DNA of 64,000 nucleotides from Robiginitalea biformata HTCC2501 (GTDB lineage Bacteria; Bacteroidota; Bacteroidia; Flavobacteriales; Flavobacteriaceae), in assembly GCF_000024125.1 (NCBI RefSeq), contig NC_013222.1, forward strand, positions 310,001 to 374,000, given 5' to 3'. Below, one piece after another: positions 1-64,000 of the stretch. Each line of letters opens with the position of its first letter. The first letter of the stretch is position 1. The notes under the pieces were generated by a model. That model saw only the letters and a list, made by a program, of their open reading frames with translations, was not told the origin of the DNA and did no database searches. Both the position numbers and the translations under genes were made by a program.

Positions 1-238
1 TTCTTAATCTTAAATGACTTAATGCCGCTATGCGACTATTTATACTTACTCCAATATTTATACTTACTCCAATTAGTCATGATAAACAGCGTTACCAGAG
101 TTTATATCACATACATATGAGGGGTATATAGACCGACTTTTGCCGTAGTTATGTTATTTGGCATAACTCTTAATTTTTCCATCTTCTTCTTTTGGATTCC
201 TGACCTTTCTAAAATATAACCCCTTGGACTGTATTTGA
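1..238. other. Non-coding left edge with tandem repeat and weak hairpin
   Basis: No supportable gene is seen here. It lies downstream of the last gene of the minus-strand copper operon. It contains an exact 18-bp tandem duplication (38-55 and 56-73) and a short AT-rich inverted repeat, AGTTATG/CATAACT, at 147-168. The hairpin could serve as a weak terminator for the operon, but it has no good T-run in the minus direction. Confidence 0.5.
38..73. repeat. 18-bp tandem direct repeat, two copies
   Basis: The unit ATTTATACTTACTCCAAT occurs twice head to tail (38-55 and 56-73) with no mismatch. Its role is unknown; it may be a replication-slippage product or a paired protein-binding site near the operon end. 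Confidence 0.85.
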
Positions 239-2050
239 TTAACGTAATGTGGCCGTTATTTCTCCGCAGGTTAACATTTCCTCTCCGTAATACGGATTAC
301 GAATCTCCTTTTCCAGACTTACCCAGTATGCACCATTGTTGCTATCTGCCATTGGACAGTAATTGCTGAAAACGGTTTGATTAATGCCGAAAAGCTGTAT
401 TGTGCTTATCATATGGGCCGATAAATGCTTGAAATGACTTCTTTGTTCAGCAATTTCAGTGGCAATTGCAATAGCATTGGCAGAGGCTCTTATTTCCTTT
501 TGAAGAGTCATCCAATGGTTATGAGCCTTATCATTTTCAAGTAATTTCATATCTACCCCGTCAAGGCTTTTCCCGATTTCTTTTGCAGAAGACTGGGCTT
601 TACCCGCGTTGTCGGCGACCAAGGCATCTTTTAAAAGCGTGTACCCTTCAAAAACAACTTTCAGCTGCTCTTGAAAATTATTGGAAACCTTTAAACGCTT
701 GTCCATTTTGGCATGATCAACAGTAGGTTCGGACGTTTCGCTACTTTCTGGTTGCATTCCTAAATGTCCTTCGTGACCCGTCATCGTCTTGCCGCCTTTT
801 GCATTCATCATCGATTTTTTTCCTTGCAACTGGGCAGCGGCATCCACTGTAAAGGTTCCGTTGGTCACTATTTCATCGCCGCCTTCCAGTCCGCTCAAAA
901 TGGTAAAACTTTCGCCGTTGGTATTTCCCAATGAGACTTCCCTCATTTCAAAAATCGGTTCGTCGGGGTTGGTCTTTACATAGACGACAGAACGTTCGCC
1001 CGTCCACATCACCGCGGTTGAGGGAACGCTTATCACTTTACCCGACTCATCGTTCGGCATATCTATTCTTCCCTCTACGAACATCCCAGGTTTTAATAGG
1101 CCTTCCGAATTGTTAAGTACAGCACGGACCATTACCGTTCTCGTAGTGGAATTCAACAGTGGATCCACAAACGATACCTTTGCCGTAAATTCTTTGTTCG
1201 GATATGCATTGGTAGTAAGCTTGATTATTTGACCTGTCTTTAGGGATGCTATCTGATTTTCATAGGCATCAAATACCGCCCAGACAGAATTCAGGTTTGC
1301 TATTTTATAGAGAGGCTGGCCCTGTTTAACATAGTCTCCTTCTTCGACCAGTTTTTCTGTTACCGTTCCAGATACAGTGGCATAAACGGGAAAGTTTTCT
1401 TGAACTTGTCCTGACTCCTCAATACCATTGATTTGTTTATCAGATAGCTTCCATAATTTTAGCTTGTTACGGACGGCCTTGTATAAAGCAGGCTGGGATT
1501 CTTTCAACGATGTCGCGGTTAACAATTCCTGCTGTGCCGACACCAGTTCAGGGGAATAAATTGTAGCAAGTAGTCTTCCTTTCGCCACCCTTTCTCCGGC
1601 ATAGTTTACATACAATCTTTCAATCCTGCCTCCAAAATAAGTAGCCTGTACAGCGTTGGCCTCTTCGTTTTCCCTAATCTTCCCTGAAAGTTTTAAGGAA
1701 TTTCCATCCATGCCGCCCACACCGACCACAGTAGTACGTATGTTGGCCAAGGCCATAGCATTTTCGGTCATCCTAATTTCATTGGCACTAAGACCTTCGG
1801 TCCCGGTATCCGCTGGAATCAAATCCATTCCACAAATAGGACAATCGCCAGGTTCTGGCTGCATAATTTGTGGATGCATAGAGCAGGTCCACATTTGTTC
1901 GGCCGTTTCGCCAGAGTGGTCGTGCGTATCTGACATATCTGACAAGTCCTTTACCGCTATCTCATCCTCCGCCGAAATGCTGAAAATAAAGTATCCCGCC
2001 AAGAGTCCTACGATAAGGGCCGTTCCAATATAAATGATATTTTTGTTCAT
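239..2050 (-). CDS. cusB: CusB-type RND periplasmic adaptor with metal-binding N-terminus and DUF3347 C-terminus
   Basis: Membrane fusion protein of a Cu/Ag RND efflux system, linking the inner-membrane pump to the TolC channel. The 603-residue protein starts with a membrane anchor (about 5-26). A heavy-metal-binding domain follows at about 53-80, with the pattern CSMHPQI...PGDCPICGMDL. Next come the barrel-sandwich and beta-barrel adaptor domains (about 120-410), a His/Met-rich linker (MTGHEGHLGMQ) and a C-terminal DUF3347 domain (about 450-600) ending in YCPMA...GAYW...IRNPYYG...LTCG. Usual CusB proteins are about 400 residues, so the extra length is the DUF3347 module. It is the last gene of the minus-strand operon and lies about 15.7 kb from its likely pump at 17799-21566, an unusual separation. 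Function is assigned by family; Cu/Ag specificity is inferred from the attached domains and neighbours. Confidence 0.9.
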   Translation of the reverse strand: MNKNIIYIGTALIVGLLAGYFIFSISAEDEIAVKDLSDMSDTHDHSGETAEQMWTCSMHPQIMQPEPGDCPICGMDLIPADTGTEGLSANEIRMTENAMALANIRTTVVGVGGMDGNSLKLSGKIRENEEANAVQATYFGGRIERLYVNYAGERVAKGRLLATIYSPELVSAQQELLTATSLKESQPALYKAVRNKLKLWKLSDKQINGIEESGQVQENFPVYATVSGTVTEKLVEEGDYVKQGQPLYKIANLNSVWAVFDAYENQIASLKTGQIIKLTTNAYPNKEFTAKVSFVDPLLNSTTRTVMVRAVLNNSEGLLKPGMFVEGRIDMPNDESGKVISVPSTAVMWTGERSVVYVKTNPDEPIFEMREVSLGNTNGESFTILSGLEGGDEIVTNGTFTVDAAAQLQGKKSMMNAKGGKTMTGHEGHLGMQPESSETSEPTVDHAKMDKRLKVSNNFQEQLKVVFEGYTLLKDALVADNAGKAQSSAKEIGKSLDGVDMKLLENDKAHNHWMTLQKEIRASANAIAIATEIAEQRSHFKHLSAHMISTIQLFGINQTVFSNYCPMADSNNGAYWVSLEKEIRNPYYGEEMLTCGEITATLR

Positions 2051-2078
2051 AACTTGTTTGTTGTATTGTTCTACAATG

Positions 2079-2567
2079 TTATTCTTCCTGAAGGCGATTT
2101 ATCATTGCTTTCATTTCAGAAATTTCTCTCTCTTGGGCTCTAATGATTTCTTCAGCCAGTTTTTTTACTTCCGGGTCTTTTAAATCGGCTCTTTCACTTG
2201 TTAAAATGGCTATAGAGTGGTGTGGTATCATCGCTTTCATCCAAAGTATGTCACCGACAGTAGAACGTTGCTCCCTTACCAAGATCAAAGCCCCTGTAAA
2301 GAGGATAATACTTCCCAGAACTATAGCCACATTCTTCGTTTTATTTTGGTACATACCACGCATTGCTACAAACATTATGATGGCCATAGCTGCGATACCA
2401 AGGCAAACCATATAGAATCGCGTAAGGCTAAACCAAACATGGTCCCATTCATAGGTGTTCAGATACATGGTGATATACATTGCCAAAAAGGAGCAGGAAA
2501 GCATTGCAACAAAGCGTGTATACTGATTTTTTGATTTTCCTGAAGTTGTGTTTTCGATTGAATTCAT
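2079..2567 (-). CDS. DUF305-family membrane protein
   Basis: 162 residues with about three or four hydrophobic helices (about 19-100), then a C-terminal DUF305 segment carrying the family signature MIPHHSIAI and an amphipathic helix rich in Glu/Arg. DUF305 proteins recur beside copper-resistance genes and resemble ferritin-like four-helix bundles; the paired His residues may bind metal. It sits 24 bp after the PepSY gene and 28 bp before the adaptor gene, so it is probably cotranscribed. The biochemical role is unknown; a copper-buffering role is inference from context. Confidence 0.85.
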   Translation of the reverse strand: MNSIENTTSGKSKNQYTRFVAMLSCSFLAMYITMYLNTYEWDHVWFSLTRFYMVCLGIAAMAIIMFVAMRGMYQNKTKNVAIVLGSIILFTGALILVREQRSTVGDILWMKAMIPHHSIAILTSERADLKDPEVKKLAEEIIRAQEREISEMKAMINRLQEE

Positions 2568-2591
2568 GCTTTTTGGTTATTTTATTACTAA

Positions 2592-3299
2592 TTATTTAAA
2601 TTTCTTCTTCAGTTTTCTGATTGATAGGGAACTGATGTACCATAGTACAAAACCACTTAAGACTGTTATCAATCCTAAAAGTGAAAATGCCCTTAATAGG
2701 ACCGTGTTGAAATCATCCCTTCCCTGATAATCCATTGTATGAGTCATCCAAAGGAAATCAAACCAACGCCAATCCCTGTGTCTTACGGTTTGAAATGCAC
2801 CATTTTCAATAGCAACATAGGCCTTTAAATTTTGAGGTGTTTCATACGAAATTTCATAAGCCGGAAGTGGACGACCTCGATATTCGTGATGTTTATCTAC
2901 CGTATCGATTCGTTGAATTTCAGCTATTTTTAAATCGGCTAACATATACCTACTTGCAACTTGCTGTGCCTCTTCTTTAGAGATTCCATTTTTCTTTCGA
3001 CCTGTTCTAGCATTATAAAGCTGTGCTTCATTAATCCAATAGTAGGGCTCATTTGCTATTTCCAGTAGTTCCAAAGATTGGACGGGTTCTTTTGTGGCAA
3101 GTTGGGATGTGCCGAGCAAATCATTAAAAGAAGTCTGCACAGGTGATGCCTTTTTATAATGATCACCGTGTATCTCGTCTATGTCTGTCCAGCTGAAATA
3201 CATACCGCTTATTGTCCATATCAGAAACTGAATACCTAAAAAGAGGCCCAAGTAGCGGTGTGTTTTTCTAATCCATTTTGCTGTTTTTCTACTGACCAT
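2592..3299 (-). CDS. PepSY-domain membrane protein
   Basis: 235 residues. A Lys/Arg-rich N-terminus (KTAKWIRKTHRYLG) leads into a membrane helix, followed by an extracytoplasmic domain and a second helix near 205-225. This is a short form of the PepSY-associated TM family, whose longer members include reductases and siderophore-linked iron-uptake proteins. The His in the first helix region (THRYLG) and the later WMTHTMDYQGRDD motif are typical of that family. It follows the DUF2911-like lipoprotein gene by 1 bp. A role in redox or metal reduction at the inner membrane is plausible but not shown. Confidence 0.8.
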   Translation of the reverse strand: MVSRKTAKWIRKTHRYLGLFLGIQFLIWTISGMYFSWTDIDEIHGDHYKKASPVQTSFNDLLGTSQLATKEPVQSLELLEIANEPYYWINEAQLYNARTGRKKNGISKEEAQQVASRYMLADLKIAEIQRIDTVDKHHEYRGRPLPAYEISYETPQNLKAYVAIENGAFQTVRHRDWRWFDFLWMTHTMDYQGRDDFNTVLLRAFSLLGLITVLSGFVLWYISSLSIRKLKKKFK

Positions 3300-3300
3300 C

Positions 3301-3708
3301 CTACTCTATTTTAAAAGGAAATTCAATCGAGACTTTTTTCCAACTCATTGAGATTGTTCCAGAGGTTTCTGTTGCTTTAACTATTCTATACTCCAAATGT
3401 TCCTTGATTTCTTCTGTAGTCTTAGGCGTGACTTTTAACCTTAAACCAACATCACTTGCATTAAAGGGAAGTAAACCATCAAAAATTTTGCGGTTTCGAA
3501 CTCCTGGCGACGAATAATCAATAGGAATTTGCGCATCGCCCACCATAGTCATTGTTTCGGTATGCGGACTAAATGGTTTTTTCTTATCGGATTCAGCGGC
3601 TTGAGAAACTGTTTCTACTTCTTTCGTCACATTTTCTTTGGGCCCTTTACATTCTTGTTTGCAGGAAGCGATAAGGAAAATACCAAATACTACTATCATG
3701 TTTTTCAT
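3301..3708 (-). CDS. Short DUF2911-like lipoprotein (apparent internal deletion)
   Basis: The start is placed at the ATG at 3708, which gives a lipoprotein signal (MKNMIVVFGIFLIASCK, lipobox Cys about residue 16); the longer open frame upstream overlaps the neighbouring gene in another frame. The mature part carries the DUF2911 opening pattern (SPHTETMTMVGDAQIPIDYS then RNRKIFDGLLPF). It then jumps to what looks like the family's C-terminal strands (RLKVTPKT...GTISMSWKKVSIEFPFKIE). The central portion normally found in DUF2911 proteins appears absent, so the product is about 135 residues. Function is unknown. It may be an adapted short form or a decayed gene. Confidence 0.65.
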   Translation of the reverse strand: MKNMIVVFGIFLIASCKQECKGPKENVTKEVETVSQAAESDKKKPFSPHTETMTMVGDAQIPIDYSSPGVRNRKIFDGLLPFNASDVGLRLKVTPKTTEEIKEHLEYRIVKATETSGTISMSWKKVSIEFPFKIE

Positions 3709-3734
3709 TCGTGATGCTCTTAATTTGTGTATCC

Positions 3735-4487
3735 CTAAAGTATTCTTGTTAACATAACGACTGCCATTGCAATCATAATGGCGTTTTCGATAAAGGTAGC
3801 TTCGGTCATTGGTAGTTTGAGTGCTGTCCCCAGACAAGCGCATTGTATTGATTTTTTGTCCAGTAATATTTTGGTAACGCCCACGGTTGTAATTCCCAAA
3901 ATGACTAGCGTAGCAATCAATGCGATAGGTATTTCAAAACGTATCAAGAACATCAATCCCAGCGCTGATTCGATAAATGGATATACCCAGGCATAGGCTG
4001 GCACTACTTTTGCAAGCGGGTCATACATTCTAAAACTATCTGGAAAGCCTTTCAAGTCCAAAATCTTAAAGAAGCTGAAAACAATGAAAAACAACCCCAT
4101 AAAGTCGAGCATTGCACTATTCCAATTTTCCCGCTGATAGTTCAGTAATATTGTTGCAATAGCGATATACCCTAAAATGATGAGCAAGGGTTTGAGCTGT
4201 TGTAGTTTTGATTTTTCAGTCTCCCCCTTCGCGAAAAAGTTATTTGCATCATTATCAGTACTCACCAAAGCATTTTTCTCTGCCCTCTTTTCTGAAATGG
4301 TATATTTTTCGGAAAGAACTTTTTGAAATGTTGCAGTATCAATATAGCTATCCATTTGTATAACGGCTTCTTCCTTTTCGAGGTTTACGGATGCGTTTGT
4401 GACACCGCTTACTTTTGAAAGCTTATCCTCAACACTAGTACGACAACCATTGCAGGTCATCCCTTGTATGTGATAAGTGTGTTTCAT
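3735..4487 (-). CDS. HMA domain fused to MauE/DoxX-like membrane protein
   Basis: The start is set at the ATG at 4487, where the protein opens with a heavy-metal-associated domain (MKHTYHIQGMTCNGCRTSVE, GMTCxxC ligand pair). A linker of about 40 residues follows, then about four membrane helices resembling MauE/DoxX redox-associated proteins (about 105-250), with a CACLGTALKLP motif. The fusion suggests that metal bound in the cytoplasm is delivered to, or sensed by, a membrane redox protein; that is inference. The gene lies 2 bp after the permease gene and 26 bp before the DUF2911-like gene. Confidence 0.85.
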   Translation of the reverse strand: MKHTYHIQGMTCNGCRTSVEDKLSKVSGVTNASVNLEKEEAVIQMDSYIDTATFQKVLSEKYTISEKRAEKNALVSTDNDANNFFAKGETEKSKLQQLKPLLIILGYIAIATILLNYQRENWNSAMLDFMGLFFIVFSFFKILDLKGFPDSFRMYDPLAKVVPAYAWVYPFIESALGLMFLIRFEIPIALIATLVILGITTVGVTKILLDKKSIQCACLGTALKLPMTEATFIENAIMIAMAVVMLTRIL

Positions 4488-4489
4488 AA

Positions 4490-5716
4490 TTACTTTATAA
4501 AGAATTTTACAATCAGTCCACCTACCAACCACACATAACAGATATAAGCAGCATATTTTAGAACGCTTTCCAGAAATGGGCTCTTCGGTGCCATTTCGCT
4601 CATTGAGTGCTCTACATCCTTCCTCTTGAAAAACCCCAAGTATATCAGAAATGCTGAAATTGCGAGGAAGGAAATGTTTAAATAGAAGGTATAGTCAATT
4701 TTGAAATGATCCTTATCCTGAAACTTGACCTGTGAGGGGTCTGGCAATATACTCATCAGGTCAAAAGAGTAATGCAACACCAATGAGGCTACTATTAATG
4801 CGGTGAATAATAGGAATAAAATAAAAATCGACATTTTCCAGCCGTAATATTTAGCGTTGATTCGCAGTACTGGAAAGACCACCAAGTCGCTAAAAATAAA
4901 GGCCATAACCCCAGCAAAACTCACGCCCTTGCCAAATAGTAATGCTGCCAAAGGAATGTTGCCCATAGACCCAATGAAAGTTAAAAATGCTGCGACAGGC
5001 CCAACGATGACATGTTCGAGTATTTCCAAAAATGTAAAATCGGTATTTCCCTGGCCACTATTTATGAATAGTGTTTGGAAAAATGAATCAGGGACGAATG
5101 CTGCTACTATTCCGGCAATTGTAAAGCCTACGGTTACGTCTTTCCACACCATCTGCCATTCCATCTTGTATTTCTTGGCAACTCGTGCCCAGCTATTCTC
5201 TTGCTGAATCTGCTTTTTCCAGTCTTGGTTGTCAGACATTTCATCATCTTCCTGCCCTTCTAGATTTTTACGTGCTTCTTCAATCAGTTTTATGGGGTTG
5301 ACAGTACGGATGAGAATCCACGAAATTAATATCAATAACAAGCCCCCCATATATTCACCGACCACAAATTGCCATCCTAAAAAAATTGAAATGATAATTC
5401 CTAATTCTATAACTAAATTGGTCGATGCCAATAAGAATGCGACAGAAGAGACAAAGCTCGCCCCCTTCTTAAATAGAGACTTTGCACTTGCCAAAGCCGC
5501 AAAACTACACGAGCTGCTAATGAACCCGAAAAACGTACCCAACAGCACACTTTTGGATTCGTCTTTTCCCATAGTTCTCTGCATTCGTTTTTCGGTCACA
5601 AATATCTGTATCATACTACTTATGATGTAGCCCAAAATGAATGCCCAAAGCGCCATCCAGAAAAACCCGGTAGTCGTATAGGCTGCTTCTCCCCATTGTT
5701 GTAAAAATTCACTCAC
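4490..5716 (-). CDS. DUF318-type permease
   Basis: 408 residues with two blocks of about four or five membrane helices separated by a hydrophilic cytoplasmic loop (about 145-190). The motif SSSCSFAALASAKSLFKKG and the repeat GNIPLAALLFGKGVSFAG are characteristic of the YraQ/DUF318 (ArsP_1-like) permease family. Members export organoarsenicals or are thought to move metal-thiol species; the substrate here is unknown. The paired Cys/Ser stretch in helix 2 could contact soft metals. It is part of the minus-strand copper operon, with the HMA-MauE fusion 2 bp downstream, suggesting a functional pair. Confidence 0.85.
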   Translation of the reverse strand: MSEFLQQWGEAAYTTTGFFWMALWAFILGYIISSMIQIFVTEKRMQRTMGKDESKSVLLGTFFGFISSSCSFAALASAKSLFKKGASFVSSVAFLLASTNLVIELGIIISIFLGWQFVVGEYMGGLLLILISWILIRTVNPIKLIEEARKNLEGQEDDEMSDNQDWKKQIQQENSWARVAKKYKMEWQMVWKDVTVGFTIAGIVAAFVPDSFFQTLFINSGQGNTDFTFLEILEHVIVGPVAAFLTFIGSMGNIPLAALLFGKGVSFAGVMAFIFSDLVVFPVLRINAKYYGWKMSIFILFLLFTALIVASLVLHYSFDLMSILPDPSQVKFQDKDHFKIDYTFYLNISFLAISAFLIYLGFFKRKDVEHSMSEMAPKSPFLESVLKYAAYICYVWLVGGLIVKFFIK

Positions 5717-5729
5717 AGGTTAAATTTTA

Positions 5730-6200
5730 TTATTTTGCATTTCTGGATGATGAATGTGTTTTTATTATCTGCCATTTACCATCTACCCTTTTAAGGATAG
5801 AAGTTGCCACCCCCTTTTTCTTTATCGTTCTACCCTCGCCTTTATCATTTGGGTTGAGAACGATGGTGTAGATGTAGGTTTCAGTAGTAAATGCGTAGGG
5901 CAAGTCCACTTCTACATCAATTTGATAATCTGAAAAATCAAACTTTTTGAAATGCTCTAATTCTGGTCCTAGGTGATGTTCTATGTAGTGCGCATAGGAG
6001 CCCTCGACTCCACCGGATTCAAATACTTCTGAGTCGCTTGCAAATAACTCGTAAGTACCTTCGGTCGTAAGGTTTTGTAGGGCCTCTTTATATGATTTCA
6101 TTACTTTAAGCACAGCTTCTTTTTCCTTCTTCGCATTTTGACAGTACACTTGACTCGTGGTTATTGCGAAAAGCGTTAAGATTGTAGTTAATTTTCTCAT
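5730..6200 (-). CDS. Secreted NTF2-like (SnoaL-type) protein
   Basis: 156 residues with a cleavable signal peptide (about 1-20, ending VYCQ) and a nuclear-transport-factor-2 fold pattern: a helical start (EKEAVLKVMKSYKEALQNL), then strands ending in KRVDGKWQIIKTHSSSR. NTF2-like domains bind small ligands or act as enzymes; no catalytic set is recognisable. It lies 13 bp before the permease gene and 4 bp after the channel gene. The function in metal resistance is not known. Confidence 0.8.
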   Translation of the reverse strand: MRKLTTILTLFAITTSQVYCQNAKKEKEAVLKVMKSYKEALQNLTTEGTYELFASDSEVFESGGVEGSYAHYIEHHLGPELEHFKKFDFSDYQIDVEVDLPYAFTTETYIYTIVLNPNDKGEGRTIKKKGVATSILKRVDGKWQIIKTHSSSRNAK

Positions 6201-6204
6201 CTTT

Positions 6205-6762
6205 TTAAGTTTTAAGGTTATTTACTCGAATTCTATTCACATTTGCAATACCAAAGACGAGCACAAAAAATCTAAGGGCCACTTCAAGGACCACCAAGGT
6301 TTTAGCTGTAACGGTTATTGGAACTATATCGCCGTATCCCACAGATGAGAATGTAATCAAACTGAAATAGGACATGTTGAAAAATGCCAACAGTCCATTA
6401 CTTCCCGAACTATTATTTATTTTAAAATGAGCAGAATCAATAAGGTGTAATGCCGTGTAATCTATTGCAAATGAAAAAACTATCAGTATGATTAGATATC
6501 CGAACAAAACCAAAACGTGGCTCAATAAATGGCTCTGACCAATAATTTTCATCAATTGATTAAAGGATAAGGCTATTATAAAACCTATCTTACTTAGCGT
6601 AAGTGCTAAAAGTATAATCACAACATAAGAAGCATCAATATTAGGCAGGACATAGAGCCCGATAGCAGTAGCAAGAAGCACAATCAATAGTACGTACTTT
6701 GAACTATTGAAAAGTTGCCAATAAAAGGCAGCTGTGGTTTCTATATCTTTTTCTTCACTCAC
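6205..6762 (-). CDS. Two-pore-helix potassium channel family protein
   Basis: 185 residues with about four N-terminal hydrophobic helices, then a pore loop with the selectivity-filter sequence TFSSVGYGDIVPIT at about residues 138-151, and a final membrane helix. This matches Ion_trans_2 potassium channels, without a cytoplasmic RCK domain. Its start overlaps the stop of the upstream glutamate-synthase-like gene by 4 bp (ATGA), implying translational coupling. Why a K+ channel is within a copper operon is unclear; adjusting membrane potential under metal stress is a guess. Confidence 0.85.
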   Translation of the reverse strand: MSEEKDIETTAAFYWQLFNSSKYVLLIVLLATAIGLYVLPNIDASYVVIILLALTLSKIGFIIALSFNQLMKIIGQSHLLSHVLVLFGYLIILIVFSFAIDYTALHLIDSAHFKINNSSGSNGLLAFFNMSYFSLITFSSVGYGDIVPITVTAKTLVVLEVALRFFVLVFGIANVNRIRVNNLKT

Positions 6763-8264
6763 TCCTTTGAGGGGTTTACAAAAATTTCGTCATAAGTCTT
6801 TGTCTCGGTTTCGTTTATACGCCTAACAATGTATTTTTTTTGTATGCCCTTCCTATTTTCAAGGCCCATTGAACCCAGTAACTCTTTAAAAGCTTCCATC
6901 GTGTTTTTATGGTAATTTGCCACTTTGGCCTTCTTATCTTCCACAACTAAAGATTTTACCCTCGACGGCTCCATTGTGGTAATTCCCGTAGGACATTTGT
7001 CCAAATTGCATTTTAACGATTGTACACAGCCCAGGGCAAACATCATTCCTCTGGCACTATAGCATGCATCTGCTCCAAGTGCGAGCATTCGATAGATATC
7101 AAAAGCCGAAATGATTTTCCCTGCAGCCATTAATTTTATCTCATCGCGAATCTTGTGTTTTACTAACGTAGAATGCGCAAAATGAATGGCCTCTACTATT
7201 GGCAGCCCTGCCCAATGTAGGGATTCCATATGGGCAGCGCCCGTACCTCCTTCGGCACCATCGATGGCTATGAAGTCTGGATAATTTTGATTTTTAGCCA
7301 AACTTTGAGCCATACTATCAAATTCATCTTTCTGCCCGATACATAGTTTTATTCCTATAGGTTTGCCATTGGAAAGTTTTCTCAATTTATCAATGAAAAA
7401 AATCATTTCCTCATCGCTTCCAAAGGCTGAGTGATGCGGAGGTGATAAAATTTGTTTACCCTTTTCAACAACCCTGAATTTTGCAATTTCTTCTGTGTTT
7501 TTCTTTGCAGGTAGTATCGCACCAAATCCTGGTTTGGCCCCTTGTGAAATTTTGATCTCGATCATTTTTACTACCTCATGCAAGGCGATATCCCTAAACT
7601 TTTCAGTGTCAAAATTACCTTCTTTGGTACGGCATCCGAAGTAACCGGTTCCGATTTGAAATATGATATCAGCACCATATTCTTGGTGATAAGGCGTAAA
7701 ACCACCTTCGCCCGTATTCTGGGCAAAACCAGCAATTTTAGCACCGCCATTAAGGGCCAAGGTTGCGTTTTTGCTAATTGAGCCGTAGCTCATTCCTGAC
7801 AGATTTAGTATGCTTGAAGAATAGGGCTGTGTGCACAAAGAACTACCCACCGTTACCCTGAAATCATCGTTTACTTCTTTTACCGGATAGGTGGAATGTG
7901 TAAACCATTCACGACCCACCTTATCATACGGTATTTGTGTGCCAAAAGGCTGGCTTTTATTAGCATCCGCGGCACGCTTATAGATTATTTCCTTTTGTAT
8001 CCAGTTAAAGGGCTTTCCTTCCGCCCTGTTCAGGAGAACGATTTCTTGGAATACATGCCGTTGTTTTTCCAGAAGATTGGTTATTCTTCCAAATAATGGA
8101 TAGGTACGCCTTATGTTGTTGGATTTCTGACAATAATCGATCAGTCCTAAAATCAACAAAGGAATTATTATTAAAGCGACACCCCACCATAAAGGGTACA
8201 AAATGAGCATGGCTGCCAATACCAAAACCAATAAAACGCTCATAATAATAAATCCTCTTCTCAT
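6759..8264 (-). CDS. FMN-binding glutamate synthase family protein
   Basis: 501 residues with two N-terminal membrane helices (about 5-45) and a glutamate-synthase central/FMN TIM-barrel domain (about 120-460). Visible signatures include SGMSYGSISKNATLALNGGAK, the IDGAEGGTGAAH phosphate loop, and CNLDKCPTGITT with three clustered Cys that fit the Fe-S ligand pattern of GltS. It lacks the glutaminase domain of full GltB, so it is a stand-alone FMN oxidoreductase of unknown substrate anchored in the membrane. It overlaps the K+ channel gene downstream by 4 bp. Its own ATG overlaps the stop of a 39-codon reading frame upstream (8261-8380). Confidence 0.88.
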   Translation of the reverse strand: MRRGFIIMSVLLVLVLAAMLILYPLWWGVALIIIPLLILGLIDYCQKSNNIRRTYPLFGRITNLLEKQRHVFQEIVLLNRAEGKPFNWIQKEIIYKRAADANKSQPFGTQIPYDKVGREWFTHSTYPVKEVNDDFRVTVGSSLCTQPYSSSILNLSGMSYGSISKNATLALNGGAKIAGFAQNTGEGGFTPYHQEYGADIIFQIGTGYFGCRTKEGNFDTEKFRDIALHEVVKMIEIKISQGAKPGFGAILPAKKNTEEIAKFRVVEKGKQILSPPHHSAFGSDEEMIFFIDKLRKLSNGKPIGIKLCIGQKDEFDSMAQSLAKNQNYPDFIAIDGAEGGTGAAHMESLHWAGLPIVEAIHFAHSTLVKHKIRDEIKLMAAGKIISAFDIYRMLALGADACYSARGMMFALGCVQSLKCNLDKCPTGITTMEPSRVKSLVVEDKKAKVANYHKNTMEAFKELLGSMGLENRKGIQKKYIVRRINETETKTYDEIFVNPSKE

Positions 8265-8380
8265 TGTCCTTGATTCGTTAAAATGCCTATCACTTTCATT
8301 GTAGTCCAGCCTTCTATATAATCCAACTGCGAACCATGATGTCCTGCCTCGGACAATGCTATTTCAAATCCACGGTGCAT
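8261..8380 (-). pseudogene. C-terminal remnant of an unrecognised gene coupled to the FMN enzyme
   Basis: A 39-codon frame from the ATG at 8380 ends in TGA overlapping the ATG of the next gene (CAATGA), a typical coupled junction. It reads MHRGFEIALSEAGHHG... and ends GILTNQGQ. The same frame stays open upstream for about 20 more codons without a start codon, then meets a stop. This looks like the tail of a longer gene whose 5' part has decayed. I do not recognise the family. Confidence 0.4.
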
Positions 8381-8817
8381 TTTGATCCAAAACAGGCTTA
8401 TTATTTTCAGATTAGCAGCAAGGACACTTGACCATAGTGTTCAATCGGCATATTAATCGTGTTATGCCAATACACGTTTTGCCATTTCTGTTAATCCCTC
8501 TGAACGCCGATGTACCCAAATACTGGCCACATACGTCCCAATAAACCAAGATGAAAAAATATACTGGCAAGGGTCAATTTGGCCAAAAGAAATTGTTTTG
8601 TTTTGCTGTTTGTTATTGCTTGTATCGCAACAATCTTTCATGCTATTCATTCTTTGTGCCTGTCAAGGGAAGGGCATTAAACACTAACCATTTACTAAAT
8701 ATTCCCTTCCCATAACAGGACTTTGTTCATCGACACTATTGTCTGGGCAGAAATGGGAAATGCTAAATAATTAACCAAATAAAAACGCTTCCCAAGCCCG
8801 CCTAGAGCTATATCTTA
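8381..8817. other. Decayed or non-coding interval with a long hairpin
   Basis: No complete gene is supportable. A 62-codon minus-strand frame (8462-8650) begins MNSMKDCCDTSNNKQQ, a Cys-containing start like those of small metal-handling membrane proteins, but its second half is not convincing. A neighbouring frame contains a hydrophobic stretch (LTLASIFFHLGLLG), so a frameshifted small membrane protein is possible. A long inverted repeat occupies 8659-8719. Confidence 0.4.
8659..8719. repeat. GGGAAGGG hairpin, copy A
   Basis: Inverted repeat: GGGAAGGG at 8667-8674 and CCCTTCCC at 8704-8711, with outer CCTGT/ACAGG arms and an AT-rich loop. It closely resembles the hairpin at 9424-9485, and the two bracket the gene at 8818-9348. 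There is no T-run, so it is not an ordinary intrinsic terminator. Confidence 0.7.
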
Positions 8818-9348
8818 CTATACTTTTTCCTTTATAAACTTCTTGCAAATCAAAAAAATCAGCCATGGCAATATTGTAAACTGAAGTACGGGAGACAGGC
8901 CCACTTCTACTATTGGCAATCGCGGCATGGCATCGGCATAGGACCAATCACCCCTAGCGGTATGCCAAACCTCAGCCAGGATCGCCCCGAAAAATCCGAC
9001 AAGGACCAAGAACAATATTCTTTTCAACCCCCAATTTTGCATCCAATACACATCTTTAAAAATGAGTCCGAATGCAAAAAGAAGTATGAATACCATCAAC
9101 ATATCGGCGACGGATGCCAAAGCACAGAAGGAAATATGTTTCAAATCGTATTCGAACCCTTCGTACAGTGGGCCCTGAGTTAGCTCCCATATAAAATTCA
9201 ACATAAAAGCCGTTACTGCCACTGCAAACACAAACCTCTTATATTCCCCTTCGTCTTTTACCTGTTTCGCAAAATATAAATAGCCCAAAATGACCAAAGT
9301 CAACACTATGGTGGGCACAACGAAAATGCCAAGGGTTAATTCTTCCAT
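8818..9348 (-). CDS. Five- or six-helix membrane protein of unknown function
   Basis: 176 residues with about five hydrophobic helices and conserved-looking polar sites inside or next to them (NFIWELTQGPLYEG, EVWHTARGDW). I do not recognise the family. The Trp/His/Glu-rich loop could bind a ligand or metal. The gene is isolated from its operon neighbours by a 143-bp gap upstream and a degraded gap downstream, each containing a similar long hairpin, so it may have been inserted as a unit. Confidence 0.7.
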   Translation of the reverse strand: MEELTLGIFVVPTIVLTLVILGYLYFAKQVKDEGEYKRFVFAVAVTAFMLNFIWELTQGPLYEGFEYDLKHISFCALASVADMLMVFILLFAFGLIFKDVYWMQNWGLKRILFLVLVGFFGAILAEVWHTARGDWSYADAMPRLPIVEVGLSPVLQFTILPWLIFLICKKFIKEKV

Positions 9349-9423
9349 TTATTTTCTATTTAGACTGCTTTTGTAGCACTAAAATTGGCGTTCAATTCTA
9401 TGGCCAATACCAACCGGATATTA

Positions 9424-9485
9424 CCTGAAAGGGAAGGGGCTAACCAACTAACCAACCAAACTAAATCGCCCCTTCCCATATCAGG
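9424..9485. repeat. GGGAAGGGGC hairpin, copy B
   Basis: Perfect 10-bp arms GGGAAGGGGC (9431-9440) and GCCCCTTCCC (9468-9477), with a loop rich in AACCAAC and outer CCTG/CAGG bases. It shares its core and flanks with copy A at 8659-8719. It lies between two operon genes and could affect mRNA processing or partial termination. Confidence 0.75.
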
Positions 9486-9491
9486 CTTTAA

Positions 9492-10010
9492 TTATTCGAT
9501 TACTTCCGCCACCTTTCCACAACTGAGCATTTGGGCGCCGTAATATGGGTTACGGATGTCCTCGACAGAGGATAACCAATAGGCGCCCCCATTCAAGGCC
9601 ATAGGACAAAAATCCTTATACAATTTGCCGGATGTTATTTTTCCTCTCAAAAGTGCTTCCATTTCAGTGCTCAGTTCTGAAAATGCTTTTCGCTGTACCT
9701 TTAAGATATCCGTAGCGGCAATCTTTTGTGATGCCGATAATGCGGCATCGGCACCTTCAACTTTACCAAGTGCTTCGTTCAACATCTCAGCACCCTTTTG
9801 GGCATCTCCAGGATTTGAACCGACCAGATCATTTTTTACGTGCTCATAATGTTCGTAGGCATAGGCCACATTCTCATTACCGAACTCAACAGGCGTTTGC
9901 TTCATTTCCATTTTGCTATGGTCATGGTTCAACTTTATCTTTTCCTGTGCGTAAGAAAAAGTAAGGGTCAGTATCACAACGGCTGAAACCCCGTTTTTCA
10001 AAATTTTCAT
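9492..10010 (-). CDS. Secreted DUF3347-domain protein
   Basis: The ATG at 10010 is preferred over an upstream TTG because it gives a normal signal peptide (MKILKNGVSAVVILTLTFSYA). The roughly 172-residue protein has a short His/Met-rich stretch (HDHSKMEMK), then a DUF3347 domain ending FCPMALNGGAYWLS...IRNPYYGAQMLSCG. The same module is fused to the adaptor at 239-2050 and recurs at 10488-11117. DUF3347 is associated with copper-efflux adaptors; a periplasmic copper-binding or transfer role is inferred. It starts 24 bp after the haem-binding gene. Confidence 0.87.
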   Translation of the reverse strand: MKILKNGVSAVVILTLTFSYAQEKIKLNHDHSKMEMKQTPVEFGNENVAYAYEHYEHVKNDLVGSNPGDAQKGAEMLNEALGKVEGADAALSASQKIAATDILKVQRKAFSELSTEMEALLRGKITSGKLYKDFCPMALNGGAYWLSSVEDIRNPYYGAQMLSCGKVAEVIE

Positions 10011-10034
10011 TGTTACCCTTTTTAAGTTATTCAA

Positions 10035-10487
10035 TTATAGACTGTCCTTTAATTTTGATACCCAATCCAAAACGATTTTCTTTTCGGTGTCCGAAAGTCT
10101 TGCATCCCTATGGATGAGGGTGTACGATGTAAGGGGCATTTCATCATCCTCGATTTGGCTTATAATGGATTTTAGTTTGCTATTCTTTCTTCGCGATGAA
10201 TAGGAATCCCATTCATTAAAATTCAATTCTTCCTTGCCATGCTCCACATGGTCTTCCAAGTACCACGCTACCGGTTGCACCTTGTTGTACCAAGGATAGT
10301 CGGTATTGTTACTGTGGCAGTCATAACAAGAGGTCTTAATGATGCTCTCAACATTTTTTGGCACCTCGTTTACGACCATAAAGTCCGTTTTTGGTACCAC
10401 ATCGCTTTTATTGCGTTCGGTGGGCACAAATTGGATGCCCACCAATGCAACCAGCAAAATCCATCCTGTGACCTTTACCGCCTTCAC
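10035..10487 (-). CDS. Haem-binding domain protein (c-type haem motif)
   Basis: 150 residues with an N-terminal membrane anchor (about 6-21) and a CYDCH haem-attachment motif at about residue 54, followed by SNNTDYPWYNKVQPVAWYLEDHV, the usual pattern of the small haem-binding domain family of Bacteroidota. It starts at a GTG directly abutting the TAA of the preceding DUF3347 gene. It is probably a membrane-anchored periplasmic electron carrier; Cu redox cycling is an inference from the operon. Confidence 0.88.
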   Translation of the reverse strand: MKAVKVTGWILLVALVGIQFVPTERNKSDVVPKTDFMVVNEVPKNVESIIKTSCYDCHSNNTDYPWYNKVQPVAWYLEDHVEHGKEELNFNEWDSYSSRRKNSKLKSIISQIEDDEMPLTSYTLIHRDARLSDTEKKIVLDWVSKLKDSL

Positions 10488-11117
10488 TTAATTGATCTGC
10501 TTTTGTACACTACCGCAGGTCATCATTTTACTTCCGTAATAAGGGTTTTTTATTTCTTCAGTGGCACTCAACCATTGTGCTCCCTTATTATTGTTGTACA
10601 TGGGACAATAGGCTTGGTAAAGTGTTCTTTCCGAACCTGTTATAGCCAATAGGTCAATGACATCTTTGCTCAAAATATCAAAGTGCTCGCGTTGGTGCCC
10701 GATGTCGCTTTTGGCTATATGTTCCGCATGCTCTGTGGCATCTTCAATAATGTCTGCTAACTCGGCCCGTTGTTGGACTGAAAATTTGCTCGTGTCAAAA
10801 TCCTTAAGACTACCTTCCAGCTTTTCCCCTGCCGTTGCTGCACCGTCTTTATCATCTGATACAAGGGCGTTTTTGAGCGCTAGATAATCCGCGACGACTT
10901 CTGATGACATCATAGCCATTCCGCCCTGGTTCATATTATCTTGGTCCATTTGTGAATGGTCTTCCATGGTACCGTCCATGTGGCCGCTGTCATCCAGATG
11001 TTCGGTATTGTGGCCTTCTTGGTTTTCTTGCTCCTTATTCTTGTCTTTACAAGATGTGGCCATTAGGGCTATGATTGCCATGGCCAAGATTCCGGTTGTT
11101 ACGTTTGCTTTTTTCAT
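10488..11117 (-). CDS. DUF3347 lipoprotein
   Basis: 209 residues with a lipoprotein signal (lipobox MATSC, Cys about 23), an acidic His/Met-rich linker (HNTEHLDDSGHMDGTMEDHSQM and similar), and a DUF3347 domain ending YCPMYNNNKGAQWLS...IKNPYYGSKMMTCG. The His/Met residues are typical periplasmic copper ligands. It abuts the haem-binding gene with no gap. This is the third DUF3347 module in the operon; a periplasmic copper reservoir feeding the CusB-type adaptor is the likeliest role. Confidence 0.88.
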   Translation of the reverse strand: MKKANVTTGILAMAIIALMATSCKDKNKEQENQEGHNTEHLDDSGHMDGTMEDHSQMDQDNMNQGGMAMMSSEVVADYLALKNALVSDDKDGAATAGEKLEGSLKDFDTSKFSVQQRAELADIIEDATEHAEHIAKSDIGHQREHFDILSKDVIDLLAITGSERTLYQAYCPMYNNNKGAQWLSATEEIKNPYYGSKMMTCGSVQKQIN

Positions 11118-11137
11118 TTTCGGTTTTGATTTTAGAT

Positions 11138-11605
11138 TTACAGTTTAAAATTTGTTTGTCCGATATTGTCAAGGACCTTTTTTAGATTTTCCTTTGTTTT
11201 TTTTGCTATTTCTTCGACATCCTTTTTAAGGGAAGAAGACCAGGTAACCGAAGTATCCTCCATTGAAACCTCTACCACCGATTCATCCTCTATCTCTTTA
11301 ATGGTCACGTTACAGGGAAACAAGATGCCCATTTGAATATCGTTGGCGATTAGGTCAGCGGCGGTATCTTGGTCACAGACCAAGAGAATAAGATGCTTGG
11401 GCATATCTTTCATTATTACGCCCAAATATTCCTTAACATCGAATTCGGCCACGATATCAAGGCCCAACCTATCAAGTTGATCCTTCACATTCTTGACCGC
11501 TTCCCCAAAAGTGAGATTATATCTTTCTGTTACACAATAGCGGGTATTCATGCTCTCGCTATAATTTTGATTGGGAATCTCCCTTTTGTCTTTGCCGTTT
11601 TCCAT
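11138..11605 (-). CDS. DUF302-domain protein, copy 1
   Basis: 155 residues, cytosolic in appearance. The DUF302 fold is suggested by RYNLTFGEAVKNVKDQLDRLGL...EFDVKEYLG and later LLVCDQDTAADLIANDIQMGILFPCNVTIKE. The central FPCNV Cys is shared with copy 2. DUF302 proteins are small dimeric alpha/beta proteins often beside metal or sulfur genes; the activity is unknown. It lies 10 bp after copy 2 and 20 bp before the DUF3347 lipoprotein gene. Confidence 0.85.
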   Translation of the reverse strand: MENGKDKREIPNQNYSESMNTRYCVTERYNLTFGEAVKNVKDQLDRLGLDIVAEFDVKEYLGVIMKDMPKHLILLVCDQDTAADLIANDIQMGILFPCNVTIKEIEDESVVEVSMEDTSVTWSSSLKKDVEEIAKKTKENLKKVLDNIGQTNFKL

Positions 11606-11615
11606 CCTCTCGTTT

Positions 11616-12002
11616 TTAAAGTTTTCCGATCACATGCTCAAGCCTGGAAGTTATCTCATCGGCCACCTCGGTCAATTTTTCATTTTCTACTGCTTGCATC
11701 GAGGCCATCGGGTTTACCGCGGCAACTTCTACCGTACATTCCTCGATTTCCTGCACGATTACGTTGCAAGGAAGCATAGTGCCTATCTTATCTTCGGCCT
11801 CCAATGCTTTATGTGCGTAGGGCGGGTTACAGGCACCCAGAATTTTATACTTTTTGAAATCGACGTCCAATTTCTTTTTCAAGGTTTCCTTGACATCGAT
11901 TTCGGTCAGAATACCAAAACCTTCGTTTTTTAGTTCCTCGGTAACCTTTTCGATTACTTTGTCAAAGTCTTCGTTCAGCGTTTTATTGAAATAATAGTTC
12001 AT
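11616..12002 (-). CDS. DUF302-domain protein, copy 2
   Basis: The start is placed at the ATG at 12002 (MNYYFNKTLNEDFDKVIEKV), which opens with the first DUF302 strand; the longer frame overlaps the SHOCT gene. The roughly 128-residue protein includes LGACNPPYAHKALEAEDKIG and MLPCNVIVQEIEE, the usual DUF302 core. It is a diverged tandem partner of the gene at 11138-11605. Confidence 0.87.
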   Translation of the reverse strand: MNYYFNKTLNEDFDKVIEKVTEELKNEGFGILTEIDVKETLKKKLDVDFKKYKILGACNPPYAHKALEAEDKIGTMLPCNVIVQEIEECTVEVAAVNPMASMQAVENEKLTEVADEITSRLEHVIGKL

Positions 12003-12006
12003 CTTC

Positions 12007-12198
12007 TTAGTTTTTAGAATTAATCGTTCGTTTTTGTTCTTCGTATTCCTCTTTTGACATTTCGCCCTTTGCGAAACGGTTGTCAAGGATAGCCATTGGA
12101 TTTTCCTTGCTTTTAGAGCTTCGCGGACTTCCTCCTCTGAAAAGGAATATGGCCAATATCAAAATGATCGGTATCAGTATCCACCACCACATCATCAT
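12007..12198 (-). CDS. Small SHOCT-domain membrane protein
   Basis: 63 residues: one N-terminal membrane helix (MMMWWWILIPIILILAIFLF) and a C-terminal SHOCT motif (AILDNRFAKGEMSKEEYEEQKRTI). SHOCT modules are short helical segments thought to mediate oligomerisation. It is similar in design to the protein at 27061-27279. It sits 4 bp before the DUF302 gene. Confidence 0.85.
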   Translation of the reverse strand: MMMWWWILIPIILILAIFLFRGGSPRSSKSKENPMAILDNRFAKGEMSKEEYEEQKRTINSKN

Positions 12199-12255
12199 AG
12201 CTGTATCTTTTAATTGTTACATAAATTGTTCTCATTTCCAATGGAATTCGGGTGT

Positions 12256-12816
12256 TTACTGCCCTTTATTCTTCATTTTCTCTTTCATTTTTTGCATCAT
12301 TCCGGGATTTTTTTCCATCATCTTCTGCATCATTTCTTCCATCATGTCAGGATTTGCTTCCATCATTTTTTTCATTCTTTCCTTCATTTCCTTTTTCATC
12401 ATTTCATTGTTGTGCATTTTTTCCATCATCATCTTGCGGCCCTTTTCGCTTTCCATCATTTTATCCAGCATTTTGGAATGCATCTTTTTTTTCATTTCAG
12501 GATTCTTTTCCATCATTTGCTGCATATGGGCCTGCATTTTTTCCTTCATTTCAGGATTCTTGTCCATCATCATTTTCATATTTCCCGACTCCATCTGTTC
12601 CATATGGGTCTTCATCAATATCTTTTTGGCCTCTTCGTTTTTCCGAGCCTCACTGATGAAGTTTGTAAACTGTACCGGGTTCGAGATAATTTCCTGGTAA
12701 ATGGCATTTCTATTTTCTTCGACCTGCATGGTCTCGGAAGCATTGAAAGTTGATTTGCATCCCGTAATTGTTCCAATAAATCCGATTACTACTAAAATCT
12801 TTACTGTCGTTTTCAT
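12256..12816 (-). CDS. Methionine-rich lipoprotein
   Basis: The ATG at 12816 is preferred over an upstream TTG. The signal peptide ends in a lipobox (GTITGCKS). After a short globular region (about 25-75), the rest consists of repeated Met/Lys/Glu segments such as NPEMKEKMQ and MMEKNPEM, strongly suggesting a long helix with Met thioether ligands for Cu(I) or Ag(I). The same plan occurs at 26057-26533. It is probably a surface or periplasmic metal sponge; no enzyme motif is visible. Confidence 0.8.
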   Translation of the reverse strand: MKTTVKILVVIGFIGTITGCKSTFNASETMQVEENRNAIYQEIISNPVQFTNFISEARKNEEAKKILMKTHMEQMESGNMKMMMDKNPEMKEKMQAHMQQMMEKNPEMKKKMHSKMLDKMMESEKGRKMMMEKMHNNEMMKKEMKERMKKMMEANPDMMEEMMQKMMEKNPGMMQKMKEKMKNKGQ

Positions 12817-12873
12817 GTTTTCCAATATTTTGGATTAATAAATCTTCTATACTGTGTCCGATTTTATATCGGA

Positions 12874-14166
12874 CTAATCTTTTCTTTTCAAAAACCATTT
12901 TTCCCCTGTAAATATGAGTACCATCAGTACTGCTGCCACGACTACCACCAGTATATCGCTCAATGCCTTTATATACAGAAAAGCTCCCAGAACGATAAAA
13001 TCCAGAAAGATGGCAGTTGCGATTATGTAGGTATTTGCCTTTATTTCCTTTTTCAGATTTTTTAAGATGCCCCAATGGATTCCGATATCCATAATCAGAT
13101 AGAGGATCGCCCCCAAGGAGGCGATTCGTGTGAGGTCGAACAAAACGGTCAAGGTGATGGCTAAGACAACGGTGTATACCAACATATGCCTTTGGATACC
13201 ACCCGACATACCAAAATGGTTATGGGGAATAAGCTCCATATCGGTAAGCATGGCCGTCATTCTAGATACCGCAAAAACACTTGCCACGACTCCGGAAATC
13301 GTGGCTACAATTGCGATACCTACCGTAAACCAAAGACCATACTTGCCAAAGGCCGGTTTTGACGCTTCTGCCAATGAGTAATCTTTGGCTTTTATAATTT
13401 CTTCTATGGAAAGATTAGATGATACCGCAAACGCGACCAATAGGTATACCAAGGTGCAAATGCCCAAAGAAATGATAATGGCCCTGCCTACATTTTTATT
13501 TGGATTTACAATTTCGTCCCCGCTATTGGTTATCGTGGTAAACCCCTTGTACGCCAAAATCGATAAGGCCAAAGCCCCTAAATAACTTGTTATTGGATAC
13601 TCGCCCAAATCGCCGGATGGTAGTACCTCGCCAAAAGAATATCCGGCGGCCCAAAGTCCACCAATGGCAAAAATGGAAATACCGCCAATCTTCAAGATGG
13701 CCATGACCAAGGATGATTTGCCAATAACATTGTTTCCTGAAATATTGATCAAAAAGGCTACGACCAATAGCAGAACACCCAAAATCGGAACCCAAATACT
13801 ATCATCGCCCACATCGAACAATTGTAAAGTATACGAGCCAAATGTTCGTGCGACCAGACTTTCATTAATGACCATTGAGAAGGCCATCAATAAGGCTCCG
13901 GAAGCGGTCAATGCACTCTTACCATAAATCTTTTTCAGGTAATTGGCTATTCCACCTGCGGATGGATAGGCATTTGACATTTTTATATAGGAGTATGCAC
14001 TAAACCCTGAAATAATGGCACCGACCAAAAATGCAATGGGAAACCATTGCCCGGATAACTCAGCCACTTGGCCCAAAAGGGCAAAAATTCCCGCACCGAT
14101 CATTACACCCGTACCCAAGGATACAGCTCCGGTCAAGCTCAGGCTATTTTTTTTGTATTGTGCCAT
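12874..14166 (-). CDS. APC-family permease
   Basis: 430 residues with about 12 membrane helices. The first helix carries SLTGAVSLGTGVMIGAGIFALLGQ-type sequence typical of amino acid-polyamine-organocation transporters, and the next is rich in Gly/Ser (YPSAGGIANYLKKIYG). The substrate is unknown; amino acids are the usual cargo. It sits 3 bp after the multicopper oxidase gene, so it is firmly within the operon, perhaps to import a ligand or to export a metal-amino acid complex (inference). Confidence 0.88.
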   Translation of the reverse strand: MAQYKKNSLSLTGAVSLGTGVMIGAGIFALLGQVAELSGQWFPIAFLVGAIISGFSAYSYIKMSNAYPSAGGIANYLKKIYGKSALTASGALLMAFSMVINESLVARTFGSYTLQLFDVGDDSIWVPILGVLLLVVAFLINISGNNVIGKSSLVMAILKIGGISIFAIGGLWAAGYSFGEVLPSGDLGEYPITSYLGALALSILAYKGFTTITNSGDEIVNPNKNVGRAIIISLGICTLVYLLVAFAVSSNLSIEEIIKAKDYSLAEASKPAFGKYGLWFTVGIAIVATISGVVASVFAVSRMTAMLTDMELIPHNHFGMSGGIQRHMLVYTVVLAITLTVLFDLTRIASLGAILYLIMDIGIHWGILKNLKKEIKANTYIIATAIFLDFIVLGAFLYIKALSDILVVVVAAVLMVLIFTGEKWFLKRKD

Positions 14167-14169
14167 TAG

Positions 14170-16506
14170 TTAAAATCTTAATGACAGGCCACCACCCGCG
14201 CCGAAGCGGTTGTCGTAACTTCCCATTAACGAAAAATCCCTACTTAAAACAAATTCGAGGCCTACTTGCCAGGTAACCTCTTTTTCAAAATCGGTTCCTG
14301 GTTCAAAGTCATTGACCCAACCAAAATCCATTTGATATTCATATTCACCATAGAGGGCCACATTTCTAAAAATCATCGTGGCTGTAGATAATGAAATGGT
14401 AGGTCGCAATTTGTTATCGATGCGTAAATCTGAATCGATTAACAGTGGAAGCAAATAGCGTACACCCACGACACCTGTTGTGGAAATCTCATCCATACTA
14501 TCTTCCATCTCATTTTCCATGTTTACTCCTCCAAACACCCTGAAGTAGCTATTGAGCCAACGTTCATATGTAAACTCAGCTTCCAAGTTTTCGTTCCAAC
14601 CGTATTCGCCACGAAGGATAAACTGATTGCGAATGTTGGTGGCCGTAAGAAAAAGTTCGCTCAGGTGACTGGCCGTCGTTACCTCGCCCCACGTCCAGAT
14701 GTGGTCAGCTTCAGTAGTCAAGTTGGAAAGTGGATAGCCCATTAAGCGTTCATCACGAGGGGTATCATAACTGAACACTCTCGCCATACCACTATTCATA
14801 TGGTAAAGAACGTGGCAATGGAAGAACCAGTCGCCGTACTCAACAGCGTCAAATTCGATAACTACTTTCTGCATCGGTGCGACGTTTACCGTATGTTTCA
14901 ACGGACTGCGATCACCATTTTCATTCAGCACCCTAAAAAAGTGCCCGTGCAGGTGCATCGGGTGGTGCATCATCGTCATATTGTTAAGTGTAATGCGCAC
15001 GACTTCGCCCTGATTGATTTTAATCTTATCGGTTTCCGAAAGCGGCACACCGTTGATTGACCAAACGTAGCGGTTCATATTCCCGGTAAGGTTGAACAGC
15101 ATCTCTCGCACAGGTTTGCCCTCTTCAAACTCGGTAGTGCCGGGAGCTTCTAGATAATGATAGTTGAACTCTGGATTACCACCTGTTTTCATATTATCAC
15201 CGATCACTTTGTCCTGCGGCACCATATAGCCCATATTCATTCCACCGTCCATTTGCATTTTGTCTTCCTTCAACTTCATATCCTGATGAGCCATTCCGTC
15301 GCCCTTCATTTTGGTGGAATCTTTGTCCTTTTTCATCCCATCCATTTGCATTCCATCCATCTTCATGGCATATTTCATCATCTTTTTAATGGAATCGTTT
15401 TTTGAAGGATTCAACTTAGCGGCAGGGGCACCCATCTTCATATCCATTGACATGAGTTGCTGCATTTGTTTTATAAGGTCAGGTACGGGTACATCGGGTG
15501 CCTTGAAGATATCGCCTGTCCCCATATAGGCGGAAGCCTGTCCGGAACCGTCTTGTGAGGTGACACGGATTTCCAATTTACCGCTTTCGGGAACGGTTAC
15601 GATAAAGTCATAGGTTTCGGCAACGCCGATAAGGGTTTTATTTTTCTTTACGGGGACTACGTCCAAACCGTCCGCAGAAATCAGCATAGGGTCCTCGCCC
15701 CCAAACGTGAGCCAGAAGTAGGTGGCAGCCGCGGCATTTACAAATCGTACACGGACCTTTTCGCCAGGTTTGAAATCGGGATAGTTCTGTTCTGCCCGTC
15801 CGTTGATAAAGAACAGGTCATAATAATTGTCAAGTATGGCCATATCGGGCATACGCTGCCACATCATTTTCAGTTTGGCACCAACGGCACCCTTGGCAAT
15901 AACCTTATCCCAGCTTTGTACCTGGTTTTTCTTGATGAGATACCATTCATTGCCCCGCTTTAAATTTTTAAGCTGCGTTTTAGGATTTTCGTCCATCCAA
16001 TCGGAAAGGACAAGCACTAAATCTTTATCATATTCCAAATCAGTATCTTTAGGATTGATTTGGATTGAGCCATAAACGCCCCTTTGTTCTTGTAGACCTG
16101 TATGTGAATGGTACCAGTAAGTACCTGATTGCTTTAGCGCAAATTTGTATTGTTGGGTTTCGCCCGGTTTTATGGGTGGTGTTGTGAGATAAGGAACGCC
16201 ATCGTAAAAGTTTGGAAGAATTAAACCGTGCCAATGCACGGAGGTCTCCTCATCCATTTTGTTGGTCACGTTGATAATGGCGAATTCACCTTCGTTAAAT
16301 TCAAGATTTGGCCCGGGAATACCACCATTTATAGTCATCGCCTTTACATCCTTCCCTGTATAGTTGACCGTTTCGTAACCAATGGTCAAATCATAGACCC
16401 GTTCTGGCCAGTTGTCAATGTTTTCTTCAGTGTCGTTCGCTACGAATTGTGCATTGATTGCCAGTGACATCAAAGAAATCAGTAGTGTCGTTATTTTAGT
16501 ATTCAT
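14170..16506 (-). CDS. Multicopper oxidase (CopA-like) fused to a CopB-like outer-membrane domain
   Basis: 778 residues with a signal peptide (about 1-19). The oxidase part has all four copper-binding motifs: HWHG (about 91), HSH (about 133), HPMHLHG (about 520) and HCHVLYHMNSGM (about 568). A Met/His/Lys-rich insert (about 350-440; repeats such as KMDGMQMDGMKKDKDS) is typical of copper oxidases. Beyond about 600, the C-terminus resembles CopB-type beta-strands (TGVVGVRYLLPLLIDSDLRI) and ends in Phe, as outer-membrane barrels do. It likely oxidises Cu(I) in the periplasm. Ordinary CopA is about 600 residues, so the CopB-like tail is an unusual fusion. It follows the TolC gene by 78 bp. Confidence 0.9.
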   Translation of the reverse strand: MNTKITTLLISLMSLAINAQFVANDTEENIDNWPERVYDLTIGYETVNYTGKDVKAMTINGGIPGPNLEFNEGEFAIINVTNKMDEETSVHWHGLILPNFYDGVPYLTTPPIKPGETQQYKFALKQSGTYWYHSHTGLQEQRGVYGSIQINPKDTDLEYDKDLVLVLSDWMDENPKTQLKNLKRGNEWYLIKKNQVQSWDKVIAKGAVGAKLKMMWQRMPDMAILDNYYDLFFINGRAEQNYPDFKPGEKVRVRFVNAAAATYFWLTFGGEDPMLISADGLDVVPVKKNKTLIGVAETYDFIVTVPESGKLEIRVTSQDGSGQASAYMGTGDIFKAPDVPVPDLIKQMQQLMSMDMKMGAPAAKLNPSKNDSIKKMMKYAMKMDGMQMDGMKKDKDSTKMKGDGMAHQDMKLKEDKMQMDGGMNMGYMVPQDKVIGDNMKTGGNPEFNYHYLEAPGTTEFEEGKPVREMLFNLTGNMNRYVWSINGVPLSETDKIKINQGEVVRITLNNMTMMHHPMHLHGHFFRVLNENGDRSPLKHTVNVAPMQKVVIEFDAVEYGDWFFHCHVLYHMNSGMARVFSYDTPRDERLMGYPLSNLTTEADHIWTWGEVTTASHLSELFLTATNIRNQFILRGEYGWNENLEAEFTYERWLNSYFRVFGGVNMENEMEDSMDEISTTGVVGVRYLLPLLIDSDLRIDNKLRPTISLSTATMIFRNVALYGEYEYQMDFGWVNDFEPGTDFEKEVTWQVGLEFVLSRDFSLMGSYDNRFGAGGGLSLRF

Positions 16507-16584
16507 AGGTGTTAATTTTTAAGTTCACAGTCAATAGAAAATAACCGTTCAGTTGCTCATGCCTTACCCTATGTGATTCTATTT

Positions 16585-17802
16585 CTAACTTTTTAAGTAA
16601 TTGATGTTCGACGATTGTATATAGTATCCTTTAATGGATTCGATTTGATTTATCTGGAACTTCAATTGCAGTTCCTGAACATCGAGTACATCATTAAAAT
16701 CAATAGTTCCCGTTTCGTAACTTTTAATAAGGATTTTTTCTGCTTCGATGGCTTTATCTATATTTCTCTGTTGCACATTAAAGCGTATCCTATTTGCATC
16801 CCTTTGGTTGATCGCTTCGCTCAACAAGGTTTTCAGTTTGTTAGTTCTTTCGGCCTTCTGCGCGGTGATTTCCTGTTGCCGCAGCTCATTCTGTTTTGAA
16901 ATGGATTGATACTTGTTATTGAAAATGGGTATGGACAAGGAAACCATCGGCATTACGATATCCTTTCCGTTATCGCTGAAGTCCATCGCGGGCCGTTCAG
17001 CGACAGGTATATAATCGAGTCCAAAACCAAGATCGGGCAATGCCTCTTTTTGATTCAACAGCTCGGATTTTTCTACAGATTCGTACAATTTGTCGTACTT
17101 AACAAGTTCCGGATGTAATTGAAGATCTCCTTCTGCAAAAACAGGATCTACTTCGGGTATGGTAAATTCATAATACACATCGACCTGTGTATTTTCCTCC
17201 CTGTTGAGCAGATTGTTGAACAAGGTTTGCTCGGCCTGATATTCCTCACTTAAGACTTCTTTGCTTTGTTCCAGTTCATTCTGACGTATCTGTAATCTAA
17301 GCACATCTACAGCGGAGGCTTTACCTACTTCGACCGAGGTCAAGGCCAGTCGTTCATAGGTTTCCAATAGTTCGATATTTTCATCGAGCACCTTTTGTTT
17401 TGCACGGATTGCAAAGAGGCGATAGTAGGATTGGGAAACGGCCAAGGTCAATTTTCGCTTGGCGATGACCAGATCTTCATATTGTGCATCGGCTAGTGAA
17501 CTGGCATAATTTTCCCGTGCGGTAATCGTGCCGAACCAAGGGATCATTTGCTTGGCGGAAAACCTTGCCTTTTGGGCACCTGTTCGAGTTTCCGGTTCAC
17601 TGGCAAAGACTCCCGCACTTATTTCCGTATTAGGAAACGTTTTGACCTCATTGATTTTTTCCGAGGCGATATTGTAGCGCAGTTCATAGGCCTGAATCTC
17701 AGGGTTGTTCAATTCGGCCTGCTCAATCAAACTTTCCAACTCCTGTGCATTAATAGCAGCAATGGACATGATTCCTAAAAAGAGCTGTACGTATTTTTTC
17801 AT
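16585..17802 (-). CDS. TolC-family outer-membrane efflux protein
   Basis: The start is set at the ATG at 17802 (MKKYVQLFLGIMSIAAINAQ, signal peptide), which overlaps the stop of the RND pump gene by 4 bp. The roughly 405-residue protein has the TolC repeat pattern of long coiled-coil helices (LAVSQSYYRLFAIRAKQKVL...ERLALTSVEVGKASAVDVLR and a second set near the C-terminus). It forms the exit duct of the tripartite Cus-type pump. Coupled translation with the pump is clear from the overlap. Confidence 0.92.
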   Translation of the reverse strand: MKKYVQLFLGIMSIAAINAQELESLIEQAELNNPEIQAYELRYNIASEKINEVKTFPNTEISAGVFASEPETRTGAQKARFSAKQMIPWFGTITARENYASSLADAQYEDLVIAKRKLTLAVSQSYYRLFAIRAKQKVLDENIELLETYERLALTSVEVGKASAVDVLRLQIRQNELEQSKEVLSEEYQAEQTLFNNLLNREENTQVDVYYEFTIPEVDPVFAEGDLQLHPELVKYDKLYESVEKSELLNQKEALPDLGFGLDYIPVAERPAMDFSDNGKDIVMPMVSLSIPIFNNKYQSISKQNELRQQEITAQKAERTNKLKTLLSEAINQRDANRIRFNVQQRNIDKAIEAEKILIKSYETGTIDFNDVLDVQELQLKFQINQIESIKGYYIQSSNINYLKS

Positions 17803-20800
17803 TTCGACAATCGTTTTAATTGAAACTCCGCTTTCCAACTGTATAAAACAGGAACCACAAAAAGGGTAATCAGTGCGATAAGCATCCCGCCAAAACTTGG
17901 TATCGCCATGGGTATCATAATATCGCTACCACGGCCTGTGGAGGTCAGCACTGGCAGTAAGGCAAGAATTGTCGTTGCCGTGGTCATCAAACAGGGACGG
18001 ATACGTTTTTCGCCTGCTTCCACTACCGAATCCCGAACGCCCATAAGGGTATCCGGTTTGTTTCTATCGAAAGTCTGTGTCAGATAGGTCGCCATGACTA
18101 CACCGTCGTCCGTGGCAATACCAAATAAGGCGATGAACCCGACCCAAACGGCGACGCTAAGATTTATAGTGTGCATCTGGAAGAGGTCGCGTAGGTTTTC
18201 GCCAAAGAAATTAAAGTTTAAAAACCAATCCTGACCATAAAACCAAATCATCAAAAACCCTCCAGCAAAGGCGACCGCTATACCTGTGAATACCATTAAC
18301 GATGTACCCACGGAGCGAAATTGGAAATAGAGGATCAGGAAAATAATAGTCAATGCCAAGGGTACCACCACAGACAAAGTTTTTTCAGCCCGTAACTGGT
18401 TTTCATAGGTTCCCGTAAAGAGATAGTTGATCCCTTTGGGAACTATCAGTTCGCCGCTATCGATTTTTTCCTGAATCAAGGCCTGGGCGTTTTCGACCAC
18501 TTCCACTTCCGCGAAACCGTCCAACTTATCGAAGAGTACGTAGCCCACCAAAAAAGTATCCTCACTTTTGATGACCTGTGGCCCTTTTTCGTAGTTGATG
18601 GTTACCAGCTCGCTCAAAGGAACGGGATTCCCTTTTTCAACGGGTACATAAATTTCCTTTAGGTCCTGCGGGTTTTCCCTAAGTTCCCTAGGATACCTCA
18701 CACGAACCCCATAACGTTCCCGGCCTTCAACGGTCTGGGTTAGTACCATGCCACCAACGGCCACCTGTAATACACTTTGTACATCTTCTATGGTAATACC
18801 ATAACGGGCCAATCGTTCCCTATCGATATCTATCAAGAGATAGGGTTTGCCCACAATCCTATCGGCAAATACCGCTTCGTCCTTGACCCCCTCGGCTTCT
18901 TTCAGGATGTCTTCCAATTGAATCCCGAATGCTTCGATTTGCTTTAAATCCTGACCTTTGACCTTGATGCCCATGGGTGCCCGCATTCCTGTCTGTAACA
19001 TGACCAGTCGGGTTTCGATGGGCTGTAGTTTCGGGGCGGAGGTAACACCTGGGAATTTGGTCACCTTGACAATTTCTTTCCAAATATCGTCGGGCGACTT
19101 TATTTCGGGTCGCCAGTTTCGAAAATACTCGCCGTCCTCATCAGGTATCAGGTCTTTTTGCTGTATGGAAAAAGCAGATTTTATCGAAGATTCCTTATAA
19201 TCCGCATCATCCGTATCGACCTCTAAATTCGGATTGGTCACAAAAGTACCGTCCCTCAGTTCGAACATGCCATCTTCATTTACTTTGTAGCGTTGCCATT
19301 TTCTATCTTCATCGAGCATGTATTCCGGTTTGTACTGAATAACATTCTCGTACATGGAAAGTGGAGCGGGATCTAGGGCCGATTCCGTTCTTCCTGATTT
19401 ACCGACTACAGTCGCTATTTCCGGAATACTGGCCACGGCCATATCGAGTTGCTGAAGTACGCGTTTGTTCTCTTCTACCCCTGCATGTGGCAACGATGTG
19501 GGCATCAGAAGGAAGGAACCTTCGTTGAGCGAGGGCATAAATTCCTTTCCGGTATTTCGCATAATCATCACACCGAACACAACTATCGCGGTCGGGACTG
19601 AGAGGAAAATAAGTTTGTTGCGCAAGGCCCAACGTAAAATTCGGGTATAATAATTTCTGAAAATCGTAAAGAAACCCAAAAGCCCGAAACAGATAAGACC
19701 CACGAATATCAGGTTCCAGAAAATGCTTTTGTCCAACCCCAAGGGCCTCCAGTATTCGGCGAGGACAAAAACAATGGCAAATGCCGAAATGATGATATTG
19801 ATCAAATTGGCCCGATTATCGGAAATCGTGAATCCCGATGAAATTTTTGAGGCCAATTCGGGATATTTCAAGAGGCCTACCACACCAAAGGCTATCAATA
19901 TCAACCCTAACAAAGAGCCATAGACAATGGCAAGAATTCCCAAAACGATAAGCACCCCATTGACACCATAGCCCAGCGTATTCTTTACACTCTTTTTACG
20001 AAACAGAAATGCTGCAAATGGCGGTATCAAAAATAAAGCGACGATAATGGATGCAGTCAATGCAAAGGTCTTGGTAAAGGCCAGTGGGCGAAAGAGCTTT
20101 CCTTCTGCCCCGATCATGGTAAAGACAGGGATAAAGCTGATAATAGTGGTCATTACCGCCGTTAAGATAGCACCCGACACTTCCGCTGTTGCCGTATAAA
20201 CAACTTTATTGATGGATTCTTTACCATCAGATTCGTCCAAATGCCGTATAATATTCTCGGAGAGGATGACCCCTACATCGACCATGGTGCCAATAGCGAT
20301 AGCGATACCCGACAGCGCTACGATATTGGCATCCACGCCAAAAAGTTTCATAGCGATAAAGACCATCAGCACTGCAACCGGCAACAGTCCGGAAATCAAA
20401 ATGGAAGCCCTTAGATTAAAGACCATGACAATAATGACCAAAATGGTAATCAGTATTTCCAGGGTCAGTGCCTCATCGAGGGTTCCAAGTGTTTCTTGAA
20501 TCAACTCGGTTCTATCATAAAACGGGACAATGGTCAATTGCGATGTTGTCCCGTCGCTAAGTTCTTTTGAAGGAAGCCCCGCACTGAGTTCGTCTATTTG
20601 GTCTTTAACATTGTTGATGACTTCCATGGGGTTTGCACCGTAGCGGGCCACGACCACGCCACCAACGACTTCGGCACCTTCCTTATCCAATATTCCCCTT
20701 CGGGTAGCTGGGCCATGTGCTACCCTGGCAATATCCCCAATACGTATCGAGGTAAAATCGCTCGAAGTAACCACGGCGTTCTCTAAATCGGACAATGATT

Positions 20801-21566
20801 TGACATAACCCAGCCCGCGAATCAGATATTCGGCCTGATTGATTTCCAAGGTTTGCGCACCGATGTCCCTGTTGCTCTGTTTTACGGCTTTTACGACTTG
20901 TTGCAGACTGATACCGTACTGCTTCATCAATTCCGGGTTTACATCGACTTGATATTCCAGAACGTAACCGCCAATGGAAGCCACCTCGGAAACCCCACTC
21001 GCCGAAGAAAGGGCATATTTCACATAGAAATCCTGTATGCTGCGAAGTTCCTGCAGATCCCAACCTCCGGTAACATTGCCATCCTTATCACGGCCTTCGA
21101 GCGTATACCAAAAAATTTGGCCCAATCCCGTTGCATCGGGCCCCAGAGCCGGGTTGACACCTTCCGGTAACAATCCTGCCGGTAGTGAATTCAATTTCTC
21201 AAGGATACGGCTACGGCTCCAATAGAACTCAATATCCTCCTCAAAAATGATATAGATACTCGAAAAGCCGAACATGGAGGAACTACGGATGGTCTTTACG
21301 CCGGGAATGCCCAATAAAGATGTGGTCAATGGGTAGGTTATCTGATCTTCGATATCCTGTGGGGACCGACCGTCCCACTTCGTAAATACGATTTGCTGAT
21401 TTTCCCCAATATCGGGAATGGCATCAACAGCAACCGGATTTCTGGGTAGTGCGCCGGTATTCCATTCAAAAGGTGCATTTACGATTCCCCAGCCTACAAA
21501 AAGGGCGAGCAGCAAAACCGCTACCAATTTATTTTCTATGAGAAACTTTATGCTTTTATTTAGCAT
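17799..21566 (-). CDS. cusA: CusA/CzcA-family heavy-metal RND pump
   Basis: 1255 residues, the usual arrangement of 12 membrane helices with two large periplasmic loops, somewhat longer than the common 1040 residues because of extra helices and loop insertions (about 520-640). The fourth helix region reads GIAIAIGTMVDVGVILSENI, with the Asp of the proton relay of the Cu/Ag (HME4-like) subgroup. Proton-driven export of Cu(I)/Ag(I) is the likely function, consistent with downstream multicopper oxidase and DUF3347 genes. It is the first gene of the large minus-strand operon. The leader contains an inverted repeat (21595-21625). Confidence 0.92.
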   Translation of the reverse strand: MLNKSIKFLIENKLVAVLLLALFVGWGIVNAPFEWNTGALPRNPVAVDAIPDIGENQQIVFTKWDGRSPQDIEDQITYPLTTSLLGIPGVKTIRSSSMFGFSSIYIIFEEDIEFYWSRSRILEKLNSLPAGLLPEGVNPALGPDATGLGQIFWYTLEGRDKDGNVTGGWDLQELRSIQDFYVKYALSSASGVSEVASIGGYVLEYQVDVNPELMKQYGISLQQVVKAVKQSNRDIGAQTLEINQAEYLIRGLGYVKSLSDLENAVVTSSDFTSIRIGDIARVAHGPATRRGILDKEGAEVVGGVVVARYGANPMEVINNVKDQIDELSAGLPSKELSDGTTSQLTIVPFYDRTELIQETLGTLDEALTLEILITILVIIVMVFNLRASILISGLLPVAVLMVFIAMKLFGVDANIVALSGIAIAIGTMVDVGVILSENIIRHLDESDGKESINKVVYTATAEVSGAILTAVMTTIISFIPVFTMIGAEGKLFRPLAFTKTFALTASIIVALFLIPPFAAFLFRKKSVKNTLGYGVNGVLIVLGILAIVYGSLLGLILIAFGVVGLLKYPELASKISSGFTISDNRANLINIIISAFAIVFVLAEYWRPLGLDKSIFWNLIFVGLICFGLLGFFTIFRNYYTRILRWALRNKLIFLSVPTAIVVFGVMIMRNTGKEFMPSLNEGSFLLMPTSLPHAGVEENKRVLQQLDMAVASIPEIATVVGKSGRTESALDPAPLSMYENVIQYKPEYMLDEDRKWQRYKVNEDGMFELRDGTFVTNPNLEVDTDDADYKESSIKSAFSIQQKDLIPDEDGEYFRNWRPEIKSPDDIWKEIVKVTKFPGVTSAPKLQPIETRLVMLQTGMRAPMGIKVKGQDLKQIEAFGIQLEDILKEAEGVKDEAVFADRIVGKPYLLIDIDRERLARYGITIEDVQSVLQVAVGGMVLTQTVEGRERYGVRVRYPRELRENPQDLKEIYVPVEKGNPVPLSELVTINYEKGPQVIKSEDTFLVGYVLFDKLDGFAEVEVVENAQALIQEKIDSGELIVPKGINYLFTGTYENQLRAEKTLSVVVPLALTIIFLILYFQFRSVGTSLMVFTGIAVAFAGGFLMIWFYGQDWFLNFNFFGENLRDLFQMHTINLSVAVWVGFIALFGIATDDGVVMATYLTQTFDRNKPDTLMGVRDSVVEAGEKRIRPCLMTTATTILALLPVLTSTGRGSDIMIPMAIPSFGGMLIALITLFVVPVLYSWKAEFQLKRLSK

Positions 21567-21594
21567 GATTAGGATAATTAAGTAATTGGAAATT

Positions 21595-21625
21595 CAAGTT
21601 GACAAAACCAACAAAAACCAACTTG
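21595..21625. promoter_or_regulatory. Inverted repeat in the cusA leader
   Basis: CAAGTTG (21595-21601) and CAACTTG (21619-21625) form inverted arms 17 bp apart; the spacer holds a near-direct repeat of AAAACCAAC. It lies about 30-60 bp upstream of the pump start, suitable for an operator, perhaps for the AraC-type regulator at 23374. No experimental support. Confidence 0.4.
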
Positions 21626-21675
21626 ACCCTAACAATAAATAATATGTTGGGCCTAAATTGTCAATTACTTAAAAA

Positions 21676-22092
21676 TCAAATCAGAAAGGTCTGATCCAGA
21701 ACTTGGATGTCCCGTATCAGTGGTGGGGGGGAATAATCCTTAAAAGGAACGATTTTCGTATCAAATCCTTCGTAAAGGTTTATGAAAGAATATAGAAATG
21801 ATACTACAAAGACTTGTTGCTCATCGTTGAGATTTTCATATGAAATCTTTAAATCATCTTGGCCAGCAATGGCTAGTGTTTGATCCTCGCAGCAACCTTT
21901 ATTTCCTATAAGGTGGTAATGTGAATCTTTGGATTGTTGCATCTCCATTCCACAAGACTCCGCTTTACCGAAAAAAGAGAAATCCACCAAAACATCGCCG
22001 CAATAATGCCGATCAACGGCAAAGGAGAACGTCGATAACAGCACTAAAAGTGCCATTATAGATGACGATATTTTGCAAAATCTTTTTTTCAT
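21676..22092 (-). CDS. HYC_CC_PP family protein, copy 1
   Basis: 138 residues with a signal peptide (about 1-27), HYCGD after it (about 29-33), a Cys at position 47 or so, a GCCED pair and the late YSPPPL motif. These match the HYC_CC_PP family of small secreted proteins found next to metal-efflux operons in Bacteroidota. The Cys/His pairs suggest metal binding outside the cytoplasm. It lies 109 bp upstream of the RND pump gene, same strand. Confidence 0.87.
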   Translation of the reverse strand: MKKRFCKISSSIMALLVLLSTFSFAVDRHYCGDVLVDFSFFGKAESCGMEMQQSKDSHYHLIGNKGCCEDQTLAIAGQDDLKISYENLNDEQQVFVVSFLYSFINLYEGFDTKIVPFKDYSPPPLIRDIQVLDQTFLI

Positions 22093-22781
22093 TAGGTATG
22101 TAAATCTACAAAAACTTTAACACTTTTTTTCTGTTTAACATATTTTACGACATCTTCATCTGACATAACCAGCATAGTTTGTCCAAATTAATCCGATCTG
22201 AGTTCCATTAGCAATTGGTCCAACTCGTTAAAAGTCTGGAGGTTTGGCCATGATCAAAACCTGCCGACTCAAAATCCTTGTGTATAAACCTGCCATTGTT
22301 TTGTGACAAAGCCCCTTTCTGAAAGTCCAGGTCTACAGTAAAATAATTCCCTTGGTAACGAGAGACCCGTCTGACCACCATCTTTAGAGCAACAATTCAA
22401 ACAAGTGAAAAACAAGAGCAAAAGCCGGCCCTGCACCTAAGTTCTGCAAATAACATTTTGTTCCTTAATATCGCTTTTATGATATTGAATGTTTATATGT
22501 GCCCTTTTCCTGTGCTTGAATCAGTAATTCCAAGCGATTTGCTGCGCTTTCCAAGATATTGCTAGTGAGAAACTATACCAAAGACATTGTTTAATTCGTA
22601 ATTACGAATCTTTTAGTCTTAAACATGACCAATATCATATTTTTGTTTAGCCCTCCTGGTTATTTTTAAAAGCGAATTCTTAACGGATTTAAATGCAAAA
22701 ATTTGAAAAACAAACAATTACAGTCATATTCAAATCAAAGTTATATGAAATAGGCTAAACAAAAACAATTAGCATTAAGAA
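22093..22781. other. Intergenic region between divergent operons
   Basis: About 690 bp between the minus-strand copper operon and plus-strand genes. It must hold divergent promoters. A minus-strand frame of 57 codons (22208-22381, start ATG) shows no recognisable family and no signal peptide; it may be a gene remnant. The rest is AT-rich. I see no RNA gene or long repeat. Confidence 0.4.
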
Positions 22782-23156
22782 TTGAAGCGAATTTGTACTA
22801 AAATATTATCCATATTTCTCACGTGTACGGTATTATTTACCACCACGTCTTTTACGGCGAATATGCATTTTTGCTGTAGCAAGTTGGTGAGCTTATCTGT
22901 GACTGGTGAGGCAAAACCATGTGATGAAAAGCTTCAAAAACCAGAAAATACCACGAAGAAATGTTCTTTGGAGCAAAAAGATTGCTGTAGTACTGATTCT
23001 TTTATCAACATTGGTAATGATGATTTAAGGAAGGTTTCATCTGAGCTTGATTCGCATGCTTTTGTCTTTTTAAAAGCATTTTTCCACTCCTATTTTAGTC
23101 TATTTCAAGAACTTGAGCTTAAAACAGTTTCCGTTATAAACCATGATCCTCCCTAG
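22782..23156 (+). CDS. HYC_CC_PP-like protein, copy 2 (TTG start)
   Basis: 124 residues reading MKRICTKILSIFLTCTVLFT at the N-terminus if a TTG at 22782 is used; no in-frame ATG precedes it and the next Met is after the signal peptide. Motifs: HFCC (replacing HYC), KDCCSTD, and a C-terminal DPP. It is diverged from copy 1 at 21676-22092. The TTG may reflect a mutated start, so expression may be weak. Confidence 0.7.
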   Translation: MKRICTKILSIFLTCTVLFTTTSFTANMHFCCSKLVSLSVTGEAKPCDEKLQKPENTTKKCSLEQKDCCSTDSFINIGNDDLRKVSSELDSHAFVFLKAFFHSYFSLFQELELKTVSVINHDPP

Positions 23157-23373
23157 ATCGAACGGGACATACTCATACTTCACGAAGTTTTCTTGATTTG
23201 ATTTTTATTTAAGCGGATTAACAATCTGTGCTTCCCATTGCCAACAGCCCATTGTTTGGTTATCTACTGTCGCGTCCATTTTCTGGCGACACCCTTTTTC
23301 GACCTGTATTTTATCAGAGAATCAATCCTCCGATTGATTTATTGCTCAGTTATGAACACGAACATTTTCATAC

Positions 23374-23955
23374 ATGGAATCCACTAGAGTTTATTGGGTT
23401 ATGAATATGGTCTGTAGTCGGTGCCTAAAAGTCATAAAGCAAGAATTGCGTGATTTGGGAATTCCGGTATTGTCCCTTGAATTAGGGAAACTTACGGTAA
23501 AGGCCCAAGAAATATCAATTGCCGAAGTAGACCGAGAAGTGATGGATGTCCTCCATTCCAACGGCTTTGAAATAGCCAAAAGTGAAGAAGAGATGATAGT
23601 CGAGCAAATAAAGATTGCTTTGATATCATTGGTTTCCGATGTTCCCTTTGATATAAAGGAAAATATTTCGGACTATCTGACAAAATCGTTGCATAGAGCC
23701 TACAAAGTGCTGAGCAAAAAATTTTCAAAAAATGAAAATACCACTATAGAAAAATATTTCATCAAGTTGAAAATTGAAAAGGTAAAAGAGCTCATACAGT
23801 TGCGGCAGCATACCTTTTCTGATATCGCTTATATGCTCGATTACAGCAGTGTTAACCACTTATCCAGACAGTTCAAGGAAATCATGGGCATGAGCATGAC
23901 CGATTACAAGAATAGCCAAGTGTGGCAACGGGGCTTTCTTGACGAAATTATATAG
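23374..23955 (+). CDS. AraC-type regulator with HMA-like metal-sensing N-terminus
   Basis: 193 residues. The N-terminal about 70 residues have an HMA-like layout: strand VYWVMN, CSRC ligand pair (about 14-17), helix KVIKQELRDLG, then strands LSLELGKLTVKA and a second helix EVDREVMDVLHSNGFEI. The C-terminal about 100 residues are an AraC/XylS helix-turn-helix (FSDIAYMLDYSSVNHLSRQFKEIMGMS). It is probably a one-component sensor binding Cu(I)/Ag(I) through the CxxC pair and controlling the divergent copper genes. Metal identity and targets are inferred. Confidence 0.85.
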   Translation: MESTRVYWVMNMVCSRCLKVIKQELRDLGIPVLSLELGKLTVKAQEISIAEVDREVMDVLHSNGFEIAKSEEEMIVEQIKIALISLVSDVPFDIKENISDYLTKSLHRAYKVLSKKFSKNENTTIEKYFIKLKIEKVKELIQLRQHTFSDIAYMLDYSSVNHLSRQFKEIMGMSMTDYKNSQVWQRGFLDEII

Positions 23956-24031
23956 ATAAAAAAGAATATTATGAAGTTATAACTGACCCATAAAAAATAG
24001 TTTTAACTCAACAACCTAATTGATTCAAAAT

Positions 24032-24439
24032 ATGAAAATAACTAAAACATTATCAGGACCTATTACGCTTACGGTGCTTCTACTTCTCTTGGCGATACCG
24101 AGCGTGAATTCACAAGAAAAATGGGAAGCGCCCGAAAGTGCGGATAAATTGACTAACCCCTTGAAAAATGATGCCTCTGCTGTTGCCAATGGCAAAAGAA
24201 CTTACAAAATGCTTTGTGTGATTTGCCATGGCGCAAAAGGAAAGGGAGACGGCATGGGAGGAGCAGGCCTAACTCCGAAACCTACCGATTTGACCAATAC
24301 GGATGTGCAGGCCCAGACCGACGGAGCTCTTTTCTGGAAGTTAACCGAAGGGCGTTCACCCATGGCCTCTTATAAAAGTGCATTGCCGGAAAAGAAAAGA
24401 TGGGAATTGATTAACTATATCAGAACCTTAAAAAAATGA
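24032..24439 (+). CDS. Periplasmic c-type cytochrome
   Basis: The ATG at 24032 is used rather than an upstream TTG; it gives a signal peptide ending NSQEK. The roughly 135-residue product has a single CVICH haem site followed by GAKGKGDGMGGAGLTPKPTDL and a distal Met (RSPMASYKSAL), the class I cytochrome c pattern. Its stop overlaps the start of the next gene by 4 bp. It may serve as electron acceptor for copper or other metal oxidation. Confidence 0.9.
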   Translation: MKITKTLSGPITLTVLLLLLAIPSVNSQEKWEAPESADKLTNPLKNDASAVANGKRTYKMLCVICHGAKGKGDGMGGAGLTPKPTDLTNTDVQAQTDGALFWKLTEGRSPMASYKSALPEKKRWELINYIRTLKK

Positions 24440-25596
24440 AAAAGCTACTAGTATTTATGACCATTTTGGCGTTTGGGTCTTCAGCATTTGGACAGACCTA
24501 CAACACCTTTGAACCGAGTAAGACCCAATTTATGCTGCGTGGTTACGGCCACACGGGGTTCGAATATATGGATTCGGGCGACGAATCAGAATCTACTTTT
24601 CTGGGATCGGCTTTCGCTCCTATATTCCTATACAAACACTCTGACAGATTGATGTTCGAGGCTGAACTGGAGTTTGTGTTGGAAGGGAATGAATTAGAAA
24701 CCGGTTTGGAATATGCAGATGTCATGTACGTGCTCAACAAGAACATGACCGTTCGGGCTGGGAAATTTCTTTTGCCCTTCGGCACATTCATCGAAAGGTT
24801 GCATCCCGCGTGGATAAACAGATTGCCCAATGCCCCCTTGGGCTACGGACACGATGGCATAGCACCCTCCTCGGGTATCGGTGTAGAGCTTAGGGGGGCA
24901 TTTGATTTAGGTGGCCCCAAATTAAACTATTCAGTGTACTCGACCAACGGCCCAAGAATAAAAGATGGATCTGAAGAACCGGAAGAAGCAGGTATTTTGG
25001 AATTTGCGAACTATGAGGATACCAATTTGGCCAAAGCTTTTGGTGGCCGAATCGGGTTGTTGCCTTTTTCAGATTCTTCTACTGAAATTGGTTTTTCAGC
25101 CTATTCAACCAGCGGCACAGGGGAAGAGGGTTCAGAATTCGAGGACATTGGTGCTTTTTTGTATGCCCTGGATTTTTCCTTGGTGAAACAAATACCGGGA
25201 TTGAGTGGCATAGTGGATGTAAAAGCACAATATAACAGTTCCAACGTGGATACGGCCACATTTATCGAAATGCATGAAGATGGTGATTTAGAAGAATATT
25301 CTTTTGACAATCAAAGTAACTCCTTTTATGCCCAACTGAGCTATAGGCCCACAATGGCCAGCAGTGACTTCGTGAAAAAATTGGAGCTTGTTGGAAGGTA
25401 CTCAGACTTTAACGCACCTGAAGGCGCTGAGTGGGAAGAGAAATCAACACAATATGCCTTCGGACTCAACTATTGGTTGAGCTGGCGGTCGGTAGTGAAG
25501 CTTAGTTATCAGACCACAGAAACTGAAGGAGGCCATGATGGAGATGGAATCACCAATACAAACGGTTTGTTTTTGCATTGGGCCATAGGATTTTAA
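24436..25596 (+). CDS. Outer-membrane porin-like protein
   Basis: 386 residues with a signal peptide (ending AFGQ) and a sequence dominated by alternating hydrophobic beta-strands, ending LFLHWAIGF, with a terminal Phe as in outer-membrane barrels. Segments like NMTVRAGKFLLPFGTFIERLHP resemble phosphate-selective-porin/OprP-type proteins. Substrate unknown. It is translationally coupled to the cytochrome gene upstream. Confidence 0.82.
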   Translation: MKKLLVFMTILAFGSSAFGQTYNTFEPSKTQFMLRGYGHTGFEYMDSGDESESTFLGSAFAPIFLYKHSDRLMFEAELEFVLEGNELETGLEYADVMYVLNKNMTVRAGKFLLPFGTFIERLHPAWINRLPNAPLGYGHDGIAPSSGIGVELRGAFDLGGPKLNYSVYSTNGPRIKDGSEEPEEAGILEFANYEDTNLAKAFGGRIGLLPFSDSSTEIGFSAYSTSGTGEEGSEFEDIGAFLYALDFSLVKQIPGLSGIVDVKAQYNSSNVDTATFIEMHEDGDLEEYSFDNQSNSFYAQLSYRPTMASSDFVKKLELVGRYSDFNAPEGAEWEEKSTQYAFGLNYWLSWRSVVKLSYQTTETEGGHDGDGITNTNGLFLHWAIGF

Positions 25597-25618
25597 TTAA
25601 ATCATAAAAATTAGAGAA

Positions 25619-25939
25619 ATGAAAACAGTGTATAAATTATCAATCGCTTTGGGGCTCATGGTTGCATTTGGACTGACGGTCGTCGCCTGTTCATCGACCA
25701 AGGACAAAAATACCGATGTGCCAGCTGATTCAGTGGTAGAAGCTTCCGAAGAATTTAGTATAGAGAAATCCGGGGCACAACTATGGGGAGAGACCTGTAA
25801 CCGCTGTCACATTGCCCCGTCGCCGGCTGATTACAACGATACGGACTGGGAAACTATAAGCTTACATATGCGGGTGAGGGCAAACCTGACCGAACACGAA
25901 AGTAAAAAAATAGAAGAGTTTCTTAAGTCAGCTAATTGA
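25619..25939 (+). CDS. Haem-binding lipoprotein (cytochrome c-like)
   Basis: 106 residues with a lipoprotein signal (lipobox VVACSS) and a CNRCH haem site followed by a short helical domain (PSPADYNDTDWETISLHMRVRANLT). It resembles small monohaem proteins of Bacteroidota. It sits 22 bp downstream of the porin and probably works with the cytochrome at 24032. Confidence 0.85.
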   Translation: MKTVYKLSIALGLMVAFGLTVVACSSTKDKNTDVPADSVVEASEEFSIEKSGAQLWGETCNRCHIAPSPADYNDTDWETISLHMRVRANLTEHESKKIEEFLKSAN

Positions 25940-25949
25940 TGGATGGAAA

Positions 25950-25988
25950 TGCTCCCATAGCCGCTGGGCCATTTTGGTTATGGGAGCA
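25950..25988. terminator. Perfect 10-bp hairpin after cytochrome operon
   Basis: TGCTCCCATA (25950-25959) and TATGGGAGCA (25979-25988) pair perfectly with a 19-base loop, 10 bp after the stop of the preceding gene. There is no T-run downstream, so it may be a weak terminator or an mRNA 3'-end stabiliser. Confidence 0.5.
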
Positions 25989-26056
25989 AAATTCCAAGCA
26001 TAATAAAGGAATATCACCTAAGGACACTTACATATTAATTATAAAAATTAGAACCA

Positions 26057-26533
26057 ATGAAAACAGTATCACTAATGCTCTCTATGATTGCGTTCATAGC
26101 TCTAGGGAGCTGTAACCAAAGTGTAGATGCCAACGCACTACTTGAAAATACCGAAACAAGAACTGAAATCATGAACACAATAGTAGGCAATCATAGTTAT
26201 ATGACCGAATTTATGGATGCCATGCAGAATAATGACCATGCTATGCAAATGATGCAGGGCAATACTAAAATGATGGGAAACATGATGCAGGCAGACGGTA
26301 TGCAGATGATGATGAAAGACAGTGTGATGATGAAGAACATGATGCAAAATATGATGAAGGACGGAAAGATGATGGGCGACATGATGCAAATGATGCACGA
26401 AAAAGGGATCATGAGCAAAGACTGTATGGAATCTTGTATGAAAATGATGGGAGACAAGGGAATGGACACGAAGGGAATGATGGGTAACATGCCATCGGGA
26501 TCTTCCAATGCCGATCACTCTGAAAATCACTAA
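26057..26533 (+). CDS. Methionine-rich lipoprotein, second copy type
   Basis: 158 residues with a lipobox (LGSCNQ) and a long Met/Asp/Lys-rich region: MMQGNTKMMGNMMQADG, MMKDSVMMKNMMQNMMKDG, and so on, with a few late Cys (CMESC). The plan matches the Met-rich lipoprotein at 12256-12816. Probably a Cu(I)/Ag(I)-binding periplasmic or surface protein. Confidence 0.8.
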   Translation: MKTVSLMLSMIAFIALGSCNQSVDANALLENTETRTEIMNTIVGNHSYMTEFMDAMQNNDHAMQMMQGNTKMMGNMMQADGMQMMMKDSVMMKNMMQNMMKDGKMMGDMMQMMHEKGIMSKDCMESCMKMMGDKGMDTKGMMGNMPSGSSNADHSENH

Positions 26534-26559
26534 AGTTTAATTTAAATGAATACAGAACC

Positions 26560-26801
26560 ATGAAAAATCACTGGTTATGGATGGTCATCGGATGTGGCCT
26601 ACCCCTATTGCTTATTTTTTTGCTCCCGTATTCGGAATCAAAGGCAACCTGACCCTATTCACTTTTATCGTTATCATGTTTGCTGTGCATTTGTTAATGC
26701 CAATGCGACACGGTGGCCACAGTCATGGTCTAACAGAGGATAATCTGAAAAGGAAAAGTGAAGAAAAACAGGACAAGGACAAAGAACAGCACCACCATTG
26801 A
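26560..26801 (+). pseudogene. DUF2933-like small membrane protein, frameshifted
   Basis: From the ATG at 26560 the frame reads MKNHWLWMVIGCGLPLLLIF and then hits a stop about 32 codons in. The +2 frame from about 26615 continues as APVFGIKGNLTLFTFIVIMF...LLMPMRHGGHSHGL to a stop at 26801. The two halves together make one DUF2933-type protein with two membrane helices and a His-rich tail. The break lies at a run of seven T (26615-26621); eight T would restore the frame. It may be a real mutation, a sequencing error, or a slippage-dependent gene. Confidence 0.75.
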
Positions 26802-26814
26802 AAACGAAAGACTT

Positions 26815-27030
26815 ATGAAAAAGAGGTTTCAAATAGACGGGATAAGTTGTGGAGGTTGTATCACAAGGATCAAGAAGGTTTTGGAAGGCCATGAGGCTAT
26901 AGATGAAGCGAAAATATTCTTGAATCCAAAAGGAGTTGCTAAAATCAATATGAACGAGAATCTTTCAATAAATGATTTGCAGAAACAACTCGATCAGCTT
27001 GACGGTTACACAATAACTGAAATAGAATAA
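26815..27030 (+). CDS. Stand-alone HMA metal-binding protein
   Basis: 71 residues from the ATG at 26815: MKKRFQIDGISCGGCITRIKKV, a heavy-metal-associated domain with CGGC ligands and the rest of a ferredoxin-like fold (EAIDEAKIFLNPKGVAKINMNE). Cytosolic copper chaperone-like. It lies 13 bp after the DUF2933-like gene. Confidence 0.85.
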   Translation: MKKRFQIDGISCGGCITRIKKVLEGHEAIDEAKIFLNPKGVAKINMNENLSINDLQKQLDQLDGYTITEIE

Positions 27031-27060
27031 ATAAGTATTAACATTTAAAACAAAAAAACT

Positions 27061-27279
27061 ATGCATTATTTCGATGGACACTGGGGCGGTATGCACTTTA
27101 TATGGTGGATCATATGGTTGATCCTATTAATCTGGATATTCTTTGTCCCATACGACATCCCCTATCGGAAAAACGAGAACGAGAACCCAAACGATATTCT
27201 TAAAAAGCGATTTGCCAAAGGCGAAATCTCGAAAGAAGAATATGAGGAATCAAAGAAAGTTTTGGAATCTGATAAATAA
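27061..27279 (+). CDS. Small SHOCT-domain membrane protein, copy 2
   Basis: 72 residues: a Trp-rich membrane helix (IWWIIWLILLIWIFFV) preceded by the aromatic start MHYFDGHWGG, and a SHOCT tail (DILKKRFAKGEISKEEYEESKKVL). It parallels the protein at 12007-12198 in the minus-strand operon. Confidence 0.85.
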   Translation: MHYFDGHWGGMHFIWWIIWLILLIWIFFVPYDIPYRKNENENPNDILKKRFAKGEISKEEYEESKKVLESDK

Positions 27280-27294
27280 CAAAAAACGAAAATC

Positions 27295-27576
27295 ATGAAT
27301 CGAATCAACATAAAAAAATTAGGCTTTGCCATGGGGCTTACAGGAGCATTGGTATATCTGGGTTGTATAGTAGTAATGTTAACAGCCGGCCGTGAGGGAA
27401 CAATAGATTTCTTCAACAGTTTGCTGCACGGGTTGGACACTACAAGTATCATTAGAATGGATGTCCCCCTTTGGGAAGCGGCCATAGGCATTGTCCAAAC
27501 TTTTATCATAGGGTGGCTGATCGGAGCACTTATAGCGGCATTTTATAATGTACAGTTAAAAAACAGAAGAGTGTGA
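27295..27576 (+). CDS. DUF5676-like membrane protein
   Basis: 93 residues with two hydrophobic helices (about 10-32 and 60-85). It resembles the DUF5676 family of small membrane proteins seen in metal islands, but this assignment is from memory. Its stop overlaps the GTG start of the GAPDH gene by 4 bp (GTGA), so the metabolic cassette may be translated together with it. Confidence 0.75.
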   Translation: MNRINIKKLGFAMGLTGALVYLGCIVVMLTAGREGTIDFFNSLLHGLDTTSIIRMDVPLWEAAIGIVQTFIIGWLIGALIAAFYNVQLKNRRV

Positions 27577-28586
27577 AAAAAATAGCAGTAGTTGGATATG
27601 GAGTCATCGGAAAAAGAGTGGCCGATGCCGTTAATGTACAAGAGGATATGGACCTTTTCGGGGTCTGCGACATCATTAGCGATTGGCGCATACAGACCGC
27701 CTTGGAAAAAGGTTTTGCAGTATTTGCCGCAACCAAGGAAGCAAATGAAAAAATGCGATCGGAGGGAATATGCGTTGCAGGTTCTATGCAAGAGCTATTG
27801 GAACGGGTTGATCTGGTTGTGGATTGTACCCCCAAAAAGATTGCGGCTAAAAATGTTGAAACCTAGAGGGAAAAAGGAATCAAATTTATCCTTCAAGGAG
27901 GGGAAAAACATGAAACCACAGGCCATTCCTTTAGTGCAGAGAACAATTATGAATCGGCCGTAGGTTTAGATTCTACAAGAGTGGTTTCATGCAATACCAC
28001 ATCCATCTTAAGAACACTGACCACTCTAAAAAGAGCCGATTTGCTCAATTATGCAAGGGGTACTCTGTTAAGACGTGCCACTGACCCCTGGGAAAGCCAT
28101 TTGGGCGGCATTATGAATACGATGGTGCCCGAAAAGGAAATCCCGAGCCACCAAGGTCCGGATGCACAAAGTGTGGATCCCGATCTCGGTGTAATCACAT
28201 CGGCGGTAAAAGTACCCCAAACTTTGAGCCATATGCACTACTGGAACGTAAAGCTAAAGAAAAATGCATCCAAAGAGGAAGTACTAGCTGCCCTTAAAAC
28301 GTCGACCCGTATCAAATTGATACACTACGATCAAGGGCTGGTCTCGAACAACACCATTAAGGAAATGTATCTGGATATGGGACGGCCTTGGGGCGATATG
28401 TACGAAGTGGCCCTGTGGGAAGACATGCTCAAAGTCGTGGGCGACGAACTGTTCTATGCCTATGTGGTGGATAATCAGGCCATCGTAATTCCTGAGACCA
28501 TTGATGCTATACGGGCATTGACAGGTATCGAAAATGATGGTCAAAAATCCATCGTCAAAACCAATAAAAGTTTGGGAATTAATTAA
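27573..28586 (+). pseudogene. Type II (archaeal-type) glyceraldehyde-3-phosphate dehydrogenase with internal amber codon
   Basis: The reading frame starts at GTG 27573 (VKKIAVVGYGVIGKRVADAV, Rossmann fold) and is in frame to the stop at 28586 except for one TAG at 27864-27866 (codon 98), after AAKNVET and before REKGIKFILQGGEKHE. Homologues carry Tyr near this position, so a TAC/TAT to TAG change is plausible. The catalytic Cys is in SCNTTS at codon 140, with the conserved HYWNVKL and GRPWGDMYE segments further on. The rest shows no damage, so the mutation may be recent, suppressed, or a sequencing error. Type II GAPDH is rare in Bacteroidota and typical of archaea. Confidence 0.8.
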
Positions 28587-28594
28587 AAATAGAG

Positions 28595-29653
28595 ATGACA
28601 TTTGAAGAAATAAAGGAACATTTAGGGGACACGGCATCTTTCTACCTGGAACATGTAAGTAATAAGATTACCAAGGATGAATTGCAGTTACCAGAAAAAC
28701 ACGTTGTGGACAAGGTATTCGTCAACACTGATCGTAATACTCGGGTCCTCGGAAGCCTTTCACAACTTTATGGTCACGGAAATCTTGCTGGCACAGGATA
28801 TCTCAGCATTCTTCCTGTCGATCAGGGTATTGAACATAGCGCCGCTTTTTCCTTCTATAAAAATCCTGACTATTTTGATCCTGAGAACATCATAAAATTG
28901 GCTATCGAAGCAGGCTGCAACGGAGTGGCCTCGACTTTCGGGGGCTTGGCCCTTTACGCACGGAAATATGCGCATAAAGTTCCGTTTATCGTAAAAATAA
29001 ATCACAACGAGCTCCTGACCTATCCCACCAAATATGACCAAACCCTCTTCGGTACTGTGAAGGAAGCTTGGAATATGGGTGCCGTGGCAGTCGGCGCGAC
29101 CATTTATTTCGGTTCCGATGAAAGTAATCGGCAGTTGAAGGAAATCTCCGAGGCATTTGCGGAGGTGCACAGTCTTGGGATGGCCACCATTCTCTGGTGT
29201 TACACCCGAAACGAAGCTTTCGAAACCGATACAGAAGATTATCATTCATCGGCCGATTTGTCAGGGCAGGCCAATCATCTTGAGGTTACTATACAGGCGG
29301 ATATTATCAAGCAAAAGTTGCCAACTACCAATTTTGGATTCAAAAACATTGGATTCGGCAAATACGAAGATGCCATGTATGAAACCTTGACCACGGAACA
29401 TCCCATTGACCTATGTAGGTTACAAGTGGCAAATTGCTATATGGGAAAAATCGGGTTGATCAACTCGGGAGATGGCTCCAAGGGAGAATCCGACCTGACT
29501 GAAGCGATCATTACGGCTGTCGTCAACAAACGGGCCGGAGGCTCCGGTCTGATCTTAGGAAGAAAGGCTTTTCAGCGGCCGTTCAAAGAGGGGGTAGAAC
29601 TGTTACGTGGCGTACAGGGCGTTTATTTAGAGAAGAAAGTAACCATAGCATAA
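28595..29653 (+). CDS. Class I fructose-bisphosphate aldolase (FbaB/archaeal type)
   Basis: 352 residues, TIM barrel of the DhnA/FbaB family. Signatures include [37 protein letters not shown] and [13 protein letters not shown]. It would cleave or form fructose 1,6-bisphosphate through a Schiff-base lysine. It starts 8 bp after the GAPDH frame, so GAPDH and aldolase form an archaeal-type glycolytic/gluconeogenic pair. A class I enzyme needs no metal cofactor, a possible advantage under metal stress (inference). Confidence 0.9.
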
Positions 29654-29666
29654 TGGATAATCAAGA

Positions 29667-31031
29667 ATGTTCGATACGGAAATAAAATCACTGAAATCCC
29701 TTAACCACTACCTGCAAAAATTGGTGGAAGATAGGTTATGGCTAAAAGTCATCATTGCACTGTTCCTTGGGGTCGGTCTCGGACTGTTGTTAAGTCCCCA
29801 AAATGGTTGGATAACCAAAAGCACTGCCGATGTTCTTGGCAATTGGTTGGCCCTACCTGGCATGCTCTTTCTTAAATTGGTACAGATGATCATGATACCC
29901 TTGATCGTTGCCTCTATCATTACAGGTATAGCAAGTAATGACAAAGAGAATCTGAAAAAGCTAGGTGGTGGGGTGCTCTTATATTTTATTTCCACAACAA
30001 TTATTTCGGTAACTATAGGTACGATCCTTGCCTTAATCTTTCGCCCTGGCAAGTATCTACATCAACAAGCCGTTGCGGATCATGAAGAGGCTTTGACCAG
30101 TAATGCCGAAAGCACCGAGCTGTCATTCGGCTTGAACGATATCCCCACTGCTATAACAAATTTGTTGCCCGACAATCCCTTGGCATCCATGGTAAGCGGC
30201 GAAATGTTGAGTATTGTCATTTTTACTATTATAATAGGTGTTGCCGTATTGTCCCTTCCCGACGACTTGCTAAAACCTGTAAAATTATTATTGAGTGCCA
30301 TTCAGGAAATCTGTATGACCGTGGTCAAGTGGGCCATGTTACTGGTTCCCGTTGCCGTTTTCGGCTTGATGGCGCAACTGACTTCTAGCGTTGGTCTAAA
30401 TTCCCTTTCAGGTCTGGGCTTTTATGTGCTCGTCGTCTTGATAGGGCTATTGTTGTTGGTCATAATTTACCTGATAGGTGTAAGCCTTTTGGGCAAGGGA
30501 AATCCGTTACGGTTTTTACGTAAGATCAGGGATGTGCAACTGCTGGCCTTCTCGACCACAAGTTCCGCGGCGGTAATGCCACTCTCCCTCAAAACTGCGG
30601 AAGAAGAACTAAAGGTTGATCCTACAATCAGTAATTTCATAATCCCTATCGGAGCCACCGTAAATATGGACGGCACGGCGCTTTACCAGACCATAACCAC
30701 CCTCTTTATTGCCCAAGCATACGGACTGGAAATGGGCCTTTTGAATGTCATCGTGGTGGTGGTTACCATCGTTGCGGCGTCTATAGGGACACCTGCAATA
30801 CCCGGAGGGGGCGTTGTGATTTTAGCTTCCGTACTATCCGGTGCAGGCATACCGGCAGAAGGAATAATCATCATAATAGGGGTGGAACGGTTGCTTGGAA
30901 TGTTTCGGACGGCAGTAAACGTTACCGGCGATCTTACGGCCTGTATGGTATTCAATCGATTTTATGGAAATATGCCCATCACAGGCTCAGATAAAGTACT
31001 AAAAACACAAGAAGAGTGTTCCACTGTTTAA
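29667..31031 (+). CDS. Dicarboxylate/amino acid:cation symporter (DAACS)
   Basis: 454 residues with about eight membrane helices and two re-entrant loops. Diagnostic motifs are the serine-rich STTSSAAVMPLSLKTAEE, NMDGTALYQTITTLFIAQ, and GIPAEGIIIIIGVERLLGMFRT near the end. It likely imports C4-dicarboxylates or glutamate/aspartate with Na+ or H+. It follows the aldolase by 13 bp, providing carbon input next to the glycolytic genes. Confidence 0.92.
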   Translation: MFDTEIKSLKSLNHYLQKLVEDRLWLKVIIALFLGVGLGLLLSPQNGWITKSTADVLGNWLALPGMLFLKLVQMIMIPLIVASIITGIASNDKENLKKLGGGVLLYFISTTIISVTIGTILALIFRPGKYLHQQAVADHEEALTSNAESTELSFGLNDIPTAITNLLPDNPLASMVSGEMLSIVIFTIIIGVAVLSLPDDLLKPVKLLLSAIQEICMTVVKWAMLLVPVAVFGLMAQLTSSVGLNSLSGLGFYVLVVLIGLLLLVIIYLIGVSLLGKGNPLRFLRKIRDVQLLAFSTTSSAAVMPLSLKTAEEELKVDPTISNFIIPIGATVNMDGTALYQTITTLFIAQAYGLEMGLLNVIVVVVTIVAASIGTPAIPGGGVVILASVLSGAGIPAEGIIIIIGVERLLGMFRTAVNVTGDLTACMVFNRFYGNMPITGSDKVLKTQEECSTV

Positions 31032-31089
31032 AAACCAGAATATGAAAAGATCGACCGATGACGTGAACGTTAACAACCAAGATTGAACT

Positions 31090-31479
31090 ATGGACACAAA
31101 TATTAAACATGTTGGGGCATTTATCTCGGTATGCGATTCCCCTGGAATGAATGCAGCAATTTACCCAACCATCTTTACAAGCTTCTTCACCCGCTATGAA
31201 AACCTGAAGCAACTTGCTTGCTTTTGCGGGGCAGCCCCCTTTGAGTATACCTACGGGACCAGCCCTCAAAAGTGGGCCAAAACACACCATATGGAAAACC
31301 GCGTCTTAAAAAGGCAATTCCACATGTGTGCCCTCTCTGCAATCAATCACGACCCGGAATTAAGGGAATACTACCAACGAAAAGCAGCCGAGGGAAAGAA
31401 TAAAATGCTGGAGATAAATAATGTTCGGAATAAACTAATCCTGAGGAACTGTACCGTGATGAAGCGTCAAAAACCCTAG
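31090..31479 (+). mobile_element. IS110-family transposase remnant (C-terminal part)
   Basis: About 110 codons match the C-terminal transposase_20 region of IS110 elements: FTRYENLKQLACFCGAAPFE, then RVLKRQFHMCALSAINHDPEL and YYQRKAAEGKNKMLEINNVRNKL. The N-terminal DEDD catalytic part is missing, so it is not functional. Its borders are not marked by clear repeats. It lies between the symporter and the universal stress gene and may be the scar of an insertion that assembled the cassette. Confidence 0.85.
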
Positions 31480-31685
31480 GTTCGGGAAGCTGCGTTATGA
31501 TCAGAATTAGGTTTTGACTGATTCATGGAAATCCGGCTGACACAACATTGACAATTATTGCCGAAACTATCATACACAACTTAAATTGTTTCGAGAAGTG
31601 CAACGCTTTTTTAATGAAATGACAGGCAAAAAGGCGACAACGCATATCATAAAGATCAAACATATACTACCTAATAATAATAACA

Positions 31686-32516
31686 ATGAAAAATATACTA
31701 GTACCCACAGATTTCTCTGAAAACTGCACTAAAGCTGCGAAACTCGGAATAGACATGGCCAAACTTTTTGATGCCGAGATTCATTTTTTCCATTTGATAC
31801 AGACCCCTGTTGATTGGGTAAAGCTGGAGAAGGAAAAGGAAAAACGGCATCCTGAAACCTTGAAAAAAATCGGCAGTGCAAAATCCGCTTTACGCGAGCT
31901 GGAAAAGAAGGCAGAACAGGAACATTTGAAATGTCAAACCTTCCTTCAATATCAAGTAGGAACCAAGCATATTATAAAACATTCGGGGCATTTTGACCAT
32001 GATTTCATTATCACGGGCAGTAGCGGCACTAAGGGTGCTGTACGTGAATTGTTGGGTAGTTACGTGGAAGAGATCGTCAGAAAATCGGATGTTCCGGTAA
32101 TCGTGGTCAAGGAGGACGAGGTTGCTTTCCCTTTTAAAAATATCGTATTTGTTTCTGATTTTGAAGAGGATGTAAGTCAAGCATTTAAGCATGTTATTTC
32201 CATTGCAAAAAAATGCAATGCACATATCCATCTATTGCGCGTCAATACGAAAACGGATACCAATAGTATTCAAGCAGGACTAAAACCTATCCAAACATTT
32301 GTTGAAAAGTTTCCAGGCCTGAAACATTATTCCATGTTCGTCAATAACGAACCCTCTGTAGAGGTGGGAATCAATACCTTCTTAACGTATGAACCGGCGG
32401 ATTTAATTGCCATGTGTACGCACGGGAATACGGGTTTCTTAAACTTATTTTCCAAAAGTATCGCTGAGGGTGTAGCCAATCATTCCACACTTCCGGTAAT
32501 GACAATACGCATTTAG
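31686..32516 (+). CDS. Universal stress protein, two UspA domains
   Basis: 276 residues consisting of two tandem UspA-like domains (about 1-140 and 145-276). The first starts MKNILVPTDFSENCTKAAKL and ends with ITGSSGTKGAVRELLGSYVEEIVR...VPVIVVKE, retaining the ATP-binding GxxG-type loop. The second ends MCTHGNTGFLNLFSKSIAE. It is probably a cytosolic nucleotide-binding stress protein. The next gene starts 2 bp after it. Confidence 0.9.
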   Translation: MKNILVPTDFSENCTKAAKLGIDMAKLFDAEIHFFHLIQTPVDWVKLEKEKEKRHPETLKKIGSAKSALRELEKKAEQEHLKCQTFLQYQVGTKHIIKHSGHFDHDFIITGSSGTKGAVRELLGSYVEEIVRKSDVPVIVVKEDEVAFPFKNIVFVSDFEEDVSQAFKHVISIAKKCNAHIHLLRVNTKTDTNSIQAGLKPIQTFVEKFPGLKHYSMFVNNEPSVEVGINTFLTYEPADLIAMCTHGNTGFLNLFSKSIAEGVANHSTLPVMTIRI

Positions 32517-32518
32517 GA

Positions 32519-33370
32519 ATGGGAGTAATACAGGTTAAAAAATATTCGGGCGAAATGGAGGCATTTGATATGAATAAACTTGTCAACTCCCTAAGACGTT
32601 CTCAGGTCGATGAAAGTCTTGTACAGCAAATCGCCCATGAAGTAGAAGGAAATATTGAGGATGGAATGACCACAAAAAAAATCTATCAAATGGCCTTCAG
32701 GATGCTAAAAAGCAGGGCAAGGGTAAGTGCGTCGCGATATAAGCTAAAAAAGGCCTTAATGGAACTTGGGCCATCCGGTTACCCCTTTGAAAAATTTGTT
32801 GGCAAAGTATTGCAGTATGAAGGCTTTGAGGTAGAAGTAGGGGTACTCGTCAAAGGCGATTGTGTACAGCATGAAGTGGACGTGATTGCCCAAAAAGGGA
32901 ATAGGCACTATATGATAGAGTGTAAATATCACAGCGACCAAGGCCGGTTTTGCAATGTGAAAATCCCGCTCTACATCCAATCTAGATTTTTGGATGTTCA
33001 AAAGCAATGGGAAAAGCAAGAAGGTCACAAAAACAAATCACACCAAGGCGGTGTTTACACCAATACCCGATTTACAAGTGATGCCACACATTATGGAAAC
33101 TGTGTCGGGTTAATGCTGACCAGTTGGGATTATCCCAAAGGAAAAGCACTAAAGAATAGAATAGACACAGCTGGCCTGCATCCCTTAACCTCACTGACCA
33201 CGATTACCAAATCGGAGAAATCGAAATTGTTGGAACATGGAATTGTACTTTGTAGGGAAATAAAGGACAATCCCGATGTGTTGAAAAAAGTTGGGATTGA
33301 TGGGGCCAGACGAAAAAAGATTCTAGCCGATTCGCAAAGTCTATGCGAAACCCATCAACCAAACACTTGA
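32519..33370 (+). CDS. ATP-cone domain fused to Mrr-like restriction endonuclease
   Basis: 283 residues. The N-terminal ATP-cone (about 4-88) starts VIQVKKYSGEMEAFDMNKL, the type of nucleotide-sensing domain found in ribonucleotide reductases and NrdR. It is followed by a PD-(D/E)xK nuclease (about 95-210), with catalytic signatures VQHEVDVIAQKG and YMIECKYHS. A C-terminal tail of about 60 residues ends in a small helical segment (LKKVGIDGARRKKILADSQ). ATP-cone plus Mrr suggests nuclease activity controlled by ATP/dATP level; this is inference. It lies between the stress protein and the RNase. Confidence 0.85.
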   Translation: MGVIQVKKYSGEMEAFDMNKLVNSLRRSQVDESLVQQIAHEVEGNIEDGMTTKKIYQMAFRMLKSRARVSASRYKLKKALMELGPSGYPFEKFVGKVLQYEGFEVEVGVLVKGDCVQHEVDVIAQKGNRHYMIECKYHSDQGRFCNVKIPLYIQSRFLDVQKQWEKQEGHKNKSHQGGVYTNTRFTSDATHYGNCVGLMLTSWDYPKGKALKNRIDTAGLHPLTSLTTITKSEKSKLLEHGIVLCREIKDNPDVLKKVGIDGARRKKILADSQSLCETHQPNT

Positions 33371-33373
33371 ATT

Positions 33374-34750
33374 ATGACCGAAAGAACTATTAATATCCAT
33401 TTTTTAGGAGCGGCTGGTACTGTTACTGGTTCCAAATATCTTCTGGACACAGGGGACAGAAAAATACTTATCGATTGCGGTCTGTTTCAGGGGCTCAAAG
33501 AACTACGCTTAAAAAACTGGGAATATCCACCTGTAAACGTCACCGAAATTGATGCCGTATTGCTTACCCATGGCCATTTGGACCATACCGGCTATCTGCC
33601 AAGGTTGGTAAAGCAAGGTTTCAAAGGGCCTATTTATGGCACCTATCCCACTTTGGACATCGCCAAGATTATATTGAACGATAGTGCCAAAATACAGGAA
33701 CAAGAGGCCGAACGTGCCAATAAGGGAGGGTATTCAAAGCACAGTCCCGCAGAACCGCTGTACGATTTAAAAGATGTTGAAAAGACCATTCCGTATTTCA
33801 AGGGAATACCACTCAACCAGTGGCTTCCCATTTTAAAAAATGTAAAAGCAAGATTTCAGTATAACGGACATATTCTCGGAGCAACCTATATTGAATTGGA
33901 TGTGCAGGACAAACGATTTGTCTTTTCAGGGGATATTGGTAGAACAAACGATTTGCTCTTATATCCACCTGCTAAACCAAAAAGAGCCGACGTGCTGTTT
34001 ATGGAATCAACCTATGGCGGTAGGTTCCATCCCGAAGAGACGGAAGCGCTTCCCGAAATTGAAAAATTGGTCAACGAAACCGTTTCAAGGGGCGGTAGCC
34101 TTTTTATACCAAGTTTTTCGGTTGAACGCGCCCAATTGATGATGTTGATATTCTGGAGGCTATTAAAAGAAACCAAAATTCCGAAAGTCCCCATGATAAT
34201 GGACAGCCCAATGGGTGCCAATGTCTTGGAACTATTTCACAGAACACGTGACTGGCATAGGTTGGAAGATGACGAGTGTGACAAAATGTGCTCCCACTTT
34301 ACCGTTGTTAGCAGCTACCGTGAAACTATGGAACTGAGAAGTGATGACAAACCAAAAATTGTCATTGCCGGAAGCGGAATGCTCACAGGCGGCAGAATGT
34401 TGAACTATCTGGAAACCCAGGCACAAAACCCCGATAACACTTTACTCTTTGTTGGCTATCAAGCGGAAGGTACCCGTGGAAGAAAATTATTGGAAGGAGA
34501 AAAGGAAATAAAAGTGTATGGAAAGACTGTATCCTTCAAAATGCAAGTGGCCGAGATTGAAGGTCTTTCGGCCCATGCAGACCATGCCGAATTGTTGGAT
34601 TGGTTGAGTGATATAAAGATTCAGCCAGAAAAAATATTTATCGTTCATGGCGAAAGAGAAGGGGCCGAGGCCTTAAAACAGGGAATCAAGGAAATCTATG
34701 ACTGGGATAGTGAAGTTCCCCAACTCTATGGTATCGAAGAGTTAAAGTAG
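33374..34750 (+). CDS. Metallo-beta-lactamase/beta-CASP ribonuclease
   Basis: 458 residues. MBL motif HGHLDHTGYLPRL (about 65-77), later FSGDIGRTND, a beta-CASP domain (SFSVERAQLMMLIF) and the RNA-specificity C-terminus (GSGMLTGGRMLNYL, GLSAHADHAELLDWL, IVHGE). The family includes RNA-processing endo/exonucleases. It starts 3 bp after the ATP-cone nuclease. It is probably a zinc-dependent RNase of this stress cassette. Confidence 0.92.
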   Translation: MTERTINIHFLGAAGTVTGSKYLLDTGDRKILIDCGLFQGLKELRLKNWEYPPVNVTEIDAVLLTHGHLDHTGYLPRLVKQGFKGPIYGTYPTLDIAKIILNDSAKIQEQEAERANKGGYSKHSPAEPLYDLKDVEKTIPYFKGIPLNQWLPILKNVKARFQYNGHILGATYIELDVQDKRFVFSGDIGRTNDLLLYPPAKPKRADVLFMESTYGGRFHPEETEALPEIEKLVNETVSRGGSLFIPSFSVERAQLMMLIFWRLLKETKIPKVPMIMDSPMGANVLELFHRTRDWHRLEDDECDKMCSHFTVVSSYRETMELRSDDKPKIVIAGSGMLTGGRMLNYLETQAQNPDNTLLFVGYQAEGTRGRKLLEGEKEIKVYGKTVSFKMQVAEIEGLSAHADHAELLDWLSDIKIQPEKIFIVHGEREGAEALKQGIKEIYDWDSEVPQLYGIEELK

Positions 34751-34773
34751 GTAAGAAATTACGAAAGAATAAC

Positions 34774-36282
34774 ATGGAAATGGAAGAAAAATCAAACATC
34801 CTCAAATATAAATCGCTAGGTATTTACACGCAAAATGAAAACGTTGTGTATATGCGAGAAGATTGTCATGTCTGTATTTCAGAAGGGTTTGAGGCATTGA
34901 CCCGTATAAGGGTATCGAACATGAGCTCCTCGATAATTGCAAGTCTGCATATCATTACTTCAGAAGTTCTTAGGCAGGGCGAAATAGGGCTGTCACAAAT
35001 AGCAGCAAAAAAACTCAAAGTATGGGACGGCGAAACGTTATACGTGTCCCATTTGGAACCCATAGAATCATTGAGCTTTGTAAGGGCAAAAATTTATAAT
35101 CAAAAGCTCGGTTATACAGCTTACAAGGACATCATCACGGATATCATCGAAGGCGATTATTCCAATATCCACTTATCGGCATTTATTACGGCCTGTGCAG
35201 GCGACCGAATGGATATCGATGAAATCTCGGACCTTACCAAGGCGATGATATCCTCGGGAAAACAACTGGATTGGAAGAAGGAAATAGTGGTTGACAAACA
35301 CTGTATCGGGGGATTACCGGGCAATAGAACTACGCCTATCGTTGTCGCAATTGCCGCCGCTTACGGGCTGACCATGCCCAAAACTTCCTCACGGGCCATT
35401 ACTTCTCCAGCGGGTACGGCCGATACTATGGAAGTATTGACGAATGTTACCCTTTCTGGCGAAGAAATCAAACGTGTCGTGGAACAGGAAGGCGGCTGTT
35501 TGGTATGGGGCGGTACGGCACAATTAAGCCCAGCGGACGATATTCTCATTAAGGTGGAAAAAGCCTTGGATATTGATAGCGAAGGTCAACTGATTGCCTC
35601 GGTATTGTCTAAAAAAGCGGCTGCAGGTGCTACCCATGTGGTAATCGACATTCCTGTTGGGAAAACGGCCAAGGTGCGCAGTGAAGAGGCCGTGCAAAAA
35701 CTCAAGGAACATATGGAAGCCGTAGGCAATGCAGTAGGGCTTAAAATAAAGGTGGTCATTACCGATGGCAGCCAGCCCGTGGGCAGGGGTATCGGCCCTA
35801 ATTTAGAGGCGGTTGATGTGCTAAGTGTTTTGCAGAATAAGAGGGATGCGCCACAAGACCTAAAAGAACGAGGATTATTGTTGGCGGGGCACCTCTTGGA
35901 GCTATCGGAAAAAGTGGAAACAGGAAAAGGCCTTGATACAGCGAAAGAATTGTTGGAAAGCGGAAAGGCTTATCAAAAATTCGAGGCCATCTGCAAGGCC
36001 CAAGGAAGATTTTCAAAAACCTATGTTGCCCCTTACCAATTTGAGATGCATGCACCTAAACGTGGTAAGGTCAAAAAAATAAACAATCGAAAGATTGCAA
36101 AACTCGCAAAATTGTCGGGAGCACCACAATCCAAATTGGCGGGCATTTCGATGAACGTCCGGTTGGGCGATGAGATAGAAAAGGGGGGATTGCTCTATAT
36201 ACTCCACGCAGAAACAAATGGGGAACTGAACTATGCCTTGGAATATTATGAGAATCATGATGATATAATTACAATCCAATAA
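34774..36282 (+). CDS. AMP phosphorylase/thymidine phosphorylase-family enzyme
   Basis: 502 residues, longer than bacterial DeoA (about 440) because of an N-terminal beta domain of about 85 residues, as in archaeal AMP phosphorylase. Core motifs: KHCIGGLPGNRTTPIVVAI (phosphate loop), SRAITSPAGTADTMEVL and GGCLVWGGTAQLSPADD. Known archaeal homologues phosphorolyse NMPs to the free base plus ribose 1,5-bisphosphate. Located 23 bp after the RNase and 9 bp before a PRPP synthetase, which supports nucleotide-sugar turnover rather than thymidine use. Substrate is inferred. Confidence 0.9.
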   Translation: MEMEEKSNILKYKSLGIYTQNENVVYMREDCHVCISEGFEALTRIRVSNMSSSIIASLHIITSEVLRQGEIGLSQIAAKKLKVWDGETLYVSHLEPIESLSFVRAKIYNQKLGYTAYKDIITDIIEGDYSNIHLSAFITACAGDRMDIDEISDLTKAMISSGKQLDWKKEIVVDKHCIGGLPGNRTTPIVVAIAAAYGLTMPKTSSRAITSPAGTADTMEVLTNVTLSGEEIKRVVEQEGGCLVWGGTAQLSPADDILIKVEKALDIDSEGQLIASVLSKKAAAGATHVVIDIPVGKTAKVRSEEAVQKLKEHMEAVGNAVGLKIKVVITDGSQPVGRGIGPNLEAVDVLSVLQNKRDAPQDLKERGLLLAGHLLELSEKVETGKGLDTAKELLESGKAYQKFEAICKAQGRFSKTYVAPYQFEMHAPKRGKVKKINNRKIAKLAKLSGAPQSKLAGISMNVRLGDEIEKGGLLYILHAETNGELNYALEYYENHDDIITIQ

Positions 36283-36291
36283 AAAGAACTT

Positions 36292-37185
36292 ATGCAAACG
36301 ATATTATTTAGCCTTCCCGGCAACCAAGAATTAACGGAACTCCTAGCAAAGAAAATGAATGCCGAAATCGGGGAATGTGCGATACGAAAATTTCCTGATG
36401 GCGAGTCCTATACTCGCATTCTGTCCGATGTAAAAGGAAAATGTGTGGTATTGGTCTGTACCCTTCACGAACCTGATGTAAAGTTGTTGCCTCTTTACTT
36501 TTTGAGCCATACGGCCAAATCATTGGGGGCAATGTGTACCTGTTTGGTGGCACCCTATTTGGCTTATATGCGCCAAGACAAGGTTTTTAACGATGGTGAG
36601 GGGGTTTCCTCCACCTATTTTGGAAAATTGATTTCGGGCTTTGCCGATAGTATCACGACCGTCGATCCCCATTTGCATCGCATAAGTTCTTTAGGCGAGG
36701 TATATGATATTCCGAATAGGGTTATCCATGCCGCGGATGCCATCTCCAAATACATCAATGAAAATATACACAATCCGGTATTAATAGGCCCTGATTCCGA
36801 AAGCGAGCAATGGGTTTCCGATGTAGCCAAAAAAGCCGAAGTTCCATTTACCGTATTGCAAAAGGTGCGCCATGGTGATCGTGATGTTGAAGTTTCCGTA
36901 CCCAATGTAGCGAAATATAAAGTATCCACTCCAGTCCTGGTGGATGATATCATATCTACGGCTCAGACAATGATAGAAACCACGGAACATTTGAAGAATG
37001 CCGGAATGAAACCGGCGATATGCATCGGAATCCATGCTGTTTTTTCCGGAAACGCCTATCAAGACCTTTGGGATGCCCATGTGAAAGATATCATTACTTG
37101 CAACACCATACCACACCAATCGAACGGTATTGACCTAAGTGATGTCATAGCCCAGGAAGTAACTGAACTGATGTACCATACATGA
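36292..37185 (+). CDS. Island ribose-phosphate pyrophosphokinase (PRPP synthetase)
   Basis: 297 residues with the PRPP synthetase fold: FPDGESYTRI, PYLAYMRQDKVFNDGEGVS (ATP loop region), TVDPHLHR and VLVDDIISTAQTM (PRPP/ribose-5-P binding). It makes PRPP and AMP from ribose 5-phosphate and ATP, or works in reverse. It differs clearly from the housekeeping copy at 59835-60776 (diverged N-terminus and shorter). Coupled to the AMP phosphorylase gene upstream (9 bp). Confidence 0.9.
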   Translation: MQTILFSLPGNQELTELLAKKMNAEIGECAIRKFPDGESYTRILSDVKGKCVVLVCTLHEPDVKLLPLYFLSHTAKSLGAMCTCLVAPYLAYMRQDKVFNDGEGVSSTYFGKLISGFADSITTVDPHLHRISSLGEVYDIPNRVIHAADAISKYINENIHNPVLIGPDSESEQWVSDVAKKAEVPFTVLQKVRHGDRDVEVSVPNVAKYKVSTPVLVDDIISTAQTMIETTEHLKNAGMKPAICIGIHAVFSGNAYQDLWDAHVKDIITCNTIPHQSNGIDLSDVIAQEVTELMYHT

Positions 37186-37832
37186 AAAGTACCATTTACA
37201 TTTTGACCGTTTTATTGTCATCTTTTTTAGTACAGGCACAAGAAGAAATGCTTATAGGCCAACTCGCCGACAGATTGGTGGTGCGGGAAAATTATGATGA
37301 AAATGGAGTTTTTCGCAATAAGCAAACCTTTCAGGCGGGAGGGTTAATAGAAACGGATGGATATTATGAAATTGAGGTAGAAACCGAATTCTTTGATGAA
37401 AACGGGAATTCAACGGATAAATACTCCACCACCTATCGCTGTCGGCCAGAAGCATCGAGTGTTATGGTAATGGCATTTCCATTTTCAAATCGAAAATCGA
37501 AAGAAACCGAAATAAACACCAGTTCCAAAAATTTCAAAGATTTATACAACATGGACAGTTTGAAAAATGTTGAACTTGAAATTAGTTTTGATTCGGGATT
37601 ACTGGATTTTTTCGGCTCAAAAAGTAAAATCTACATTTTTGACCGAAAGCTTAATCCTAAAACAAAAGACATTCAAATCAATTCAAAACTTACGGTGAAA
37701 GCCTATTCGTGGGGCATACGCATAAAGGAACTTGAATATTCAGTTCTTGAAAAACTATCGAAAAAAGGGCTGTTGTCCTATCAAAAATTTGTAGAAAACG
37801 ACGGAAGCTATTTTACGATAATCTATAAATAA
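37182..37832 (+). CDS. Secreted protein of unknown function
   Basis: 216 residues with a signal peptide (about 1-19, ending VQAQEE). The mature part is rich in beta-strands and acidic residues; no family recognised. It overlaps the preceding PRPP synthetase gene by 4 bp and precedes a small protein gene by 11 bp, so it belongs to the cassette. Confidence 0.7.
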   Translation: MKSTIYILTVLLSSFLVQAQEEMLIGQLADRLVVRENYDENGVFRNKQTFQAGGLIETDGYYEIEVETEFFDENGNSTDKYSTTYRCRPEASSVMVMAFPFSNRKSKETEINTSSKNFKDLYNMDSLKNVELEISFDSGLLDFFGSKSKIYIFDRKLNPKTKDIQINSKLTVKAYSWGIRIKELEYSVLEKLSKKGLLSYQKFVENDGSYFTIIYK

Positions 37833-37843
37833 TAGCAAAGAAA

Positions 37844-38137
37844 ATGAAGAGTTACGATACACTTTCAGAGGCGATAAACGCACTTCAAAATAGGGGATAT
37901 ACCTATAACTTTAATCTAAATCCCCATTGTTTGGAATGTGCCGCCCTAAAATTGGAAATACATCCCGAAAATTTTAAGGTGGATGAAATGCACCGCTTTG
38001 AAGGAATGAGCAGTACCGATGACAACAGCATTCTGTATGCAATTTCATCCAAAGATGGAATTAAGGGCACCCTAGTCGATGCCTATGGGGTATATGCACA
38101 GAACATTTCCGAAGAAATGCGAAAAAAACTACGATAA
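37844..38137 (+). CDS. Small conserved protein annotated in relatives as PRPP-synthetase-like
   Basis: 97 residues, cytosolic. It carries a CLEC pair (HCLECAALKLEIHPENF) and ends FGVYA-type sequence (VDAYGVYAQNISEEMRKKL). Similar Bacteroidota proteins are labelled phosphoribosylpyrophosphate synthetase, though they are far too short for that enzyme. The real role is unknown. It sits 11 bp downstream of the secreted protein gene. Confidence 0.7.
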   Translation: MKSYDTLSEAINALQNRGYTYNFNLNPHCLECAALKLEIHPENFKVDEMHRFEGMSSTDDNSILYAISSKDGIKGTLVDAYGVYAQNISEEMRKKLR

Positions 38138-38153
38138 CACTTCAATAAAGAAC

Positions 38154-40310
38154 ATGGAAAATCACGAGCATCACAAACACGATCATAGTAAAAGAAGTAA
38201 GGGTTCCGCAAAGGAAAAGGCAGTGGATAAAAAGACCGAATTGAAAGATTCACTGGCCGAAAAAACCGAGCATGGCCATACCAAAACCATGGATAAGGAA
38301 CACAATATGAGCCATGATGAACATTCCGACCATAATCCGAAACATGGGCAGATGGGTCATGACCACCATAAGATGATGATCGCTGACTTTAGAAAACGTT
38401 TTTGGGTAACCTTGGTACTGACCATACCCATTCTATTTCTGTCGCCGATGATCCAAGAATTTTTCGGCTATGATTTTTTGTTGCCGGGCAACCCGTACAT
38501 TCTATTCGCAATATCGTCCATAGTTTATTTCTATGGTGGCTGGCCTTTTTTAAAGGGATTCTGGTCTGAGGTGAAAAAAGGTGCCCCGGGAATGATGACC
38601 CTGATTGCCATGGCCATAAGTGTGGCCTATTTTTATAGTTCGGCTACCGTTTTTGGCCTTGAAGGTGTTGATTTCTTCTGGGAACTGGCTACCCTTATAG
38701 CCATTATGCTTGTAGGCCACTGGATAGAGATGAAGAGTGTTCTGGGAGCCTCAAAAGCCCTGCAATTATTGGTAAGTATGATGCCCGCCGAAGCACACCG
38801 CGTAAATGGCGAAACAATAGAAGATATAGCACTGGAAGATTTATTGAAAGGTGATTTGATCCTGATAAAACCAGGAGAGAAAGTTCCTGCGGACGGTATT
38901 GTCGTGGAAGGATCGAGTTACTTGAACGAATCAATGCTTACGGGGGAATCTAAACCTGTAAAAAAAGAACTAAACGACAAAGTGATAGGTGGTTCGGTAA
39001 ACGGAAACAGTAGTTTAAAGGTCAAGGTAGAACATACTGGTAAGGATAGTTATCTCAATAAAGTGATAACCATGGTCGAGGAAGCCCAAAAAACAAAATC
39101 CAAAATGCAGAACCTTTCAGATAGGGCTGCCAAATGGCTTACCTATATTGCATTGGCCATTGGTTTTGGCACATTGGCTGTTTGGCTTGCATTGGGATTC
39201 CCCTTTGTATATGCCTTGGAACGAATGGTCACGGTTATGGTCATTGCCTGTCCCCACGCATTGGGTCTTGCCATTCCATTGGTAGTAGCCATTTCCACAG
39301 CAGTTTCGGCACAGAACGGGTTGTTGATCCGCAACAGGACGGCATTTGAAGAATCCCGAAAAATATCCGCTCTGCTTTTCGACAAGACCGGAACGCTGAC
39401 CAAAGGGGATTTTGGTGTTACCCGTATAGAGTCGGTAGACAATAACAATTCCTCGGCCGAAGTATTACGGCTCGCCAGTGCTTTGGAACAAAGTTCCGAA
39501 CACCCTATTGCAGTTGGCATCATCAAAAAAATCAAGGAGGATAAGGTAATCATCCCAAAACCTAAAAATTTTAATTCTATAACCGGAAAAGGTGTTGAAG
39601 CCACTGTTGAGAACAAAAAGATAAAAGTGGTAAGCCCTGGTTATTTAAGGGATGAAAAAATAGATATTCCAAAAGATGCCTATAGTGATGCTGCTGAAAC
39701 AGTTGTATTTGTTTTAATCGATGGGAAGTTGGCAGGATACATTGCACTTGCCGATGAGATCAGACCGGAATCCGCCGAAGCGATCAGGATTTTCAAAAAG
39801 AACAATATTAAAGTGCTCATGGCAACAGGAGACAATGAAAAGACAGCAAAGGCGGTGAGCGAAAAATTAGGACTTGACGGGTATTATGCCGAAGTTTTGC
39901 CACACCAAAAGGTTGAAATCGTAAAGCAATTACAGGAAAAGGAGGAATTTGTAGCAATGACCGGCGATGGGGTTAACGATGCCCCTGCACTGGCACAGGC
40001 CAATGTTGGCATTGCAGTCGGTTCAGGTACCGATGTAGCCGCAGAGACAGCAGATATTATTTTAGTAAACAGCAATCCACAAGACATCGCTAACCTGATT
40101 TTGTTTGGGAAGGCCACCTATAACAAGATGATCCAGAACCTGATATGGGCTACCGGTTATAATGTTGTCGCAATACCCCTTGCCGCAGGAGTCCTATACG
40201 CTTCGGGATTTGTCCTTGGTCCGGCCGTAGGAGCCGTATTTATGAGCTTGTCAACCATCATTGTCGCCATAAACGCCCAATTACTAAAAAGGAAAATTGC
40301 GAAGAAATAG
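38154..40310 (+). CDS. copB: CopB-type copper-translocating P-type ATPase
   Basis: The start is the ATG at 38154, which opens a long His-rich N-terminus (MENHEHHKHDHSKRSK...HDEHSDHNPKHGQMGHDHHK). The P1B-type ATPase core has TGES (actuator), CPH (VIACPHALGLAIPL, sixth helix), DKTGTLT (phosphorylation) and GDGVNDAPALAQANVG. CPH plus a His-rich tail is the CopB (P1B-3) signature, exporting Cu(I) or Cu(II)/Ag(I) from the cytoplasm. About 718 residues. The next gene begins directly after its stop. Confidence 0.92.
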   Translation: MENHEHHKHDHSKRSKGSAKEKAVDKKTELKDSLAEKTEHGHTKTMDKEHNMSHDEHSDHNPKHGQMGHDHHKMMIADFRKRFWVTLVLTIPILFLSPMIQEFFGYDFLLPGNPYILFAISSIVYFYGGWPFLKGFWSEVKKGAPGMMTLIAMAISVAYFYSSATVFGLEGVDFFWELATLIAIMLVGHWIEMKSVLGASKALQLLVSMMPAEAHRVNGETIEDIALEDLLKGDLILIKPGEKVPADGIVVEGSSYLNESMLTGESKPVKKELNDKVIGGSVNGNSSLKVKVEHTGKDSYLNKVITMVEEAQKTKSKMQNLSDRAAKWLTYIALAIGFGTLAVWLALGFPFVYALERMVTVMVIACPHALGLAIPLVVAISTAVSAQNGLLIRNRTAFEESRKISALLFDKTGTLTKGDFGVTRIESVDNNNSSAEVLRLASALEQSSEHPIAVGIIKKIKEDKVIIPKPKNFNSITGKGVEATVENKKIKVVSPGYLRDEKIDIPKDAYSDAAETVVFVLIDGKLAGYIALADEIRPESAEAIRIFKKNNIKVLMATGDNEKTAKAVSEKLGLDGYYAEVLPHQKVEIVKQLQEKEEFVAMTGDGVNDAPALAQANVGIAVGSGTDVAAETADIILVNSNPQDIANLILFGKATYNKMIQNLIWATGYNVVAIPLAAGVLYASGFVLGPAVGAVFMSLSTIIVAINAQLLKRKIAKK

Positions 40311-41525
40311 ATGAACAAGCCACAAAAACTTGGCAGGATATTTTTGATTCTGCTAAGTCTATTTGTCGTTATGTTAGGGTATGGGATACTACTGCCCATT
40401 CTCCCCTACTATACGGAAAGATTGGCATTAAAAGATAATTTAGATGCCGACCGGATTAACTTCCATATCGGCATGTTGACCAGTATTTATCCGTTGTTCC
40501 AACTCATATTCGTAATTGTATGGGGAAGACTTTCCGATAAATATGGTCGTAAGCCCATAATTCTAGTAGGCCTAATCGGATTTATAACAATGAACTTGCT
40601 GACCGGGCTGGCTACTTCGCTTACAATGCTCTATTCCGCCCGCATTTTTGGGGGAATTTTCACTTCATCCGTCATTCCTGTAAGCAATGCCTATCTAAGT
40701 GACATAACCTCTCAAAAGCGAAGAACCAAAACAATGGCATGGTCCGGAGTGGCCATTAGTTCTGGTGTTATTTTTGGCCCTGTTTTGGGCGGCCTCTTAT
40801 CGCAGACCAATGTGCACTTGGAACTATCTTTTGGGATATTTCATTTTAACCGATTTTCGATTCCATTTCTTTTTGCCGCCATATTAGGTTTGATCATATT
40901 GTTCGTAATTATAAAATGGTTGAAGAACACGGCAATTGTGACCAGGATTAGAGAAAAAACGATAAAATTTGATTTTACCTTAAGTAACTATTTTATCATC
41001 CTACTGCTGCTATCCTTTGTAATGCAATTTGTTGTGACCCTCTTTGAAACCGTCTTTTCAATCTATGGCAAGGATGAATTGGCGTTCAATAGTAGTCAAG
41101 TGGGTATAGGCTTTATGCTTTGCGGTTCTGTGATGGCGGTATTACAGCCTGTTTTTGCTACTTATGGGGAAAAGATAATAACCTCAAAACAGCAAATAAC
41201 GTTAGGCTTATTGATAACAGGGGTATCGCTCTTAATGTTCCCTTTTTTACAAAGTGAGCTATCTGTATATGGTATGATAATACTATTTGCCAGTGGCGGT
41301 GCCATGGTAACCCCGAATCTGCTTTCGGCAGTCTCTTTGTTATCCAAGGAAGATACGGGAAGAAATATTTCCATTCAAAGCTCCTCCAACAGTATCGGCC
41401 AGATTTTAGGGCCTGTGTTGGGAACATGGTTGCTGGCAGGTGGCTTTTATTATCCTTTTATAATTGCAGGATTGATCATTTTGATGGCGATAGGATTGGT
41501 TTACTATCTACAAACAAAAAATTAG
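40311..41525 (+). CDS. MFS exporter (TetA-like)
   Basis: 404 residues with about 12 membrane helices. The N-terminus MNKPQKLGRIFLILLSLFVV and the motif GRLSDKYGRKPIILVG between helices 2 and 3 mark the DHA1/TetA-like drug-exporter group. It starts at the base after the ATPase stop codon. Substrate unknown; a metal-conjugate or drug role cannot be decided. Confidence 0.87.
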   Translation: MNKPQKLGRIFLILLSLFVVMLGYGILLPILPYYTERLALKDNLDADRINFHIGMLTSIYPLFQLIFVIVWGRLSDKYGRKPIILVGLIGFITMNLLTGLATSLTMLYSARIFGGIFTSSVIPVSNAYLSDITSQKRRTKTMAWSGVAISSGVIFGPVLGGLLSQTNVHLELSFGIFHFNRFSIPFLFAAILGLIILFVIIKWLKNTAIVTRIREKTIKFDFTLSNYFIILLLLSFVMQFVVTLFETVFSIYGKDELAFNSSQVGIGFMLCGSVMAVLQPVFATYGEKIITSKQQITLGLLITGVSLLMFPFLQSELSVYGMIILFASGGAMVTPNLLSAVSLLSKEDTGRNISIQSSSNSIGQILGPVLGTWLLAGGFYYPFIIAGLIILMAIGLVYYLQTKN

Positions 41526-41565
41526 GGTTTCTTGTTATTGTGAAAAAAAAGTAACCCTATTTTTA
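41523..41565 (+). terminator. Intrinsic terminator after the plus-strand cassette
   Basis: TAGGGTT (41523-41529) pairs with AACCCTA (41553-41559), followed by TTTTT (41560-41564). It overlaps the stop of the MFS gene and would end the long plus-strand transcript before the convergent mercury block. Confidence 0.75.
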
Positions 41566-41811
41566 TGGGGTATGAAAAAGGAATAATCAATTTATTGATA
41601 ATGCATCAATGAGTTTCGTCGGCCTGCAATCGTGATGACCAAAGCGTTCAAGAAAATAATAATCTTGCTTTATCGACATGAGTTCACAGAATATGTATGT
41701 GCGAGATAAAATTAATTGCATCGGTTGAGTCACTAAGTTAAAAGGAGAAGCTAAAGTAGGAGCCTTTTTTTCTTATCACTCCATGTCAAACCTCGAATCA
41801 ATACAAACAAG

Positions 41812-42633
41812 TCACCTCTTTTGATAGACCGAAATAGAATTCTCCTTAAAATTTGTAATGTACAGATATTCCATATCCAACAAAACATCCGTAGGATAAT
41901 TGATCCCTTCTTCCAAAACTTGAAACAATTGCCCATCATAGCCATAAATCAAAACACGATCGTTCTCTTGATCTGTTACCGCTATTTCCTGACTATTCAA
42001 TTCAATACCAGAGGCCACGTTTATTTGGTCATTGAGACCAATCGTCTTTAAGTGTTTTCCACCAAAACCAAAGACCTGAACCCTGTGGTTATAGGCATCG
42101 GCAACATATACCTTGCTGCCTCTCAGTTTTACATCAATAGGATAATAGAGCTTACCATCTTGATGACCTTGCTTTCCAATCGTGACACTCGTATCCGCGG
42201 TCTGTATAATAATACGGTGGTTATAAAAGTCCGCTATGGCCACCGTATCCCCATATACCGATACTCCTGCGGGGGCTTGAGGACGTTTTTTTATTTGAAG
42301 GGGGTTCAACCTTCCGTTCCGATACTTCCAGATGGTGTCCGTCAAAAATTCGGGGATGTACAACGACTTTTTATCACTGTGGATGTTCATTGGCCGTTGT
42401 ATGCCAATAATGGAATCCAAGACCCTTCCGTTCAAGTCAATTCTAAAAAGTCGGAAATAATCCGGGTCCGAAAACCAAATGGTTTCCCCGTCCTTGGCCA
42501 ATGCCAGGGGACGGGATTCTATAGGTAGCATAATTTTCCTTTCGAAATGCCATTGTTTTTGAACCTTTTTACAACTAGATATGAAAAGAAGCAAAAAAAC
42601 AACGGGGAAGATGTACACCTTTCTAAAATTCAT
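41812..42633 (-). CDS. NHL/beta-propeller repeat lipoprotein
   Basis: 273 residues with a lipobox (FISSCKK) and at least five repeated segments such as YPIDVKLRGSKVYVADAYNHRVQVFG and VAIADFYNHRIIIQ, the pattern of an NHL beta-propeller. These domains usually bind protein or sugar ligands at the cell surface. Role in metal resistance unknown. The N-terminus overlaps the MerT-like gene by 11 bp. Confidence 0.82.
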   Translation of the reverse strand: MNFRKVYIFPVVFLLLFISSCKKVQKQWHFERKIMLPIESRPLALAKDGETIWFSDPDYFRLFRIDLNGRVLDSIIGIQRPMNIHSDKKSLYIPEFLTDTIWKYRNGRLNPLQIKKRPQAPAGVSVYGDTVAIADFYNHRIIIQTADTSVTIGKQGHQDGKLYYPIDVKLRGSKVYVADAYNHRVQVFGFGGKHLKTIGLNDQINVASGIELNSQEIAVTDQENDRVLIYGYDGQLFQVLEEGINYPTDVLLDMEYLYITNFKENSISVYQKR

Positions 42634-42964
42634 ACCAAAAATTTACAATCATAGAAATGAAAACCAGGGATGTAATTATCCATAGAGACCAGGAGTTGAT
42701 ACCACGATGGATTTTACCCTCTTGGCACGACTTCCTCCGGCAAAGCTTCTTTGAGCCTTCAAAATTTTTATAGTGTGCGACCCCAAGGCTGCCAACCGAA
42801 AATAGGGTCAGATAGAGCTCAGCGGGGTGTACCCATTGAAAACCTCTACTTATAAATCCCAATCCGGCCACCACCGAAAGCAATGCGGGAATGAAACAAC
42901 ACATCAAGGGAAGAACGGCAGCAAGCAAACTGGAACCCAATAACATTTTGTCGAAAGACTTCAT
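42623..42964 (-). CDS. MerT-like small mercuric/metal transport membrane protein
   Basis: 113 residues with about three membrane helices. Helix 1 carries the paired Cys LPLMCCFIPALLS typical of MerT, and a loop has KKLCRRKSCQEG. No MerP part is fused; the HMA protein upstream at 42971-43456 may serve that role. Probably imports or handles soft metal ions for reduction or binding. It lies 6 bp after the HMA protein. Confidence 0.8.
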   Translation of the reverse strand: MKSFDKMLLGSSLLAAVLPLMCCFIPALLSVVAGLGFISRGFQWVHPAELYLTLFSVGSLGVAHYKNFEGSKKLCRRKSCQEGKIHRGINSWSLWIITSLVFISMIVNFWYEF

Positions 42965-42970
42965 AAAAAC

Positions 42971-43456
42971 TTATTTGATTTTTGTAAGTGTTATGGCCCA
43001 TCGGCCCGAAAGGTTTCCATCCTCCTCATCTTCTACCGTACCACTTAAAGTTGTCATTCCAGGAGTCAATGCTTGCAGTAGTTCAGTCGGTGAATGCTGC
43101 GATATATCAAATAGCTCTTGGCCGGTATCAATTACCCACAGCCCGTTTACCTTCTTCACGGTTCCTGAAATGGTGATTTGGGCTTTCTTTGCTGAAAATC
43201 CATTTTGTTTCACTTCTTCCTGAATGCCCTGTAATGTGAGTTTGTTTTCAGTTGCCAGTTCCAAATACGCTTTTCCATCGTTAAGGCTCACCCTTACATT
43301 TTGAAGTCCGTCCATTTTTTTTAGACCGCGTTCCAGGCCATAAGCACAAGGCGCACAATCCATCCCATAGACCTCTTGGTCCACTTTTTGAATCTGTGCC
43401 TCTGAACTCAAAGTACCAAGTAATGTTATTATCAAAATCAATGCTATTTTTTTCAT
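42971..43456 (-). CDS. Secreted HMA-domain protein (MerP-like) with C-terminal extension
   Basis: 161 residues with a signal peptide (ending SSEAQI), an HMA domain reading DQEVYGMDCAPCAYGLERGLKKM, and a C-terminal region of about 75 residues not seen in ordinary MerP. CAPC should bind Hg(II) or Cu(I) in the periplasm. Gene order with the MerT-like gene suggests capture and transfer through the membrane. Confidence 0.85.
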   Translation of the reverse strand: MKKIALILIITLLGTLSSEAQIQKVDQEVYGMDCAPCAYGLERGLKKMDGLQNVRVSLNDGKAYLELATENKLTLQGIQEEVKQNGFSAKKAQITISGTVKKVNGLWVIDTGQELFDISQHSPTELLQALTPGMTTLSGTVEDEEDGNLSGRWAITLTKIK

Positions 43457-43483
43457 CTTCTTAATTTTTAAAATTTGATTCTA

Positions 43484-44341
43484 TTATAACCAATAACTTA
43501 GATTAATGGATACTCTGTAATTTTCTTTTATTGAGCTTGGGGTCAGGTCCTGCACCACCGGAAACAAGGCTCCAAATGAAATCCCCCACGCTCCGTACAA
43601 ACCTAAAAATGAAGGCCCCATCAATACTTTTTTGCTTCTTGAATCCCTAAAGTTTTGTTGTTCGTTATATTTATTGTCTCCCGGAAATTCTGCCACGGTT
43701 TCTATAAAAATCCTCCAATCGGGTTTTGGATAATCGCCCATAAAGATATTGGGACGATACCCTACCACGACACTCGCGTATGGCAGGTCGCCAAGTTGTT
43801 CGTTGTCTTTTTCAAAATAATACTGATAGCCACCGCCTAACCACACATACCAAGTACGTGAGGCGTATCCCGTAGAAATTGCACCGTGGATGGAATTGCC
43901 CACATTTACTTGCCCTCGAACATCATCAGTAGGGGCTGATACCCCTAAAATCGCTGTAGATTCAAATCGCTTCCCGACCCCATAGGCATTGGAAAAAAAT
44001 CGGTACCAAAGAGATGCTTCAATATCACCATTGGCGGGCATATTGCTGTTTCCCCTTGTTCTCGGTGCATTGTCAAGGCGCTCTATCATAGTGGGTGTGG
44101 TCAAGTTAATCTGCAAATCTTCTGTGATACCATAGGAAAACAGATAACGCAGCATATAGGATGTTTCGTTCTCGGTGCTCAAACTCATACTTGCGACATT
44201 TAAATCCACGCCTCCCTTGGCGAGGGTAGGGGTCTGTAAACCGTATAAGGGCCCGTGTCCCTGTGCATTAACAATAGTTATTGTCGATGAGCAAAGGATA
44301 ATGATGAGAACGAATCTGAGATGAAAAGTGGAAAAGGACAT
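43484..44341 (-). CDS. Outer-membrane protein (transporter-like) of unknown substrate
   Basis: The ATG at 44341 is preferred to an upstream GTG. About 285 residues with a signal peptide (ending VNAQGHG) and a predominance of beta-strands ending YRVSINLSYWL. Similar Bacteroidota proteins accompany metal-efflux genes and are called transporters, but function is unknown. It lies 27 bp upstream of the HMA protein in the same orientation. Confidence 0.75.
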   Translation of the reverse strand: MSFSTFHLRFVLIIILCSSTITIVNAQGHGPLYGLQTPTLAKGGVDLNVASMSLSTENETSYMLRYLFSYGITEDLQINLTTPTMIERLDNAPRTRGNSNMPANGDIEASLWYRFFSNAYGVGKRFESTAILGVSAPTDDVRGQVNVGNSIHGAISTGYASRTWYVWLGGGYQYYFEKDNEQLGDLPYASVVVGYRPNIFMGDYPKPDWRIFIETVAEFPGDNKYNEQQNFRDSRSKKVLMGPSFLGLYGAWGISFGALFPVVQDLTPSSIKENYRVSINLSYWL

Positions 44342-44438
44342 AATCACTTGTTTTTAAATGTTAAGCTGCTATTTCTTAACAACCCTCGGCACAGCAACAG
44401 GATATTTGGTAAAAAATGGCTGTACCCAAATCTTTTTT

Positions 44439-44708
44439 TTAATTTTGCCCAATACCTGCTTCTATCAACTTTTCTTTGGTAATGGCGGAATCCTTGCAGC
44501 AATCCAGTAATTTTCCATTTACGGCTATTGCGGGTATTTTTTGTACCCCATATTCGTTCATCTTGGTAAGACAAGTCTTATCATCGCATTTTTTTACCAA
44601 ATCGTATGTTGTCACTTCACATCCATCACAGGTCAGTTCCTCAATCATTTTGACCACTGGGTCACAAACGGGGCAGTTGGCTGTAAAGACTTCTACTTGA
44701 CTTTTCAT
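44439..44708 (-). CDS. Thioredoxin/glutaredoxin-like protein
   Basis: 89 residues with an N-terminal thioredoxin fold and active-site-like ANCPVCDPVV (CPVC at about 12-15). Further Cys pairs (CDGCE, KKCDDKTCL, LLDCCKD) suggest metal or thiol binding. A matching operator and promoter lie at 44763-44796, so it is probably controlled by the CsoR-like regulator next door. It may transfer thiol-bound mercury or reduce disulfides. Confidence 0.85.
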   Translation of the reverse strand: MKSQVEVFTANCPVCDPVVKMIEELTCDGCEVTTYDLVKKCDDKTCLTKMNEYGVQKIPAIAVNGKLLDCCKDSAITKEKLIEAGIGQN

Positions 44709-44762
44709 AATCTATTTTTTAATAAAATTTTATTCATAATGGCTTATTAAATAAGCACGGTA

Positions 44763-44796
44763 CAAAGGTAGGTGGGTGCCTGGGGTGGTCTCCAAA
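44763..44796 (-). promoter_or_regulatory. Promoter with CsoR-type operator for the thioredoxin gene
   Basis: On the minus strand a -33 TTTG (complement of 44793-44796) and a -7 TACCTTTG (complement of 44763-44770) are spaced 22 bp apart, matching the Bacteroidota consensus TTTG/TAnnTTTG. An imperfect palindrome, TGGGGTGGTCTCCA at 44781-44794, overlaps the -33. The same core recurs at 45257-45273. Confidence 0.75.
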
Positions 44797-44860
44797 CAAT
44801 ATTTCAAAAAAAATGACCCATAATTTTGGGCCATTAACTGGGGTCGTTGTTTCGCTAGTA

Positions 44861-45223
44861 CTATTCCTTGTTGGAGTCTTCCAATTTGGATTTAAGTGCG
44901 GCGATTTCTTTCATTTTGTCAGTAAGACTTTCCAGTTCCAAGTCAGGAAACTGTTTCCGTATAAATTCAATACGGTCTTCATTACCACAATCTCCAGGAC
45001 AAGCTTCCAAGGTTTCTGAAATTTTGATTGCTAAAGCCTTTCTGTAAGTTTCGTCCAGTAACAGAAAATGAGCCTTGTCCAAACCCTTTTGTGCTGCCTT
45101 GAACTGTATCAGTATCTTTTCAGGATCTGTATCCTCGTCCAGCATCTTCATGAGGCCGCTAAGTTGCCCATTGATACTTTGCAATCTTGTTTTTATGTCC
45201 TTACTTAAATCCCGTGGTATCAT
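44861..45223 (-). CDS. CsoR/RcnR-family repressor lacking canonical metal ligands
   Basis: 120 residues, all-helical. The N-terminal helix RLQSINGQLSGLMKMLDEDTD and the second ILIQFKAAQKGLDKAHFLLLDE fit the CsoR fold. Where CsoR has Cys-His-Cys ligands, this protein shows no Cys or His; instead ACPGDCGNED follows the last core helix. It lies next to the thioredoxin gene and has an identical operator upstream. It may sense metal or sulfur species through the CPGDC pair; inference. Confidence 0.82.
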   Translation of the reverse strand: MIPRDLSKDIKTRLQSINGQLSGLMKMLDEDTDPEKILIQFKAAQKGLDKAHFLLLDETYRKALAIKISETLEACPGDCGNEDRIEFIRKQFPDLELESLTDKMKEIAALKSKLEDSNKE

Positions 45224-45239
45224 TGATAAAAATTTTATT

Positions 45240-45273
45240 GCAATGTAACTATGCTCTTGGGGTGGTCTCCAAA
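45240..45273 (-). promoter_or_regulatory. Promoter with CsoR-type operator for the repressor gene
   Basis: TTGGGGTGGTCTCCAAA at 45257-45273 repeats the thioredoxin operator. It overlaps a -33 TTTG, with a degenerate -7 (TACATTGC, complement of 45240-45247) at the same 22-bp spacing. This implies self-regulation of the repressor at 44861-45223. The -7 is weaker than at the thioredoxin gene. Confidence 0.65.
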
Positions 45274-45286
45274 TAATTTCCCGAAT

Positions 45287-45499
45287 TTATTGGCAGCATT
45301 TTGAATCTTCCTGAATTGGTGGACAGGATACAGTACCGTAAGAACAGAATACACAGCAATCCCCGTCATTTGGTTTTAATACTTGATTGCAATTATCACA
45401 TTCATAAAAGAATTGACAGGCCGTTGTTGGCATTTCTTCTTCTTTTTTGTGGCCACATTCTGGGCAGGTAATCGTGGATTTTAATATAGTAGTTTCCAT
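45287..45499 (-). CDS. GDCCVxC-domain protein
   Basis: 70 residues rich in Cys: ITCPECGHKK, CQFFYECDNC and the family block GDCCVFCSYGTVSCPPIQ. The first part resembles a small zinc-ribbon; the second is the motif from which the family is named. Some relatives contain selenocysteine; here all positions are Cys. Ten bp after the reductase stop, so it is part of the mercury operon. Function unknown; Hg binding is likely. Confidence 0.88.
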   Translation of the reverse strand: METTILKSTITCPECGHKKEEEMPTTACQFFYECDNCNQVLKPNDGDCCVFCSYGTVSCPPIQEDSKCCQ

Positions 45500-45508
45500 A
45501 AATAATAG

Positions 45509-46855
45509 TTAGAGCATATAGGTTAGGTCAGATACCATTGTAGGATATGAAAATATCATTGTCCGCAAATCACTGATGGTCATCTTGGTCTTTATCGCCA
45601 TGGCAAAAAGATTTATTGTTTCTTCGCAGTGAGGCCCGATCAGATGCGCGCCCAAAATAGTGTTACTATTTTTATCGATGATTGTTTTAAAAGCATATTC
45701 ATCCACATTCAGGCGTCTCGCATTAAACCAATTACCCACTTTTTCAAAATTGACGTTGATATCAAAACCTTTTTCCTTGGCCTTATCTTCCAATAGGCCA
45801 ACCGTTGCCATTGTGGGCAAAGTGAAAACCACGGAAGGCATTGGGGGATAACTGACTTTTTTCTTATTTCCTTTAATGATATTTGAAGCTACGACGTGTC
45901 CTTCCAAAACAGCTACGGGTGTTAAGGGCAATCCTCTTGAGTCCGCTGCATCACCAGCTGCATATATGTTCGCGTTCGATATGCTCTGAAGGTATTCGTT
46001 GACCGCTATCCCCTTTTTTGAGAAGGATATACCTGCTTTTTCCAATTCTAAATCAAAAATGGCAGGCGGACGACCCGCGGAATTAAATACTGCTTTCGAT
46101 TTGTAGGTAGTTTCCATTCCTTCAGAAATTCCTGTGGTTACAAAGTGACCATCTTCACTTTCAATTTTAGAAACTTCGGTTTCAAGAACAAGCCTAACTC
46201 CTAAATTAATTGTGGCATCAACCAAATGTTTTACAATATCCTTGTCAAAGTTTTCTAGCGGACGTTTCCCCCGGTGTACTATCGTTACCTCGGCACCGGA
46301 ACGTGCCGCAATATGGGCGAATTCAAAAGCTATATATCCACCACCGATGAAAAGCAGGGATTCTGGCAATTCCTTAAGGTTTAGAAAATCCGTACTCGTT
46401 TGCGCAAGCTGTCCGCCTTCAAAGTCTAAAACTTTTGGTTTTGAACCGGATGCAATTACAACATTATCAGCTTGGATGGTCTGGTTACCTACACTTAAGG
46501 TATTTTCATTTATAAACGCAGCGGAACTGTGAAAGGTATCGATGCCGTTCTTCTTATACCCCTTTTCTATTTTCCTTGGCATTTCATCGACAAAGGTCTG
46601 TTTGAACGCCATTATATCCTTCCAGTTGATATCCGGAATGGTATCAATGCCTTTCCCTTGAAGCCGTTTGGCAAAGTCACGTACTTCCGTGGCACCGATA
46701 ATTACTTTTTTTGGGTCACAGCCTCGTAGGGCGCAGGTGCCACCATAAGGCAGTTCATCAGTAATGCCCACCGAAAGACCTTTTGAGGCACATTTATAGG
46801 CGATTGTCATACCGGACATACCCGAGCCAATAATGAAAACATCATATTTTTTCAT
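45509..46855 (-). CDS. Mercuric reductase-like flavoprotein without the C-terminal Cys pair
   Basis: 448 residues. FAD-binding DVFIIGSGMSGMTIAY, redox-active GGTCALRGCDPKK (CxxxxC), NAD-binding FIGGGYIAFEFAH and GDAAD. The C-terminal dimer region reads YPTMVSDLTYML; the HxxxxE catalytic pair of dihydrolipoamide and glutathione reductases is absent, as in MerA, but the final vicinal Cys pair used by MerA is also missing. It follows MerTP with no spacer. It may reduce Hg(II) with the help of other thiol proteins, or reduce another thiol compound. Confidence 0.85.
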   Translation of the reverse strand: MKKYDVFIIGSGMSGMTIAYKCASKGLSVGITDELPYGGTCALRGCDPKKVIIGATEVRDFAKRLQGKGIDTIPDINWKDIMAFKQTFVDEMPRKIEKGYKKNGIDTFHSSAAFINENTLSVGNQTIQADNVVIASGSKPKVLDFEGGQLAQTSTDFLNLKELPESLLFIGGGYIAFEFAHIAARSGAEVTIVHRGKRPLENFDKDIVKHLVDATINLGVRLVLETEVSKIESEDGHFVTTGISEGMETTYKSKAVFNSAGRPPAIFDLELEKAGISFSKKGIAVNEYLQSISNANIYAAGDAADSRGLPLTPVAVLEGHVVASNIIKGNKKKVSYPPMPSVVFTLPTMATVGLLEDKAKEKGFDINVNFEKVGNWFNARRLNVDEYAFKTIIDKNSNTILGAHLIGPHCEETINLFAMAIKTKMTISDLRTMIFSYPTMVSDLTYML

Positions 46856-47482
46856 CTACTTATTTTCTTTAGTGGTTTTCTCGACCACTTTATAGCCGGT
46901 ACTTTCTATAGCTTTTCGGATTGCGGGCAAATCGGTTTTGGTCTTGTCAAATTCCACGATGGTGTTGGCATTTTCATAGCTGGCTTTGACCGAAATAATT
47001 CCATCCAATTTATTGACTTCGCTTTCTACATGTGCCTCACAACCTGCACAGGTCATTCCCACAACATCAAAAGTATGTTGTTCGATATTGGATTGAGAAA
47101 CATAAACGATATCCTTGGTGGGCTGCGCATAAAATAGATTAGTATAGTACGGAAAGGCCAGCATCAATCCCGCAAATACCGTTACGATGAACAAAAACTG
47201 TTTGGATTGCCAAAACGTAGGTTTTGCATCATCCTCACAGACGCAATCAATTTCTTCCTGAGTTTTCGGCCGCAGTTTCTGATACCACGCAAACACCAAG
47301 ACAATAATGGTCAGGCCGATAAGATAGGGTCTAAATGGCTCGACCCAGGAAAATGTAGATGCAATACCACTTGTTCCGGCAATCAATGCCAAGACAGGGG
47401 TTATACAACATATTGATGCTGCTACAGCTGTAAAAATGCCCGCATAAGCCGCCGTGTTTGAGGTTTTGTTTGGTTCCATCAT
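46856..47482 (-). CDS. merTP: MerTP mercuric transport fusion
   Basis: 208 residues: MerT-like helices with paired Cys in helix 1 (SICCITPVLALIAG), a cytosolic loop with IDCVCEDD, a last helix at about 90-112, and a C-terminal periplasmic MerP/HMA domain (VVGMTCAGCEAHVESEVNKL). Imports Hg(II) for cytosolic handling. It lies 6 bp downstream of the ArsR gene and abuts the reductase-like gene. Confidence 0.92.
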   Translation of the reverse strand: MMEPNKTSNTAAYAGIFTAVAASICCITPVLALIAGTSGIASTFSWVEPFRPYLIGLTIIVLVFAWYQKLRPKTQEEIDCVCEDDAKPTFWQSKQFLFIVTVFAGLMLAFPYYTNLFYAQPTKDIVYVSQSNIEQHTFDVVGMTCAGCEAHVESEVNKLDGIISVKASYENANTIVEFDKTKTDLPAIRKAIESTGYKVVEKTTKENK

Positions 47483-47488
47483 ATGTTT

Positions 47489-47860
47489 TTAAGCTGTTCT
47501 TTTTCTTATGGAGAGTGAATTGAAAATTCCATTTAGAATATTGTCCTCATTCTTGACCAGCGAATAATAAAGTGTTTGACCATCACGTCTCGATATGATG
47601 ATACCTGCATCTTTCATTTTTCGAATATGCTGGGACACGGCAGGCACACTCATTTCTAGTATATCCGCGATATCACATGGGCACAGTTCATTCTCAATGT
47701 TCAATAGGAATAGGATTTTCAGTCGTACCTCGCTTCCCGCAAGAGACAGAACTTTACTTACTGCCTTAAAGCTGTTCGAAGAATTCTCTATAGTTTCCCT
47801 GCATCTCGATATCTGTTTCTTATCTGCCTCGTTCCGTGTACAAGTTATTTCCAAGCTCAT
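47489..47860 (-). CDS. ArsR/SmtB-family metal-responsive repressor
   Basis: 123 residues with a winged helix-turn-helix (LAGSEVRLKILFLLNIENELCPCDIADILEMSVPAVSQHIRKMKDAGII). The CPC in the ELCPCD position of the DNA-recognition helix is a known metal-ligand site of this family. An N-terminal CTRNEADKK and CRET could supply more ligands. It is the first gene of the mer operon and most likely represses it until Hg(II) or a related ion binds. Confidence 0.9.
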   Translation of the reverse strand: MSLEITCTRNEADKKQISRCRETIENSSNSFKAVSKVLSLAGSEVRLKILFLLNIENELCPCDIADILEMSVPAVSQHIRKMKDAGIIISRRDGQTLYYSLVKNEDNILNGIFNSLSIRKRTA

Positions 47861-47957
47861 TTTTCTTGAATTAATTCATAAACAAAAATATAATTATTAT
47901 TTTATTTAAGAAAATTCTTAAGTATATGAATGCGTAATGAGACCTAATTATTCTGTT

Positions 47958-49922
47958 TTAATCCCAAGTCATCCGCTGCAACCGAACCGCATTGAAAATG
48001 GCCAAAAGTGCCACCCCAACATCTGCAAAAACAGCTTCCCACATCGTAGCCAGGCCGCCGGCACCCAGAATGAGTACGATTATCTTCACCCCGAACGCTA
48101 ATCCGATATTTTGCCATACAATATTTCGAGTCGAACGTCCTATTTTTACCGCTCTTGCAATTTTACTCGGTTGGTCGGTCTGGATGATAACATCTGCAGT
48201 TTCAATAGCCACATCACTTCCCAAACCTCCCATTGCTATCCCCACATCACTGGCCGCCAGTACGGGCGCGTCATTGATGCCATCGCCCATAAAGGCCACA
48301 GTGGTGTCGGGTTGTTTTTTGAGGATTTCAACTTCATTCAACTTATCTTCCGGTAGGAGCCCCCCTTTGGCCCAATCGATATTCAACTCCTGAGAAACTT
48401 GCTGCGTAATGGAGTCTTTGTCACCTGAAAGCATGATGATTTTCGAAATTCCTGCATCCCTGATTTGCTCTATAGCCCGTTGAGCATCTTCTTTCAGTTC
48501 GTCGGCGATGGTCACATAACCTGCAAATTTTCTGTCTGTGGCGACCATTACAATAGATTCTACAATACCTTCCGTTTCAGAAGGGACTTCTATGCTATTT
48601 GCGGTCATCAGGGCTTTGTTTCCAACTAGCACGCTCTTTCCGTTGACCGTACCTTCTAAACCCTTACCTGCCACCTCGGTAACTTCGGTGGCCTCATAAT
48701 CTGACCCGGCTGCCTTATACTCCAATATCGCCTTTGCAATGGGATGGGTGGATTGTTCTTCCATCGCCATCAGGTATTTCATAAACTCGGCTTCCTCAAA
48801 TACCATGGACTTTATTTCCTTTATTTTAAATACCCCTTTTGTAACTGTTCCCGTTTTATCCATGACCACTGTATTTACTTTTGTCATGGCGTCTAAAAAG
48901 GAGGCCCCTTTAAAAAGAATTCCGTTTCGAGATGCCGCTCCCAACCCCCCGAAATATCCCAGGGGAATAGAAATGACTAAAGCACAAGGGCACGAAATCA
49001 CGAGAAAAATCAAAGCGCGGTACAGCCAATCCCGGAATACATAATCATCCACAAAAAAATAAGGGAAGAACGTCAGGCCAATAGCGAGGAAAACAACGAT
49101 AGGTGTATATATCCTTGCAAACTTCCTGATGAACAGCTCAGTCTTGGATTTTCTGGCAGTAGCGTTCTGCACCATATCCAGAATCCGTGCGATCGAACTG
49201 TCCTTGAATTCCTTGATTGTCTCGATTTCGACAACGCCATCGAGGTTGATGCTTCCGGCAAAAACCTCGTCACCCTTATTGATAGTGTCCGGTTTGCTTT
49301 CGCCTGTAATGGCAGCCGTGTTCAACGAGGCTTTTTCGGATAAAAGCTTGCCATCCAAGGCAATTTTTTCACCGACGCGCACTTGTATCCTTTCACCAAT
49401 TTCTACGGTTTCCGGGTCTACGGAAATGAAATTCCCGTTACGAAATACCAGTGTATGGTCCGGCCTTTCATCCAGAAGGGCCCGAATATTTCCTCTCGCG
49501 CGATTCACGGCTGCATTCTGAAACAATTCACCAACCGCGTAAAACAGCATAACGGCAACACCTTCTGGGTATTCCCCTATGGCAAATGCCCCCAGGGTCG
49601 CAAGGGACATCAAGAAAAATTCCGTGAAGAAATCGCCTCTCCTGATACTGTTCCAACCCTCACGGATGACGGGGAACCCTACGGGTATATAGGCTACAGA
49701 GTACCAAATAATTCGAATCCAACCTTTAAAAAAGGGAAAAGTGTCAAAGTAATCAACGGCAATGCCGCTAATGAGCAAAACAAGGCTGAAAATGGCGGGC
49801 AAGTAGGTTCTGAAATTAGAAGTTCTCCCGGGATTGTTATGGTTATGCCCGTCCTCACGTCCATGTTCGCCCTGGTGTTTTTTGGGACCTATGTCCCGTA
49901 GGTTTACTTTTTTCTTTTTCAT
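47958..49922 (-). CDS. Zn/Cd/Pb-type P1B ATPase
   Basis: The ATG at 49922 is preferred over an upstream TTG. About 654 residues. No N-terminal HMA domain; a short His-rich start (KKHQGEHGREDGHNHN). Core motifs: TGES, CPC (VISCPCALVISIPL), DKTGTVTKG and GDGINDAPVLAASDVG. CPC with a later Lys/Asp (SDVGVALLAIFNAVRL) fits the P1B-2 zinc/cadmium/lead exporter group. Specificity is inferred. Confidence 0.9.
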   Translation of the reverse strand: MKKKKVNLRDIGPKKHQGEHGREDGHNHNNPGRTSNFRTYLPAIFSLVLLISGIAVDYFDTFPFFKGWIRIIWYSVAYIPVGFPVIREGWNSIRRGDFFTEFFLMSLATLGAFAIGEYPEGVAVMLFYAVGELFQNAAVNRARGNIRALLDERPDHTLVFRNGNFISVDPETVEIGERIQVRVGEKIALDGKLLSEKASLNTAAITGESKPDTINKGDEVFAGSINLDGVVEIETIKEFKDSSIARILDMVQNATARKSKTELFIRKFARIYTPIVVFLAIGLTFFPYFFVDDYVFRDWLYRALIFLVISCPCALVISIPLGYFGGLGAASRNGILFKGASFLDAMTKVNTVVMDKTGTVTKGVFKIKEIKSMVFEEAEFMKYLMAMEEQSTHPIAKAILEYKAAGSDYEATEVTEVAGKGLEGTVNGKSVLVGNKALMTANSIEVPSETEGIVESIVMVATDRKFAGYVTIADELKEDAQRAIEQIRDAGISKIIMLSGDKDSITQQVSQELNIDWAKGGLLPEDKLNEVEILKKQPDTTVAFMGDGINDAPVLAASDVGIAMGGLGSDVAIETADVIIQTDQPSKIARAVKIGRSTRNIVWQNIGLAFGVKIIVLILGAGGLATMWEAVFADVGVALLAIFNAVRLQRMTWD

Positions 49923-50032
49923 ATCATGCGGATGAATTTCAGGCAACAGCCTGAGGGGTAAAGAGTGTATTGAAATTTTTCTTGAATGACACCCTCAAAA
50001 TTATCTTTCATGGTCATGCAACAACAGTGCAA

Positions 50033-50449
50033 TCACTGTCCGCTGCACTTTTCACAAATCCCTTTCAAAACGAGATTAGCGTCCTCTGCCACATACCCTT
50101 CCGGAAGGTTAATATGTGGAATCTTGTGTTGTGTTAGGCATACTGTTTCGTCGCAGTTGTTGCAATGAAAATGCAGGTGCAAATCCTGCTCGAGGTCACA
50201 ATTGCAACCAGGTTCACAAAGGGCAAATTTTTGAATTCCGGTGCCATCGTCAATTTGATGTACGACTCCGTTTTGCTCAAAGGTTTTCAAGGTTCTGAAA
50301 AGAGTTGTGCGTTCCGCCTTGACAAAGGCATTTTCAATATCGGTGAGGGACAAGGCTACATCTTTTTCAGCAAGAAATTTGTAAACGAGTATTCGCATGG
50401 CAGTAGGGCGCACACCTTTTGTTTCTAAGGTTCTTTCTATTTCTTTCAT
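50033..50449 (-). CDS. Fur-family metal regulator (Zur/PerR-like)
   Basis: The ATG at 50449 is chosen because the protein then opens with the Fur helix MKEIERTLETKGVRPTAMR. About 138 residues: winged helix, then the metal-binding HLHFHCNNCDETVCL and a C-terminal CEKC zinc pair. Also has CEPGCNCD, an insertion with three Cys. Its start overlaps the CDF gene by 4 bp. Likely controls zinc/cadmium efflux genes in this block. Confidence 0.87.
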   Translation of the reverse strand: MKEIERTLETKGVRPTAMRILVYKFLAEKDVALSLTDIENAFVKAERTTLFRTLKTFEQNGVVHQIDDGTGIQKFALCEPGCNCDLEQDLHLHFHCNNCDETVCLTQHKIPHINLPEGYVAEDANLVLKGICEKCSGQ

Positions 50450-51084
50450 TCTATATCCTCGTTGTCTTTGATTTTTCTTGCTTTGATAAAGGCCGCCCAA
50501 CCCTCTTTTGCCGCGTAGGGCACTATCAACAATGCCGCAACAGGGTCAGCCCACCACCAGCCCAGCCATTTCACAAGCAATAGGCCTATTAGGACTACCA
50601 CGGTTTGATACAGACAGATAAAAGTATCTTTGGCATCTGCCAGTAAGGCAGGGCTATCCAGTTTATGCCCGTACATTCTTTTATAATAAATCAAAATAGG
50701 GTTAACCCACAGGGAAACTATCAGTATTACGATACCTGTCGTAGACCAAGAAGCAGTTTCTTGACTCATTAGTTTTGTAATGGAATCATAGGAAATGAAA
50801 AGGCAAATTAGGGCAAACGAAATGGCGATTACGTACATTGTGGTCATTTTTCTTTTCGCTACGAGCCTCTCATCCAGTCCTTTGATTTCGCCGTGCAACC
50901 GCCATCCTAAAGTTCCCGCACTAATCACTTCGATAGTACTGTCCAATCCCCAGCCAATCAATGCCGAACTATTTGCCGTGAATCCCGCTATTAGCGATAC
51001 GACTACCTCTATAATATCATAAATGACATTCCATATTTGAAGTGAGCGTGCTTCCTTTAAATTTTGTTTTCTCTTTTTGTTCAT
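50446..51084 (-). CDS. CDF-family cation transporter
   Basis: 212 residues, shorter than typical CDF (about 300) because it lacks the C-terminal cytosolic domain. The first helices carry LIGWGLDSTIEVISAGTLGW, with Asp and Glu sites near the membrane that match the cation site of CDF proteins (usually Asp/His). It lies 4 bp after the RND adaptor gene. Probably exports Zn, Cd or Co from the cytosol to the periplasm, where the RND pump acts. Confidence 0.85.
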   Translation of the reverse strand: MNKKRKQNLKEARSLQIWNVIYDIIEVVVSLIAGFTANSSALIGWGLDSTIEVISAGTLGWRLHGEIKGLDERLVAKRKMTTMYVIAISFALICLFISYDSITKLMSQETASWSTTGIVILIVSLWVNPILIYYKRMYGHKLDSPALLADAKDTFICLYQTVVVLIGLLLVKWLGWWWADPVAALLIVPYAAKEGWAAFIKARKIKDNEDIE

Positions 51085-51088
51085 ATCG

Positions 51089-52291
51089 TTAATGTCCTTC
51101 TTCCTCGTTTTCCCCTTTTTTTATTTCCGCCATTAAATAATAGGCATTATTAAAGGCATACCTGGTGTTGGGTTCTTGTTCGGTCAGAAATTCGATTGCG
51201 ACCCATTCACCGTCTTGCGTGCTTTTAGCTACTTCGCAAGGAATAAAAGCCCAACCATCACCTTCCTTTACAGCTGAAAAAACAAAGAACTTGTTGCCAT
51301 CAGATGCTATGGCACTTTCCGGGATCGCTGTTGTCATTGTATTTTCCGTTTGTATGCGTCCCTGGATGTACATCCCTGGTATCAGCTTGCCTTCCTTGTC
51401 CTCGATTTCGGCGTGTACATGGATTGCCTTCGGGTTCTGCTCAAAGGTTTTTCCAACGGAATATATTTCGGCCGTAAGTTCCTTTCCGGGTATGGATTGA
51501 ACATTAAACCTAACTAATTGTCCTTCCGCTACCTTGTAGACATCCTTTTCGAAGACCATCAAATCGGCATGTACGTGGTGGGTGTCTACGATTTCCATAA
51601 GGTCGGTCTGTGGCTCTACAAATTGGCCTGTTTTGATTTCTACTTTTTGGACAAATCCTGCAATGGGGCTTTGTAGAGCAACCCGTTGGTAAATTTTACC
51701 ATTTCTCAAACCGGAAGCACTAATATTCAGTTGTAATAGTTGTGCCTCCAATCCGTTTACTAAACTACGCGATGCCTGATATTCTGCTTCGGCTTTCTGA
51801 AAATTTGCACCGCTCCCCACCCCTGCAACGTACAGGGTTTTTTGTCGTTCGTATTCTTTTTTAAGAAACTGGCTATTGCTATATGCATTTAGGTAATCCG
51901 TCTGTTTCTCAATAATATTAGGATGGGATAGATAGGCGACCGTTTGCCCCTTGGTGACCTGATCTCCCTCAAGTACCTCGATAGATACAACGTTGGAGCC
52001 GACAACTGAAGTTATGGTGGCCTCATTTTGTGGCGGCACTTCCAGTTGTCCATTGGCTTCAACGTATCCGCTCATATTGCGCATTTTTAAAGTGTCTATT
52101 GCCATGTGCAAGGCCTCAAACTGGTGTTTGGTCAACAGGACCTTATCGACTTCGCTTTTGGAATTGGCTTGCTCCAACGCAGAGCGAGATTTTGTGCTCT
52201 CTTTAGTTTCGCTGTTGGAATCGCCACAAGCGGTCAACCCAAATGACATAACGAACAGCCCGATTAACGTGTATATGAATAGATTTTTCAT
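51089..52291 (-). CDS. RND periplasmic adaptor lipoprotein (CzcB-like)
   Basis: The ATG at 52291 is preferred over an upstream TTG start. About 400 residues with a lipobox (GLTACGDS), then the adaptor architecture: lipoyl-like (YVEANGQLEVPPQNEATITSVV), coiled-coil hairpin (about 130-190), beta-barrel and membrane-proximal domains. It serves the pump encoded directly upstream; its start overlaps the end of the pump gene (52293) almost exactly. Confidence 0.9.
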   Translation of the reverse strand: MKNLFIYTLIGLFVMSFGLTACGDSNSETKESTKSRSALEQANSKSEVDKVLLTKHQFEALHMAIDTLKMRNMSGYVEANGQLEVPPQNEATITSVVGSNVVSIEVLEGDQVTKGQTVAYLSHPNIIEKQTDYLNAYSNSQFLKKEYERQKTLYVAGVGSGANFQKAEAEYQASRSLVNGLEAQLLQLNISASGLRNGKIYQRVALQSPIAGFVQKVEIKTGQFVEPQTDLMEIVDTHHVHADLMVFEKDVYKVAEGQLVRFNVQSIPGKELTAEIYSVGKTFEQNPKAIHVHAEIEDKEGKLIPGMYIQGRIQTENTMTTAIPESAIASDGNKFFVFSAVKEGDGWAFIPCEVAKSTQDGEWVAIEFLTEQEPNTRYAFNNAYYLMAEIKKGENEEEGH

Positions 52292-52292
52292 G

Positions 52293-55200
52293 TTATTGAT
52301 TGAAATATTGTAATTCAAAAACTGATTTTAGATAGTTATCAAGAGTGTTCAGGGCCTCCATTTCAGTATTTATGGCATCCCGTATGATTTGCGTGAATGC
52401 GGCATAGTCTACAGCACCTTCTGTATAGGCAAGCAATGCTCCAATGCGCTGTTCCCCGGCAAGCGGTAGTGCTTTATCCCTATAAAATTGCCAGGAAGTT
52501 TTCCATTTCTGATGAGTTTGTACCGCTTGTCGATATTCGGATTGCAGTTGACGTTGGATAAAATTTGCCTGTTCTCTTGCAATTTCACTATCAATTTTGG
52601 CAGCTTTTGCCTCACTACGTAGCGTGCCGGAAAATAAGGGAAGTGATAGGCCTGCCTGATAGGTGTAAAAACCGTTTTCGCCACTCACCTGTTGCAACCC
52701 TCCTTGCAGGTTAAAATTTGGCAATAAATCCGTACGAGCAACTCGGTAATTGGCTTCGGCTTCGTCAATTCGCTTTTGTGAAAGTGCCAATTCCGGATGC
52801 TTAGCTAAATCCACATCGAGACTTACAGCCCCAATCTCACGTTCGTCAAGCTTTCCTGGAACTGTGTAATAGGTGTCCGAGACCAACCAAAGGTTGAGCT
52901 TTTGCAAGGCTATCAAATAATCACTTTCGGCCTGTTGCAATTTATTGCTGATTTGCAACGCTTGATTGATCGCAGATGCATATTCCAACCTGGAAATGGC
53001 CTCTACCTCAAAGTTGAGTTCGACAGCCTTTTCGAATAGTGCGTATATCGAATCCAGTTCACGATACAATTCATATTTCTGTCGTTGTTGGTATGCTTGT
53101 GACCACGCCTTTTTTGCTTCCTGTTCTACTTGCAAGCCAGTTAAGTCATGAGCGGTTTCTGCCAAAGCGATTCGCTGTTTCTGCAATCGCCTTTTCGCAC
53201 CGATTCCGAACAGATTGATACTCTGTTGCCCAATACCTACTATAGTATAAATTCCCTGACCATCACCTACCTCCTCACCTCCCGTAAATACTTGAGTCTT
53301 GCCAAGATCATATGCCGTCCCTTTAAGTGTGTTTTGTTTTTGGATTTCCAGCTGTTTTGTTTTCAGAAGCGGATAGTTTTCCCTGGCAATTTTACCAGCC
53401 TGTTCTATGGAGATAATTGGAAGTGAATCTTGTTCTTGTTGCGCTTTTGCAAATGTGGAAGTGAACAAAAGACCTGCCACGGCCATAGCAGAAACTAATT
53501 TTGAATTGAGTTTCCTCTCCCGTTCTGAACGATTCTCAACCCATTGATAAAAAATAGGAAGGATCAACAGCGTCAGAAGTGTTGAAGATATCAATCCGCC
53601 GATTACCACAGTTGCCAAGGGTCGTTGCACTTCAGCCCCTGCGGATCCTGAAATTGCCATCGGAAGAAAACCTAAAATGTCCGTGAACGCCGTGAGCATA
53701 ATAGGGCGTACTCTGCGTTTTGTTCCCTCGAGAATACGAACATTAAGGTCAGCAACACCTTCCTGTTTCAACTCGTTGAACCCACTGATCATTACCAATC
53801 CGTTGAGTACCGCTACGCCAAAAAGCACAATAAAGCCGACCCCTGCTGAAATACTAAAGGGCATATCCCTGAGCCATAGGGCGAAAACACCGCCTATGGT
53901 CGCCATCGGGATGGCCAGGTAAATCATCAAGGATTGTGGAAATGATTTTAGGGCAAAATAAATTAGGATAAAAATTAGTAATAACGCTACCGGAACTACG
54001 GTCTGCAATCGCTCACTTGCCCTTTCAAGATTTTCGAATGCACCACCATATCGAATAAAATAACCGGGAGGCAAATCAAGATTGGCATCCAGTTTATCCT
54101 TAATCTCATTGACCAATGATTCCACATCGCGGCCACGCACGTTTACACCCACGTAGGTCCTGCGGTTGGTATTGTCCCGGCTTATTTGCATCGGTCCCGG
54201 TATATATTCAATTGCGGCCAGTTCTTGAAGCGGGATCTGTGACCCATTCGGCAAACTGATGTACAATTTTCTTATGTCATTGATATCTGAACGGTTTTGC
54301 TCATGGAGCCTGACGACCAAATCAAAACGCTTTTCTCCTTCAAAAATGACCCCTGCGTATCCGCCAGCAAAAGCAGATTGCACCATCATATTAAGTTGGT
54401 CGATGCTAACTCCATACTGCGCTAACTTATCTCGATTGTATTTTATGGTCATCTGGGGCAATCCAGAAGTAGCTTCTGCCCGCATATCACCGATACCATC
54501 CGTTCCTGCAATGATTTGGGTAATCTCGTCCGCTTTTGAGGCTAGCACATCGATATCCTCACCGTAAATTTTGATGGCCACATCCTCACGGATACCCTCT
54601 AACAGTTCATTGAAGCGCATTTCGATCGGTTGAGTAAACTCATAATTTACACCCGGAATAATGCTTACCGCTTCTTTCATTTTGGCGATAAGCTCATCCT
54701 TAGATGCTGCGGACACCCATTCATCTCGTGGTTTAAGGATTACAAATACATCGGCAAAGTCCATGGGCATCGGGTCAGTGGGCACTTCGGCCACACCAAT
54801 GCGGCTCACAATCTTTTCCACTTCAGGAAATTCGGCCATGACAATACGCTCTACTTTGGTAGTGGTTTCAATAGTCTCGCTCAGCGAACTGCCTGGCTTT
54901 AGAATGGTGTGGAACGCAATATCCCCTTCGTCCAGTTGAGGTATAAACTCACCACCCATTCTGGAAAATACGAATGTGGCAACGGCAAATAGGGCAACGG
55001 CGATACCCACGACCCATTTTCCTTTCTTCAAAGCATTTACTAAAAGAGGTTCATACTTTCTTTGAACCCAAAGCACAAACCGATCGCCCCAAGTTTTCTT
55101 CTTCGTTTTAGGCGGTTTTAAAAATAGAGCTGACATCATGGGCACATAGGTTAGGCACAATACCATGGCTCCAATCATTGCGAAGATGAACGTTAGCGCC

Positions 55201-56630
55201 ATTGGCCGGAACATTTTTCCTTCGACTCCTTCCAATGCCAAAATGGGAAGGAAAACAATTAGGATTATCAACTGTCCGAAGAAAGCGGCATTCATCATCT
55301 TTTTGGATGCATTTGCGGCTATCTCATCACGGTCTGCCCTATTCAAGGCTTTCTTTTTAAGTAAATAACTACCCATAAGAAATACACTGGCTTCCACAAT
55401 GATTACCGCACCATCTACGATAATACCAAAGTCGATTGCCCCCAAACTCATCAGGTTTGCCCATACGTCGAAAACGTTCATCAAAATAAAGGCGAACAAA
55501 AGTGAAAGTGGAATGGTGGATGCTACAATCAAACCACCGCGCCAGTTACCCAAGAGAAACACCAATACAAAAATTACAATGAGTGCGCCTTCCAAAAGAT
55601 TGTTCCGTACCGTTCCCGTGGTTTCATTTATGAGTTTGCTTCTATCCAACAACGGTTCGATAATCACCCCTTCCGGTAGCGATTTCTGTATTTCGGCCAT
55701 CCGTTCCTTGACTCGGACAATGACCTCGTTTGAATTTGCTCCTTTTAGCATCATTACAAGCCCGCCTACGACCTCGCCTTCGCCATCCTGTGTCAAAGCT
55801 CCATAGCGAACGGCTGAACCAAAGCGTACTTCGGCAACGTCACTTACCGTAACAGGCACACCATTTTCATTTTTAATAACGATTTTTTTTATGTCGTCAA
55901 GACTCCGTACAAGACCTTCACCCCGAATAAAATTGGCCTGATGGTTTTTCTCGATGTAAGCACCCCCCGTGTTTTTATTATTCGATTCAAGCGCTTTGAA
56001 CACATCGGTTATGGTAAGCCCGATTGCTTTCAAATCATTCGGGTTAACAGCCACTTCATACTGTTTTATTTTCCCGCCAATGGCGTTGATTTCCACAACG
56101 CCCGGCACCATTGCCATTTGTCGCTGTACAATCCAATCCTGCATTGTGCGGAGGTCGGTCAGGGAATATTTATCCTGAAATTCAGATTCAACCTTTAAGG
56201 TATATTGATAGACTTCGCCTAAACCTGTAGTGATAGGCCCGATGGAAGGTTGGCCGAAGCCTTCTGGAATGGCTTCACGTACTTCGGTCAGTTTTTCAGA
56301 TACTAGCTGTCTGGGTAGGTAGGTTCCCATCTTGTCATCGAATACGATGGTAACTACCGAAAGTCCAAAACGGGAAATCGAACGGATTTCTTTGACACTG
56401 GGCAAATTGCTCATTGCCACCTCCACAGGATAGGTTACGAATTGTTCAATGTCTTCCGTTCCAAGATTGGGAGATTGGGTTATGACTTGTACCTGATTGT
56501 TAGTAATATCCGGCACGGCATCGATCGGCACCTGGGTCATACTGTAGGTGCCGGCACCAATCAGTGCAAGTGTAAGCAGACCAATAATGAATTTGTTATT
56601 GATTGAAAAATCAATGATTCTGTCGATCAT
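52293..56630 (-). CDS. czcA: CzcA-type RND pump fused to a TolC-family domain
   Basis: 1445 residues. The first about 1030 are a heavy-metal RND pump with 12 helices; helix 4 reads SLGAIDFGIIVDGAVIIVEA, the DFGxxxDG pattern of Zn/Co/Cd-type CzcA. After a linker that includes a hydrophobic stretch resembling a signal peptide (LVSAMAVAGLLFTSTFAKA), residues about 1065-1445 form a TolC-type protein with long helices. How an outer-membrane channel domain is released from an inner-membrane pump is unclear; proteolytic processing is possible. The adaptor gene follows immediately. Confidence 0.9.
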   Translation of the reverse strand: MIDRIIDFSINNKFIIGLLTLALIGAGTYSMTQVPIDAVPDITNNQVQVITQSPNLGTEDIEQFVTYPVEVAMSNLPSVKEIRSISRFGLSVVTIVFDDKMGTYLPRQLVSEKLTEVREAIPEGFGQPSIGPITTGLGEVYQYTLKVESEFQDKYSLTDLRTMQDWIVQRQMAMVPGVVEINAIGGKIKQYEVAVNPNDLKAIGLTITDVFKALESNNKNTGGAYIEKNHQANFIRGEGLVRSLDDIKKIVIKNENGVPVTVSDVAEVRFGSAVRYGALTQDGEGEVVGGLVMMLKGANSNEVIVRVKERMAEIQKSLPEGVIIEPLLDRSKLINETTGTVRNNLLEGALIVIFVLVFLLGNWRGGLIVASTIPLSLLFAFILMNVFDVWANLMSLGAIDFGIIVDGAVIIVEASVFLMGSYLLKKKALNRADRDEIAANASKKMMNAAFFGQLIILIVFLPILALEGVEGKMFRPMALTFIFAMIGAMVLCLTYVPMMSALFLKPPKTKKKTWGDRFVLWVQRKYEPLLVNALKKGKWVVGIAVALFAVATFVFSRMGGEFIPQLDEGDIAFHTILKPGSSLSETIETTTKVERIVMAEFPEVEKIVSRIGVAEVPTDPMPMDFADVFVILKPRDEWVSAASKDELIAKMKEAVSIIPGVNYEFTQPIEMRFNELLEGIREDVAIKIYGEDIDVLASKADEITQIIAGTDGIGDMRAEATSGLPQMTIKYNRDKLAQYGVSIDQLNMMVQSAFAGGYAGVIFEGEKRFDLVVRLHEQNRSDINDIRKLYISLPNGSQIPLQELAAIEYIPGPMQISRDNTNRRTYVGVNVRGRDVESLVNEIKDKLDANLDLPPGYFIRYGGAFENLERASERLQTVVPVALLLIFILIYFALKSFPQSLMIYLAIPMATIGGVFALWLRDMPFSISAGVGFIVLFGVAVLNGLVMISGFNELKQEGVADLNVRILEGTKRRVRPIMLTAFTDILGFLPMAISGSAGAEVQRPLATVVIGGLISSTLLTLLILPIFYQWVENRSERERKLNSKLVSAMAVAGLLFTSTFAKAQQEQDSLPIISIEQAGKIARENYPLLKTKQLEIQKQNTLKGTAYDLGKTQVFTGGEEVGDGQGIYTIVGIGQQSINLFGIGAKRRLQKQRIALAETAHDLTGLQVEQEAKKAWSQAYQQRQKYELYRELDSIYALFEKAVELNFEVEAISRLEYASAINQALQISNKLQQAESDYLIALQKLNLWLVSDTYYTVPGKLDEREIGAVSLDVDLAKHPELALSQKRIDEAEANYRVARTDLLPNFNLQGGLQQVSGENGFYTYQAGLSLPLFSGTLRSEAKAAKIDSEIAREQANFIQRQLQSEYRQAVQTHQKWKTSWQFYRDKALPLAGEQRIGALLAYTEGAVDYAAFTQIIRDAINTEMEALNTLDNYLKSVFELQYFNQ

Positions 56631-56747
56631 GGATTTAAGTGTTAATACAGTTATATATGGACTGTTGCTTTCGCGAAAACGAAAACAGCCTGGAATTTCC
56701 CGCTGAAAAATTTCAAAACAGGATGTAATTATCCTATGTAAACTGAA

Positions 56748-57056
56748 TTAACCTTTTGGAGGCTGGAATAATCGGATGGAAATCTCCTTGCCCATACGAT
56801 CAAAATGGGCGAAGTTATTTTGTGGTATTGTGAGTTGAAGAGGTTCGAAATGAGATACCCCAAAATTTACGGTATGAACGTGACAGCAATGGCACTGACA
56901 AAATGGGGAGCAAAGTTCGCAATCAAAATTGTGATTGTCTGATAGATCGATGGAAAGTGTAGTATGCTCCCCCTCTATTGCAACACTGGTATCGTTGCAA
57001 GGAAGAACATTAAGAGACAAAAAATAGACCGTTAAAAGGATAGCCGTCCACTTCAC
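56748..57056 (-). CDS. Small secreted Cys/His-rich protein (DUF6660-like)
   Basis: 102 residues from a GTG start (MKWTAILLTVYFLSLNVLPC, signal peptide). The centre is DCELCSPFCQCHCCHVHTVN, a cluster of Cys and His that should bind metal. Similar small proteins precede RND operons in flavobacteria. It is 117 bp upstream of the RND pump gene and probably shares its promoter. Confidence 0.8.
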   Translation of the reverse strand: MKWTAILLTVYFLSLNVLPCNDTSVAIEGEHTTLSIDLSDNHNFDCELCSPFCQCHCCHVHTVNFGVSHFEPLQLTIPQNNFAHFDRMGKEISIRLFQPPKG

Positions 57057-57149
57057 TTCGCAAAAATAACGAAAAGAACTTGCAACCGAATTGCAATGTT
57101 GGTTTACGGTTAAATGAACCCCAAATCCTTACCCCTAACTTTCGCGCAC

Positions 57150-57216
57150 GGTCCCTGTTTCGATTTTATAGCGTTCGGGTAGATAAGCGCTAGTAAAATC
57201 GAAATAGGGCGCGACC
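57150..57216. repeat. Large imperfect inverted repeat, oriT-like
   Basis: GGTCCCTGTTTCGATTTTAT at 57150-57169 with following AGCG pairs imperfectly with CGCTAGTAAAATCGAAATAG at 57188-57207 with following GGCGCGACC. The arms are about 24 bp and leave a loop of about 14 bases. It lies just downstream of the mobilization genes on the minus strand. Candidate transfer origin or recombination site, or a terminator without a T-run. Confidence 0.55.
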
Positions 57217-57230
57217 TGCTTTTTGCCAAT

Positions 57231-57557
57231 TTAAGTTTTAAGTAAAAAAACAATTGTTATTCCCCAGCCTAATAGATTTAAAAAACTCCAGGCCCAAAAC
57301 AGTTTTACCTGCCAACCCGGTATCGTTTGGGCTTTTTCAATTTTGTTATTTATCCCCAGCACTATTTTTTCTAGCTCAAAGTGACGCTTGCGCTGGATTT
57401 CATGGTACTCCCAGAGTATCTTATTCACCAAAGAAATGTCAGGCTCCAGCTTGTAGTCTTTCAAGCTTGCCTGAAGGGTTTCCAGTTTGTTCACGCTCTT
57501 TTCAAAACTGTGAATCTCCTCAGTGAGTAATTCCGCTATTTCATCCAGTTTTGCCAT
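57231..57557 (-). CDS. Mobilization-associated membrane protein (DUF6730-like)
   Basis: 108 residues: a coiled-coil region (about 1-80, IHSFEKSVNKLETLQASLKD) and a single C-terminal membrane helix (VKLFWAWSFLNLLGWGITIVFLL). Small proteins of this kind follow relaxase genes in Bacteroidota mobilizable elements; I believe they are named DUF6730. It lies 5 bp after the relaxase gene. Confidence 0.75.
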   Translation of the reverse strand: MAKLDEIAELLTEEIHSFEKSVNKLETLQASLKDYKLEPDISLVNKILWEYHEIQRKRHFELEKIVLGINNKIEKAQTIPGWQVKLFWAWSFLNLLGWGITIVFLLKT

Positions 57558-57562
57558 GTCCT

Positions 57563-58432
57563 TTACAATTCAATGCTGGCACTTCGCACTTTTTTCAGGG
57601 CCAGTTTCAGGGCTTTCTTTACTATCGTTGTTGCCAGGTTCGGGGAAAGGGATAGTGTCTTTCCCGATATCAGTATCGTCCTATCCTTTTTGATTCGTTG
57701 GACCTCCAGTGATCCTAAGTTCATCTGCTTAGCGATGTTTCCCGCAGAAAGCGATCGGTGGACAGCACTTCCCTTGAGGTCATGTCCTTTGTACTGAAAC
57801 CGAAAACCCTGTAATGCGCCTTGTTTATTAATGTAAGGCTCAATATGTACCTCTTTCTGCTGCATCTGGGCGATATAGGTGTCAAAGCTTCGAATACTCG
57901 ATTTGGCAAACACTTTATCGTGGATCGCCTTTATCTCAGAGCGGATTCCCTTTAGTTCCTCTAATTTGAGTTCCTGAATATCCCTAGCCGTGGATAGCCC
58001 CATGTCCCGTGCGACTTTTTCAGCCGCCAGCTGGCTCCGCTTTCCGATATAGTTGTCCTTGTACGCTTTCCCATGAAAGTCAATGCGATTTACATAAAGA
58101 TGTATATGGGTATGTTCCCGATTTCGATGGACAAAGGCAATGGCCTGACGGTCCTGTAATTGCATTGCTTCCATAAACCGCTTGGTGATTTCCTTTAGGT
58201 CTTCTGTATCCAACCCTTTCCCATCTTCAATGGTCGGGCTTAACACAAAACTCAGCGTGTTTTTCGTGCAGCGCTGATTCTGTTCTTGCACCAACCGGAA
58301 TTCTTCGGCAATTTCACTTGGGTTATCCCCGGACAAAAACTCCTTAAGGATCACCTCGAATTCCTTTTCCTGTTTCATGCCATAGGCTACAGAAGCCCGG
58401 GTATGCGCTATGGATTTTCCTTTCCCGATCAT
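57563..58432 (-). CDS. MobA/relaxase family protein
   Basis: 289 residues with the relaxase histidine triad, HRNREHTHIHLYVNRIDFHGKAY at about 103-125, and an N-terminal region MIGKGKSIAHTRASVAYGM with possible catalytic Tyr at about 17. It would nick oriT and lead single-stranded transfer during mobilization. It overlaps the MobC gene by 4 bp. Shorter than large conjugative relaxases, consistent with a mobilizable rather than self-transmissible island. Confidence 0.9.
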   Translation of the reverse strand: MIGKGKSIAHTRASVAYGMKQEKEFEVILKEFLSGDNPSEIAEEFRLVQEQNQRCTKNTLSFVLSPTIEDGKGLDTEDLKEITKRFMEAMQLQDRQAIAFVHRNREHTHIHLYVNRIDFHGKAYKDNYIGKRSQLAAEKVARDMGLSTARDIQELKLEELKGIRSEIKAIHDKVFAKSSIRSFDTYIAQMQQKEVHIEPYINKQGALQGFRFQYKGHDLKGSAVHRSLSAGNIAKQMNLGSLEVQRIKKDRTILISGKTLSLSPNLATTIVKKALKLALKKVRSASIEL

Positions 58433-58725
58433 TTTTTAAAACTCAGCAGGTGCATGCGGATCTCATCGGCTAGCTGTGATACTTCATCGGCCAATCCGGG
58501 ATTTCGCTGACGAAACATGTTCCCAATCCGTTTGAAGTTGTTCTCGTATTTGACCAACATCTTATAGGCTTCAATCTGCTCTTGCGTCAGTCGCTCAATA
58601 ATCTGATCCTCAAAGGCAGCTCTGCGGCAAAATTCACTTAAAGACAAGCCGCTCTTTCGAGCCTTAACTTTTAGATGCTTCTTCTCGTAAACCGTACACC
58701 GGAATTGAACGAATTCACGTTTCAA
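58429..58725 (-). CDS. MobC-like relaxosome accessory protein
   Basis: 98 residues from a TTG start (no in-frame ATG upstream). A ribbon-helix-helix-like N-terminus (MKREFVQFRCTVYEKKHLKVKARKSG) and helical C-terminus (LVKYENNFKRIGNMFRQRN) match MobC/BfmC proteins, which aid relaxase binding at oriT. It overlaps the relaxase gene. Confidence 0.87.
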   Translation of the reverse strand: MKREFVQFRCTVYEKKHLKVKARKSGLSLSEFCRRAAFEDQIIERLTQEQIEAYKMLVKYENNFKRIGNMFRQRNPGLADEVSQLADEIRMHLLSFKK

Positions 58726-58845
58726 GGCACCTTAATCTTTTGCGACCATGGGGAGCAAAAGCAAGATTTGTCATGACAATGACACATCTTGAAATTCTCA
58801 CCAAAGTGGAATTCGTTGAAAAGCATATTTGACTTCATCACAGCA

Positions 58846-59127
58846 TCATCGATTCCGAAAAGAATACCTTAAAGCTGCATCCTCAATCTCGAATTGAGCC
58901 TTTCTGTTATTTCGCAATAACCAGGAATTGAGTTTGGCCTTCTCAAAGAAAATGAGCTTACCGTTGGGCTTGCTGTGTGGAATAATACCTGAGGCAGTTA
59001 ATTTGTAGAGATAGCTTCGGGACATGCCGGTGTACAGACATGCCTCTTCAAATGTTAAAACTTCCTTGTGAAAAGACAATAGAAGTTCAATACGGTCCAG
59101 CCGTTCCAGGATCATTGAATTGTCCAT
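58846..59127 (-). CDS. Excisionase-like helix-turn-helix protein
   Basis: 93 residues with a MerR/excisionase-type HTH_17 (LTFEEACLYTGMSRSYLYKLTASGIIPHSKPNGKLIFFEKAKL). Such proteins act as directionality factors of integrative elements or as transcription factors for mobilization genes. It lies between MobC and the tRNA-Leu, where an element end is expected. No integrase gene is present beside it. Confidence 0.85.
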   Translation of the reverse strand: MDNSMILERLDRIELLLSFHKEVLTFEEACLYTGMSRSYLYKLTASGIIPHSKPNGKLIFFEKAKLNSWLLRNNRKAQFEIEDAALRYSFRNR

Positions 59128-59154
59128 TTAAATAGATTTTAAGGTTACTTTTAA

Positions 59155-59520
59155 ATGAACAAAAGCGCTTTTGTTTTTATTGAAGAATTCTTAAAAGAAG
59201 TTAGAAAATCGAGCCTCCGATCTGCCCCTCGCAATTCAAATTTTATCCACATCTTCTTTCGTTTGAAATCGGACAATCAAATGAAAACAATGGAAAACAA
59301 ACCCAATTACCAGAATTCAATTTCATTTAAAATGCATTGGATTCTGTCCGAAAAAAATGACCTAAAAATCAAAAGAATTGGAGTTATCAACAGGCTGTTT
59401 TCTCCATCTGGTAAAATGGACCCACTGCAGGCGGCAAAAATGGGTCGAAACACTTTAAAAGGGAGAATAAATGAAATGAAAAGTGTTAATACTATTTGTT
59501 TCGAAAAACAGAGAATCTGA
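59155..59520 (+). CDS. Uncertain small ORF near the island end
   Basis: A frame of 121 codons from ATG 59155, or 76 codons from a Met inside it near 59290. The later part (NDLKIKRIGVINRLFSPSGK) is basic but matches no family I know. It might be a small DNA-binding protein, an end fragment of an integrase, or a chance frame. Confidence 0.25.
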   Translation: MNKSAFVFIEEFLKEVRKSSLRSAPRNSNFIHIFFRLKSDNQMKTMENKPNYQNSISFKMHWILSEKNDLKIKRIGVINRLFSPSGKMDPLQAAKMGRNTLKGRINEMKSVNTICFEKQRI

Positions 59521-59542
59521 ATCAATTAGAATCAGCCAAAAC

Positions 59543-59561
59543 CGTCACTTATTCGTCACTT
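59543..59561. repeat. Direct repeat CGTCACTT, two copies
   Basis: CGTCACTT at 59543-59550 and 59554-59561 (11-bp period, one helical turn). Located between the mobilization genes and the tRNA end; fits an integrase or excisionase arm-binding site, which is unproven. Confidence 0.5.
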
Positions 59562-59574
59562 GAAAAATACAAAA

Positions 59575-59602
59575 CCCTGTAAATCAATACGTTTACAGGG
59601 TT
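59575..59602 (-). terminator. Terminator of the tRNA-Leu transcript
   Basis: Read on the minus strand, AACCCTGTAAA pairs with TTTACAGGGTT and is followed by TTGTATTTTT. This is an intrinsic terminator just 3' of the tRNA. In tRNA-integrated elements the tRNA 3' end, sometimes with this hairpin, forms part of the attachment site. Confidence 0.8.
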
Positions 59603-59608
59603 AGTCTG

Positions 59609-59690
59609 TACCTCGGGTGGGAATCGAACCCACACTCCCGAAAGAACCGGATTTTGAATCCGGCGCGTCTACCAATTCCGCCACCGAGGC
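59609..59690 (-). tRNA. tRNA-Leu (anticodon CAA)
   Basis: Acceptor arms GCCTCGG and CCGAGGT, D-loop GGAATTGGTAGACGC, anticodon stem-loop CCGGATTCAAAATCCGG with CAA at positions 34-36, a long variable arm and TTCGATTC T-loop: class II tRNA-Leu reading UUG. No CCA is encoded. Its 3' end points to the AT-rich island, the usual integration target of mobile elements. GC content rises sharply on its other side. Confidence 0.95.
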
Positions 59691-59834
59691 AATTTGCGGT
59701 TTGCAAAACTAAAAAAATTATTCTTCCGGCAACTGAAATTATGGCGGATTTATGCTTTTGCGACTCAGATAATTGTGTAAATTTGCACCTCCTTTCGAAC
59801 GAGGGAGTTAGCGAGATCACCTAAAGTTGCTGTA

Positions 59835-60776
59835 ATGTCCTATACGGTACCGGAACCCAAGTTGTTTGCCTGCACGCAGAGCCAGGCCCTGGGTAAAGAA
59901 ATTGCAAAGGCCTATGGGGCAGACCTGGGCAAGGTTATTTTTTCCCGCTACAGCGACGGCGAATTCCAGCCTTCCTTCGAGGAATCCATCCGGGGGGCGC
60001 GGATTTTCATCATCGGCTCCACCCATCCGGGTCCGGAACACCTCATGGAGATGCTCCTGATGCTCGACGCTGCCAAACGCGCCAGCGCCCGGCATATTAC
60101 CGCGGTGATGCCCTACTTTGGCTGGGCCCGCCAGGACCGCAAGGACAAACCCCGCGTACCCATTGCCGCCAAACTGGTGGCCAAGATGCTGGAAACGGCC
60201 GGGGCCACGCGGATTATTACCATGGACCTGCACGCCGACCAGATCCAGGGCTTTTTCGAAAAGCCGGTAGACCACCTGTTTGCCTCCACCCTCTTCCTTC
60301 CGTATCTGCGGAAGCTGAAACTGGACAACCTGACGATTGCTTCTCCGGACATGGGGGGTTCCAAAAGGGCCTACGCCTACTCCAAGGCGCTGGAAAGCGA
60401 CGTGGTGATCTGCTACAAGCAGCGGGCCAAGGCGAATGTGATCTCGCATATGGAACTGATCGGGGATGTGGCCGACAAAAACGTCGTCCTTGTGGACGAT
60501 ATGGTGGATACGGCCGGCACGCTTACAAAAGCGGCCGACCTGATGATGGAGCGCGGGGCAAAAAGCGTCCGGGCCATTACCACGCACGGGTTGCTGTCCG
60601 GTAGCGCGTACGAGCGGATCGAAAATTCACGGCTGGAAGAACTGATTATCACGGATTCCATCCCGCCGCGCCAGGAAAGCCCCAAGGTAAAGGTGCTCAG
60701 TTGTGCGGAACTCTTTGCGGATGTGATGCACCGGGTGCACCACAATACCTCCATCGCATCCAAATTTTTAATGTAG
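59835..60776 (+). CDS. prs: Housekeeping ribose-phosphate pyrophosphokinase
   Basis: 313 residues, standard bacterial PRPP synthetase: FSRYSDGEFQPSFEESIRG, MPYFGWARQDRKDKPRVP, TMDLHADQIQGFF, and VLVDDMVDTAGTLTKAADL. It makes PRPP from ribose 5-phosphate and ATP. It is the first GC-rich gene after the tRNA, so it belongs to the chromosome core. Followed 21 bp later by L25. Confidence 0.95.
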   Translation: MSYTVPEPKLFACTQSQALGKEIAKAYGADLGKVIFSRYSDGEFQPSFEESIRGARIFIIGSTHPGPEHLMEMLLMLDAAKRASARHITAVMPYFGWARQDRKDKPRVPIAAKLVAKMLETAGATRIITMDLHADQIQGFFEKPVDHLFASTLFLPYLRKLKLDNLTIASPDMGGSKRAYAYSKALESDVVICYKQRAKANVISHMELIGDVADKNVVLVDDMVDTAGTLTKAADLMMERGAKSVRAITTHGLLSGSAYERIENSRLEELIITDSIPPRQESPKVKVLSCAELFADVMHRVHHNTSIASKFLM

Positions 60777-60797
60777 CATATTAATTCAATCTATATA

Positions 60798-61463
60798 ATG
60801 AAGTCAATTACAATTCAAGGATCAGAAAGAGAAAGCGTGGGCAAGAAGGCTAGTAAGGCCCTACGTAATGCTGGAAAGGTCCCTTGCGTGGTATACGGAG
60901 GGGAAGAACCATTACACTTTGCAGCGGATGAAATTTCGTTTAAAGACCTCGTGTACACCCCCAATGCCCATACCGTGGTAATTGAGTTCGAGGATGGCCG
61001 GAAGATCGATGCCGTATTACAGGACATCCAATTCCACCCGGTAACCGACAACATCCTGCACGTGGATTTCTACCAGTTGTTCCCGGACAAGGAAGTGACG
61101 ATGAAAATCCCGGTACGCCTGCTGGGGAATTCCCCGGGGGTTCGCAACGGTGGACGCCTGCTCTTCCGCAAGCGGAAACTCGTTATCCGGGCGCTGCCGA
61201 AGAACCTGCCCGATTTCTTCAACGTGGATATTTCCAACCTGAAGATCGGCGACCTGGTAGCTGTTGATACCCTGAAAAGCGATGAATTTACCATCCTCCA
61301 CCCGGATACGACCGTAGTGGTGCAGGTGAAAACGCAACGGAAGGCTATCGTCATTGAAACCGACGAGGAAGACGAAGAAGGACTGGAAGGCGAAGAGGCC
61401 GCAGCAGCGGAAGGCGCCGAAGGAGAAGCCTCCGAAGAACCGGCCGCAGAGGCCCAGGAATAA
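60798..61463 (+). CDS. rplY: 50S ribosomal protein L25/general stress protein Ctc
   Basis: 221 residues: L25 N-terminal domain ([20 protein letters not shown]...[27 protein letters not shown]) and the CTC-type C-terminal domain, with an acidic Glu/Ala-rich tail ([20 protein letters not shown]). Binds 5S rRNA. The order prs-rplY-pth is very common in bacteria, confirming core genome. Confidence 0.95.
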
Positions 61464-61634
61464 ACCGGACGCTCCCTGTCAAAGCCGGGAGCCCCGCATC
61501 ATGGAAAGCATCCTTTCCGCCCCCCGGGTCGGTATGGGTGCTTTTCGTATTTTCGGCCTAAAACCAACAGGGTGCTACATCGGTTATTTCCGGGCCTGTT
61601 CAGGCCAGACATCAAGCTAAACGAAACAGACCCC

Positions 61635-62201
61635 ATGAAGAAATTCCTGATCGCGGGGCTCGGCAACATCGGCGACGAATACGCCGAAACCCGCCACAAC
61701 ATCGGATTCCGGATCCTGGACCACCTGTCCCGGTCGGAAGACTTTTCATTCGAATCGGCCCGCCTGGGAGAAGTTGGCACCTGGAAGGTGAAGGGCCGGT
61801 CCCTGCTCTGCCTGAAACCCGCCACCTACATGAACCGCAGCGGCCGGGCGGTGCAGTACTGGCTCGACAAGGAAAAAATCCCCTTGCAAAACCTGCTCGT
61901 GGTCACCGACGACCTGAACCTCCCGTTCGGCACGCTTCGCCTGAAAACCAAGGGCAGCGACGGGGGCCATAATGGGCTGAAGGACATCCAGCAAATATTG
62001 GGCACCACGGGCTATGCGCGATTCCGGTTCGGGATCGGGTCGGAATTCTCAAAAGGCCGGCAGGTGGATTACGTGTTGGGCAAATGGGAGGAAGCCGAGC
62101 AGGAAGCCCTGCCTGAAAGGCTGGACCGCTCCGCGGAACTCATCCGGAGTTTTGCGTTGGCCGGGCCGGGAATTACGATGAACCAGTTCAACAATACCTG
62201 A
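61635..62201 (+). CDS. pth: Peptidyl-tRNA hydrolase
   Basis: The ATG at 61635 gives MKKFLIAGLGNIGDEYAETRHNIGF, the Pth signature with catalytic His; later KPATYMNRSG and VVTDDLNLPFGTLRLK. About 188 residues, standard length. It recycles peptidyl-tRNA. The longer upstream frame is not supported by family length. Confidence 0.95.
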   Translation: MKKFLIAGLGNIGDEYAETRHNIGFRILDHLSRSEDFSFESARLGEVGTWKVKGRSLLCLKPATYMNRSGRAVQYWLDKEKIPLQNLLVVTDDLNLPFGTLRLKTKGSDGGHNGLKDIQQILGTTGYARFRFGIGSEFSKGRQVDYVLGKWEEAEQEALPERLDRSAELIRSFALAGPGITMNQFNNT

Positions 62202-62234
62202 GGGTGCGGGTCCCGAATCACCCCGAATGGCCTG

Positions 62235-62918
62235 TCAAAAGACCCGAAATGACGACACCCCGGAGCGGGAGGTATTCCCCTCGGAATCCCGGCTGAGGAT
62301 TTCCCAGTAGTACACCCCGCCGGACTGTACGGGCACTACCAGGGACAACTGCCCGGAGCCCACCGTTTGTTCCAGGGAGAGATTGGAGGCATCCGTCCCA
62401 AAATAAATTTCGAATTCCACCAGGTCGTTATCCGCATCGGCCCCGTCCCACCGCAGGGTAACTTCCCCGCTGGCGTCTGGCGTAACCGTTTCCCCGGACA
62501 CCGGGTCTTTGTGCTGGGCAGGGAACGGCGGGTAGGTCAGGGCGGAACCCGCGTTGAAAAATTGCCAGGCTCCCCCGGCCGGTCCGTCCATACCGGACTC
62601 GCTGCGGGCAATGACGTTCCAGGAATAGGCGGTCCCCTTCTCCAGGACCAGGCTGGCGCTCAGGCCCGATGTGATGACGTTTTCGGTGACGTTCGTCTGC
62701 AGGTTGCGGACAGTTAGCTCATAGCGCACGGCATGGGGCGTGTCCGCCCACCGGAATTCCACTTCGCTGGTGGTCTCGCTCCGGGAAATGCCCGTGGTGC
62801 ATTCCGAATTATTCTCCGGATAGGCCAGGCTAACGGCCGGCGGCACCTTGGGGGAATCGTCGCTCCCGCAGGACACCAGCAACCAACCGAATACCAACAT
62901 AAGTAAAGCGCGCTTCAT
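62235..62918 (-). CDS. Fibronectin-type III-like lipoprotein
   Basis: 227 residues with a lipobox (WLLVSCGSD). Two immunoglobulin-like beta modules (about 30-125 and 130-227), each with WRAD/WDG-type strands (VEFRWADTPHAVRYELTV, VTLRWDGADADNDLVEFEIYFG). Function unknown; probably surface exposed. Its start overlaps the stop of the upstream T9SS gene by 4 bp. Confidence 0.82.
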   Translation of the reverse strand: MKRALLMLVFGWLLVSCGSDDSPKVPPAVSLAYPENNSECTTGISRSETTSEVEFRWADTPHAVRYELTVRNLQTNVTENVITSGLSASLVLEKGTAYSWNVIARSESGMDGPAGGAWQFFNAGSALTYPPFPAQHKDPVSGETVTPDASGEVTLRWDGADADNDLVEFEIYFGTDASNLSLEQTVGSGQLSLVVPVQSGGVYYWEILSRDSEGNTSRSGVSSFRVF

Positions 62919-64000
62919 CTCCTGAAAACTTTTAAGAGTGCTTCCTGTTGCCCGGATTGCACCCGCAGCAGGTACAAGCCCGACGGAAGTACCGGCAGGG
63001 AAAATTCTTCATTGTGGCTCAGGGGCTGCCTGGCACTACGGTACAGCAGCCTCCCGGAAGTATTGAACAATTCCAGGGTGACGGGTTCCCGGATATCCGG
63101 CAAATACAAGCCGATGCGGTCCGAGAACGGGTTGGGTGCAGCCGAAATGGAATCCGATGAAAAGTAGGAGGCTTCATAGCTGCCCTTACAGGCCGGGACG
63201 GCCGTAACTTTCAGATCGTTGTTCCCGGGCTGTAATTCCAGGTGGAGCGGTCCGGAACCCACGGTGCGTTCCTCCCCGTTCAGGGAAACGACATAGGAAA
63301 CGGCCCCGTCCAGGTCCAGGTCAATCCCCGAGCCGCCCGCCGACCGGCTTACCAGCACACTCAGCGGATCCGGGCTGCCGATGGTGACGGTATAACACTG
63401 GGCTTCATAGGTTATGGGCCCGTCGGTGCCCGATATACAAATGTCGTATTGCCCGGTGGCCAGGTTCCTCAACTCAAAGGAGTTGCTGAACGCCCCGGAT
63501 TCGTCCAGGCCATTTCCCCGGATGGTAATGGTGTAATCCAGCGATCGGGAGGCGGTGACGCGAATGGCCCCATCGTCCGTACCCACACATTTCTCGCCCG
63601 AAATAGCGATGTCGAACTGGTCCGGGGCAAAGCGGTAAACCGGGCAGCCATTGGCATCGACCACAGCCCCGGGCGGGGTTCCCGGGCACAGGTCGTCCCC
63701 GTCGTCAAAAACCCCGTCCCCATCCGCATCCGGACGAAACTGGCCCTCCACGCAGAGTTCCAGGCTGAAACCATTCAGGGCACCGCCGTCCGCCGGGGCC
63801 GTATCCTCCACGATCAGCACCCATTCCCCGAAACTCGATTCCCCGTCGAAGGCGTTCAGCGAGCCGAGCGGCCGCACGAGCCCCGAAATGGCCGGGTTGT
63901 TCCCGCAAATAAACGACGGGGCATCGGCGTCAAAAGTGGCGTCCACATCGTTTGCCTCGGCACAGGAGTTGGAAATAAGCGTAATTTCTGTCCCGGCCGG
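62915..64000 (-). CDS. Surface protein with P-domain-like region and T9SS sorting domain (5' end outside window)
   Basis: The frame is open to the right edge of the window, so the N-terminus is missing. It contains a proprotein-convertase-P-like segment (FDGESSFGEWVLIVEDTAPAD), a thrombospondin type 3-like Ca-binding segment (DADGDGVFDDGDDLCPGTPPG), beta-rich repeats, and a C-terminal type IX secretion sorting domain (APNPFSDRIGLYLP...LPSGLYLLRVQSGQQEALLKVFRR). Typical large secreted or surface protein of the phylum. The residues upstream of the first in-frame GTG continue in frame. Confidence 0.87.
   Translation of the reverse strand, partial: PAGTEITLISNSCAEANDVDATFDADAPSFICGNNPAISGLVRPLGSLNAFDGESSFGEWVLIVEDTAPADGGALNGFSLELCVEGQFRPDADGDGVFDDGDDLCPGTPPGAVVDANGCPVYRFAPDQFDIAISGEKCVGTDDGAIRVTASRSLDYTITIRGNGLDESGAFSNSFELRNLATGQYDICISGTDGPITYEAQCYTVTIGSPDPLSVLVSRSAGGSGIDLDLDGAVSYVVSLNGEERTVGSGPLHLELQPGNNDLKVTAVPACKGSYEASYFSSDSISAAPNPFSDRIGLYLPDIREPVTLELFNTSGRLLYRSARQPLSHNEEFSLPVLPSGLYLLRVQSGQQEALLKVFRR

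Follow-up and report, generated by a model that had tools for sequence, protein, structure and literature searches.

A mobile archaeal-type nucleotide phosphorylase cassette with a paired PRPP synthetase in Robiginitalea biformata: a candidate for nucleotide recycling at low energy

To our knowledge, few fates of ribose 1,5-bisphosphate (R15P) have been described in bacteria. Among the closest described counterparts of the locus reported here is an archaeal one, namely the nucleoside-monophosphate (NMP/AMP) phosphorylase TK0352 (solved relatives 4ga4-4ga6) with the pentose bisphosphate pathway, in which R15P isomerase and RuBisCO form the outlet. Parts of PMC9700705 give AMP, CMP and UMP as substrates of the T. 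kodakarensis enzyme and describe two other ways of handling R15P. The non-carboxylating pentose bisphosphate pathway of haloarchaea does so without RuBisCO, starting from guanosine and using a ribose-1-phosphate kinase and R15P isomerase, whereas PhnN converts R15P to PRPP. In Bradyrhizobium diazoefficiens, published tables contain a predicted operon, bll3117-bll3116-bll3115, whose genes are named as a phosphorylase, a PRPP synthetase (PRS) and a metallo-beta-lactamase (MBL) protein; the likeness to our locus lies in these names, the operon has no ATP-cone gene, and the sections of the published text seen assign it no function.

The locus lies in a window of 64,000 nucleotides, the whole stretch of DNA analysed, from R. 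biformata HTCC2501 (Table 1). An earlier sequence-only reading of this DNA had placed the genes in one plus-strand run, and this order is confirmed; the operon continues past the 97-aa gene with no real gap, through the P-type ATPase and the MFS transporter to 41525. The genes are separated by 8 bp (GAPDH-aldolase), 13 bp (aldolase-symporter), 2 bp (universal stress protein-nuclease), 3 bp (nuclease-beta-CASP), 23 bp (beta-CASP-phosphorylase), 9 bp (phosphorylase-PRS) and 11 bp (216-aa-97-aa), and PRS overlaps the 216-aa gene by 4 bp. The IS110 scar between the two halves encodes a 129-aa remnant of the C-terminal part. The type II GAPDH named as first gene of the run is present but broken: an in-frame TAG splits it into ORFs 27573-27866 and 27981-28586 of one frame, the second scoring 252 bits on NF003251 (cut-off 185), and the gene is therefore probably a pseudogene. 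In Aequorivita antarctica (locus L047) a homologue upstream of the cassette is uninterrupted, with 337 aa. The P-type ATPase ORF opens at 38079 and its likely start was picked by eye; its metal type was judged by the His-rich N-terminus and by relatives, and secretion of the 216-aa protein by eye from the N-terminus alone.

Table 1. Features of the R. biformata locus, in positions of the window
Feature	Position	Strand	Basis or remark
DUF5676 two-TM protein	27295..27576	+	Pfam PF18926 E=1.5e-23; 4-bp overlap with GAPDH start
Type II GAPDH, probably pseudogene	27573..28586	+	In-frame TAG at 27864-27866
Class I fructose-bisphosphate aldolase	28595..29653	+	NF006707 619 bits (cut-off 327)
Sodium/dicarboxylate (amino acid) symporter	29667..31031	+	PF00375 E=3.7e-119
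IS110-family transposase remnant, C-terminal part	31090..31479	+	PF02371 E=4.8e-10; NF033542 positions 243-340 of 343
Two-domain universal stress protein	31686..32516	+	PF00582, 2 stretches
ATP-cone fused to PD-(D/E)XK nuclease, AF1548 type	32519..33370	+	PF03477, PF04471
Beta-CASP metallo-beta-lactamase RNase	33374..34750	+	PF10996, PF07521, PF00753
Nucleoside-monophosphate (AMP) phosphorylase family enzyme	34774..36282	+	NF003338, TIGR02645 above cut-off
Second, divergent PRPP synthetase, D-x-E-S loop	36292..37185	+	NF005537 389 bits (cut-off 322)
216-aa protein, apparent signal peptide	37182..37832	+	Pfam: nothing above cut-off
97-aa protein, conserved C-x-x-C	37844..38137	+	Pfam, NCBIfam, PADLOC: no match
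Heavy-metal (copper-type) P-type ATPase	38154..40310	+	PF00122 E=1e-54
MFS transporter	40311..41525	+	PF07690 E=8e-58
Usual PRPP synthetase, outside cassette	59835..60776	+	Alignment; comparison copy

Conservation was surveyed in 80 named loci, 395 sampled genomes of the phylum, 52 carrier genomes and 14 plasmid loci. Co-occurrence of phosphorylase, PRS, beta-CASP RNase and ATP-cone nuclease is not confined to this strain. PRS lies near the phosphorylase in 71 of the 80 named loci (directly downstream in 66) and is annotated near it in all 14 plasmid loci examined; of the 395 genomes, the 3 that have an intact phosphorylase are also the 3 with a cassette-type PRS (E<=1e-60). The gene order is more than chance, since other genera and phyla have the conserved block as well. 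The cassette is often plasmid-borne, and 115 plasmid records were found. The beta-CASP gene is near the phosphorylase in 50 loci, directly upstream in 39, and missing nearby from the other 30 (18 with >20 kb covered), so RNA cutting is not obligatory; PRS is missing from 9 loci, 6 of them with >20 kb covered. Distance matrices of the phosphorylase correlate with those of PRS (r=0.78, 67 loci; permuted maximum 0.11) and of the beta-CASP RNase (r=0.89, 44 loci; permuted maximum 0.14), an agreement also expected from co-transfer and kinship.

The ATP-cone nuclease is encoded directly upstream of the beta-CASP gene in 44 of 80 beta-CASP places of the phylum sample, and in 44 of the 46 best places. 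This pair occurs in 41 of the 395 genomes, stands alone in many genomes and has universal stress proteins as recurrent neighbours; at the named loci such a protein is found in 8 of 80, on the same strand. Because both pairs also occur apart, the cassette is two joined modules (nuclease/beta-CASP and phosphorylase/PRS) rather than the one undescribed system originally supposed. Its novelty holds in that our literature search found no paper treating the phosphorylase/PRS operon as a pathway, and falls short in that the same-named three-gene operon stands in the Bradyrhizobium tables. A literature search likewise found no description of the nuclease/beta-CASP pair, a second conserved unit.

The reading we favour, to which we give about even chances, is that of a mobile low-energy nucleotide-recycling cassette of two modules. 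When the energy charge falls, through low oxygen or metal-poisoned respiration, the ATP-cone would relieve the nuclease. The RNase would cut RNA, general RNases would take the nucleotides down to NMP, and the phosphorylase would convert NMP and phosphate to free base and R15P; by draining AMP it would also pull adenylate kinase towards ATP. Mostly R15P would not be sent to RuBisCO. Instead, the paired PRS-like enzyme would pass the sugar to PRPP, for nucleotide rebuilding, or to pentose phosphate, from which phosphoketolase and acetate kinase, where present, would make ATP. Gene identities, intact catalytic motifs and conserved pairing are established by the sequences; what the enzymes act on, the formation and fate of R15P, gating by ATP and what sets the system off in R. 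biformata are inferred. Energy genes lie near the cassette in 23 of 80 loci and phosphoketolase-type genes in 10; no phosphoketolase was found in the R. biformata genome, nor in 37 other carriers of the 52. Taken together, this suggests a candidate route, not described before, by which bacteria short of energy could recycle RNA.

It seems unlikely, although this explanation survives best among the alternatives, that the cassette is a passenger on metal islands, conferring some metal tolerance or simply carried along with its nucleotide chemistry incidental. Copper-type genes (CopA, CusA, DUF2933) are near 37 of the 80 loci, a P-type ATPase is part of the R. biformata run, and the plasmid records fit such carriage; but the covered stretch of the other 43 loci has no such gene, and 38 of these 43 keep phosphorylase and PRS together. 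The cassette often rides on copper islands, and the metal link is one of location. Metal stress as the trigger, as first proposed, finds no further backing, and the expression data found concern low oxygen. According to parts of PMC6515984 and PMC9104804, protein and transcript of the like-named Bradyrhizobium genes bll3117-bll3116-bll3115 are raised at 0.5% oxygen, as is phosphoketolase, and bll3115 and bll3117 are lower in a fixK2 mutant; in the portions of PMC6515984 seen, only the lenient list includes the three genes bll3117-bll3115, and it marks them neither as FixK2 targets nor as bacteroid-raised. FNR/FixK boxes showed no enrichment upstream of the cassette, with exact boxes in 1 of 71 loci (1.1% of random windows) and boxes with at most one mismatch in 10 of 71 (15.5% of random windows). 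Among 10 annotated gaps, 2 contained a one-mismatch box where about 1.4 sites would be expected, and no exact box was found within the R. biformata window. A low-energy recycling cassette may account both for nucleotide genes in copper islands and for their rise at low oxygen.

Ordinary pyrimidine nucleoside salvage, with a thymidine or uridine phosphorylase as annotated and PRS feeding base salvage, is quite improbable. Databases do label the bacterial copies thymidine phosphorylase, and the fold family is shared. However, the cassette enzyme is far under the cut-offs of the thymidine phosphorylase models TIGR02643 (143.2 bits, cut-off 570.7) and NF004490 (191 bits, cut-off 269), and exceeds those of NF003338 (690.6 bits, cut-off 434) and TIGR02645 (603.8 bits, cut-off 434.6); with the AMP phosphorylase equivalog TIGR03327 it reaches 490.6 bits, below the cut-off of 535. 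It matches PDB 4ga5 (E=4e-97), of the archaeal AMP-phosphorylase type, which we take to be a T. kodakarensis-type enzyme. Both enzymes have the stretches GGxPGN[K/R]T and KTSSRAITSxAGTAD, which two aligned pyrimidine phosphorylases lack and which we suppose to set substrate choice; GGLPGNRTT is present in 74 and KTSSRAITSxAGTAD in 75 of the 80 loci. Pyrimidine phosphorylases align only from residue ~95-130 on, whereas the first 95 residues are conserved within the cassette family. The AMP-phosphorylase-like identity given by the sequence-only reading is thereby upheld, and the sequence suggests an archaeal-type NMP phosphorylase family with NMPs as putative substrates.

Equally doubtful is a role in defence or dormancy, in which ATP-cone nuclease and RNase would form a nucleotide-gated abortive or growth-arrest system. 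The nuclease domain is weakly like CARF-PDDEXK effectors (E=1e-5), the beta-CASP protein is related to Cas14, and the pair can stand alone; but PADLOC gave no match for 8 of 9 cassette proteins scanned, the beta-CASP RNase scores 406.6 bits on the type VII CRISPR Cas14 model NF045584 (cut-off 800), and the neighbours include the universal stress proteins and energy genes mentioned above. This RNase has MBL, beta-CASP and RMMBL domains, with H66, H68, D70, H71, H166, D187 and H425 invariant in 10 of 10 sequences, and its best PDB match is RNase TTHA0252 (2dkf, E=2.8e-73). It shares fold and metal residues with TTHA0252, aCPSF1 and Cas14, but differs from these in its ATP-cone nuclease partner, and from aCPSF1 also in lacking the first 170 model positions. 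The nuclease matches AF1548 (PDB 1y88, E=5e-47) in its nuclease and C-terminal parts; the solved chain of 199 residues aligns only after the ATP-cone, whereas the cassette protein is an ATP-cone fusion. Residues E119, D121, E134 and K136 are invariant in 14 of 14, and the nuclease could act on DNA instead of RNA.

Neither R15P isomerase (TIGR00511) nor RuBisCO was found in the R. biformata genome, and therefore a different outlet is needed, as had been argued before. The archaeal outlet is mostly absent from the carriers as well, since none of the 52 has an isomerase match above cut-off (13 have weaker matches) and 5 have RuBisCO; in place of these, unlike in the TK0352 pathway, a PRPP synthetase is paired with the phosphorylase. 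The missing isomerase also sets R. biformata apart from the haloarchaeal route. PhnN, which would give the same product as proposed for the phosphorylase/PRS pair, passes its cut-off in 7 of the 52 carriers and was not found in R. biformata. The usual partner, PRS, is most likely the acceptor of R15P or the link, and this tight partner gene, spread by plasmids over many genera, offers a specific candidate to fill the missing step.

The cassette PRS is a second prs gene of R. biformata, 21% identical in alignment to the usual one. It satisfies the family model and has the PRPP loop and the K-x-R loop; K191, R193, D218 and D219 are invariant across 12 aligned PRPP synthetase rows. In 70 of 70 readable copies (71 loci, one masked) a loop reads D-x-E-S rather than the D-x-G-G or D-x-G-A of the housekeeping copy and three aligned solved PRPP synthetases, which we take to be a functional loop. 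The preprint PMC13252144, in the parts seen, describes PRPP synthetase classes II and IV with a TTMER/STMER motif in the RF loop replacing R96; the cassette protein lacks this motif and has MRQD there instead. A bolder proposal, which we regard as possible rather than probable, is a RuBisCO-free bacterial NMP shunt: an enzyme retuned by D-x-E-S would take R15P itself, making PRPP or trading the 1-phosphate with an adenine nucleotide, while the ATP-sensing nuclease/RNase pair would open the nucleotide supply as ATP falls. If true, the cassette would amount to a mobile programme that lets a cell live on its own RNA.

We know of no use of R15P by type II GAPDH or aldolase. The route of the sequence-only reading, in which metal stress leads RNA-derived R15P into glycolysis and these two serve as outlet, is very improbable: both stand with the cassette in R. 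biformata, L047, L049, L054 and L073, but such an outlet could be no more than a local addition because GAPDH is broken in R. biformata and aldolase is near the cassette in 4 of 80 loci (GAPDH II in 12). Of the small downstream genes, the 216-aa gene is found in 12 of 80 loci, on the same strand in 12 of 12, and the 97-aa gene in 8 of 80; C29 and C32 of the 97-aa protein are invariant in 10 of 10 aligned sequences.

The sequence-only reading had described a run of closely spaced genes, and assignment of the families with Pfam and NCBIfam bore out its order: all the named genes are encoded on the plus strand, where neighbours either overlap slightly or lie 2 to 23 bp apart. The genome, of 3.53 Mb, consists of one contig. 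The run contains these genes but does not end with them, as genes for a P-type ATPase and for an MFS transporter come next, and the type II GAPDH gene is present but not intact, being interrupted by an in-frame TAG codon. Since the usual prs gene is also located in the window (21% identity), the cassette PRPP synthetase is an extra copy. Mobilization genes lie close to the tRNA-Leu and the usual prs gene, and the metal region resembles a mobilizable element that has become integrated; a tRNA-Leu end repeat marking an island boundary was not found, there being no exact direct repeat of at least 14 bases in the window.

Positions of features in the window and in related loci
Feature	Position	Strand
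In-frame TAG in type II GAPDH gene	window 27864-27866	+
ATP-cone/AF1548-type nuclease	window 32519-33370	+
beta-CASP RNase	window 33374-34750	+
97-aa protein	window 37844-38137	+
End of run (P-type ATPase, MFS transporter)	window, up to 41525	
Relaxase, NikA-like mobilization protein, excisionase-like HTH gene	window 57231-59127	-
tRNA-Leu	window 59608-59690	-
Usual prs gene	window 59835-60776	
Decayed phosphorylase copy (L008)	G002:C1:2309042-2309941	
Small P-loop ATPase-like gene, G084 island	L142:4073-4621	
Small P-loop ATPase-like gene, G107	L143:7610-8161	

The genes had been taken for a single system; they do occur together, but not as one unit, because the nuclease pair also stands apart from the phosphorylase. 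Among 395 genomes sampled from the phylum, the ATP-cone nuclease, whose activity would be gated by ATP, is found in 72 (E<=1e-10) and a cassette-like beta-CASP RNase in 77 (E<=1e-90). The nuclease gene lies directly upstream on the same strand at 44 of 80 beta-CASP places, in 41 genomes; the same 44 are obtained from the 46 best places (at least 453 bits, a limit set after the list was seen). Such a beta-CASP partner is missing at 34 of 78 nuclease places. The stand-alone conserved pair is represented by the two window genes and by loci L141 and L145-L183, of which L141 is a second pair in the R. biformata genome itself, with a universal stress protein (USP). The phosphorylase adjoins three of the 44 pairs. 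Flanks were read for 40 pairs, leaving out the three phosphorylase-bearing cassettes and an island in genome G084, so that the zero count of phosphorylases among the 40 follows from the selection; a USP gene is near 15 of them by clustering and 14 by direct match. The G084 island (L142) carries an aldolase, USP, nuclease, beta-CASP RNase, the secreted protein, the 97-aa protein and CopA, and neither phosphorylase nor PRPP synthetase was found in it. As the nuclease pairs mostly lack the phosphorylase and this island lacks the second module, the cassette is a nuclease pair joined to a phosphorylase/PRPP synthetase pair.

Judged by eye, a small P-loop ATPase-like gene occupies the phosphorylase/PRPP synthetase place in the G084 island, and another adjoins the ATP-cone nuclease in G107.

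A scan of genome contigs gave at least 583 phosphorylase relatives, of which the best 80 were examined as named loci; being the best, they lean to close relatives, and 17 comprise less than 15 kb of sequence each. In these best 80 of at least 583, the expected neighbours of the phosphorylase recur: a PRPP synthetase in 71 loci (directly downstream in 66), a beta-CASP gene in 50 (directly upstream in 39) and the ATP-cone nuclease in 19, with the secreted protein in 12, and the nearest carriers are mostly Flavobacteriaceae, for example Arenibacter. Fused phosphorylase-PRPP synthetase genes were found in none of the 80. The beta-CASP gene was not found in 30 loci and the PRPP synthetase in nine; since 18 and six of these, respectively, have more than 20 kb of sequence, the missing genes are mostly not a short-contig effect. 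In the 395-genome sample a close phosphorylase occurs in four genomes, one of them (G002) with a partial gene containing two stops, and a cassette-type PRPP synthetase (E<=1e-60) occurs in three, the same three that have an intact phosphorylase (chance about 1e-7, kinship ignored). The decayed G002 copy is accompanied by no cassette-type PRPP synthetase in that genome at E<=1e-60.

Between-locus distances are concordant between the cassette genes, and the cassette crosses phyla: the gammaproteobacterium Marinicella pacifica has a phosphorylase of 76% identity and shares the gene order that begins with the ATP-cone nuclease and ends with the P-type ATPase, but lacks the USP and 97-aa genes. The phosphorylase is also present (E<=1e-60) in 115 plasmid records, whose organism names begin with 44 different words. 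In 14 annotated regions, hand-picked among 60 rows listed for these records, a PRPP synthetase is near in all 14, an MBL protein in 11 and an ATP-cone protein in two, the latter being the only records with this protein in a plasmid-wide search. Phage carriage can be dismissed: of 20 matching phage records, one (13.5 kb, unannotated) has a homologue of 54% over 98% of the query, and the other 19 are 28-34% identical.

The closest solved relative of the cassette phosphorylase is 4ga5 (E=4e-97), named putative thymidine phosphorylase in the structure record, which we take to be the AMP phosphorylase of T. kodakarensis. Both share the stretches GG-PGN-T and KTSSRAITS-AGTAD, which differ in two aligned pyrimidine nucleoside phosphorylases. 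The protein passes TIGR02645 and NF003338 but, with 491 bits, stays below the 535 required by the AMP_phos equivalog model; the R. biformata genome holds no second match to it. AMP, CMP and UMP are substrates of the archaeal enzyme (PMC9700705); for the cassette enzyme we infer a specificity for nucleoside monophosphates.

Both the PRPP loop and the K-x-R loop are conserved in the cassette PRPP synthetase. The D-x-G-G/A loop of PRPP synthetases holds pyrophosphate. At this site D-x-G-G or D-x-G-A stands in the housekeeping enzyme and in three aligned enzymes of known structure, and the cassette copies have D-x-E-S in 70 of 71 loci from the best 80 of at least 583, the remaining one being masked. 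Motifs of PRPP synthetase classes II and IV, as given in a preprint (PMC13252144), were not found in the cassette copy, which may belong to one of the other sporadic bacterial classes described there; the word phosphorylase was not found in the preprint's main text. The parts of the cassette are known at family level and the operon occurs in published tables. Term searches of open-licence papers found neither the phosphorylase/PRPP synthetase pairing as a pathway nor the altered loop or the ATP-cone/beta-CASP pair.

Phosphorolysis would yield ribose 1,5-bisphosphate (R15P), for which an acceptor is presumed. As had been noted from the window, the archaeal outlet is absent: the R. biformata genome has neither R15P isomerase nor RuBisCO, and phosphoketolase and PhnN (a weak match of 46 bits) were not found in it either. 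Among 52 carrier genomes (49 hand-picked from the 80 loci, plus three genomes), none has an R15P isomerase match that exceeds the cut-off, 13 showing weaker matches, and RuBisCO is present in five. As general outlets, phosphoketolase fails with 14 of the 52 carriers, R. biformata not among them, and PhnN with just seven above cut-off. The PRPP synthetase is the one partner nearly always present; that this PRPP synthetase-like enzyme takes R15P itself we consider unlikely. Near the cassette, in the best 80 of at least 583 loci, phosphoketolase-type genes occur in 10, type II GAPDH in 12 and acetate kinase in five.

Some of these phosphoketolase-type neighbours are just 23-25% identical to phosphoketolase. 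On three plasmids (L042, L127 and L128), genes of about 795 aa between the PRPP synthetase and MBL genes are annotated as xylulose 5-phosphate 3-epimerase; because genes placed alike in named loci (e.g. L108) show that 23-25% identity, this name may be wrong.

The predicted operon bll3117-bll3116-bll3115 of Bradyrhizobium diazoefficiens (thymidine phosphorylase family, PRPP synthetase, MBL hydrolase) is likened to the cassette by gene names, not sequences. Oxygen at 0.5% raises these genes (log2 protein 2.1, 4.4 and 2.9; transcript changes 5.1, 7.7 and 15.4); they stand on a lenient list that includes phosphoketolase bll2518, are not raised in bacteroids and bear no FixK2-target mark (PMC6515984). 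A later fixK2 mutant listing has bll3115 and bll3117 lowered, with a putative box upstream of this predicted operon, and also phosphoketolase-acetate kinase and oleate hydratase (PMC9104804). On plasmids, genes of these kinds are cassette neighbours too: phosphoketolase together with acetate kinase, acetate kinase, and oleate hydratase. An MBL protein of the low-oxygen locus in Burkholderia cenocepacia, which may belong to the cassette family, rises in infection (PMC6127331). Low oxygen may be a trigger, but an FNR/FixK box is not enriched before the cassettes, either across the 71 of the 80 loci scanned or across 10 annotated gaps, which counts against low-oxygen control as a general rule. 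Copper-type genes lie near the cassette in 37 of the best 80 of at least 583 loci; metal islands are therefore a common vehicle.

PADLOC gave nothing beyond a weak similarity of the nuclease to defence systems. The secreted protein (216 aa) and the 97-aa protein have no family match. The latter, seen in eight of the best 80 of at least 583 cassette loci and also in the G084 island, has an invariant C-x-x-C, and this small protein may have a redox or metal role.
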